Shown here one piece after another: positions 1-32,873 of a stretch of 32,873 bases of DNA. The DNA lies in contig CALWKZ010000013.1 in NCBI GenBank assembly GCA_944381385.1, positions 1 through 32,873 of the forward strand, read 5' to 3'. The stretch comes from an uncultured Anaerotignum sp. (GTDB lineage: Bacteria; Bacillota; Clostridia; Lachnospirales; Anaerotignaceae). Each line of letters opens with the position of its first letter. The first letter of the stretch is position 1. The position numbers were made by a program, and so were the translations under genes. The notes under the pieces were generated by a model, which saw only the letters and a program-made list of their open reading frames with translations, searched no databases and was not told the DNA's origin.

Positions 1-47
1 AGTATTTCTTTTTCGTGTTCCTGGATATGGCTGTATTTTCTAGGCAT
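1..47 (-). CDS. Insertion-sequence-type HTH protein (OrfA-like), N-terminal fragment
   Basis: Only the first 15 codons lie in the window, reading leftward from an ATG at 47-45. A strong Shine-Dalgarno (GGAGGTC, complement of 54-60) sits 6 to 8 bases upstream. The peptide starts MPRKYSHIQEHEKEI. This resembles the start of small helix-turn-helix proteins found as OrfA of IS3-type elements in Clostridia; that resemblance is from memory, not a search. The reading frame is open to the window edge. The ribosome binding site is embedded in the 3' arm of the 52-92 hairpin, an arrangement known from several insertion sequences. It could instead be an unrelated HTH gene. The call rests on a short fragment and is moderate. 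Confidence 0.45.
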   Translation of the reverse strand, partial: MPRKYSHIQEHEKEI

Positions 48-51
48 AGCA

Positions 52-98
52 AAGACCTCCTGTAGTAGTTCCATTCTACCACAGGAGGTCTTCTTTTT
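52..98. terminator. Long hairpin between the LysR gene and the IS-type gene
   Basis: Arms 52-68 and 76-92 form a 17-bp stem with a single G/T-type mismatch and a 7-base loop. On the + strand it is followed by a T-rich run (90-99), so it looks like an intrinsic terminator in that direction. On the - strand it lies directly after the LysR stop codon and its 3' arm contains the AGGAGG ribosome binding site of the leftward gene. Read-through RNA from lysR would therefore fold that site away. Terminator and translation block are not exclusive. Confidence 0.6.
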
Positions 99-935
99 TC
101 ATTGTCCATTTTTACTGGTTCGGTTCACATAGGAAAAAAAGGGGATCTTTTTATAAGCCGGCGCGCAGTTTACCACACAGGCATATGCGTTTTTGCTTTG
201 TATAAATTCATGGGCCGTTGTTCGGTCATTTACCTCTATCGTAGTTTTCGCCCCCATAGCCGCTCGCATTTTTTTATTGACCATATCCAATACCGGCAAT
301 TTTTCAGCGATGATCGTCAGAGATTTTTCATGAAGCTCCTTCAGGCAAATTTCCTGTTCTTCCCACGTTCCTTTCTTCCTTACAGGATGCTCAAAAGAAA
401 ACATGGCCGCTGGTTTGCTGCTGTATATCGGTTCAAAAACAAGATCTTCCAATTCCATTTTAGCCATCCACTTAATTTTATCCAGCGTGGGAATAGAAAT
501 CAGTCCCAATTCTACCGTACGGTCATATACATCCATAATGATTTCAGATACAGATGTTTGATTATACCTGAAATTTACTGCCGCATTTTCATATTTTTCC
601 ATCATTTTCCGAAAAATCACCTGTGCAAACAGAAGATAAGATACAGAAACCGAAAAGGACAACGCTCCTTTTACCAAAGAAAAATCTCTGGCTGCCGCTT
701 CGATCTGATCCGCATATTTCAGTAAATTCTGGGCATTCTGTATAAACACCTTTCCAAAATCTGTCAGTTCGATCCCCTGGTGGCTGCGTATAAAAATCTT
801 CTGCTGCAGCTCCTTCTCCAATGATTTCAGAGAATTGCTGATATTCGGCTGAGAAAGATACAGATTATGCGCCGCTTTATTGATGGAACCTGATTGATAA
901 ATACTCATCACCTGTCTGATCTGTTCTATTTTCAT
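99..935 (-). CDS. LysR-family transcriptional regulator
   Basis: The product has 278 residues, slightly short for the family. The N-terminal winged helix-turn-helix spans about residues 3-60 (GSINKAAHNLYLSQPNISN is the recognition region), followed by a linker helix and a substrate-binding domain to about residue 265. The ATG at 935 is preceded by GGGAGGTG at good spacing. The gene is divergent from the DUF819 transporter and D-aminoacylase genes, the usual arrangement for a LysR activator of an adjacent uptake and catabolic operon. It probably senses an N-acyl or D-amino acid derivative handled by that operon; the ligand is inferred only from context. The family call is firm. Confidence 0.93.
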   Translation of the reverse strand: MKIEQIRQVMSIYQSGSINKAAHNLYLSQPNISNSLKSLEKELQQKIFIRSHQGIELTDFGKVFIQNAQNLLKYADQIEAAARDFSLVKGALSFSVSVSYLLFAQVIFRKMMEKYENAAVNFRYNQTSVSEIIMDVYDRTVELGLISIPTLDKIKWMAKMELEDLVFEPIYSSKPAAMFSFEHPVRKKGTWEEQEICLKELHEKSLTIIAEKLPVLDMVNKKMRAAMGAKTTIEVNDRTTAHEFIQSKNAYACVVNCAPAYKKIPFFSYVNRTSKNGQ

Positions 936-1083
936 ACACGCACCTCCCTAAAACATATTATAACATTTTTTTATAACAAGTGCCATAATTTGATATTACC
1001 ATTTTATAACAGTTTCCCTATATAATAAACTTAACCAATTGGTTCACAGAAAAAGCAGTAAAATACAGAAGGGATGTGTTACT
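936..1083. promoter_or_regulatory. Divergent promoter region of lysR and the DUF819 operon
   Basis: The region is very AT-rich. On the - strand an extended -10 (TG-T-TATAAT, complement of 957-962) lies 22 bases before the lysR start codon. On the + strand TATAAT at 1021-1026 lacks a recognisable -35, as expected for a promoter needing an activator. The word TTATAAC occurs three times (near 958, 971 and 1004), and 971-988 forms the dyad TTAT-N10-ATAA. These are candidate LysR contact sites between the two -10 elements; binding is inferred. Confidence 0.5.
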
Positions 1084-2283
1084 ATGACATCATGGATTCA
1101 GGCAGAAGACACCTTGTATTTATGGATGGTAGTTATGCTCGTTACAGCATTGGCTATTACCATCGAACAAAAATTTAAATGGGGCGCCCGGGTCAGCAGC
1201 TGTGTTATGTGCATTGCCGGCGGGATGATCCTGGCCAACTTGAAAGTGATTCCTTTCGCCTCCCCTGTTTATGACAGCATCGGCAATATCCTGCTGCTTT
1301 TGGCGATTCCTTTGCTGCTATTCAAATCGGATATACGTAAAATTTATAAGTCCAGCGGCACAACATTCTTGATCTTCAACATCTGCGCCGTCAGCGCATT
1401 CTTAGCTTCCTGTTTGATCCCCATTATCTTCAGAAATGTGGATAATATCGCTAAATTCGCTGCTATGTACAGCGCGGCAGCCGTTGGCGGTACCGTAAAC
1501 GCAGTAGCCGTAACACAGATTTTTGACGTTCCTACAGATATGCTCAACGGACTGGGTCTGGTTGGCAATTTTACCGTAGCAATGATCGTTTTCTTCTTTG
1601 GGCAGTTCTGCAGAACAAAATTTTTCCGGACAAAATTCCGTCATCCACACATTGACGAATACGAAAAAGAACTGGCAGAAGGCGGCGCCAAAGAAGGGGC
1701 AACAGAAGCCGCAATGTACTGGAAAAGCAAAGATATCTCTTTAAAAGACATTGCCCAGGCTATGGCGATCACTTTTGTAATTGTCAGCATCAGCCAGTTC
1801 ATTTCCGGTATTATTTCCAACAGCAACGCAGGTTTTGTGGTAAAACAGCTTTTCGGCAGCGTTTATCTGGTTATGACTCTGTTGACTACGATCGTCGCAA
1901 CAGCCTTCCCTAAATTTATGGGCAACGTCAAAGGTTCTGATGAATTAGGCAACATCATGCTGCTCATGTGGTTTGTTACCATCGGCTGTTCTGCTAATCT
2001 GGTGCAGATCATACAGTACGGCGGCCTGATCATCTGCGCTTTCTGTATCGTTTTTGCCGTAATGTGCCTTTTGGTCTTTGCCATCGGCAAAATTTTCAAA
2101 TTCGACCTGGAAGAAATGATGGTAGGCATTATCGCTTCTATTGGCGGCCCTCCTACCGCAGCAGCCCTTTCGATCAGCATGGGCTGGAAAAAGATGGTCG
2201 TACCCGGCGTATTGGTAGGGCTTTATGGCTATATTATCGGCAATTATGTAGGCGTACTTATCGGGAATATTTTCGGCGCATGA
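1084..2283 (+). CDS. DUF819 family membrane protein, putative transporter
   Basis: The product is 399 residues and strongly hydrophobic with about 10 to 12 membrane segments. Two related glycine motifs stand out: GGTVNAVAV in the first half and IASIGGPPTAAAL in the second, consistent with an internally duplicated carrier fold. A charged cytoplasmic loop follows the first half (around residues 180-220). The start is placed at ATG 1084, behind GAAGGG, rather than the upstream TTG at 1039, which lacks a ribosome binding site. DUF819 (YjcL-like) proteins have no settled substrate. They occur next to peptidases, epimerases and amidohydrolases, and here the D-aminoacylase gene follows 83 bp downstream. 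Uptake of an N-acyl amino acid or peptide is inferred. Confidence 0.85.
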   Translation: MTSWIQAEDTLYLWMVVMLVTALAITIEQKFKWGARVSSCVMCIAGGMILANLKVIPFASPVYDSIGNILLLLAIPLLLFKSDIRKIYKSSGTTFLIFNICAVSAFLASCLIPIIFRNVDNIAKFAAMYSAAAVGGTVNAVAVTQIFDVPTDMLNGLGLVGNFTVAMIVFFFGQFCRTKFFRTKFRHPHIDEYEKELAEGGAKEGATEAAMYWKSKDISLKDIAQAMAITFVIVSISQFISGIISNSNAGFVVKQLFGSVYLVMTLLTTIVATAFPKFMGNVKGSDELGNIMLLMWFVTIGCSANLVQIIQYGGLIICAFCIVFAVMCLLVFAIGKIFKFDLEEMMVGIIASIGGPPTAAALSISMGWKKMVVPGVLVGLYGYIIGNYVGVLIGNIFGA

Positions 2284-2366
2284 TCCGTCCCCTGCTCTGC
2301 GCTATCGTTTCCAAATGATTTCATCCGTATTCTTTTGCAGTACAAAATAGAAAAGAGGAGAGCAAT

Positions 2367-3959
2367 ATGTTAGACATTCTCATTCAAAACGGCACGATTA
2401 TTGACGGTACAGGAAAACCGGCTTATTCGGCCGATATCGGAATCCATGACGGCAAAATCACCTTTCAGACGGAACATGTATCCGCTCATCAGACCATAGA
2501 TGCCAAAGGCAAAATCATTTGCCCCGGATTTATTGATTTCCATTCACATGGAGACATGGTTTTAGGACAGGATTTCGCAAAGCTGTGCAAGGTTTCCCAG
2601 GGAATCACCACAGAGATCGCCGGGCAATGCGGTTCTTCCATGTTTCCTGTCAGACCGGAAAAAATGGATTTGTACAAAACGCTTCTTTCCGTCGGAACAG
2701 CTACCTATCCCGATGATATGCCCAACTGGACTACGTTCCAGCGTTACCTGGAATATGCCAAAAATGTACCCCTGGCAGCGAATATTAAATTTCTGGTGGG
2801 ACATGGCTCCCTGCGTCTGGCGGTCATGGGGTATGCCTGCCGGAAACCTACTGCGGAAGAACTGGAAACCATGAAGGAGCTTTTGCGGGAATGTATGGAA
2901 CACGGCGCTCTCGGCATGAGCTCCGGCCTTATCTATACTCCAAGCGCCTATGCCCAGACAGACGAACTGGCTGAATTGGCAAAGGTAGTCGCAGAGTATG
3001 ACGGCCTGTACGCCACACATATGCGCAACGAATCCTATGACGTGGTAAACTCCGTAAAAGAAGCCATTGAAGTCGGCCGCAGAAGCGGTGTTCGGGTCAG
3101 CATTTCCCATCATAAGGTCTGCGGCAAGCAAAACTGGGGATTATCCAAAGAAACCCTGGGGCTGGTCGATAAAGCCATCCAGGAAGGCATCCGTATTACA
3201 TTAGACCAATATCCCTATACCGCTTCCATGACTCACCTGAATGCCTGCATCCCGCCGTGGTACTTTACTGAAGGTATTCCCGCCATGGCAGAAAAACTGA
3301 AGGACCCGGAGGTACGCAAAAAGCTGGAGCAGGAAATCAATGACCCCGCAACGCCTTTTGACAACTATGTCCGTAACTGCGGCGGATATGAAGGGATATT
3401 TATTTCCTCCTGTCCCGTGACCCACGAAGCGGAAGGAAAATTCCTGAGCGATTACGCAGCTGAGACAGGCAGGGCTCCTTTCCACGCACTCTGCGATCTT
3501 TTGGCGGATAACGGCGGTGTAGGCACCGCCATCTATCACTGTATGTCCGAAGACGATCTGGACCGTATTATCTCGTATCCCCATACGGTTGTAGGTACCG
3601 ACGGCATCTGCCGCGCTATGGAGGAAAAGGCGCATCCCCGTGCTTTTGGCACCTTTGTACGAGCCATCTGCCACTTCCAGAAAGAACGAAAACTGATGTC
3701 TCTGGAAGAAATTATTCGGAAAATGACTTCTTTGCCTGCCAGCCGCGCCATGCTGGAAACGAAAGGAGTCTTAGCCGAAGGCTATGACGCAGATATCGTT
3801 ATCTTTGATTATGACACATTAGAGGATACCCCCAATTATACCCATTCTAATCAGGTATGCAAAGGAATTGAATCTGTCATTGTCAATGGCACAGTCGTCT
3901 ATGCAAACGGTGCTCTGACGGGAGCCCACAGCGGAAAAATACTGCTGCACAAGAAATAA
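2367..3959 (+). CDS. N-acyl-D-amino-acid deacylase family amidohydrolase
   Basis: The 530-residue product has the amidohydrolase TIM-barrel layout of D-aminoacylases, which hydrolyse N-acyl-D-amino acids to the free D-amino acid and a carboxylate. Visible metal-site residues are H59 and H61 (FHSHGD), C88 (AGQCGSS, where many relatives have GNCG), H218 (ATHMRNE), H248/H249 (ISHHK) and D412 (GTDG), followed by HPRAFGTF. The C-terminus returns to the small beta domain (DADIVIFD). The start ATG follows AGAGGAG. It lies 83 bp after the DUF819 gene and probably shares its transcript under LysR control. Relatives include dihydroorotase-like and D-glutamate deacylases, so the exact acyl and side-chain preference is unknown. 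Confidence 0.9.
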   Translation: MLDILIQNGTIIDGTGKPAYSADIGIHDGKITFQTEHVSAHQTIDAKGKIICPGFIDFHSHGDMVLGQDFAKLCKVSQGITTEIAGQCGSSMFPVRPEKMDLYKTLLSVGTATYPDDMPNWTTFQRYLEYAKNVPLAANIKFLVGHGSLRLAVMGYACRKPTAEELETMKELLRECMEHGALGMSSGLIYTPSAYAQTDELAELAKVVAEYDGLYATHMRNESYDVVNSVKEAIEVGRRSGVRVSISHHKVCGKQNWGLSKETLGLVDKAIQEGIRITLDQYPYTASMTHLNACIPPWYFTEGIPAMAEKLKDPEVRKKLEQEINDPATPFDNYVRNCGGYEGIFISSCPVTHEAEGKFLSDYAAETGRAPFHALCDLLADNGGVGTAIYHCMSEDDLDRIISYPHTVVGTDGICRAMEEKAHPRAFGTFVRAICHFQKERKLMSLEEIIRKMTSLPASRAMLETKGVLAEGYDADIVIFDYDTLEDTPNYTHSNQVCKGIESVIVNGTVVYANGALTGAHSGKILLHKK

Positions 3960-4011
3960 ATCGTACACACAGATAGAAAAACAACTACCAAATTTCATTA
4001 TGTCCCTCTCA

Positions 4012-4050
4012 ATCCCCGGATTTATCCCTTGATAGACCGGGGATATTTTT
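4012..4050 (+). terminator. Rho-independent terminator of the D-aminoacylase operon
   Basis: ATCCCCGG (4012-4019) pairs perfectly with CCGGGGAT (4037-4044), followed by a T run (4046-4050). It lies 53 bp past the amidohydrolase stop codon. Confidence 0.8.
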
Positions 4051-4066
4051 CCGCTCCTTCCGCAAT

Positions 4067-4102
4067 AAAAAAGCGCAGACTCTTATCAATAAGAATCCGC
4101 GC
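4067..4102 (-). terminator. Rho-independent terminator of the YigZ gene
   Basis: Arms starting GCGC at 4073 and ending GCGC at 4102 enclose a short TCAA loop with two imperfect pairs. On the - strand the stem is followed by six T (complement of 4067-4072). It starts 19 bp after the stop codon of the leftward gene. Confidence 0.8.
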
Positions 4103-4120
4103 CATTTTCTCTTTTCCTTT

Positions 4121-4774
4121 CTAATCCATCAGCCGCAGCTCATCCTTCTGCCACACACCAAAGACCTCCGCCGTTTTTTCAAAGACCTCCCGGCCCTTCA
4201 TGATATCCAGCATCTTTTTCTCAAAGGCGTCACTGCTCTCCGATTCCACAAGAACCACAAACTCCACCTTGTCCGTATAAACCGTATCATAGAGAACATG
4301 GCCATCCTGCAGGATCTCATACTGCACCTTGCCAGAGTCCGTATAATCCACCATCACGCGGTAACGGCTGTATAGCACCAGCTCCGCGATCCCCGCCGCC
4401 AGCAGGCCTTCCTTCGCCGCCTTGCCATAGGCCCGCACCAGCCCGCCGGTACCCAATAGCGTGCCGCCAAAATATCGGGTCACCACAATGGCCGTATCCT
4501 TCACGTCCTCCCCTTTGAGCACATTTAAAACAGGCATGCCCGCCGTGCCCTGGGGTTCTCCATCATCACTGAAACGCTGGATCTCATTCCTCTCGCCGAT
4601 CTGATAGGCGAACACGTTATGGGTCGCATCCCAGTATTTTTTCTTTAATTCCTCAAGAAAGGCTCTGGCCTCTTCTTCTGTTTTTACCGGCCGCACCGTA
4701 GCGATAAAGCGGGATTTTTTCTCCACGATCTCCGCCTGGGCCTGAGCCAGAATGGTTTTATATTTTTTCAGCAT
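4121..4774 (-). CDS. YigZ/IMPACT family protein
   Basis: The 217-residue product matches the UPF0029/IMPACT fold. After KKSRFIATV comes the family core ATHNVFAY, the DDGEPQGTAGMPVL stretch and VVTRYFGG-LLGTGGLVRAYG (about residues 50-125). A ferredoxin-like C-terminal domain (DUF1949 type) follows. The start is set at ATG 4774 rather than TTG 4801, because a good promoter -10 occupies 4792-4797. GGTG precedes the ATG by about 6 bases. E. coli YigZ and B. subtilis YvyE are the known relatives; the molecular function is not settled, although eukaryotic IMPACT proteins act on Gcn2 signalling. The gene stands alone. Confidence 0.92.
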   Translation of the reverse strand: MLKKYKTILAQAQAEIVEKKSRFIATVRPVKTEEEARAFLEELKKKYWDATHNVFAYQIGERNEIQRFSDDGEPQGTAGMPVLNVLKGEDVKDTAIVVTRYFGGTLLGTGGLVRAYGKAAKEGLLAAGIAELVLYSRYRVMVDYTDSGKVQYEILQDGHVLYDTVYTDKVEFVVLVESESSDAFEKKMLDIMKGREVFEKTAEVFGVWQKDELRLMD

Positions 4775-4791
4775 ATCGATCACCGTATACC

Positions 4792-4820
4792 AGTATAGCA
4801 AAAATATGCGTCCTTCTCAA
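4792..4820 (-). promoter_or_regulatory. Promoter of the YigZ gene
   Basis: On the - strand TTGAGA (complement of 4815-4820), a 17-base spacer and TATACT (complement of 4792-4797) fit the housekeeping consensus. The predicted leader is only about ten bases, which supports the start codon at 4774. Confidence 0.7.
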
Positions 4821-4888
4821 GACAAATGGGTATAAATCCCTTATTTCGCGGCATACTAAGCATATCATCCAAATAAGGAGGCGACATC

Positions 4889-5059
4889 ATGCCCGGACAA
4901 AAATACGAGGATCTGGCGGATCTGCTGCTCCATAATGAAAGAGCAAAGCATTTTTACAATGCCCTGCCCGATCAGATCCAGATTTCTCTCTCCAACAACG
5001 GCCAGAATATCCATTCCATGGAGGAACTGCGCCGGTTCGTCAACGAAAATCATCATTAA
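4889..5059 (+). CDS. Small uncharacterised protein, 56 residues
   Basis: The frame starts at ATG 4889 behind a near-perfect AAGGAGG (4875-4881) and ends at TAA 5057. The sequence begins MPGQKYEDLADLLLHNERA and continues through YNALPDQIQ, SIHSMEEL-type residues and RRFVNENHH. It is soluble, probably helical, with no signal peptide. The layout (a short helix, ALPDQIQ, then a helix with EELRRF) resembles small orphan proteins of Clostridia whose role is unknown; that resemblance is from memory. It is a single gene with its own terminator, convergent with the XRE gene. The strong ribosome binding site and clean stop-terminator arrangement argue that it is real. Confidence 0.75.
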   Translation: MPGQKYEDLADLLLHNERAKHFYNALPDQIQISLSNNGQNIHSMEELRRFVNENHH

Positions 5060-5106
5060 AAAACAGCGGTGCTCAGCCTGTTGAAAAGGCCGGGGACCGC
5101 TGTTTT
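5060..5106. terminator. Bidirectional terminator between the small protein gene and the XRE gene
   Basis: AAAACAGCGGT (5060-5070) pairs perfectly with ACCGCTGTTTT (5096-5106). An inner GCCT/AGGC stem lies in the loop. A runs to the left and T runs to the right serve both the rightward small gene and the leftward XRE gene. Confidence 0.85.
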
Positions 5107-5307
5107 TCAGTCAAAAATAAAGAGCTCTTCTATGGGCGCCTCTACGATACGGGAAATATCTATGGCCAGCTTCAGGGATGGATTATACTTTCCCGCTTCC
5201 AGCCGCATGATGGTCTCTCGGCGGACGCCCACCTTCTCCGCCAGCTGCTCCTGGGTCAAGTCCTTCATCTGGCGGTATTTTTTCAGATTACAGGTAAATT
5301 CCGCCAT
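5107..5307 (-). CDS. XRE-family (Cro/CI-type) small HTH repressor
   Basis: The 66-residue protein is almost entirely one helix-turn-helix domain: [17 protein letters not shown] is the helix-turn-helix, followed by [16 protein letters not shown]. It ends with the IEELFIFD tail typical of minimal Cro-like regulators. The start is ATG 5307, behind GAGG, one base after the stop of the membrane-protein gene, so the two are translated from one message. The perfect palindrome on the promoter of this pair is the obvious autoregulatory operator. Pairs of a small XRE regulator and a small membrane protein are common in Firmicutes, generally with unknown role. Confidence 0.92.
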
Positions 5308-5308
5308 A

Positions 5309-5659
5309 TTACTTTTCCTCCAATACATACAGTTTCCAGCTGTACAGGTTCAGCAGCAGCGCATAGGCCGCCACCACCAAAACAAAGACCAGCTCCATAT
5401 TCCGGAACAGAACACCCGCACACCAGATCACAAACAGTACCACCATGGAAAGCCTGCCGATCCAGGCCAGTGCTTCCTTCTGATCCTCCTGATATCGCTC
5501 GTCCCGCCGGTCTCCCTGTATCCGGCCCAGAAAGAAATTGCCGCAGAAGGCAAAAAATCCAAAATAGGCCAAATCCAGCACATCCTTTGAGCCTACATAT
5601 CGAAAGGCGAAGCATCCCAGAAATCCGAGAAACCCAAGAAAAAATTTTTTACGGAACAT
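5309..5659 (-). CDS. Small membrane protein, DUF3796-like
   Basis: The 116-residue protein starts [17 protein letters not shown]. It has two N-terminal hydrophobic segments (about 5-20 and 31-46), a polar basic and acidic stretch ([15 protein letters not shown], about 50-64), then two further segments (about 68-85 and 88-106). The repeated GFLG pattern is characteristic of DUF3796-type proteins found beside XRE regulators; this assignment is by recall. A strong AAGGAGG precedes ATG 5659. It is the first gene of a two-gene operon with the downstream XRE repressor. Candidate roles are envelope stress sensing or immunity; neither is shown by the sequence. Confidence 0.75.
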
Positions 5660-5675
5660 AAGCCATCCTCCTTTG

Positions 5676-5710
5676 TGATATATTTATCTCTTTCTGAGAT
5701 AAATATATCA
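5676..5710. promoter_or_regulatory. Perfect 15-bp inverted repeat, candidate XRE operator
   Basis: TGATATATTTATCTC (5676-5690) and GAGATAAATATATCA (5696-5710) are exact reverse complements around a 5-base centre. The repeat covers the -10 and the predicted start of the membrane-protein/XRE transcript. A third half-site, AAATATATCA (5743-5752), lies upstream of the -35. This fits repression by the XRE protein, with a possible auxiliary site. Confidence 0.75.
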
Positions 5711-5730
5711 CTTATCCTTCCTCCTGTCAA
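5702..5730 (-). promoter_or_regulatory. Promoter of the DUF3796-like/XRE operon
   Basis: On the - strand TTGACA (complement of 5725-5730) is followed by a 17-base spacer and TATATT (complement of 5702-5707). The -10 lies inside the palindrome at 5676-5710. Confidence 0.8.
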
Positions 5731-5766
5731 TACAAAAGTTACAAATATATCACTTTTATAAAAAAG

Positions 5767-5798
5767 AAAAAACCCCATGCAAAAACATGGGGTTTTTC
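5767..5798. terminator. Terminator of the HD-domain gene, bidirectional
   Basis: AAAAACCCCATG (5768-5779) pairs with CATGGGGTTTTT (5786-5797) around a short A-rich loop. A and T tracts on both sides permit termination in both directions. It lies 15 bp after the HD gene stop. Confidence 0.85.
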
Positions 5799-5812
5799 TT
5801 GTCTGCGTTCAA

Positions 5813-6334
5813 TCAGGACTGTGCTACTGCACGTCTGGCTACTTTCACATACTTTCTCTCCGCAACTTCGAATACTGCGGACAGTTTGTCTACGAAAGTA
5901 ATCACATAGGATTCGATATAGCGCGGCGGTACAATCGTACAAGGCCACATATGTTTCAAAATCGCGTCTTTTTCCACTTTGTTCAGTTCTGTAATCTTTT
6001 TCGCGTTGTCATACGCAACCCGAGGATGCCAAGCGGCGTGATTGGAACGGATGCATTTTTTTGTTCTCCAATCATAGAAGAACAAGTCATGCAGCAGACC
6101 TGCTCTTGCTGCGGAACGATAATCCCACCCCATACGGTAGCAGATCAAAAAGCTGTAATACGACACATTGATGCTGTGCTGCAAACGGCTGGTTTCGCAA
6201 TGCTGCATATGATCATCCAACTTCTGGACCATTTCGTGCCCAAGGAGATCCCCCACGCACGCTTTGTACTCTGCCAGCAGTGAATCCTCATCCAATTTAC
6301 TGAAGTCCTTTCTTGAACCGATTGCCTTGTGCAT
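5813..6334 (-). CDS. HD-domain metal-dependent phosphohydrolase, uncharacterised
   Basis: The 173-residue product carries the HD superfamily ligand pattern: H53 (LQHSIN), H82-D83 (LLHDLFFYD), H103 (WHPRVA), H128 (LKHMWP) and D149 (FVDKLSA). The extra histidines between HD and the last D resemble two-metal HD enzymes such as YqeK-type or HD-GYP proteins. No other domain, signal or membrane segment is seen. It is monocistronic, with an extended -10 promoter upstream and its own terminator. A nucleotide or phosphoester substrate is expected from the family, but none can be named. The start ATG 6334 follows GGAAGGA at a rather long spacing. Confidence 0.88.
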   Translation of the reverse strand: MHKAIGSRKDFSKLDEDSLLAEYKACVGDLLGHEMVQKLDDHMQHCETSRLQHSINVSYYSFLICYRMGWDYRSAARAGLLHDLFFYDWRTKKCIRSNHAAWHPRVAYDNAKKITELNKVEKDAILKHMWPCTIVPPRYIESYVITFVDKLSAVFEVAERKYVKVARRAVAQS

Positions 6335-6387
6335 TTCACTTCGTTCCTTCCATGTAGAGTTAAGCGTAAAACTTAATTTACATAATC

Positions 6388-6396
6388 ATTATAGCA
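6388..6396 (-). promoter_or_regulatory. Extended -10 promoter of the HD-domain gene
   Basis: On the - strand TG-C-TATAAT (complement of 6388-6396) forms a textbook extended -10. The -35 is poor. The predicted leader is about 45 bases. Confidence 0.6.
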
Positions 6397-6468
6397 CAAA
6401 AATAAATACACGACCAGAAAAAAACAAATAAATTTTCTTACAAAATCCCTATGATTTTTTTTACATAT

Positions 6469-6822
6469 TTACTTTTCTTTTGGCTCCGCCAGAAGAGCCG
6501 CCCCAAAACCAAACAATATGGCCGCCGTCAGACCGCCCGCCGCTGATTTCAGGCCGCCGGTCCATATACCAACAGCACCCGCCGCGTCAATTTCTTCCAT
6601 CACGCCTTTGGCCAGATTGGCGCCAAAACCGGTCAAGGGCACAGTAGCCCCCGCTCCGGCAAAGTCTATCAGCCGGGGATACAGCCCCACTGCCCCCAAA
6701 AGGCAGCCCGCGCAGACAAAAAGCACCAGTATCCTGGCCGGCGTCAGCTTTGTTTTATCTATCAGGATCTGACCCACAACACAGATGGCGCCGCCCACCA
6801 GAAACGCCTTGATATACTCCAT
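6469..6822 (-). CDS. spoVAE: Stage V sporulation protein AE (SpoVAE)
   Basis: The 117-residue protein has four hydrophobic segments and matches the short SpoVAE/SpoVAEb membrane subunit of the dipicolinic acid channel in the inner membrane of the forespore and spore. Typical sequence includes FLVGGAICVVGQILID at the start and AGATVPLTGFGANLAKG in the middle. The same GGAIC-GQ and P-TGF-N patterns occur in the SpoVAC product of this operon, showing the two are related. Its ATG directly follows the spoVAD TGA, so translation is probably coupled. No clear hairpin terminator was found in the AT-rich stretch after the stop. Confidence 0.95.
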   Translation of the reverse strand: MEYIKAFLVGGAICVVGQILIDKTKLTPARILVLFVCAGCLLGAVGLYPRLIDFAGAGATVPLTGFGANLAKGVMEEIDAAGAVGIWTGGLKSAAGGLTAAILFGFGAALLAEPKEK

Positions 6823-7845
6823 TCAGTCCGCCCCCTTTCCGCTCTCCAGCACAATCCCATGGGCAATGCCGGGAATGGTAAGCCCCTGCTGCACGGAAGT
6901 GGTGCTCAGAAGCGCTCCTGTAGGCACAAACAGCATCCGCCGGATCTCTCCCCGCCGCAGCTTGGGATAAAAATATCCGGCAAAGGTCACAGCGGAGCAG
7001 GCACAGCCGCTGCCGCCGGCGTGGACGTCCTGCTTTTGCGGATCATAGACCAATATGCCGCAGTCCGTGTATCTTTCGTCCATAGGGAAGCCTTCCTTTG
7101 CCAGCAGCTCCGCCGCCAGATCGCGGCCGATCCTCCCCAGATCCCCGGTAACGATATAATCATAATCCTCCGGCCTGCGGTTCGTCTCCCGCAGATGCGC
7201 GGCAATGAGCGCCGCCGCCGCAGGCGCCATAGCCGCCCCCATATGGTTGGCGTCCTTGATGCCCAGATCCACGATCTTTCCTGTGGTGATCTCTCGGATC
7301 ACCGGCCCTTCGCCCTTTCGGGAAAGCACCGCGGCGCCGGCTCCCGTAACGGTCCGGGCGGAAACCGGCGGCCGCTGGATGCCCAAAGGCAGCGGAAAGC
7401 GGAATTGTTTTTCCGCAGAACAGAAATGGCTGGATGCCCCTGCCAAAACCTGCTCCGCAAAGCCGCCGTCAATAAGCATCGCCCCCAGGCTCATGGTCTC
7501 TCCCATAGTAGAGCATGCGCCGAAAACGCCAAAGCAGGGAATCGAAAAATCCTTGATGCCAAAGGTCGTGCCGATGCATTGGTTCAAAAGATCCCCGCAG
7601 AACACATAATCCATATCCCCCATGGTATGCCCAGATTTCTGCACAGCCCGTTCCATAGCCTCCCGTACAAAATGGCTTTCCGCCTTTTCCCAGCTGTCCT
7701 CGCCAAACAAAGCATCCTGCACAATCCGGTCAAAGCATTCTCCCAGAGGGCCTTCTCCTTCCATCTTTCCCGCCACAGCAGCGGCGGCAGTCACCGCGAC
7801 AGGCCGTTCCAGACGCACTGTCTGGGGCCCCAATCGTTTTCCCAT
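6823..7845 (-). CDS. spoVAD: Stage V sporulation protein AD (SpoVAD)
   Basis: The 340-residue soluble protein has a thiolase-like fold (for example GACSTMGE around residue 131 and CGILVYDPQKQDVHAGGSGC near residues 260-280). SpoVAD is the subunit of the SpoVA complex that binds dipicolinic acid during its uptake into the forespore. The ATG at 7845 is preceded by AGGTGAGG and lies 4 bp after the spoVAC stop. The length and start, including MGKRLGPQTVRL, are normal for the family. It sits centrally in the three-gene spoVA operon typical of Clostridia, which lack the spoVAA/AB/AF genes of Bacillus. Confidence 0.97.
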   Translation of the reverse strand: MGKRLGPQTVRLERPVAVTAAAAVAGKMEGEGPLGECFDRIVQDALFGEDSWEKAESHFVREAMERAVQKSGHTMGDMDYVFCGDLLNQCIGTTFGIKDFSIPCFGVFGACSTMGETMSLGAMLIDGGFAEQVLAGASSHFCSAEKQFRFPLPLGIQRPPVSARTVTGAGAAVLSRKGEGPVIREITTGKIVDLGIKDANHMGAAMAPAAAALIAAHLRETNRRPEDYDYIVTGDLGRIGRDLAAELLAKEGFPMDERYTDCGILVYDPQKQDVHAGGSGCACSAVTFAGYFYPKLRRGEIRRMLFVPTGALLSTTSVQQGLTIPGIAHGIVLESGKGAD

Positions 7846-7849
7846 ATCC

Positions 7850-8299
7850 TCACCTGCCCAACAAATAATAAATGACGCCCACCACCATAGAGGTCAGCGT
7901 ACCATAAACAATGACGGGCCCAGCGATCAGAAACATTTTAGCCGCCATGCCCAGCACCATTCCTTCTTTTTTAAACTCAATGGCGGGAGACACCACAGAA
8001 TTGGCAAAGCCCGTAATGGGCACTTCCGTTCCCGCGCCACAGTGTTTCCCCAGCCTGCCATAAATCCCCAGCGCCGTCAGCACCGCCGACAGGCCGATCA
8101 GCGTCACGGAAACCAGCAAACCGCATTCCTCTTCCGTCCAGCCCATAGAAAAATACCAATGACGGAACATCTGCCCCAAGGTACAGATAGCTCCGCCGGA
8201 TAAAAAAGCAAACAGGCAGTTTTTCCCTATAGGGCTTTTGGGGGAAGTCCGCTCCACCATTTTTGCGTATTCCTGTTTTGTGCGTTCGTTCGCTTCCAC
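7850..8299 (-). CDS. spoVAC: Stage V sporulation protein AC (SpoVAC)
   Basis: The 149-residue membrane protein has four hydrophobic segments after a polar N-terminus. Family hallmarks include FLSGGAICTLGQMFRHWY (about residues 33-50) and GTEVPITGFANSVVSPAIEFK. In B. subtilis SpoVAC is a mechanosensitive channel-type subunit for dipicolinic acid. The start is a GTG at 8299, chosen because GAGGTGA lies at correct spacing and no upstream ATG is in frame nearby. It is the first gene of the spoVAC-AD-AE operon, driven by a sigma-G-like promoter 30-59 bp upstream, so expression is expected in the forespore. Confidence 0.96.
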   Translation of the reverse strand: MEANERTKQEYAKMVERTSPKSPIGKNCLFAFLSGGAICTLGQMFRHWYFSMGWTEEECGLLVSVTLIGLSAVLTALGIYGRLGKHCGAGTEVPITGFANSVVSPAIEFKKEGMVLGMAAKMFLIAGPVIVYGTLTSMVVGVIYYLLGR

Positions 8300-8328
8300 A
8301 AAACTTCACCTCTCTTTTTCTTCTCAGG

Positions 8329-8358
8329 TAGTATGCGCTTTTTTCCCGTTTTTCTTGC
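8329..8358 (-). promoter_or_regulatory. Sigma-G-like forespore promoter of spoVAC-AD-AE
   Basis: On the - strand GCAAG (complement of 8354-8358), an 18-base spacer and CATACTA (complement of 8329-8335) agree with the sigma-G pattern GHATR-N18-CATNHTA, apart from one -35 base. Position and operon content support the call. Confidence 0.65.
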
Positions 8359-8377
8359 ATATAGGATTCTCTTTCAC

Positions 8378-8428
8378 AAAAAAAGAAGAAACAAATACCG
8401 CCCGATCCGGTATCTGTTCCTTCTTTCT
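8378..8428 (-). terminator. Terminator downstream of fba
   Basis: On the - strand a long stem (complement of about 8412-8428 with 8384-8400, core ATACCG/CGGTAT) is followed by a seven-base T run (complement of 8378-8384). It ends the leftward aldolase transcript before the spoVA promoter. Confidence 0.8.
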
Positions 8429-8548
8429 TTGTAATCATTCTATGGTTTGTCTCTCCTGCCGCAAAAGGGCCCGAAGGCCATGGAGGTCAAATAAGCGGCG
8501 GGAATTATGTCCAAAGTAAGGTATCAAAAAGGTTTTTACACAAAATGG

Positions 8549-9496
8549 TTATTTCATGGAGTCTGTGGAGCCGATCACGTTTTTGATCTTGCCTTCCACC
8601 AAAGAGGTAATCAGGTCCCTGCCATCGCCCAGATAGCTTCTGGGGTCAATGCCGGAAGGATTTTCCGCCAGGGACTTCCGCACGGCCGCAGTCATGGCCA
8701 GACGCAGGTCTGTATCCATATTGATCTTGCAGACTGCCATGGATGCCGCCTTACGCAGCATTTCCGCGGGTATGCCCTTTGCGCCGTCGATCTTGCCGCC
8801 GTAAGCATTGCACATTTCCACACTCTTCTGATCTACCGAAGATGCGCCGTGAAGTACGATGGGATAATGATGGAATCCCGCTTCCTCCAGCTTTTTGGTG
8901 ATGGTCTCCAGCCGTTCAAAATCCAGCTTTGCCTCGCCTTTGAATTTATAGGCGCCGTGGCTGGTGCCAATGGCCACCGCCAGAGAATCTACACCGGTAC
9001 GTTTCACAAAATCTACAGCCTGGTCAGGGTCTGTAAATGTAGCGTTTTTGGCGTCTACCTTCACATCATCCTCTATCCCGGCCAGCTTGCCCAGCTCCGC
9101 TTCTACTACCACGCCTCTGGCATGGGCATAGTCTACGATTTCTTTTGTTTTCGCCACATTTTCCTCATAGTCATAATGGGAACCATCAAACATGATGGAA
9201 GTAAAACCGTAGTCGATACAGTCACGGCAAGTCTCGAAATCCGGGCCGTGATCCAGATGCAGGGCAATATCCAGCCCTGTTTCCGCTACTGCCGCCTCTA
9301 CCATAGCCCGCAGATATTTGGGATGGGCATAGTTTAAGGCCCCTTTGGAAACCTGTAGGATCACTGCGGAGTTCTGTCTTTTGGCAGCCTCCACAACACC
9401 CTGTACGATCTCCATATTGTTGATATTGAAAGCGCCGATGGCGTAACCGCCCTGAAACGCTTTTTCAAACATGTCCTTTGTTGTCACCAAAGCCAT
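8549..9496 (-). CDS. fba: Class II fructose-bisphosphate aldolase
   Basis: The 315-residue zinc enzyme cleaves fructose 1,6-bisphosphate to DHAP and glyceraldehyde 3-phosphate; many class II members also accept sedoheptulose 1,7-bisphosphate. D82 and H83 lie in ALHLDHG. Other family motifs are FDGSHYDYEEN, EAELGKLAGIEDD, GTSHGAYKF, LHGASSV and NMDTDLRLA. The start is ATG 9496 behind GAGAGGTG, dropping ten in-frame residues upstream. It is the last gene of the leftward carbohydrate cluster, 206 bp after the GntR gene, and is followed by a terminator. Clustering with phosphofructokinase and transketolase is unusual and suggests a pentose-related role in addition to, or instead of, bulk glycolysis. 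Confidence 0.96.
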   Translation of the reverse strand: MALVTTKDMFEKAFQGGYAIGAFNINNMEIVQGVVEAAKRQNSAVILQVSKGALNYAHPKYLRAMVEAAVAETGLDIALHLDHGPDFETCRDCIDYGFTSIMFDGSHYDYEENVAKTKEIVDYAHARGVVVEAELGKLAGIEDDVKVDAKNATFTDPDQAVDFVKRTGVDSLAVAIGTSHGAYKFKGEAKLDFERLETITKKLEEAGFHHYPIVLHGASSVDQKSVEMCNAYGGKIDGAKGIPAEMLRKAASMAVCKINMDTDLRLAMTAAVRKSLAENPSGIDPRSYLGDGRDLITSLVEGKIKNVIGSTDSMK

Positions 9497-9540
9497 TGCA
9501 AAACACCTCTCTCTTTCTGCTGTCATTCGCCTGTTTTATC

Positions 9541-9604
9541 CGCGGCGTATATTCCCCGCCTTCGCGGCAGAGGAAGTTCGGCAGTTACGCCGCGTCTTTT
9601 CCGG
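9541..9604. repeat. GC-rich nested inverted repeat in the gntR-fba gap
   Basis: CGCGGCGTA (9541-9549) and TACGCCGCG (9596-9604) are exact reverse complements around a centre that holds a smaller stem (CCGCC/GGCGG type, about 9557-9570). No T run follows on the - strand, so it is not an ordinary terminator for gntR. It may structure or stabilise the 5' end of the fba message. The 206-bp gap otherwise shows only the fba ribosome binding site. Confidence 0.5.
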
Positions 9605-9702
9605 CATTGTCCCTCCTCAGCAAAGGCAGAACATTTTTCCATATCTCCCCAAAAATTTTCCGGATACGGTACAGAAAGGCTCTTTGTTGGCTGATCCATC
9701 CA

Positions 9703-10437
9703 TCAATGATCTTCGTAGGTCAATTTATCGTACAAATAACTGTTGTGGATCACTTCTTCGATCCGGTCGTAGTCACAGTCCCGGACCACTTCGTAAATGT
9801 CCTTATGCACCCGCAGCAGATCCTCCTTGAACTGGTTTTCCAGCACATGGGTCACTGTGCGCAGGCGCAGGCTGTACGTCAGGGTACGCACCACAGAGTT
9901 GATTTTAAACATCAGGGAGTTGTGGATCATTTCGGAGATGGTATCATGAAAATCGTTGTCTGCCTGGAATACCTTCAGGATATCCTGCGGTTCCGCCTGG
10001 ATCTCGGATTCCAGCACACAGTATTTTTCATAGAGTTTTTCCACATCCTCCTGGGTCCGTTTTTTCAGAGCGGAACGGATAATGCTCTGCTCCATAAATT
10101 CACGGAATTCCTTCAGCTCTGTATATGAATCGTCCTCGTTCAATATGATGCCATAGATCATAGGGTCGATCATGGAGTCCGTAAAGCCGCTTCTGACGAA
10201 GGTGCCGTCTGCCCTCCTAATCTCCAAAACGCCTAAATATACCAATATCTTAATGGCCTCCCGAATGGAGTTGCGTCCTACGCCGAAGGTTTCGGACATT
10301 TCCAGCTCCGTCGGGATCTTATCCCCCGGCTTCAGCGCGCCGGTCAGCATTGCTTCCGTCAGCCGGTCAATGACCTGCTGTACCACCGATTCTTTCTGGA
10401 TCGGTTTCAAACCGATTTCTTTTGACTTTGTTGCCAT
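9703..10437 (-). CDS. GntR-family regulator, FadR/FCD subfamily
   Basis: The 244-residue protein has an N-terminal winged HTH (residues about 12-78, including GDKIPTELEMSETFGVGRNS and SIREAI) and an all-helical FCD ligand domain (about 95-235). Probable metal or ligand residues of FCD proteins are visible in DNDFHD, RVHKDIYE and EVIHNSYLYD. FCD regulators typically bind sugar acids, keto acids or related carboxylates. It sits between pfkA and fba within the TRAP/transketolase cluster and has its own promoter, so it is the best candidate regulator of the cluster. The inverted repeat at the dctP promoter may be its operator. Repressor action is the family default, not shown here. Confidence 0.93.
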   Translation of the reverse strand: MATKSKEIGLKPIQKESVVQQVIDRLTEAMLTGALKPGDKIPTELEMSETFGVGRNSIREAIKILVYLGVLEIRRADGTFVRSGFTDSMIDPMIYGIILNEDDSYTELKEFREFMEQSIIRSALKKRTQEDVEKLYEKYCVLESEIQAEPQDILKVFQADNDFHDTISEMIHNSLMFKINSVVRTLTYSLRLRTVTHVLENQFKEDLLRVHKDIYEVVRDCDYDRIEEVIHNSYLYDKLTYEDH

Positions 10438-10511
10438 ATACTTTCAACCTGCCTTTATTTCCTATCATTCACTTTATGATATTTTCTTCAAAATACGATT
10501 TAACCACACCT

Positions 10512-10540
10512 ATTATATATGAATTTCCCCGTATTCTCAA
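10512..10540 (-). promoter_or_regulatory. Promoter of the GntR regulator gene
   Basis: On the - strand TTGAGA (complement of 10535-10540), exactly 17 bases, then TATAAT (complement of 10512-10517). A leader of about 70 bases follows. A 7-3-7 AT-rich palindrome (10565-10581) at the pfkA stop codon lies just upstream and may be a weak terminator or an operator. Confidence 0.75.
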
Positions 10541-10580
10541 CATTATCTCACAAAGTTGTGCTGAAAACAAAGCATTTGTT

Positions 10581-11546
10581 TCACTTGGATATGTTCCGGC
10601 AGATCTCCAGAAGATCAAAATCAATATCTTTTTTCATGGCAAGGGCTTCCTTGATATCAAAATCCACCACCTGATCCCGCTGGATGGCCACTACTCTGTT
10701 GGCAATGCCTTTTCGCAGCAGCTCCACGGCGTAATTCCCCATTTTCGCCGCGTAGACACGGTCCAGCATGGTCGGCGTGCCGCCTCTCTGGATATGGCCC
10801 AATATGGTGATGCGGGAATCTACGCCAGTCCGTTCCATAATGGTTTCCGCCATCTGCTGCAAGTTAATTTTACAGCCCTCCGAGACCACAATGATATGGT
10901 GGGTCTTGCCTTGTTCCTTCCGTTCCAAAATATTCCGGCAGACATCCTCTTCCACATCAAAAGCCGCTTCCGGTACCAGCACATCGGCCGCCCCCACGGC
11001 CAGACCTACATCCAGTGCCAGAAAGCCCGCATTTCTGCCCATGACCTCGATGATACTGCATTTTTCGTGGCTGCGGGCCGTATCCCGCAGGCGGTCGATG
11101 GCTTCTACCGCCACATTGCAGGCCGTATCGAAGCCGATGGTATAATCCGTACATTTGATATCATTGTCAATGGTGCCGGGAATCCCAACGGTAGGCAGTC
11201 CCGCGGCACAAAGTTTCTCTGCCGCGGCGAAGGAACCATCCCCACCGATGACCACCAGGCCCTCCAGCCCCAGCTCTTTTGCCTTTTCCACCGCCATTTC
11301 TATGCCCTCTTGAGAGAACATTTCCTGGCATCTGGCCGTATACAGCACCGTGCCCCCTTCTTTGACGATGCAGGAGACCGCGTTGCTGTCCAGAGGGACG
11401 GTATCTTCATGAAGCAGTCCCTGATAGCCCCGGTGGATGCCGATGACCTCCATGCCGTCGTGGCAGGCTGTGCGTACAGCGGAACGGATGGCCGCGTTCA
11501 TTCCCGGCGCGTCTCCGCCGCTGGTCAAAATTCCAATGGTTTTCAT
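10581..11546 (-). CDS. pfkA: ATP-dependent 6-phosphofructokinase
   Basis: The 321-residue product is a full-length PfkA, converting fructose 6-phosphate and ATP to fructose 1,6-bisphosphate. Numbering coincides with E. coli PfkA: TSGGDAPGMNAAIRS (8-22), GGDGS (101-105) and PGTIDND (123-129). Later motifs are EVMGRNAG, VPEAAFD and GHIQRGG. Glycine at position 104 marks the ATP-using type; PPi enzymes carry aspartate there. The start is ATG 11546 behind GGAGGG. It stands without the pyruvate kinase gene usual in Firmicutes, downstream of a split transketolase and an SDR gene. Phosphorylation of sedoheptulose 7-phosphate is a reasonable additional activity, known for some PFKs, but cannot be read from the sequence. 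Confidence 0.96.
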   Translation of the reverse strand: MKTIGILTSGGDAPGMNAAIRSAVRTACHDGMEVIGIHRGYQGLLHEDTVPLDSNAVSCIVKEGGTVLYTARCQEMFSQEGIEMAVEKAKELGLEGLVVIGGDGSFAAAEKLCAAGLPTVGIPGTIDNDIKCTDYTIGFDTACNVAVEAIDRLRDTARSHEKCSIIEVMGRNAGFLALDVGLAVGAADVLVPEAAFDVEEDVCRNILERKEQGKTHHIIVVSEGCKINLQQMAETIMERTGVDSRITILGHIQRGGTPTMLDRVYAAKMGNYAVELLRKGIANRVVAIQRDQVVDFDIKEALAMKKDIDFDLLEICRNISK

Positions 11547-11618
11547 ACTATCCCTCCGTGAAATGTTCCGCGGGCAGCCTGGCTTTGTCTGCTGACTGCC
11601 CGCCATGGTCGCTGTTTC

Positions 11619-12377
11619 TTAGTCCATATGAGAACCGCCGTTGATGTCGATTTCTTCCCCTGTGATGTAGCTTGCTTCTTTGGATGCCAGGAATACGATG
11701 GCATTGGCCACTTCCTGCGTTTCGCCGGGGCGGCCCATAGGGATGCCGTCGATGACTTTATCCGCGTCTGCCTTAGGCAGGGATTTCCAGATCTCTGTGT
11801 TGATCAGGCCGGGGCATACACAGTTGATGGTTACGCCGTCAGCGGAAATTTCTCTGGCCAGGTTTTTGGAGAAGCCCAGCACTGCCGCTTTGGATGCGGA
11901 GTAATGTGCGCCGCCGAATACACCGCCGCCTCTTTTGCCGGATACGGAGGACAGATTGACGATTCTGCCGTATTTTGCGGCTCTCATCGGTTTCATGCAG
12001 GCCTGTGTGCACAGGAACAGACCAAACATATTGACTTCAAAAATGCGTCTCATGTCTTCCAGTGTCATATCCTCCACAGTTACCTTCTGGGAAATGCCGG
12101 CATTGTTAATCAGCACGTCGATGCGGCCGAATTTGTCCATAATGGTCTTTACCATATTGTCTACGGATGCCTTGTCTGTTACATTCAGCTCGATGCCAAA
12201 AGCCTTTCCTCCTTCCGCTTCGATCTCTTTTACAGTATTGGCAATGCCTTCGGTGTTCATGTCCGCAATTACAACGGTACCGCCCTGTGCCGCAAAGGTT
12301 TTGGCGATGGTTTTGCCGATGCCCTTGGGAGAACCGCTGCCTGTAACGATGATGACCTGTCCATTAAAATCCAACAT
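11619..12377 (-). CDS. Short-chain dehydrogenase/reductase (SDR), substrate unknown
   Basis: The 252-residue classical SDR has the cofactor loop TGSGSPKGIG (12-21), D39 after the second strand (favouring NAD), NNAG (91-94), catalytic S143/S144 region, Y159 and K163 (YSASK), and the C-terminal ITGEEIDINGGSHMD. It resembles the gluconate 5-dehydrogenase, polyol dehydrogenase and FabG-like group. A strong AAAGGAGG precedes the ATG. It lies between tktC and pfkA in a TRAP/transketolase cluster, so oxidation or reduction of a sugar acid, polyol or related compound to a transketolase substrate is likely. A motif resembling the dctP operator lies just upstream. A fatty-acid role (FabG) is unlikely from context. 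Confidence 0.92.
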   Translation of the reverse strand: MLDFNGQVIIVTGSGSPKGIGKTIAKTFAAQGGTVVIADMNTEGIANTVKEIEAEGGKAFGIELNVTDKASVDNMVKTIMDKFGRIDVLINNAGISQKVTVEDMTLEDMRRIFEVNMFGLFLCTQACMKPMRAAKYGRIVNLSSVSGKRGGGVFGGAHYSASKAAVLGFSKNLAREISADGVTINCVCPGLINTEIWKSLPKADADKVIDGIPMGRPGETQEVANAIVFLASKEASYITGEEIDINGGSHMD

Positions 12378-12415
12378 AATATTTTCCTCCTTTAGAATCG
12401 TCTAATATCTTCTTA

Positions 12416-12429
12416 TATATAGTATGTAC
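12416..12429. promoter_or_regulatory. Candidate operator motif before the SDR gene
   Basis: On the - strand the 12-base core TACATACTATAT here matches TACGTACTATGT (17206-17217) in the dctP operator region, apart from two A/G differences. It lies in the 77-bp gap between tktC and the SDR gene, where a secondary promoter or repressor site would be expected. No convincing -35/-10 pair accompanies it. Confidence 0.4.
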
Positions 12430-12454
12430 TTTGTTAAACATATGATGTTGGAGC

Positions 12455-13393
12455 TTATAAAGAATGTAGTTCCTTTGCTGTTGCCACAATATTTTCTACA
12501 GTGATACCATTGATGGCCAGCAGTCTTTCATAAGGCGCAGACTGACCGAACTGGTCCTGGATACCGATACGTTTTACAATACCTTTGCCCTTTTCCGCCG
12601 CTACTTCACAGACTGCGCTGCCCAGGCCATTGAGGATATTGTGGTCCTCTACGGTGATGATCTTGCCGATCTGATCCACACAGTAGTTTACTTCTTCCAC
12701 ATCCAGCGGTTTGATGGTATGCATATCCACTACTCTTACCTGGATACCTTCCTTTGCCAGTTCTTCCGCCGCTTTCAGCGCCAGAACCACTGTATCGCCG
12801 TTGGCAATGATGGCAACATCCTTGCCTTCCTTCAGCAGATTTGCCTTGCCAATCACAAATTCCGCGGATTCGTCATAAATCACAGGGATCGCGTCTCTGG
12901 TAAAACGCAGGTAGCAGGGGCCGTACATTTCTGCCGCTGCCGCTGTCAATTTCTTAGCCGCTACATAGTCCGCAGGCATTACCACCGTCATATTGGGGAT
13001 GGTACGCAGAACGCCCATGTCCTCAATGCTCTGATGGCTGGCGCCGTCGTTGGCCGGTGTTACGCCGCCGTGGGAGCAGGCGATCTTTACATTCAGGTTG
13101 GGATAACAGATTTCCTGACGGATCATCTCACACATTCTCAGGGAACCGAATACGGCGTATGTTACTACAAAGGGAATCTTGCCGCAGGTTGCCATGCCGG
13201 CAGCCACACCGGCGCCGTTCTGCTCCGCAATGCCTACGTTGATATGCTGCTTAGGCAGCTGTTTTACAAATTCCCCTGTTTTGCAGGATTTACCGATATC
13301 AATATCAATGACACAAATGTCTTTATTCTGTTTGCCCAGTGCTACGATCTCTTCGCCAAAGCCCTCTCTGGTCGCTTTCTTTACTTCACTCAT
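12455..13393 (-). CDS. Transketolase, C-terminal half (Pyr and C-terminal domains)
   Basis: The 312-residue product corresponds to the second half of transketolase. The catalytic glutamate that activates thiamine diphosphate is E57 (NVGIAEQNG). It is followed by the aromatic cofactor pocket (TYAVFGS), the HGGVTPANDGASHQ stretch and the C-terminal domain (VVDMHTIKPLD, VEDHNILNGLGSAV). It must pair with the upstream half to be active, transferring a two-carbon ketol unit between sugars. The start is ATG 13393 behind AAGGAG, rather than an earlier in-frame start that overlaps the upstream gene. Split transketolases occur in central pentose metabolism and in special pathways (for example apulose 4-phosphate or sulfosugar breakdown), so the natural substrate is open. 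Confidence 0.94.
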   Translation of the reverse strand: MSEVKKATREGFGEEIVALGKQNKDICVIDIDIGKSCKTGEFVKQLPKQHINVGIAEQNGAGVAAGMATCGKIPFVVTYAVFGSLRMCEMIRQEICYPNLNVKIACSHGGVTPANDGASHQSIEDMGVLRTIPNMTVVMPADYVAAKKLTAAAAEMYGPCYLRFTRDAIPVIYDESAEFVIGKANLLKEGKDVAIIANGDTVVLALKAAEELAKEGIQVRVVDMHTIKPLDVEEVNYCVDQIGKIITVEDHNILNGLGSAVCEVAAEKGKGIVKRIGIQDQFGQSAPYERLLAINGITVENIVATAKELHSL

Positions 13394-13431
13394 TCTCCAT
13401 TCTCCTTTCCAGATTCCATCTGTTACGGGTA

Positions 13432-14265
13432 TCAAACCAGCTGCGCGTCCAATTCCTTCATTGCCTGCGCGTATTCCTCGTCATTAGGTGCAACGCCGTG
13501 CCATCCGCAGACATTTTCCATGTAAGAAACGCCTTTACCTTTTACGGTGTGGCCGAAAATGCATTTAGGCTTGCCGTTTTTGGAAGCTCTGATCTTATCC
13601 AGCGTATCTACGATCTGCTGCATATCGTTACCGTCGATCTCGTAGCTTTCAAAGCCGAAGGCCTCGAATTTTCTGCCAAGATGGATATTGGGCATGACCT
13701 CATCGCAAGTACCGTCCAGCTGCAAGTTATTATCATCCACAAATACGATCAGGTTATCCAGCTGGTACTTATTGGCTGTCTGCGCCGCTTCCCAGATCTC
13801 GCCTTCCTGGGCTTCGCCGTCGCCTACCACAACGAAAGCGCGGTAGTCCTTGCCGTCCATTTTCGCACACAGCGCCATACCTACGGCACAAGCCAGGCCT
13901 TGGCCCAGGGAGCCAGTGGAAATATCAATGCCAGGGCATTTTTTCATATCCGGATGGCCCTGGAGGATGGAGCCTTCTTTTCTGAGGGTATGGAGTTCCG
14001 CCTCGGGGAAGTAACCCAGTGTTCCCAGCGCCGCGTACTGGATAGGGCACACATGGCCTTTGGAAAGTACGAAACGGTCTCTGTCCTCCCATTTCGGGTT
14101 CTTGGGATCAATATTCATTTCTCTGAAATAGCAGGCCGCTACAAAATCCGCCGCGGAAAGAGAGCCGCCGGGATGTCCGGACTGCGCCTCATAGATCATA
14201 GTGACCGCTTTTTTGCGCAGGTCTGTGGCAATGTTTTTCAACTCGTGTACATTTACATTTTTCAT
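13432..14265 (-). CDS. Transketolase, N-terminal half (ThDP-binding domain)
   Basis: The 277-residue product carries the pyrophosphate domain of transketolase. It has SGHPGGSLSAAD (29-40), SKGH (68-71), GSLGQGLACAVGMA (118-131) and the thiamine diphosphate/Mg motif from GDG (148-150) to NN (179-180), then a conserved HTVKGKG. AGGGGTGG precedes the ATG. It lies 38 bp upstream of the C-terminal half and 51 bp downstream of the TRAP permease gene, all in one direction. No transaldolase, pentose-phosphate isomerase or sugar kinase accompanies it within the window. The pair therefore either supplements a chromosomal transketolase or serves the compound taken up by the TRAP transporter. Confidence 0.95.
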   Translation of the reverse strand: MKNVNVHELKNIATDLRKKAVTMIYEAQSGHPGGSLSAADFVAACYFREMNIDPKNPKWEDRDRFVLSKGHVCPIQYAALGTLGYFPEAELHTLRKEGSILQGHPDMKKCPGIDISTGSLGQGLACAVGMALCAKMDGKDYRAFVVVGDGEAQEGEIWEAAQTANKYQLDNLIVFVDDNNLQLDGTCDEVMPNIHLGRKFEAFGFESYEIDGNDMQQIVDTLDKIRASKNGKPKCIFGHTVKGKGVSYMENVCGWHGVAPNDEEYAQAMKELDAQLV

Positions 14266-14316
14266 AATGTTCCACCCCTTATGTGATTTATATGATTGGA
14301 TATGGTTTAGCTTTTT

Positions 14317-15600
14317 TTATACAAACAACAGTGAGATCTGCGGTATGTAGGTAACCAGCAGCAATACGATCAGCGAAGCGATAATCAGCGGCATGACTGC
14401 CACGGAGATCTGCTTCAGATTGCACTTGGCTATGCCGCAGGCTACATACAGGTTGACGCCTACAGGCGGTGTTACCAGGCCAATTGCTAGGTTTACGATC
14501 ATAACTACGCCCAGATGTACCAGGTCGATACCCAGAGCCTTTGCCACCGGCACAAACAGCGGAACGAAGATGTACAGCGCTGATGTGGAATCCAGGAAGC
14601 AGCCGGCCAGCAGCAGAATGATATTGACGATTAGGAAGAAGATGATGGTATTTCCTCCTGTTACGCTAATAAGCGCCTCATTGATAGCAACGTCGATACG
14701 GGAACGGGTCAGGATATAAGCAAAGATGCTGGCCGCTGCCGTAATCAGCATAACTGTTGCCGTTGTGGATGCGGAATCCACCAGAATCTTATAGATTTCT
14801 TTCAGTTTGATGGTGCGGTAGATAAACGCGCCTACGATCAGGCCATATACTGCGGATACTGCCGCAGCCTCTGTAGGTGTGAAAACACCGCCGTAGATGC
14901 CGCCCAGAATGATGACAGGCATCATCAGGCCCCAGAAGGCATCCTTAAAGGCTGCCCACCGTTCTGCGCCGCTGGCTTTAGGCAGGATTTCCAGATTGGA
15001 TTTTCTGCCTACCCACAGGGATACCAGAACCAGCGCCAGGCCCATCAGCAGCCCTGGCAGAACGCCGGCGATAAACAATGTGCCGATGGAGGTATCAGAA
15101 ATGGAGCCATATACGACGAAGGTAATGGACGGGGGAATGATAACCCCGATGGCGCCTGCCGCGCCCATGAGCGCCGCGGAGAAGGCGGGAGAGTATCCAA
15201 CCTTAATCATGGCGGGAATCAGGATCAACCCCAGTGCTGCTACCGTTGCGGGACCGGAACCGGAGATAGCCGCGAAGAAGCAGGCTACGATAACACATAC
15301 CATGGCAACGCCGCCCCGCAGATGGCCTACACAAGCCTGGGCCAATGTGATGAGCTTTTGGGAAATCCCCGCTTTTTCCATGATATTGCCGCCCAGGATA
15401 AAGAAGGGGATGGCCAAAAGCACGAATTTACTGGTGGATGCGGATACCAGCTGGGGCAAGGTACCCAGCACCACTTCAATGGGTCTGCCGGCGCCCTGCA
15501 CGATCATGGCGATCATACTGGAGATACCCAGGCAGATCGCGATAGGTGTGCCGATGAGCAGTAACACGGCAAAGGTAATAAACAAACAAGCTGCTACCAT
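14317..15600 (-). CDS. dctM: TRAP transporter large permease (DctM)
   Basis: The 427-residue inner-membrane protein has about 12 hydrophobic segments and the family pattern. Examples are FVLLAIPFFILGGNIMEKAG, GSGPATVAALGLI, IIPPSITFVVYG, FTPTEAAAVSAVYG and the C-terminal LVTPPVGVNLYVA. It is the ion-coupled membrane subunit of a tripartite ATP-independent periplasmic transporter; in Gram-positive bacteria the binding protein is a lipoprotein. It follows dctQ by 3 bp. TRAP systems move carboxylates, sugar acids and sulfonates, usually with sodium. Confidence 0.95.
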   Translation of the reverse strand: MVAACLFITFAVLLLIGTPIAICLGISSMIAMIVQGAGRPIEVVLGTLPQLVSASTSKFVLLAIPFFILGGNIMEKAGISQKLITLAQACVGHLRGGVAMVCVIVACFFAAISGSGPATVAALGLILIPAMIKVGYSPAFSAALMGAAGAIGVIIPPSITFVVYGSISDTSIGTLFIAGVLPGLLMGLALVLVSLWVGRKSNLEILPKASGAERWAAFKDAFWGLMMPVIILGGIYGGVFTPTEAAAVSAVYGLIVGAFIYRTIKLKEIYKILVDSASTTATVMLITAAASIFAYILTRSRIDVAINEALISVTGGNTIIFFLIVNIILLLAGCFLDSTSALYIFVPLFVPVAKALGIDLVHLGVVMIVNLAIGLVTPPVGVNLYVACGIAKCNLKQISVAVMPLIIASLIVLLLVTYIPQISLLFV

Positions 15601-15603
15601 ACG

Positions 15604-16095
15604 TTATACGACCTCCTCTTTCGTTTCTTTTTCCGTCGGGGATTTGATCTCACGGATCAGCACCTGCAGGAAGCGGATGGTCAGGAAGAAAGCTCCGATA
15701 GGTACAAAGGAGCCAAAAATCCATTCCGGCCACTGCATTCCGGCAGTGATCTGACCGCGGGCAAACTGCCGCATGGTCATGAAGATACCATAGTAGAAAA
15801 TCGAACCGCTGAATACTACCGCCAGAATCAGGCCAATGCTTTTCAGTATCTTCTCTGCCTTCGGGCTGACCACATCCAGGATGATGGTCAAACCCAAGTG
15901 AGCGCCTCTTTTTGCCGCGATGGCGGCGCCCAGCAGGCTCAGCAGCACGAACAGATACGTTGTGGCCTCATCCGTAAAAGAGAGGGACGCGCCCAGCACA
16001 TACCGCCCGATTACATTGACAAAGGCGATCACGACCATAATGGACAAACATATAGCAGATAATATTTCCTCAATGTTCTGCAAAAACTTTTTCAT
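15604..16095 (-). CDS. dctQ: TRAP transporter small permease (DctQ)
   Basis: The 163-residue protein has the four membrane segments of DctQ subunits (about residues 12-32, 45-65, 85-108 and 125-148). It includes the typical stretch INVIGRYVLG-like FVNVIGRYVLGASLSFTDE and RRGAHLGL-like KRGAHLGLTIILD. The charged C-terminus is cytoplasmic. It lies 21 bp after dctP and 3 bp before dctM, forming the standard P-Q-M operon order, and it should form a complex with DctM. Confidence 0.94.
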   Translation of the reverse strand: MKKFLQNIEEILSAICLSIMVVIAFVNVIGRYVLGASLSFTDEATTYLFVLLSLLGAAIAAKRGAHLGLTIILDVVSPKAEKILKSIGLILAVVFSGSIFYYGIFMTMRQFARGQITAGMQWPEWIFGSFVPIGAFFLTIRFLQVLIREIKSPTEKETKEEVV

Positions 16096-16116
16096 AATGT
16101 TGATACGCTCCTTTCT

Positions 16117-17148
16117 TTAGGATGGGATACGGAACGCCTCACATGCTTCCTGACCGTATTTTTCCATCAGATAGCTCCGAAGCTCAGAAACCGTTTCCTT
16201 AAAGGGTACCAGCTGTTCCTCGGTCAGCCGGGTCACTTCGATCTTATGCTCTATAAATTTCTGGATGATCTTCTCTTCCTCTTCCTCTACGTAATCTCTG
16301 CCCCATTCGCAGGCTTCCAGCGCCTTCTCCTGCAGCAGTTCTCTCGTTTCCGGCTCCAGGTACTCGTTCCAGATGGTGCTGTTGGCAACGAACAGGTCGT
16401 TTTCATAAGTATAATTCCAAAGGGTCAGATAATCCTGCACTTCATAAATCTTGGAGGAATCTGTAATGCTGACGCCGTTTTCCTGCCCGTCGATGGTACC
16501 CTGCTGGATGGCTGTAAATACTTCGCTCCAGCTCATAGAGATGGGGTCGGCCCCGAAAGCGTCAAATACACCCATGTAAACCTCGCCGCCCGGTACACGA
16601 ATCTTCAGTCCTTTTACGTCCTCCGGTGTTTCCACGGCATGCTTGCTGTTGGTCAGCTGACGGAAGCCGTTGTGGAAAGAGCCCAGATATGTAATATCGT
16701 ATTTTTCCAGCAGCTTTGCGTAATAATCTCCGCCGCCGTTGTCAATGGCTTCTCTGGCTTCCTGATAGTTGTTATAGGACCAGGGGATCGTACCTACCAG
16801 GAGCCTTTCGTCCAGTACGGACATAACACTGCTGGCATATGCCGCCAGGTCTACAGAGCCGTCGGCGATCATCTCGATGCCCTTTGTGGCATTGCCGCCG
16901 GCCAGCTGGTCATTGGGGAAAACCACGATCTCAATATTTCCCTCCGATGCCTCATAGACCAGTTCGGCGAACTTCTCCGCCACCAGGGTGTCAATCTGAA
17001 TATCCGTACCATTGACCGCCATCGCCAGCTCTACCTTTTGGTACTTCCCGGTTCCCTCGGCTCCCTCTGATGACTGGTCGCCGCAGCTGCTGAGCATGCC
17101 CGCCGCCACCGCCGCCACTAAGAAAACCGATAAAATCTTTTTCTTCAT
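16117..17148 (-). CDS. dctP: TRAP transporter substrate-binding lipoprotein (DctP)
   Basis: The 343-residue protein starts with a lipoprotein signal (MKKKILSVFLVAAVAAGM, lipobox LSSC with cysteine 22). It continues as a DctP-type solute-binding protein: VFPNDQLAGG, the arginine-containing KGLKIRVPGG (the Arg usually clamps a substrate carboxylate), and FTAIQQGTIDGQENG. The conserved arginine suggests an acidic substrate such as a sugar acid, keto acid or sulfonate. It is the first gene of the leftward TRAP-transketolase operon and sits 81 bp downstream of a strong promoter with an operator-like inverted repeat. The specific ligand cannot be read from sequence. Confidence 0.94.
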   Translation of the reverse strand: MKKKILSVFLVAAVAAGMLSSCGDQSSEGAEGTGKYQKVELAMAVNGTDIQIDTLVAEKFAELVYEASEGNIEIVVFPNDQLAGGNATKGIEMIADGSVDLAAYASSVMSVLDERLLVGTIPWSYNNYQEAREAIDNGGGDYYAKLLEKYDITYLGSFHNGFRQLTNSKHAVETPEDVKGLKIRVPGGEVYMGVFDAFGADPISMSWSEVFTAIQQGTIDGQENGVSITDSSKIYEVQDYLTLWNYTYENDLFVANSTIWNEYLEPETRELLQEKALEACEWGRDYVEEEEEKIIQKFIEHKIEVTRLTEEQLVPFKETVSELRSYLMEKYGQEACEAFRIPS

Positions 17149-17190
17149 TGCCTCATCCCTCCCTGATTTCTTTCGTAAGAACCGCTAGTT

Positions 17191-17219
17191 CTACGGTGTA
17201 CGTTATACGTACTATGTAG
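17191..17219. promoter_or_regulatory. 29-bp inverted repeat, candidate GntR operator at the dctP promoter
   Basis: Arms 17191-17203 and 17207-17219 match at 10 of 13 positions around TAT. The central GTACGT-TAT-ACGTAC is perfect and the outer CTAC/GTAG pairs are also perfect. It begins only a few bases downstream of the predicted transcription start, a position suited to repression. FCD regulators commonly bind short dyads with GT/AC half-sites, so the GntR protein of the cluster is the likely ligand. Confidence 0.6.
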
Positions 17220-17228
17220 GATGTTTAA

Positions 17229-17257
17229 ATCATATATCTTTTTTCCCAAAAAGTCAA
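17229..17257 (-). promoter_or_regulatory. Promoter of the TRAP-transketolase operon
   Basis: On the - strand TTGACT (complement of 17252-17257), 17 bases, TATGAT (complement of 17229-17234). The leader is about 75 bases and contains the inverted repeat 17191-17219. The rest of the 480-bp gap (17258-17576) shows no convincing gene, only a short TTTTGTACAAAA palindrome near 17313. Confidence 0.75.
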
Positions 17258-17576
17258 TTTGAAAAAGCAAATTTCCTTCGCTTCTACGTTCCACACAATT
17301 TTGTTTGCGCTGTTTTGTACAAAAGTCACACCAACATCCTACATTGGGCTGTGAAAAGAAACAGCTTCCTCTCCTTCTCCTTATGAAAAATGCTCCTCGA
17401 TTCCGCCTCTTCGCATGTACACATAATACCGTATTTTTTCGCTCACCCAGCGGCCTGATTCCGGGACCGTTCTTCCCCATAGCGTTCTCCTCTTTTCGCC
17501 CTGAAAATCTTCTCCTTTATGCGCTTATTTTTCCTCTTCCACACCAAAACAAAAAATCCTTCCCGCGATACAAAAG

Positions 17577-17619
17577 AAAGGAGCGGAATTTCTGTTTCCG
17601 GAAATCCGCTCCTTTTTTT
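17577..17619. terminator. Terminator of the nucleoside operon
   Basis: A GC-rich stem (AAAGGAGCGGA... at 17577-17591 with its partner at 17602-17615, one bulged A) ends the leftward operon 9 bp after the last stop. The flanking T run on the + strand (17613-17619) is longer, so it may also act against rightward transcription. Confidence 0.75.
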
Positions 17620-17628
17620 GTAGATCAA

Positions 17629-18570
17629 TTATTCTGCTTTTGCATATTTTTCCATCAAATCATATACCTTCTGCAAGAATTTCTCACGATCCACGCCGGT
17701 TACCACAAAAGCGTTATGATCGTCAAACTGCTTGTCACTGTACAGGTCTGTTACTGTTTTCCCCAGCGTCAGAGGGCCTTTGGTCTCTACCCGCACACCG
17801 GCCTCCTCCGCCGTAAACAGCTCCGGATAAGCCGTATAAAGCACTGCCGCTGGGTCATGGAGGGCAACGCCCTTTTTCCCCCAGCTCAGGTATTTTTTCA
17901 GGCCGTTCTGCAGCACGTCACAGAACAGTTTTGCCTGCGGTGTTCCTAGCGCCGCGATCTGCTCCAGCTCTTCTTTTGTGGCATAAGCCTGCAAGGTAAC
18001 ATCCAGGCCACACATATGTACCGGCACACCACAGCAGAACATCATATCCGCCGCTTCCGGGTCCACATAAATATTGAATTCCGCCGCGGGCGTTACATTG
18101 CCGCCGATAGCAGCGCCGCCCATAATAACGATTTTTTTCAAAAGCTTCGGCAGCTCCTTGTATTTTGCCAGGGCTATGCCCACATTGGTCATGGGGCCAA
18201 CGGCAATCAGCACCAATTCTCCTTCGCATTCCTTGGCGATACGATAAATGGCGTCCCAGGCCTTTTCTTCCGGGATCACATCATCCGGCACAGGCATTTC
18301 CACACCGCCGAAGCCGTCAGCGCCATGGAACTCGGCAGCCGTTACCAATGGACGGAACATGGGCTTGTCCGCGCCACGGTAAATGGGAAAATCCGCTCCC
18401 ATGATCTTTCTTACTTTTTTCGCGTTATTGGTGGTCTTATCCACCCCAACATTCCCCGCTACCGTCGTTACGGCGCGGATATCCAGCTCCGGCATCTGAT
18501 ACGCCAGCAGCAGCGCCGCGGTATCGTCTACGCCGGGATCACAGTCAATAATTACAGGAATCCGTTTCAT
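17629..18570 (-). CDS. Nucleoside hydrolase, IunH/Rih family (second of a tandem pair)
   Basis: The 313-residue enzyme hydrolyses the N-glycosidic bond of ribonucleosides to base and ribose. The calcium-binding motif is DCDPGVDD (9-16). Further family residues are PMTNVGIAL, MGGAAIGGN, PAAEFNIYVDPEAAD and the active-site LHDPAAVL. Its ATG overlaps the stop of the preceding homologue by 4 bp (ATGA), so translation is coupled. It is the last gene of the nucleoside transport operon and is followed by a terminator. It differs from its neighbour at the fourth motif position before DD (V instead of H) and elsewhere, so the two probably divide purine and pyrimidine nucleosides; which does which is not apparent. 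Confidence 0.93.
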   Translation of the reverse strand: MKRIPVIIDCDPGVDDTAALLLAYQMPELDIRAVTTVAGNVGVDKTTNNAKKVRKIMGADFPIYRGADKPMFRPLVTAAEFHGADGFGGVEMPVPDDVIPEEKAWDAIYRIAKECEGELVLIAVGPMTNVGIALAKYKELPKLLKKIVIMGGAAIGGNVTPAAEFNIYVDPEAADMMFCCGVPVHMCGLDVTLQAYATKEELEQIAALGTPQAKLFCDVLQNGLKKYLSWGKKGVALHDPAAVLYTAYPELFTAEEAGVRVETKGPLTLGKTVTDLYSDKQFDDHNAFVVTGVDREKFLQKVYDLMEKYAKAE

Positions 18571-19508
18571 GCTTTTCCCTCCCCATAGGTTCCAATGGCT
18601 TCTACCAGCAGGTCTACAAAGGCCTGGCGGTCAATGCCCATCAATACTTTGGCGTTAGGGGCCTTGCCCAGCACGCCGTTGAAGTCCGCTACAGTCGCGC
18701 CTTTGCAGAAATCTCCGGCGGTCTCTACCTGTACATAAAGGTCCTGAGACTCCATAATTTCCGGCTTCAGAAGAGCGGCCACAGCAACGGCGTCATGAAC
18801 CGGCGCGCCTTCGTAGCCCAGGCTTCTATGGAACTGATAGAAAAATTCCAGCCATTCCGCTACGATTACCGCTACAGGATTGCCTAAAGCCCGAATCCGT
18901 TCAAAGTCCTCCGGGAAGATCATCGCCTTTTCCGTCACATCCAGTCCCGCCATAATAATGGGGATACCGGAAGAGAATACCACATCCGCCGCTTCTGGGT
19001 CCACCAGAATGTTGAATTCCGCCGCAGGCGTCCAGTTGCCGTACTGCACACCGCCGCCCATCAGAGAGATTCTGGCAATTTTACTCTTTAATTCCGGATA
19101 CGCCAGCAGCAAAGCCGCCACATTGGTCAGCGGCCCTGTAGGAATCAGGGTAACAGGCTCCTGACTTTCCTCCAGCAGCTTTGCCATCAAAGTAACCGCG
19201 TCCATTTCCAGCAGGGGATAAGCAGGCTCCGGCAGGGCCGGACCATCCAATCCAGATTCTCCATGTACTGTCGGCGCGATAATAGGCTCAGAAATCAACG
19301 GACGCAGACGGCCCATGGCCATAGGCGCATCCAAACCGATCAGGGTACAGATTCTTCTGGCGTTGTAGGTTGTCTTTTCTATGGTCTGATTTCCGCAGAC
19401 AGAGGTAACACCCAAAATATCCATTTTCTGGCTGCCTTTTGCCAGCACCCACGCAATGGCGTCGTCATGTCCCGGATCTCCGTCCAGAATAACAGGGATC
19501 TTTTTCAT
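18567..19508 (-). CDS. Nucleoside hydrolase, IunH/Rih family (first of a tandem pair)
   Basis: The 313-residue product has the same length as the next gene's product and is clearly homologous to it. Motifs are DGDPGHDDAIAW (9-20), PLTNVAALLLAYPEL, MGGGVQYGN, PAAEFNILVDPEAADVV and VHDAVAVAAL. Glycine 10 replaces the cysteine of the common DCDPGHDD form, while all metal aspartates are kept. The start follows GGTGGAAG. It lies 83 bp after the ABC permease gene, with a perfect hairpin in that gap. In the operon it would cleave imported nucleosides to ribose and base inside the cell. Confidence 0.93.
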   Translation of the reverse strand: MKKIPVILDGDPGHDDAIAWVLAKGSQKMDILGVTSVCGNQTIEKTTYNARRICTLIGLDAPMAMGRLRPLISEPIIAPTVHGESGLDGPALPEPAYPLLEMDAVTLMAKLLEESQEPVTLIPTGPLTNVAALLLAYPELKSKIARISLMGGGVQYGNWTPAAEFNILVDPEAADVVFSSGIPIIMAGLDVTEKAMIFPEDFERIRALGNPVAVIVAEWLEFFYQFHRSLGYEGAPVHDAVAVAALLKPEIMESQDLYVQVETAGDFCKGATVADFNGVLGKAPNAKVLMGIDRQAFVDLLVEAIGTYGEGKA

Positions 19509-19541
19509 CTTCTTCCACCGTCCTTTTCTTTATTTAGAAAA

Positions 19542-19569
19542 GTTGGTTCAGCTGTACAGCTGAACCAAC
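19542..19569 (-). terminator. Perfect hairpin between the permease and hydrolase genes
   Basis: GTTGGTTCAGCT (19542-19553) pairs perfectly with AGCTGAACCAAC (19558-19569) around GTAC. On the - strand a short T run (complement of 19537-19541) follows. It probably reduces, but does not stop, transcription from transporter into hydrolase genes, or protects the upstream 3' end. Confidence 0.6.
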
Positions 19570-19591
19570 CATATATTTTTTCTCTGCGATA

Positions 19592-20560
19592 TTAGGATTT
19601 TTCCGCTTCCTTCTTGCCTTTTTCCATAAACCGTGATTTCTTGACACGGCGCACCTGTGTGCTGGCATACAGCACCAGACCGATAATGGTTACCGCGTAA
19701 GGCACGGCCGCAACCAGGAAGGAGGAGAAGCCCTGCATGCCTTCCATTTTGTTGCCCAGAGCGCTGGCAAAACCGAACAGCAGGGACGCGAACATGGAAC
19801 CCAAAGGCTCGCCCTGTCCCATGGCCTGTGCCGCCAGAGCGATAAATCCACGGCCCGCTACGATACCTGTATTCCAGCTCTGGGAATAGTACATGGACAT
19901 GTACGCGCCGCCCAGACCGGAAAGAGCGCCGGAAATACCAAGGGCAATATACTGGATCTTCAATACGCTGACGCCGACACTGTCCGCCGCGTGGGAGTTC
20001 TCACCAACGGCACGGATCTGCAGACCCAAAGCCGTTTTATACAGCAGCACCCATACCAGGAATACCAGCAGGAATGCCACATATGTCAGTATGGAATGAC
20101 CAGAGAAGATAGGCCCGATTACTGGAATGCTTTCCAGAATTGGGATATTCAGCTTGGGAGTCAACATACTGGGTGTTGTCAGGCTGGCCGTATTCCCCTT
20201 CAGGCCCGTAAACAGGTACAGCAGGAAGATCGTACCGCCGGAGCCCACTAGGTTTATGGCGATACCGGCCAGGATGATATCTGTCTTCAGCTTCAAAGCG
20301 AAAATACCAATAATCAGTGCCAAAATAACGCCGACCACCATGGCGCCGATTACGCCTACCCACCAGTAACTGGTCCAGTAAGCAAACAGTACACCGAAAA
20401 GGGCGGAAATCATCATAATACCTTCCAAACCGATATTAGTAACGCCGGCCTTTTCCGCTACAACAGCCGCCAGAGCCGCAAACAGGATTGGCGAGGTGAT
20501 ACGAATAATGGAATAACCGAAACTGGTGGTAAACACCATGCTCAAAATCTGTTCTAACAT
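19592..20560 (-). CDS. Nucleoside ABC transporter permease 2
   Basis: The 322-residue membrane protein belongs to the BPD_transp_2 permease group of sugar and nucleoside ABC importers (NupQ/BmpD-like). It has about eight to nine hydrophobic segments and the family sequences EKAGVTNIGLEGIMMISAL near the N-terminus and VGVSVLKIQYIALGISGALSGLGGA-type helix (split here at residues about 190-215). Its ATG overlaps the preceding permease stop by one base (TAATG). It pairs with that permease to form the membrane channel. Confidence 0.93.
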   Translation of the reverse strand: MLEQILSMVFTTSFGYSIIRITSPILFAALAAVVAEKAGVTNIGLEGIMMISALFGVLFAYWTSYWWVGVIGAMVVGVILALIIGIFALKLKTDIILAGIAINLVGSGGTIFLLYLFTGLKGNTASLTTPSMLTPKLNIPILESIPVIGPIFSGHSILTYVAFLLVFLVWVLLYKTALGLQIRAVGENSHAADSVGVSVLKIQYIALGISGALSGLGGAYMSMYYSQSWNTGIVAGRGFIALAAQAMGQGEPLGSMFASLLFGFASALGNKMEGMQGFSSFLVAAVPYAVTIIGLVLYASTQVRRVKKSRFMEKGKKEAEKS

Positions 20561-21669
20561 TACGCATTACCTCCTTCCGCCGCAGGTTCCGTTTTTTTCG
20601 CCAGTTCTTCCTTGGCTTCTTTAACGACCATCTTCTGTCTGGTCTTCGCCATGAACTGTTCCGCAGCAAAGAACAGGAAGATTACGGCCTGGATGATGTC
20701 AATCATTTCCGCCGGAACACCTGCGTAAATGGACATCAGTTCACAGCCTCTGTTCAGATAGGAAATGAACAGCGCCGCGAAAGGAATGGCAATGGGATTA
20801 TTCTTCGCCAGGATCGCAACAGTGATACCTGTCCAGCCATACCCGGGGAGATCTTTCCACAAAAAGGCGTTATATCTGCCCAGAACCTCGATGGCGCCGC
20901 CCATACCACTGAGCACACCGCCGATGACCTGAGAAACTACGATGATGCCGCCTACCTTCATACCGGAATATTTGGAGAAGGACTCATTGATACCGATCAT
21001 ACGGATGGCATAGCCCCAACGAGTACGGAACATGAAGAAGGCTACCAGGACTGTCGCCGCAATGGCAACCAAGAAGCCCCATGTCAGCTCTGTGCCGGCA
21101 ATAAGTTTGCCTACACGTGCAGTTTCCAAATAAGGATACGTCTGTACAGAACCCTGGGAACGGTCCGCAAATACATTGCTGAGGAAATGCATAACCACAT
21201 ATAGGATTACATAGTTCAGCATCAGGGAGCAAACCATTTCACTGGCATTCAACTTTACCTTTGCCCAAGCGGGAATCAGCATCAGCGCACCACCCACAGC
21301 AGCACCCACAAGGATACATACCACAGGATGCAGACCTGCTGCCAAAGGTACGTAAATACCTACCAAGCCGGCAACAAAGCCGCCGGCCATGACCGTACCT
21401 TCCCCGGCCAGGTTGAACTGGTTGGCGGAGAACATAACACATACTGCCAAACCAGTAAATATAATCGGCGTCATACGTGCCAGGATCATGTAAATAGAAG
21501 AAATATTCAGCGCGCCATTATTGAACACGGGACGCACCAAAAGGCAATACAATGCGTTCAGAGGATCATCCGCACAGATCAGGATGAAAATGAACGCCAC
21601 TGCGATGGCAATGAAAATCGCGGCACAGCCACGCAGGATCTCAAATCTCATCATTCTTTTATTCCCCAT
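20560..21669 (-). CDS. Nucleoside ABC transporter permease 1
   Basis: The 369-residue permease (NupP/BmpC-like) has the BPD_transp_2 layout with about nine to ten hydrophobic segments. Typical stretches are MTPIIFTGLAVCVMFSANQF, NLAGEGTVMAGGF and GYGWTGITVAILAKNNPIAI. The charged C-terminal tail (KEAKEELAKKTEPAAEGG) is cytoplasmic. The start at 21669 overlaps the ATPase gene end by 11 bp, showing tight translational coupling. The subunit set of lipoprotein, double ATPase and two unequal permeases is the nucleoside-type member of the family rather than the ribose type, which has one permease. Confidence 0.94.
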   Translation of the reverse strand: MGNKRMMRFEILRGCAAIFIAIAVAFIFILICADDPLNALYCLLVRPVFNNGALNISSIYMILARMTPIIFTGLAVCVMFSANQFNLAGEGTVMAGGFVAGLVGIYVPLAAGLHPVVCILVGAAVGGALMLIPAWAKVKLNASEMVCSLMLNYVILYVVMHFLSNVFADRSQGSVQTYPYLETARVGKLIAGTELTWGFLVAIAATVLVAFFMFRTRWGYAIRMIGINESFSKYSGMKVGGIIVVSQVIGGVLSGMGGAIEVLGRYNAFLWKDLPGYGWTGITVAILAKNNPIAIPFAALFISYLNRGCELMSIYAGVPAEMIDIIQAVIFLFFAAEQFMAKTRQKMVVKEAKEELAKKTEPAAEGGNA

Positions 21670-23224
21670 GCTGCACCCTCCTTACTTCTTCCGGGCTCTG
21701 CTGCTTCAGACCCAGCATATATTCGCCCATTACGGTGTCTGTCAGATCTTTGGTATCCTCAAAGTAAGCCGCGATCTGACCGTTATACATAATAATCAAA
21801 CTATCAGATAATTCCATAACCTCATTCAGGTCAGCAGAAACAAGAAGCACTGCCGCGCCTTCTCTGCTCAGTTCCACCAGCTTTTTACGGATAAACTCCG
21901 TAGCGCCTACGTCAATACCACGGGTAGGCTGGTCGGCAATAATCAAAACAGGTTCCGCGGAAAACTCTCTGGCAACGACTACCTTCTGGATATTACCGCC
22001 GGAAAGCATACCTACCTTCTGTGTCCTGTTTTTGCAAAGCACCTTATATTCCTCGATGAGCTTATCGCTGTCCTCGTGGATTTTTTTCATATTGAACAAA
22101 GGCCCGTTATTGTATCGTTTCTGGGCGCAGCGGTCACTGATAAGGTTTTCCTCAATGCTGGCCGCTCCCGCCATACCGAATGTCATACGGTCCTCCGGGA
22201 TCAGGGAAACACCCAGATCACGGATTTTTCTCTGGGACTCACCCAGAATATTATGCCCATTGACTTTGGCCACGCCGCTGTCCGGCATATTCAGGTTAAA
22301 GAGCATATCCACCAGTTCTCTCTGTCCGTTGCCCTCAACCCCGGCAATGCCTAAAATCTCTCCCTTTCGTACGTCAAAGGACATATGGTTGATCATCTTC
22401 TTTTTCCATTCGTTGGTATATTCCAGATCCCGCACACGCAGCACCACATCTGTAGGCTGTGCCTGTTCCTTTTCCACCGTCAGAATAACGTCACGGCCTA
22501 CCATCAGACGGGAAATCTCCTCTTTGGAAATATCTGCCGTATTATATACACCCATAGATTTGCCGCCGCGCATGATGGTCAGGCGGTCTGTGATCTGTTT
22601 GATCTCATGGAGCTTATGGGAAATAAATACCATGGTGTAGCCCTGTTCCTTTAAATGGATCAGTTCTTTGAACAGCTCTTCTGTTTCCTGTGTCGTCAGT
22701 ACGGCCGTAGGCTCGTCCAGAATCAGGATTTTCGCCCCACGGACAAGAGCCTTCAGGATTTCTACTTTCTGCTTCATGCCGACGGGGATGTCTCTTACCT
22801 TCGCGTCCGGGTCCACCTGGAGGTTATACTTTTTGGCGTATTCCTCTGTGATCTCCACCGCTTTTTTGTAATCCATAAACAGGTTATTCTTTTTGGGCTC
22901 CATGCCCAGGACGATATTTTCCGCTACCGTCAGGTTCGGCACCAGCATAAAGTGCTGATGCACCATGCCGATTCCTTTGGAAATTGCCACTGTAGGAGAC
23001 GTCAGGGATACTTCCTCCCCATTTACTGTAATCGTTCCCTCCGTGGGCTGTTCCAAACCGAACAGCATCTTCATCAATGTGGATTTTCCGGCACCGTTTT
23101 CACCCATCAGCGCATGAATCTCGCCTTTTTTCACGTTAAAATCCACACCCTGATTGGCGGCAATGCCGTTTGGATAAACTTTTGTGATTCCTTTCATCTG
23201 CACAACATATTCATTGTCTGCCAT
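21659..23224 (-). CDS. Nucleoside ABC transporter ATPase, two fused nucleotide-binding domains
   Basis: The 521-residue protein contains two NBDs. The first has Walker A GENGAGKST (41-49), Q-loop region MVHQHFMLVPNLTV and Walker B ILILDEPTAVLT, with a degenerate signature (PVGMKQKVEILKAL). The second has a degenerate Walker A (GVEGNGQREL), an intact signature LSGGNIQKVVVARE and Walker B LIIADQPTRGID. This asymmetry is normal for the RbsA/NupO group. The start at ATG 23224 is chosen because GGAGGG precedes it and the protein then begins with the normal NBD strand; 23 extra upstream residues look non-native. It energises uptake through the two permeases. Confidence 0.95.
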   Translation of the reverse strand: MADNEYVVQMKGITKVYPNGIAANQGVDFNVKKGEIHALMGENGAGKSTLMKMLFGLEQPTEGTITVNGEEVSLTSPTVAISKGIGMVHQHFMLVPNLTVAENIVLGMEPKKNNLFMDYKKAVEITEEYAKKYNLQVDPDAKVRDIPVGMKQKVEILKALVRGAKILILDEPTAVLTTQETEELFKELIHLKEQGYTMVFISHKLHEIKQITDRLTIMRGGKSMGVYNTADISKEEISRLMVGRDVILTVEKEQAQPTDVVLRVRDLEYTNEWKKKMINHMSFDVRKGEILGIAGVEGNGQRELVDMLFNLNMPDSGVAKVNGHNILGESQRKIRDLGVSLIPEDRMTFGMAGAASIEENLISDRCAQKRYNNGPLFNMKKIHEDSDKLIEEYKVLCKNRTQKVGMLSGGNIQKVVVAREFSAEPVLIIADQPTRGIDVGATEFIRKKLVELSREGAAVLLVSADLNEVMELSDSLIIMYNGQIAAYFEDTKDLTDTVMGEYMLGLKQQSPEEVRRVQHGE

Positions 23225-23332
23225 GATCAGGTTCCCTCCTTCTTTTTCATTTGTTGTCTGCAACTTCAAAAAATTTTTTGTTCCCTCCATCATTGCTTTT
23301 GGAACATTTATCGAAAAATTTTTTCAATTCGC

Positions 23333-23370
23333 AGAAAAAAACATAAAAGGGGGCTGTATTCAGCCCCCTT
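23333..23370 (-). terminator. Intercistronic terminator-like hairpin after the BMP lipoprotein gene
   Basis: AAGGGGGCTG (23347-23356) pairs perfectly with CAGCCCCCTT (23361-23370), with a T-rich run on the - strand (complement of 23333-23346). It lies in the 178-bp gap before the ATPase gene. Partial termination here would give more binding protein than membrane subunits, a common design in ABC operons. No separate promoter for the ATPase gene was identified with confidence. Confidence 0.8.
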
Positions 23371-23402
23371 ATTTTATGCCGAAAAACCGTTCTCTATCAA
23401 AA

Positions 23403-24524
23403 TTAAGGTCTTACGGATTCTCTCAGTTCAGCAACAGCGTTTGTTTCGTCACCAATTGCGCTGGGAACATCAACATCACCATTGGATACTGCGGCGATTG
23501 CAGCATCAACAGTTTCTTTTACGCTGTCGGGAGCGATTGTCGCATAGTTCTTGTCTGTAACCATGCCAACGCCGCCTTCGTTGCTGCCGATCAGGATCTG
23601 CTGGCCGAACAGTTCTTCGCCTGCATCCCACTGATCAAAGAACCATACCAGAGAGTCGCCGATGTTCTTCAGACCGGATGTCAGTGTGATTGCTGCCATC
23701 TCAGCGGAGAAGGTTGCTTCCTGGTCGGAGTCAACACCGATGAAGTAAGCCTTGCCTGTTTCCAGACATGCTTCTGCTGCACCGTTGCCGGCATTACCAG
23801 CTACACCCCAGATAATGTCACAGTTGTTGTCGTTGATCATGGATTCTGCCAGCTCTTTGCCTTTTGCAGGATCGATGTAGTTGCCAATGTATCTTGTGTC
23901 AACCTTGATATCAGGATTTACAGACTGCGCACCCAGAATATAGCCATACAGGAAGTCGTTGATAACGGGGCTGTCTACGCCGCCTACGAAACCGATGACT
24001 GCATCTTCATTGATCTTGTCCACGCTGGTATCTGTTGTCATTGCAGCTGCGAACGCACCGATCATGTAGCCCAGGTCGTTCTGTGCATAGCTCAGGTTTA
24101 CTACGTTGGGCAGTGTGTAAGTTGTGTCATCATAGATCAGGTATTTCTGATCGGGATATTTTTCAGACACGTTTTTCAGGTATTCGGACATCTGATAAGT
24201 ACCGATAACGATCAGATCATATTCGCCGGAAGCGGATACTTCGTCCAGATAGCCTTCCCATTTTGCTTCGTCTTCTGTGGAACCACCCATTTCAATGGTT
24301 GTGTAGGTGATTCTGCCAGCTTCCTGCAGTTCTGCCAGACCAGATTCTGCAGAGTCGAAGAAGGATTTGTCACCCAGGTTACCGTTTACCAGGTTGCAGA
24401 CATTGTACACCTTCTGATCGCCGCTTGCTGTGTCGTCTGTTGTGGTGTCGCCGCCACCGCCGCAGCCTGCCAGCATGGATACTGCCAGAGCGGAAGCCAG
24501 CAACAGAGAAAGTAATTTCTTCAT
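23403..24524 (-). CDS. BMP-family nucleoside-binding lipoprotein
   Basis: The 373-residue protein starts with a lipoprotein signal (MKKLLSLLLASALAVSM, lipobox LAGC with cysteine 21) and a glycine/threonine linker. It then matches the basic membrane protein (PnrA/BmpA/NupN) family: NLGDKSFFDSAESGL, SYAQNDLGYMIGAFAA, GFVGGVDSPVINDFL, WGVAGNAGNGAAEACL and GVDSDQEA. This family binds purine and other nucleosides, with the aspartate of GVDSD-type motifs contacting ribose. It is first in the operon with ATPase, permeases and nucleoside hydrolases, which makes a nucleoside ligand very likely. Confidence 0.95.
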   Translation of the reverse strand: MKKLLSLLLASALAVSMLAGCGGGGDTTTDDTASGDQKVYNVCNLVNGNLGDKSFFDSAESGLAELQEAGRITYTTIEMGGSTEDEAKWEGYLDEVSASGEYDLIVIGTYQMSEYLKNVSEKYPDQKYLIYDDTTYTLPNVVNLSYAQNDLGYMIGAFAAAMTTDTSVDKINEDAVIGFVGGVDSPVINDFLYGYILGAQSVNPDIKVDTRYIGNYIDPAKGKELAESMINDNNCDIIWGVAGNAGNGAAEACLETGKAYFIGVDSDQEATFSAEMAAITLTSGLKNIGDSLVWFFDQWDAGEELFGQQILIGSNEGGVGMVTDKNYATIAPDSVKETVDAAIAAVSNGDVDVPSAIGDETNAVAELRESVRP

Positions 24525-24569
24525 AATGAATCTCCCTTTCTGTTTTCTTTTTTTTGGTTGACAATGAAC

Positions 24570-24594
24570 AAAAGCCTCTCCCTGAGAGGTTTTT
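24570..24594. promoter_or_regulatory. Short hairpin in the leader of the nucleoside operon
   Basis: CCTCTC (24575-24580) and GAGAGG (24584-24589) form a 6-bp stem with a 3-base loop, extended by A/T pairs. On the - strand it lies between promoter and start codon and is followed by CTTTTGTT. It could attenuate the leader RNA or act as a rightward terminator. No riboswitch core was recognised. Confidence 0.45.
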
Positions 24595-24606
24595 CAATTC
24601 TTTTTC

Positions 24607-24635
24607 AGTTTACATCATATATCTAATATTGTCAA
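24607..24635 (-). promoter_or_regulatory. Promoter of the nucleoside operon
   Basis: On the - strand TTGACA (complement of 24630-24635), 17 bases, TAAACT (complement of 24607-24612). The leader is about 75 bases. The rest of the 312-bp gap (24636-24785) is AT-rich and shows no gene. Confidence 0.75.
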
Positions 24636-24785
24636 TAATTTCATAGAATGCAATCCCGTTTTTGTATATTATGCTCACCAAAATCTTCCATTTGCCGTAT
24701 CTTTTTCACATATAGCGTCAAAATTCGTTCTTTGGTTCATAGATTCTGCTTTATTTTTTTCCTTCCTGCCGCATAAAATTTCTAT

Positions 24786-24823
24786 ATAAAAAAAGCGCAG
24801 TTTTCTCTGCGAAAACCACGCTT
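24786..24823 (-). terminator. Terminator of the tgt-yajC operon
   Basis: On the - strand AAGCG-tg-GTTTTC pairs with GAAAAC-tg-CGCTT (complement of 24793-24823), with an internal mismatch, and is followed by a seven-base T run. It lies 14 bp past the yajC stop. Confidence 0.8.
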
Positions 24824-24836
24824 CTTTCTTCTTTGT

Positions 24837-25292
24837 TCAGCCTCTTCTGAAGAGACCCTTTTTCTTGGGCTGTTCCTCTTCCGGAGGTGCTTCGTTGGTC
24901 ATATTCGGTTCTCTCTTGCCATATACCTCGCCTCTGGCCACAGGCACACGTACGCCTTTGTTCAGACCAAATTCGATAATAAAGCAGTCATATGTCATAT
25001 CCACAACTTTGCCGTACAGACCGCTGTTGGTCACTACCATATCGCCGATCTGGATGGCGTTTCTCTGCTCCGCCAGAGCCTTTTCTCTTTTCTGAGTAGG
25101 ACGGAAGGACAGGAAGTACATAATTACCACCAGGGCCACTACGTACACAATAACGATCGTAAAACCATTGCTGCCGCTCAGAAAACCGCCGAACAAACCG
25201 CTGCTGGCTGTTTCTGTGGCTGCCTCCGCCTCACTGCCGGTGGGAGTAATGACTGTGCTGGAATCCAGCAAAAATCTCATCCATTCATTCAT
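24837..25292 (-). CDS. yajC: Preprotein translocase accessory subunit YajC
   Basis: The 151-residue protein has one membrane segment (about 44-62, TIVIVYVVALVVIMYFLSF) and then the YajC cytoplasmic core: RPTQKREKALAEQRNAIQ and GDMVVTNSGLYGKV. The N-terminal 40 residues are a serine/threonine/alanine/glycine-rich extension before the membrane segment, longer than in E. coli YajC. The C-terminus is acidic then basic. YajC associates with SecDF near the SecYEG translocon. AGGAGAG precedes ATG 25292. It follows tgt by 85 bp in one operon, the usual tgt-yajC order, but secDF do not follow here. Confidence 0.95.
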   Translation of the reverse strand: MNEWMRFLLDSSTVITPTGSEAEAATETASSGLFGGFLSGSNGFTIVIVYVVALVVIMYFLSFRPTQKREKALAEQRNAIQIGDMVVTNSGLYGKVVDMTYDCFIIEFGLNKGVRVPVARGEVYGKREPNMTNEAPPEEEQPKKKGLFRRG

Positions 25293-25377
25293 TTGTTTTT
25301 CTCTCCTAACATTAGTATGGTTTCAAAAAATATACAAAAATATTATAGCGAAGAAATGAAAACGCGTCAAGGAAATA

Positions 25378-26511
25378 TTATTGCCGGCACTGAACAAATC
25401 CCTCCAGCTTCGCCTTTTTATAGGAAGGGAACCGATCCTCGTCCAAAGCCTGACGGATCTCCTCCATCATGGTATTGAAGAAATACAGGTTATGCATGAC
25501 GCAAAGCCGCATAGCCAGCATCTCCTTAGCCTTGAACAGATGGCGGATATAGGCCTTCGTATACCGCTGGCAGGTAGGGCACTGGCAGGTAGGGTCAATG
25601 GGCGTATCATCCAGCTCATATTTGGCGTTTAAAAGATTCAGCTTGCCCTGATTGGTGTATACATGGGCATGACGGCCGTTTCTGGCTGGAAGAACACAGT
25701 CAAAGAAATCCACGCCACGCTCCACGGCCTCCAGAATATTTTCCGGCGTACCGACGCCCATCAGATAAGTTGGCTTATTCTGAGGCAGATAAGGCACCAC
25801 TTCCTCAATGATATGGTACATCTCCGCATGGGTCTCCCCTACAGCCAGACCGCCGATGGCATAGCCGTCCAGATCCATTTCTGAGATTCGTTTGGCGTGC
25901 TCGATACGAATATCCGCGTAGGTAGCCCCCTGGTTGATGCCAAAAAGCATCTGTTTTTTATTGATGGTATCCTCCAGGCTGTTCAGTCTTGCCATTTCCT
26001 TTTTGCACCGTTCCAGCCACCGCGTTGTCCTGGCCACGGAGTTTTCCACATAAGGCCGCTCCGCCGGGATACCGATGCATTCGTCGAAGGCCATGGCAAT
26101 GGTAGAAGCCAGATTGGACTGGATGCGCATGCTTTCCTCCGGCCCCATGAAGATCTTTCTGCCGTCAATATGGGAATTGAAGTACACGCCTTCTTCCGTG
26201 ATCTTGCGCAGGGTAGTCAGGGAAAACACCTGGAATCCGCCGGAGTCCGTCAGGATAGGCTTGTCCCATACCATAAATTTATGGAGTCCGCCCAGTTTTT
26301 TCACCACCTCGTCACCGGGACGCAGGTGCAGATGATACGTATTGGACAGCTCTACCTGGCATTTTACCCGTTCCAGGTCCTCTGTGGAAAGGGCGCCTTT
26401 GATGGCCGCCGCTGTGCCTACGTTCATAAATACCGGTGTCTGGATCACCCCATGGGGGGTATGAAATTCTCCCCGCTTCGCTCTGCCGCAGGTTTTCAGT
26501 AATCGATACAT
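25378..26511 (-). CDS. tgt: tRNA-guanine transglycosylase (Tgt)
   Basis: The 377-residue enzyme exchanges guanine 34 in GUN-anticodon tRNAs for a queuosine precursor (preQ1) or queuine. D89 (LTDSGGFQVFSL) is the general acid/base and D271 (FFDCVLP) the nucleophile. MAFDEC (140-145) and GGLAVGE (220-226) line the base pocket, and C309, C311, C314 and H340 form the zinc site. The start at ATG 26511 (GAGGAG four bases away) is preferred to the ATG 12 bases upstream, which lacks a ribosome binding site. No queA gene accompanies it in the window, unlike many queA-tgt-yajC operons, so queuine salvage versus synthesis cannot be decided here. Confidence 0.95.
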   Translation of the reverse strand: MYRLLKTCGRAKRGEFHTPHGVIQTPVFMNVGTAAAIKGALSTEDLERVKCQVELSNTYHLHLRPGDEVVKKLGGLHKFMVWDKPILTDSGGFQVFSLTTLRKITEEGVYFNSHIDGRKIFMGPEESMRIQSNLASTIAMAFDECIGIPAERPYVENSVARTTRWLERCKKEMARLNSLEDTINKKQMLFGINQGATYADIRIEHAKRISEMDLDGYAIGGLAVGETHAEMYHIIEEVVPYLPQNKPTYLMGVGTPENILEAVERGVDFFDCVLPARNGRHAHVYTNQGKLNLLNAKYELDDTPIDPTCQCPTCQRYTKAYIRHLFKAKEMLAMRLCVMHNLYFFNTMMEEIRQALDEDRFPSYKKAKLEGFVQCRQ

Positions 26512-26552
26512 AATTCTCCTCATTTCTGTCTTTTCATCGTCATATCTTTACT

Positions 26553-26581
26553 ATCATATCCTTTTTTCCCTTTGATTTCAA
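26553..26581 (-). promoter_or_regulatory. Promoter of tgt-yajC
   Basis: On the - strand TTGAAA (complement of 26576-26581), 17 bases, TATGAT (complement of 26553-26558). The predicted leader is about 35 bases. Confidence 0.75.
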
Positions 26582-26643
26582 GAAAAAAACTTCTCCCCGG
26601 CAAAAAACTGGCCTTCTTTTTTCCCGGCTTTCCCGCCCTTCCC

Positions 26644-26672
26644 TTGACATGATTCCCCCGGTGGATTATCTT
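26644..26672 (+). promoter_or_regulatory. Promoter of the THUMP methyltransferase gene
   Basis: TTGACA (26644-26649), a 17-base spacer, TATCTT (26667-26672). It is divergent from the tgt promoter, with 62 bp between the two -35 elements. Confidence 0.75.
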
Positions 26673-26718
26673 ATTTATATTGGCACAAGAGATTTTTAGA
26701 CAAGAACGGAGAAAGCAT

Positions 26719-27864
26719 ATGAGCATACAACTGATCGCCACCACTACCTTTGGCCTGGAAGCCGTTGTCAAACGGGAATGTCAGGCTTTGGGCTTTGAAA
26801 ATATCAGAACATACGACGGCAAGGTAGAATTTACCGGCACAGAAGCCGATATCGTCAAGGCAAATCTGTGGCTGCGCTGCGCGGGCCGTGTCTGGGTGAA
26901 AATGGGCACCTTTACAGCCGTGACCTTTACAGAGCTCTTCGACCAGACAAAGGCTCTGCCCTGGGCGGACTGGATTCCGGAGGACGGCAAGTTCACCGTT
27001 GTGGGAAAATCCGTTAAATCCACCCTGTTCAGTGTTTCCAACTGCCAGGCCATCGTAAAGAAGGCTGTTGTGGAAAAACTGAAACAAACCTATAAAACAG
27101 ACTGGTTCGACGAAACCGGCGCCTCCTACACCATCCAGGTGGGCATTCTAAAGGATGTTGTGACACTTGCCATCGACACCAGCGGCTCCGGCCTGCATAT
27201 GCGGGGCTACCGGGCCAACGCTCTGGACGCGCCCCTGAAGGAGACCCTGGCCTCCGCCATGATCCAGCTGAGCTACTGGCGGAAGGACCGTATCCTGCTG
27301 GACCCCTTCTGCGGCTCCGGCACCATCCCCATTGAGGCGGCCATGATCGCCCGGAACATCGCCCCCGGCATCCACCGGAAATTCGCCTCCGAGGATTGGG
27401 AGCGCATCGGCAAGGACCTTTGGAAACAGGCCAGAATGGAGGCGTACCAGGCCATCGACTATGACGCTATGCCGCAAATCTACGGCAGCGATATCGACCC
27501 CGCCGCCATCGAACTGGCTAAGGCCAACGCGGAAAAAGCCGGTGTGGACGACTGCATCACCTTTACGGTCTGCCCCTGCCAGGAGATCACATTGCCCGGG
27601 AAATACGGCGTCATGATTACCAATCCGCCCTACGGCGAACGTCTGGGGGAATTAAAGGAAGTAGAAAATATGTACCGCGCTTTGGGCGGCATCATGAAGG
27701 AGGATACCACCTGGTCCACCTATCTCATTACTTCCATGGAATATTTCGAATCCCTCTTCGGCAGAAAAGCCGACAGAAAAAGAAAGCTCTTCAACGGCCG
27801 CATCAAAACGGATTATTACCAGTTTGAAGGCCCCCGTCCTCCCAGAAAGCAGGAGGAAAAATAA
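26719..27864 (+). CDS. THUMP-domain class I SAM-dependent RNA methyltransferase (YpsC/RlmL-N type)
   Basis: The 381-residue product has an N-terminal ferredoxin-like/THUMP region (about 1-155, opening with TTTFGLEAVVKRE) and a Rossmann methyltransferase domain. Key motifs are DPFCGSGTIPIEAA (195-208), GSDIDPAAIELAKANAEKAG (257-276) and the catalytic NPPY (302-305). This is the YpsC family, related to the N-terminal half of E. coli RlmKL that makes m2G2445 in 23S rRNA; the NPPY motif fits guanine N2 methylation. The start ATG 26719 follows GGAG. It is monocistronic with its own promoter and strong terminator. The predicted target is inferred from family. Confidence 0.94.
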   Translation: MSIQLIATTTFGLEAVVKRECQALGFENIRTYDGKVEFTGTEADIVKANLWLRCAGRVWVKMGTFTAVTFTELFDQTKALPWADWIPEDGKFTVVGKSVKSTLFSVSNCQAIVKKAVVEKLKQTYKTDWFDETGASYTIQVGILKDVVTLAIDTSGSGLHMRGYRANALDAPLKETLASAMIQLSYWRKDRILLDPFCGSGTIPIEAAMIARNIAPGIHRKFASEDWERIGKDLWKQARMEAYQAIDYDAMPQIYGSDIDPAAIELAKANAEKAGVDDCITFTVCPCQEITLPGKYGVMITNPPYGERLGELKEVENMYRALGGIMKEDTTWSTYLITSMEYFESLFGRKADRKRKLFNGRIKTDYYQFEGPRPPRKQEEK

Positions 27865-27903
27865 GAAAAAAACCATTTTTCCTGAAGAAAACAATTCCAA
27901 CCA

Positions 27904-27961
27904 AAAACAGGACTGCCGGCATCTCTGGTTCAGAGATACGGCAATCCTGTTTTCTTTTTTT
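27904..27961. terminator. Strong bidirectional terminator between the methyltransferase and NCS2 permease genes
   Basis: A stem of about 20 bp with two mismatches (AAAACAGGA at 27904-27912 with TCCTGTTTT at 27945-27953; inner ATCTCTG/CAGAGAT) is followed by T on the + strand and by T on the - strand. It serves both convergent genes. Confidence 0.9.
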
Positions 27962-27971
27962 ATGCGTCCTT

Positions 27972-29387
27972 TTACTGGGCTGTTTCTTCTGTCTGTTCCT
28001 CCACCCGGTCTTTTGGCAGCAGGATATTCAGCACAATGGCTACCATAGCCGCCGGCACAATGCCGGAACCGCCAAAAATCAGCTGCACCGCGGAAGGCGC
28101 GGAAGCAAGGATGCTGCTGTTGGCGCCCATACCGTAGCCCACACCCAGCGCCACAGAAAGAATGGTCAGATTTCTGGGGGTCATAGGTTCCTTGGTTACC
28201 AGCTGAATCCCGCTGACAACGATGGAAGAAAACATCATGACCGCCGCGCCGCCCAGAACTGCCTGGGGCATAATGGACACCAGGGCCCCCAGCTTGGGCA
28301 CCAGACCGCAAAGGATCAAGAAAATAGCGCCGACGGACAACGCTGTGCGGTTGACTACTTTTGTCATGGTCACCAGACCCACATTCTGACTGAAGGACGT
28401 ATTGGGCATTACGCCGAATACCGCCGCCAGAGAAGAACCGATCCCGTCGCAGATTACGCCGCCGGAAAGCTCTTTGTCTGTGGCCTCTCGGCCCATACCG
28501 CCTTCCGTAACACCGGAAATATCCCCCACCGTCTCTACAGCAGTTACGATAAACATAATCAGAACCGGCAGAATCGCGCGCCAATCAAATACGATTTTTA
28601 CGGGCATAATGGAAGGAATGGCAAACCATGCCGCATCCTTTACCTTATCCCAGTTCAATACCCAGGACTTTGTATATTCCGTGCCGTCCGCCGCGATCCC
28701 CGTGTGGGGCAGCACTGTCGCCATCAGCATTGCCGCGATATAGCCCGCAATAATACCAATCAAAATAGAAGAACTGCTGGTCATTCCCTTCGTGCCATGC
28801 TTGACCGCCAAAATAACAATCAGAACAAAGCAGGCCAGCAGCAGATTTTCCATGGAACCAAAGTCCGCCGCTCCACTGCCGCCGCCAAAGGAAGCGATCC
28901 CCACAGAGATCAGGGAAAGACCGATGGAAAGCACCACGGTTCCCGTTACCACTGGAGGGAAAAATCGTCTTAAGGGCTTTAAGAAAAAACCAAGCACACC
29001 TTCCATCAAACCGCCGATGATGGACGCCCCCATGATGGCGCCATAAGCCAGCACACCGCCGCCCATGGTTGCCACAACGCTGTTGAACACACCGATAAAC
29101 CCAGAGCTTGTCCCCATAATAATAGGCACCTTACCGCCGATGGGCCCAATGGAGAACAGCTGGATCAGTGTCACAATACCGGCAATCCACATAGCATTCT
29201 GCAAAAGACTTACCTGTAATTCCTCAAACTCACTGCCTACTCCCAGACCGCACGCGCCTGTAATAATCAGCAGCGGCGTCAGGTTACCGACGAACATCGC
29301 CAATACATGCTGCAACCCCAGCGGTATTGCCTGTTTCAACGGCATTTTCCCATAAAACTGAAAAGCAGCCTCGGTTTTCTTTTCCAT
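27972..29387 (-). CDS. NCS2-family purine permease, xanthine/uric-acid type
   Basis: The 471-residue membrane protein has about 14 hydrophobic segments. It carries the nucleobase-ascorbate transporter signature near residue 330-345 (NTSFSQNVGLVTMTKVVNR), whose QN-x-G form is typical of the xanthine/uric acid subgroup rather than of uracil permeases. Other family marks are GLQHVLAMFVGNLTPLL near the N-terminus and VETVGDISG. It should import xanthine, urate or a related purine by proton symport. It has its own promoter and short leader, with no purine riboswitch seen. A link with the nucleoside operon 3.5 kb away is functional guesswork; both handle purines. Confidence 0.92.
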   Translation of the reverse strand: MEKKTEAAFQFYGKMPLKQAIPLGLQHVLAMFVGNLTPLLIITGACGLGVGSEFEELQVSLLQNAMWIAGIVTLIQLFSIGPIGGKVPIIMGTSSGFIGVFNSVVATMGGGVLAYGAIMGASIIGGLMEGVLGFFLKPLRRFFPPVVTGTVVLSIGLSLISVGIASFGGGSGAADFGSMENLLLACFVLIVILAVKHGTKGMTSSSSILIGIIAGYIAAMLMATVLPHTGIAADGTEYTKSWVLNWDKVKDAAWFAIPSIMPVKIVFDWRAILPVLIMFIVTAVETVGDISGVTEGGMGREATDKELSGGVICDGIGSSLAAVFGVMPNTSFSQNVGLVTMTKVVNRTALSVGAIFLILCGLVPKLGALVSIMPQAVLGGAAVMMFSSIVVSGIQLVTKEPMTPRNLTILSVALGVGYGMGANSSILASAPSAVQLIFGGSGIVPAAMVAIVLNILLPKDRVEEQTEETAQ

Positions 29388-29432
29388 ATCAAATCCCTCT
29401 TCCCTAATCTTCTTACATTATAATCCCGTATG

Positions 29433-29461
29433 ATTATATGGTATCTTCGACAATTTGTAAA
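29433..29461 (-). promoter_or_regulatory. Promoter of the NCS2 permease gene
   Basis: On the - strand TTTACA (complement of 29456-29461), 17 bases, TATAAT (complement of 29433-29438). A second TATAAT lies 8 bases downstream without a matching -35. The leader is about 40 bases, too short for a purine riboswitch. Confidence 0.75.
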
Positions 29462-29491
29462 GGAATCTCCTCTTTTTTTCGAGAAAAGAAC

Positions 29492-29529
29492 AAAAAAGCA
29501 CGGAGCTGCCCGCCGACATTCCGTGCTTT
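29492..29529 (-). terminator. Terminator of the ykvI-racemase operon
   Basis: AAAGCACGGA (29495-29504) pairs perfectly with TCCGTGCTTT (29520-29529). On the - strand it is followed by six T. It lies about 40 bp past the stop of the PLP enzyme gene. Confidence 0.85.
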
Positions 29530-29568
29530 CTTATGTGCTGTTTAAAAAAACGGTTTCTTCAAGAAATA

Positions 29569-30915
29569 TTACCAGCCCTGACGGAACTGCATTACATCAT
29601 CGGAAATCTGGCCATTCAGATATTCGCTGATGGATTCTTCCAGAATATCAAAGCCTTTTTCCAGATTTTCCGCCGTAATGTTCAGAGGCGGCTGGATACG
29701 CAGGATATTGCCAGCCAAAGAGATCACCAGCAGACCCTTTTCATAGGAACGGTACAAAATCTTGAAGGTGCCGTCGCCGTCCGGTGTTCTTTCCCCGTTT
29801 TCGCCCTTTTTGCTGATGATAATGCCCCGGGACATCCCAATGCCCTGGTTGCCGGCTACCAATTCAGGGAACTTGTCTTCCAGCTGTTTCAGCCGGCGGT
29901 TCAGAATTTCTGTGTTTCTGGCCAAAATCCCCTGGAATTCCTCGCCCTTCATGTAATCAAAGGCCGCAATGCCGGCGGTGCAGGCCATTGCGTTACCGCC
30001 CAGCGTAAACAGGTGCGCGGGAGCGGGCAGTGTATCCATGATCTCGCTTCTTGCCATGAAAGCACCCAGTGTCAGGCTGCCGCCTACGGATTTGCCCATA
30101 ATGATACCGTCGGGAACGATGCCATAGTTTTCAATGGCAAACCATTTGCCTGTACGGAAGAACGCCTGCTGTACTTCCTCGGAAATAAAGAGGATGCCGT
30201 ATTTTTTGCACAGCTCATACAGCTTTTTCATGAAGATGGGATGGGCAGGAATCAGGCCTGCGTCGCCCTGTACCGGTTCAATGATAACAGCCGCTACTTC
30301 TTCCGCTACCAAATAGGTGCTGAAAGCGCGTTCCATTTCCATCAGGCAGTTCTTTTCGCATTCCTCATCGGGCACATCATTGCCAAAGAAGGGGAAGCAA
30401 TAAATATCCGGCAGGAAAGGGCCCATGCCTTTACGCATTCTGGTGGTTACGGTCGTCATGGAAGATGCACCAAAGGTATTGCCATGATAGCCGTTGATAA
30501 ATGTAATGATCTTTGTTCTGCCTGTATAGGCTCTGGCGAATTTTACCGCGGCGTCATTGGCGTCGGAACCGCAGTTGCCGAAAACCACCTTTACGTCTCC
30601 GCCGCCAGGATAAATGGATGTCAGTCTTTCCGCATACTCAATGGAAGTGCGTCCATAAGTATACGCAATGGCATACTGTGTGAATTTTTCCAGCTGTACT
30701 TTCAGCGCCGCTGTTACTACATCATTGCAGCTCCCCAAGTTCAGAGAAGACGCACTGCTTAAAAAGTCAATAAAGCCATTCCCGTCCTCGTCGTAGATCA
30801 TGTCATCTTTTGCGCGTTCCACTACCAGAGGGAAATAAGACAGATGCTGAGTCGGCGCGATTACTTTTTTGTCTCTTGCTACCCATTCATTGCATTTTGT
30901 CGTGTTCAAAGCCAT
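29569..30915 (-). CDS. Class III PLP enzyme, amino-acid racemase (isoleucine 2-epimerase-like)
   Basis: The 448-residue product is a fold-type I, class III aminotransferase homologue. K275 (IIMGKSVGGS) is the Schiff-base lysine; GSDAND (116-121) and NGYHGNTFG bind PLP. By recall it resembles Lactobacillus buchneri isoleucine 2-epimerase most closely: GSDANDA-KFARAYTGR, APAHLFT-GN, SLAGNILR-QPPL and a terminal GW are all shared. Racemisation of a non-polar amino acid is therefore more likely than GABA transamination. The residue that normally is Asp in DEVQ and holds the pyridine nitrogen is Glu here (E246, ISEEVQQ). The start ATG 30915 follows AGGAG. It lies 83 bp after a YkvI-type transporter gene. 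Confidence 0.85.
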   Translation of the reverse strand: MALNTTKCNEWVARDKKVIAPTQHLSYFPLVVERAKDDMIYDEDGNGFIDFLSSASSLNLGSCNDVVTAALKVQLEKFTQYAIAYTYGRTSIEYAERLTSIYPGGGDVKVVFGNCGSDANDAAVKFARAYTGRTKIITFINGYHGNTFGASSMTTVTTRMRKGMGPFLPDIYCFPFFGNDVPDEECEKNCLMEMERAFSTYLVAEEVAAVIIEPVQGDAGLIPAHPIFMKKLYELCKKYGILFISEEVQQAFFRTGKWFAIENYGIVPDGIIMGKSVGGSLTLGAFMARSEIMDTLPAPAHLFTLGGNAMACTAGIAAFDYMKGEEFQGILARNTEILNRRLKQLEDKFPELVAGNQGIGMSRGIIISKKGENGERTPDGDGTFKILYRSYEKGLLVISLAGNILRIQPPLNITAENLEKGFDILEESISEYLNGQISDDVMQFRQGW

Positions 30916-30951
30916 TTTACTCACGCTCCTAATATCTTAGTCACAGACTAC

Positions 30952-30980
30952 AAACGTTTGCCGAAAAACGGCAAACGTCT
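30952..30980. promoter_or_regulatory. Hairpin between the ykvI-like and racemase genes
   Basis: AAACGTTTGCCG (30952-30963) pairs with CGGCAAACGTCT (30969-30980) around five A, with one mismatch, extended by flanking AGAC/GTCT. No T run follows on the - strand. It is probably an RNA-stabilising or partly terminating intercistronic hairpin. Confidence 0.55.
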
Positions 30981-30998
30981 GTAAGTCTCTTATGCCTT

Positions 30999-32102
30999 TT
31001 ATTTTACATCTTTTGCTTTGACGATCTTGTAAATACCAAATGTCAATACAGGGATTACATATACGATGAAGAATACCCATGCCAGTGTGCCGTAGCCTTT
31101 GGAAATCAGTGCTGTCAGACCAGCTGAGGAGATGAATACCGCCAGAACCAGCAGACCAGCTGCGGTTACGGGAGTGATCCACTTGGGAACTTCTTTGCCC
31201 TTTGCGACCATAGCGCCTTCAATACGGTCTGTTACAGAGTAGATCAGGCCGGAACCTGTTTCGATCAGAGTACCGAACAGTACGATCTGGAAAATGTACT
31301 GCAGCCAAGGCATGTTCATCTGTGTCAGGATGTAGTTTACAGGCAGTTCTTCGTCAATGATAACAGGATAGAAACCGCACATTGCGATGAACAGAATGAT
31401 ACCGGGCAGGATACCGATTACGCCCGCGATCAAACCGGAGCAGAATGCTTCTTTCTTTGTATCACTGTGTTTGATGGTGTACAGTACAGCAATGATGATG
31501 GCCAGATTGTAGAATGCGTACTGGAAGCCGCCCAAAGGCCAGTTGCCTGTTACGGGAACAGTAGCGAAGTTTGTACCGATTTCGCCGCTGTAATTTACAA
31601 ACACCAGAATCAGGAACAGAATGTAAACGCCGTACAATACGAAGGACCATACAGAAAGAACTTTTTCAATCATTTCAGAACCATTGATAACCAGCAGGAA
31701 TACGGCAATCGCCATACCAATAATACCAACCCATTTGGTTATGCCGAACAGCTCAAATACAATTGAGCCTGCCGAAGCGGCTACAACGGCCAATACGATC
31801 ATAATAAATATCAGATAACAGATCTCAAACACAACCCAGAACGGACCCATTAGCTGCTTCATGAAACTCTTATAGTCGTATTTCTTGAATGTGTGCGCGA
31901 ATGCAAAAGAAATCGCGCAGATGATAGACCAAGTCAGCAAAGATACGATACTCATAGACAGGATACCGCCTACAGGACCGTAACCCATGAAGTACTCGAT
32001 CAATTCACGCCCTGTACCATAACCGCCGGCGATAACGCAGGACTGGAATACGATACCAGGTACAAAATACTTTTGAAAGCCTTTTGATGTTAATAAACTC
32101 AT
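30999..32102 (-). CDS. YkvI-type membrane transporter (APC-like)
   Basis: The 367-residue protein is hydrophobic throughout with about 10 to 11 membrane segments. Its N-terminus (FVPGIVFQSCVIAGGYGTGRE) contains the unwound glycine-rich first helix typical of APC/LeuT-fold transporters. Family marks include the central NGSEMIEKVLSVWSF and GTLIETGSGLIYSVTDRIEG near residue 285. It matches the YkvI family (COG3949 type), whose substrates are unknown. GGGGGAG precedes ATG 32102. The adjacent amino-acid racemase gene suggests transport of a free or modified amino acid. The leader is long and structured. Confidence 0.85.
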   Translation of the reverse strand: MSLLTSKGFQKYFVPGIVFQSCVIAGGYGTGRELIEYFMGYGPVGGILSMSIVSLLTWSIICAISFAFAHTFKKYDYKSFMKQLMGPFWVVFEICYLIFIMIVLAVVAASAGSIVFELFGITKWVGIIGMAIAVFLLVINGSEMIEKVLSVWSFVLYGVYILFLILVFVNYSGEIGTNFATVPVTGNWPLGGFQYAFYNLAIIIAVLYTIKHSDTKKEAFCSGLIAGVIGILPGIILFIAMCGFYPVIIDEELPVNYILTQMNMPWLQYIFQIVLFGTLIETGSGLIYSVTDRIEGAMVAKGKEVPKWITPVTAAGLLVLAVFISSAGLTALISKGYGTLAWVFFIVYVIPVLTFGIYKIVKAKDVK

Positions 32103-32278
32103 ACTTTCTCCCCCTTTAACTTTTTATTTTTCTTTGAAAATACAAGTTGGTGCCTTTCTCCGGCCAAAGCCGTTTTTTCTTTTGTAGTTCATGGTAATGT
32201 ATAATTCCGTCGTTAGCTAACTACCATTGCATTTCCCATATTTTTGGTAAGGTTTAAATATAGTAAATACAATTTACT
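32103..32278 (-). promoter_or_regulatory. About 170-base structured leader and possible operator before the ykvI-like gene
   Basis: The dyad AGTAAA-N5-TTTACT (32262-32278) covers the predicted transcription start and could be an operator. Further down the leader, GTTAGCTAAC (about 32213-32222) is a perfect palindrome inside an ATGGTA...TACCAT pair, and a GGCTTTGGCC-type hairpin lies near 32160-32172. No T-box, glycine or other known riboswitch core was recognised. Confidence 0.45.
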
Positions 32279-32281
32279 TGT

Positions 32282-32310
32282 ATTTTAGTAAGTTTTATTT
32301 CTGATGTCAA
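32282..32310 (-). promoter_or_regulatory. Promoter of the ykvI-racemase operon
   Basis: On the - strand TTGACA (complement of 32305-32310), 17 bases, TAAAAT (complement of 32282-32287). The remaining AT-rich sequence up to 32556 contains no convincing gene. Confidence 0.75.
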
Positions 32311-32556
32311 CAAATAATTTAGTATTTAAAAAATAAATTTATCATTTGTAAATTCTGTGCAGAATAAATGTATTTTCCTTCCAATTTTGTACACATAGTC
32401 AAAATATGAACTCAGACAAGAAAAATAGTTCATTTTTGAGAGGGAACCTTGTAAATATTGACACTTGTATTCGACGAATCATTTGTTCAGAGCTTGTCAT
32501 ATTTCGAGAAAATCCTGCATAATCTGCACTTTGTATTCATACGCCATGCAAAACAC

Positions 32557-32599
32557 AAAAAAAAGACGTCTTTTTTTTAAAAAAAGATACGTCTTTTTT
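32557..32599. terminator. Terminator of the histidinol-phosphatase gene
   Basis: AAAAAAGACGT (32559-32569) pairs with ACGTCTTTTTT (32589-32599) around a T/A-rich loop. Long A and T tracts allow termination in either direction. It lies about 30 bp after the PHP gene stop. Confidence 0.8.
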
Positions 32600-32630
32600 C
32601 AGATTATACAAGAATATTGCATACAATATC

Positions 32631-32873
32631 CTATAATCCCACTTCTTCCCAGCCTTTCGCCGTCCAGATCAGTACGGAGGAAAAACCGATTTCCCTTGCC
32701 GCCTGCCCCACTTCCGCAAAGCCATAACCTAACGAAGCCGTATCATGGCTGTCGCTGGAAAGGAGGATCTTCCCGCCCCGGGCCCGCAGCTCCTTCAATA
32801 GATACAAGGATGGGTACGGCTCTGTACGCAGTCCCCGGTACATGGCCCCGGTGTTGATCTCAAAGGGCTTTCC
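32631..32873 (-). CDS. PHP-domain histidinol-phosphatase, HisJ type (C-terminal fragment)
   Basis: Only the last 80 codons are in the window; the frame is open to the right edge, so the gene continues outside. The visible part reads FEINTGAMYRGLRTEPYPS, then LLKELRARGGKILLSSDSHD and ASLGYGFAEV. This is the C-terminal PHP signature, with the metal-binding D-x-H of SSDSHD, as in HisJ/HisK histidinol-phosphatases that convert histidinol phosphate to histidinol. Other PHP phosphoesterases share parts of this pattern. The stop at 32631 is followed by a clear terminator. Confidence 0.85.
   Translation of the reverse strand, partial: GKPFEINTGAMYRGLRTEPYPSLYLLKELRARGGKILLSSDSHDTASLGYGFAEVGQAAREIGFSSVLIWTAKGWEEVGL

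Follow-up and report, generated by a model that had tools for sequence, protein, structure and literature searches.

A TRAP transporter, a split transketolase and a short-chain dehydrogenase in Anaerotignum: a candidate route for sugar-acid catabolism

Closest described systems

In the idn pathway of Escherichia coli, which handles L-idonate and 5-keto-D-gluconate, 5-keto-gluconate is reduced to gluconate, which is then phosphorylated. In the transketolase-type D-apiose pathway an isomerase and a kinase supply the phosphorylated donor, apulose-4-phosphate; this pathway shares with the locus considered here a split transketolase, leading there to xylulose-5-phosphate as it may do here. Sulfoquinovose degradation by the sulfo-TK pathway (SqwGH, SqwI) of Clostridium sp. 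MSTE9 and Faecalicatena is free of kinases up to the transketolase step, and its split transketolase removes a C2 unit from an anionic ketose that carries no phosphate, making xylulose-5-phosphate, as we propose for the present case (PMC9594981, PMC11659671). Transketolase converts 5-keto-D-gluconate into tartaric semialdehyde in Gluconobacter, and is proposed to do so in grapevine (PMC11066805, PMC12016104). This is the very reaction that may operate here if the substrate is a hexonate, but those transketolases are single-chain enzymes, not known as part of a catabolic operon, and efficient conversion made use of an engineered phosphate site. A split transketolase also adjoins an importer for an acidic sugar derivative in the ascorbate-induced ula2 operon of Streptococcus pneumoniae, ulaR2-ulaB2A2-tktN-tktC (PMC4324149); unlike the cluster described below, ula2 relies on PTS import and is devoid of SDR, TRAP, phosphofructokinase (PFK) and aldolase genes.

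The gene series

The window, i.e. the whole stretch of 32,873 nucleotides of Anaerotignum DNA that was analysed, carries the following features.

8549..9496, minus strand: class II fructose/sedoheptulose-bisphosphate aldolase (TIGR01859, 347.7 bits, cut-off 343.05)
9703..10437, minus strand: GntR/FCD regulator (PF00392 and PF07729)
10540-10512, minus strand: promoter-like site of the GntR/FCD gene itself (promoter scan)
10581..11546, minus strand: pfkA, ATP-dependent 6-phosphofructokinase (TIGR02482, 375.6 bits, cut-off 371.35; GGDGS, TIDNDI and HIQRGG motifs)
11619..12377, minus strand: SDR, NAD-type short-chain dehydrogenase (PF13561/PF00106), conserved partner of tktNC
12455..13393, minus strand: tktC, pyrimidine-binding and C-terminal half of split transketolase (PF02779 and PF02780; best solved match 6yaj)
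13432..14265, minus strand: tktN, ThDP-binding half of split transketolase (PF00456; best solved match 6yak)
14317..15600, minus strand: dctM, TRAP large permease (TIGR00786/PF06808, over cut-off)
15604..16095, minus strand: dctQ, TRAP small permease (PF04290)
16117..17148, minus strand: dctP, TRAP solute-binding lipoprotein (TIGR00787/PF03480, over cut-off)
17214..17224, minus strand: operator-like 11-bp ACATCCTACAT, directly 3' of the -10 region, conserved in five genomes (one base changed in L022)
17229..17257, minus strand: promoter-like TTGACT-17-TATGAT before dctP (10/12 match; TTGAC and -10 region conserved in five genomes)
17334..17344, plus strand: second ACATCCTACAT copy, inverted, about 110 bp upstream (exact match)

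A previous sequence-only reading had seen dctPQM, the split transketolase and the SDR as one leftward series, and this holds: all lie on the minus strand, belong to the expected Pfam/NCBIfam families and are separated by gaps of about 3 to 77 bp. The series does not stop at the SDR, as had been thought, nor is it kinase-free: the ATP-type pfkA starts 72 bp after the SDR on the same strand, outside the genes considered in that reading, and the GntR/FCD regulator and the class II aldolase follow. Absence of a kinase would in any case not set the cluster apart, since sulfo-TK also lacks one up to the transketolase step. The lack of extra isomerases is true of the window, but relatives add RpiB or Rpe. 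The argument drawn from missing parts finds no support: PFK and aldolase are the structural genes that come next, and relatives have RpiB, Rpe and PFK time and again. As for the single strong promoter that had been proposed, the match is partial and the total of matches in the promoter scan is near chance level, but the promoter-like region is conserved together with its adjoining ACATCCTACAT element. An 18-bp version of the operator-like site is unique in the window genome; at least two ACATCCTACAT matches turned up in 7 of 100 shuffled sequences, and the inverted second copy is only suggestive of a paired site.

Conservation of the core

The cluster is conserved across many anaerobic and soil bacteria. 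Both tkt genes stand beside 37 of the 39 SDRs that are at least 56% identical, the remaining two lying near contig ends, and beside none of 29 distant SDRs (at most 41% identity), which bears out the view of transporter, transketolase and SDR as one set; these loci are related, so that the counts are not independent. Scans at class and phylum level found both genes in 7/7 loci read, some of them from species already counted. Linkage of SDR, tktN and tktC is kept in Alphaproteobacteria and Spirochaetes, and cultured carriers of the set include Clostridium sp. ASF356 (Altered Schaedler Flora), Blautia schinkii, Faecalicatena contorta and Priestia or Metabacillus species. An exception is G017, where an SDR 66% identical lies next to a related TRAP system with no tkt gene nearby. 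No family other than tktN, tktC and SDR occurs in nearly all of these related loci, and no enzyme for the expected aldehyde acid was found conserved across them. The idea that the gene set is undescribed survives, in that no published account of it was found in the full-text literature searched, many subscription papers being outside it.

PFK, aldolase, RpiB or Rpe genes lie near 16/39 cores (RpiB 11/39, aldolase 6/39, Rpe 3/39; the PFK types differ) versus 0/29 controls, and a GntR-type regulator within 8 kb at 25/39 loci. GntR/FCD is the probable regulator of the pathway.

Transporter and substrate class

DctP, DctQ and DctM, together with the carboxylate-clamping arginines, place the importer in the TRAP/DctP type. 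Instead of the one such arginine noted previously there are two, R163 (GFRQ) and R184 (KIRVP), the carboxylate-binding pair of the family, invariant in 21 homologues; their counterparts in IseP are Arg156 and Arg177 (PMC11668362). The AlphaFold2 model of the dctP product has a mean pLDDT of 86.7. In a profile search of solved chains, the three best relatives, 4p8b (204 bits), 4p47 (203) and 7bbr (197) came before chains named C4-dicarboxylate-binding DctP (165 bits at most); 7bbr is CxaP, a sugar-acid binder, while isethionate and pantoate binders are also related, the isethionate-binding DctP moderately so. Some relatives have a GntP or ACS-family permease in place of the TRAP genes. In all, one of the unrelated types DctPQM, GntP (over the TIGR00791 cut-off, gluconate-type) and ACS/galactonate-type MFS transporter occurs at 36/39 related loci versus 0/29 control SDR loci. 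Because of the clamp arginines and of this exchange of TRAP for acid permeases, the imported substrate is very probably an acid, as had been suggested. No transketolase gene of this kind was present in the stretches read near DctP homologues L023-L030 (34 to 46% identity), and the link between DctP and transketolase is therefore specific to the closer DctP group. Two loci (L042, L049) carry a LarA homologue, which suggests 2-hydroxy acids but scores well under every LarAH model cut-off.

Transketolase and dehydrogenase

Separate ThDP-binding (tktN) and Pyr/C-terminal (tktC) subunits, encoded side by side and having the split transketolase 6yak/6yaj as best solved matches, identify a split enzyme; in a tree, tktN falls in a supported Bacillota clade of 37 rows. 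Alignment with the human and Carboxydothermus transketolases shows that TktN and TktC retain the TR, IAEQN, SH, DG and FTR positions, which have catalytic and phosphate-site roles, and TktC the Arg/His/Arg phosphate site needed for glyceraldehyde-3-phosphate. In E. coli transketolase these residues are R358/H461/R520, and the variant reported as active on 5-keto-gluconate was altered in precisely the three that TktC keeps, which speaks against cleavage of a keto-aldonate (PMC12016104). The window genome has, by family searches, a separate full-length transketolase, a transaldolase, RpiB and pfkA, which rules out the split enzyme as sole transketolase and makes the cluster tkt and PFK genes dedicated copies. 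G001 and G004, where the cluster is absent, have two PFKs rather than three and no split transketolase. PFK and aldolase are extra in the cluster, as would suit a sedoheptulose-bisphosphate variant of the pentose phosphate pathway in which the two stand in for transaldolase, though the genome also has the transaldolase-family gene, which adjoins the full-length transketolase. They probably process the xylulose-5-phosphate product instead of phosphorylating the imported substrate.

In the SDR, the tetrad N116-S144-Y159-K163 is present together with Asp39, as in NAD-preferring SDRs, in keeping with its earlier labelling as NAD-type. It meets no specific sugar-acid dehydrogenase model: that of gluconate 5-dehydrogenase (NF006070) gives 187.5 bits for a cut-off of 279, FabG models score higher, and the nearest solved structures are generic FabG-type enzymes from which specificity cannot be read. 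At 6/39 related loci it is accompanied by an MDR dehydrogenase of the idonate/threonine dehydrogenase superfamily.

A proposed pathway and its rivals

We infer, with slightly better than even confidence, that the cluster is dedicated to the catabolism of a sugar acid, most probably an aldonate, via SDR and TktNC. DctPQM would import the acid, and the SDR with NAD+ would oxidise its penultimate carbinol to a terminal ketol acid, such as 5-keto-D-gluconate or another 5-keto-hexonate in the hexonate case. TktNC would then move the C2 ketol unit of this unphosphorylated keto acid onto glyceraldehyde-3-phosphate; the products would be xylulose-5-phosphate and an aldehyde acid shortened by two carbons. 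The former would enter a pentose phosphate route, where the extra phosphofructokinase and aldolase might split fructose- or sedoheptulose-bisphosphate and so restore the triose-phosphate acceptor. Rpe and RpiB are presumably housekeeping enzymes of the window genome, whereas in some relatives the cluster itself encodes them, and GntR/FCD is the likely regulator. The leading reading is still, as first suggested, that the substrate is oxidised to a transketolase donor and is not phosphorylated beforehand. It is favoured by the linkage of close SDRs to tkt, the acid-type transporter swaps, the invariant clamp arginines, the likeness to CxaP, the recruitment of PFK, aldolase, RpiB and Rpe, the dedicated copies and the TktC phosphate site, while cleavage of 5-keto-D-gluconate is known chemistry (PMC11066805, PMC12016104) and sulfo-TK a proven precedent (PMC9594981, PMC11659671). 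It is weakened by the lack of a conserved aldehyde-acid enzyme, the G017 SDR without tkt, the SDR scores, the accessory genes being near only 16/39 loci and the kinship of DctP with isethionate and pantoate binders.

Compared with sulfo-TK, some loci have an RpiB-family isomerase and the anaerobic Firmicutes hosts are alike, and the split transketolase, recognised here by its families, would be the counterpart of SqwGH. The ketol, however, would be made by the SDR rather than by an aldose-ketose isomerase; no sugar isomerase of the SQ to SF type recurs in the loci, RpiB and Rpe being the only recurrent isomerases; and no SqwI was found in the window cluster, which has no RpiB, while the RpiB of related cores looks canonical. 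Transporters are of carboxylate type, PFK and aldolase are in the cluster, and there is no conserved sulfonate-end enzyme. A sulfonate pathway for a sulfo-sugar or sulfo-polyol, with TRAP uptake as in IsePQM, would account for the split transketolase, the RpiB family and the isethionate-related DctP; it is improbable, given that no sugar isomerase, sulfonate-specific reductase or exporter is conserved and that GntP and ACS-type permeases replace TRAP in relatives. Some Bacillota relatives recall idn by their mix of MDR, SDR and GntP-family permease, but transketolase would stand in for gluconokinase, of which the window cluster has no gene (its kinase being the 6-phosphofructokinase), and the SDR falls under the gluconate 5-dehydrogenase (IdnO) cut-off. 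More improbable still is a mere boost to the pentose phosphate pathway that would help in using nucleosides or ribose: in the window and in G002, two nucleoside hydrolase (IUNH) genes and a BMP-type ABC transporter flank the cluster on its upstream side, and pentose phosphates are substrates of tkt, PFK and aldolase alike, but these nucleoside genes are not beside the cluster in other genera, where SDR and acid-type transporter are conserved, and neither SDR nor TRAP importer has a role in ribose use. This led us to reject a nucleoside-salvage role.

Two further alternatives have perhaps one chance in a handful each. The import might already be a keto acid of the 5-keto-gluconate, fructuronate or tagaturonate type, cleaved directly by TktNC, with the SDR a reductase disposing of NADH on the aldehyde or keto acid; the direction of the SDR cannot be read from its sequence, it scores highest with FabG-type reductases, no other reductase for the aldehyde product is conserved and anaerobic hosts need electron sinks, but an MDR dehydrogenase beside the SDR is what one would predict were the two enzymes to turn epimeric alcohols into a common keto acid by oxidation. 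Alternatively, in a double-cleavage version of the aldonate route that mirrors sulfo-TK with a carboxylate, the C4 aldehyde acid could isomerise to a 3-keto-tetronate, spontaneously or via a SqwI-like RpiB homologue, and a second TktNC cut give a second xylulose-5-phosphate and glyoxylate. This would explain the absence of a C4 enzyme, and fits the frequency of RpiB genes near the cores, in Clostridium sp. ASF356 inside the TRAP operon itself; SqwI belongs to the same Pfam family as RpiB and SqwGH cuts twice (PMC9594981, PMC11659671). Yet the cluster RpiB aligns full-length to ribose-5-phosphate isomerases, including the C-terminal Arg/His positions, and its company of Rpe, PFK and aldolase fits ordinary pentose phosphate work, while no glyoxylate enzyme was recognised nearby. 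That a free keto-aldonate is cut twice into C2 units, leaving glyoxylate, in a pathway spread over Bacillota, Spirochaetes and Alphaproteobacteria is a tentative proposal, rather unlikely at present.

What the cluster would mean

Sugar acids are products of the oxidation of uronate, ascorbate and glucose in gut and soil. If the aldonate route is true, they could be degraded by a transketolase acting on the unphosphorylated acid, extending the logic of sulfo-TK from sulfoglycolysis to ordinary carboxylates; double C2 cleavage, if it occurs, would be a third mode of sugar-acid breakdown, besides dehydratase/aldolase (Entner-Doudoroff-like) and kinase/decarboxylase routes. The recurrent SDR-tktN-tktC set, which generic family models label only as FabG-like and transketolase, would thereby receive a function, and its cultured carriers make the proposal testable.

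Organization of the cluster

On this 32,873-base contig from a 1.9-Mb draft genome (81% complete), the genes of a TRAP importer, a split transketolase and an NAD-type short-chain dehydrogenase (SDR) follow one another on the minus strand, as the sequence-only reading had it, with spacings of about 3 to 77 bp, and the run continues leftward:

16117-17148, minus, dctP (TRAP importer)
15604-16095, minus, dctQ (TRAP importer)
14317-15600, minus, dctM (TRAP importer)
13432-14265, minus, tktN (split transketolase)
12455-13393, minus, tktC (split transketolase)
11619-12377, minus, SDR
10581-11546, minus, pfkA, ATP-dependent 6-phosphofructokinase (PFK)
9703-10437, minus, GntR/FCD regulator
8549-9496, minus, class II fructose-bisphosphate aldolase

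That reading described a kinase-free set, but PFK, which scores above the TIGR02482 cut-off, starts 72 bp after the SDR, just past the left boundary then drawn, and the supposedly missing kinase therefore exists in the run. The GntR/FCD gene has its own promoter-like site, and spoVA genes are the left limit of the neighbourhood. To the right lies another operon, also read leftward, of two neighbouring nucleoside hydrolase genes and a BMP-type ABC transporter for nucleosides (17629-24524); it is kept beside the cluster only in one genome of the same genus (G002). At 99-3959, a DUF819 permease and an amidohydrolase, which we take from its general appearance to be D-aminoacylase-like, accompany a divergent LysR-like regulator gene (99-935), an arrangement that suggests an independent module for uptake and hydrolysis.

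The promoter-like site TTGACT-17-TATGAT (17257-17229) has an unremarkable score, and the whole promoter scan does not exceed shuffled sequence in its number of sites. Five genomes, however, conserve TTGAC, the -10 region and the adjoining ACATCCTACAT ahead of dctP (locus L022 differs by one base). In the window, another exact, inverted copy of ACATCCTACAT lies about 110 bp further upstream, and an extended 18-bp version of the site occurs once in the genome. This supports a predicted regulated promoter driving dctPQM-tkt-SDR, with the GntR/FCD protein as its presumable regulator.

Conservation and dedicated copies

Four genomes of the same family (G002, G028, G029, G032) share the order dctP-Q-M-tktN-tktC-SDR-PFK-GntR; G028 (Clostridium sp. 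ASF356) also has RpiB encoded within its TRAP operon, and Rpe next to GntR. The SDR alignment run against named genomes gave 80 loci. The linkage of transporter, transketolase and SDR proposed earlier was right: where the SDR is at least 56% identical, tktN and tktC both lie within 6 kb in 37 of 39 loci, the other two (L043, L061) being near contig ends, and where it is at most 41% identical (L092-L120), tktN is found in 0 of 29. Seven loci at 39-45% identity, mostly in Alphaproteobacteria, also have tktNC, as do two Spirochaetes. Scanning 391 class and 398 phylum genomes added seven matches, all with the pair nearby (some species already counted). The set is uncommon, such an SDR occurring in 8/392 genomes of the order. 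One exception shows that the SDR-TRAP pair can exist without transketolase: G017 (L023, 3931-7579), where the SDR is 66% and DctPQM 45-61% identical to ours and no tkt gene is near.

Two loci deserve separate mention. In a Planctomycetaceae MAG (L082, 12796-16572), dctQ (66% identical to the window's) and dctM (73%) stand beside a 46% SDR with no tkt in the stretch, reflecting either horizontal transfer or a binning error. G564 (L178; 11% contamination) carries two tandem copies of the tktN-tktC pair whose start sequences agree (4536-6328 and 7912-9704), separated by an RpiR-like regulator and preceded by a xylulokinase-like FGGY kinase, possibly a recent duplication.

The genome also encodes a full-length transketolase with an adjoining transaldolase-family gene, RpiB in a housekeeping copy, and two further PFK-family genes, one of them another pfkA. 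Two members of the genus that lack the cluster, G001 and G004, have two PFK genes each and no split transketolase. We understand the cluster transketolase and PFK as dedicated copies. In the TktN tree, the Bacillota loci form a supported 37-row clade (100/99), separate both from the full-length transketolases and from those split ones that adjoin transaldolase genes; deeper placements, including Alphaproteobacteria, depend on long branches.

Substrate and proposed chemistry

The acidic substrate suggested earlier is very probably right. The DctP clamp arginines R163 and R184 are both retained across 21 homologues, and the profile ranks 4p8b, 4p47 and 7bbr first among solved structures, the last coming from work on CxaP, a sugar-acid binder taking xylonate, fuconate, galactonate and gluconate; an isethionate binder ranks lower (159 bits), yet is a relative. 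In relatives, this TRAP system is replaced by GntP (passing the gluconate-symporter cut-off), by ACS-family MFS permeases nearest D-galactonate transporters, or by distant DctPQM. Near 6/39 cores (SDR, tktN and tktC) there is an MDR dehydrogenase from the threonine/idonate dehydrogenase superfamily, and individual loci also contain a LarA homologue, PdxA with threonate kinase, an MBL-fold lactonase-like protein or a xylulokinase-like FGGY kinase. Together these features point to a polyhydroxy acid as the likely substrate, its chain length not fixed. In Oceanobacillus jeddahense (L051, 11839-14335), the PdxA-type dehydrogenase and D-threonate-kinase-like gene follow the SDR; they may act on a C4 acid product, or simply be neighbours without a related role. 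Immediately upstream of dctP in L042 (2728-5058) and L049 (2798-5128) lie a LarA-superfamily protein, under every LarAH model cut-off, and a divergent triosephosphate-isomerase-like protein.

Transketolase donors require a terminal CH2OH-CO unit, which the SDR would create by a single oxidation of an aldonate at its penultimate carbon. As TktC retains Arg, His and Arg at its phosphate site, the expected acceptor would be a sugar phosphate such as G3P, and the product would then be xylulose-5-phosphate. Genes for RpiB, Rpe, PFK (of differing types) or aldolase lie near 16/39 cores against 0/29 controls (Fisher p = 3e-5, the loci being related), which fits xylulose-5-phosphate processing and G3P regeneration. 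From a hexonate, the second TktNC product would be 2,3-dihydroxy-4-oxobutanoate, which by analogy with sulfo-TK could isomerise and undergo a second cleavage to glyoxylate.

Transketolases are known to cleave 5-keto-gluconate (PMC11066805, PMC12016104), but the efficient enzyme had an altered phosphate site (PMC12016104), whereas that of TktC is retained; this speaks somewhat against 5-keto-gluconate itself as donor, or else the natural enzyme works differently. Among proven systems, the sulfo-TK pathway comes closest (PMC9594981, PMC11659671); because the SDR takes the place of its sugar isomerase and, unlike there, no sulfonate-end gene is conserved in the cluster loci, we do not count the cluster as a member. 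The pneumococcal ula2 operon likewise places a split transketolase beside an acid-sugar importer (PMC4324149).

The catabolic set is real and conserved, and probably undescribed so far; its novelty lies in the combination, the individual parts being ordinary.
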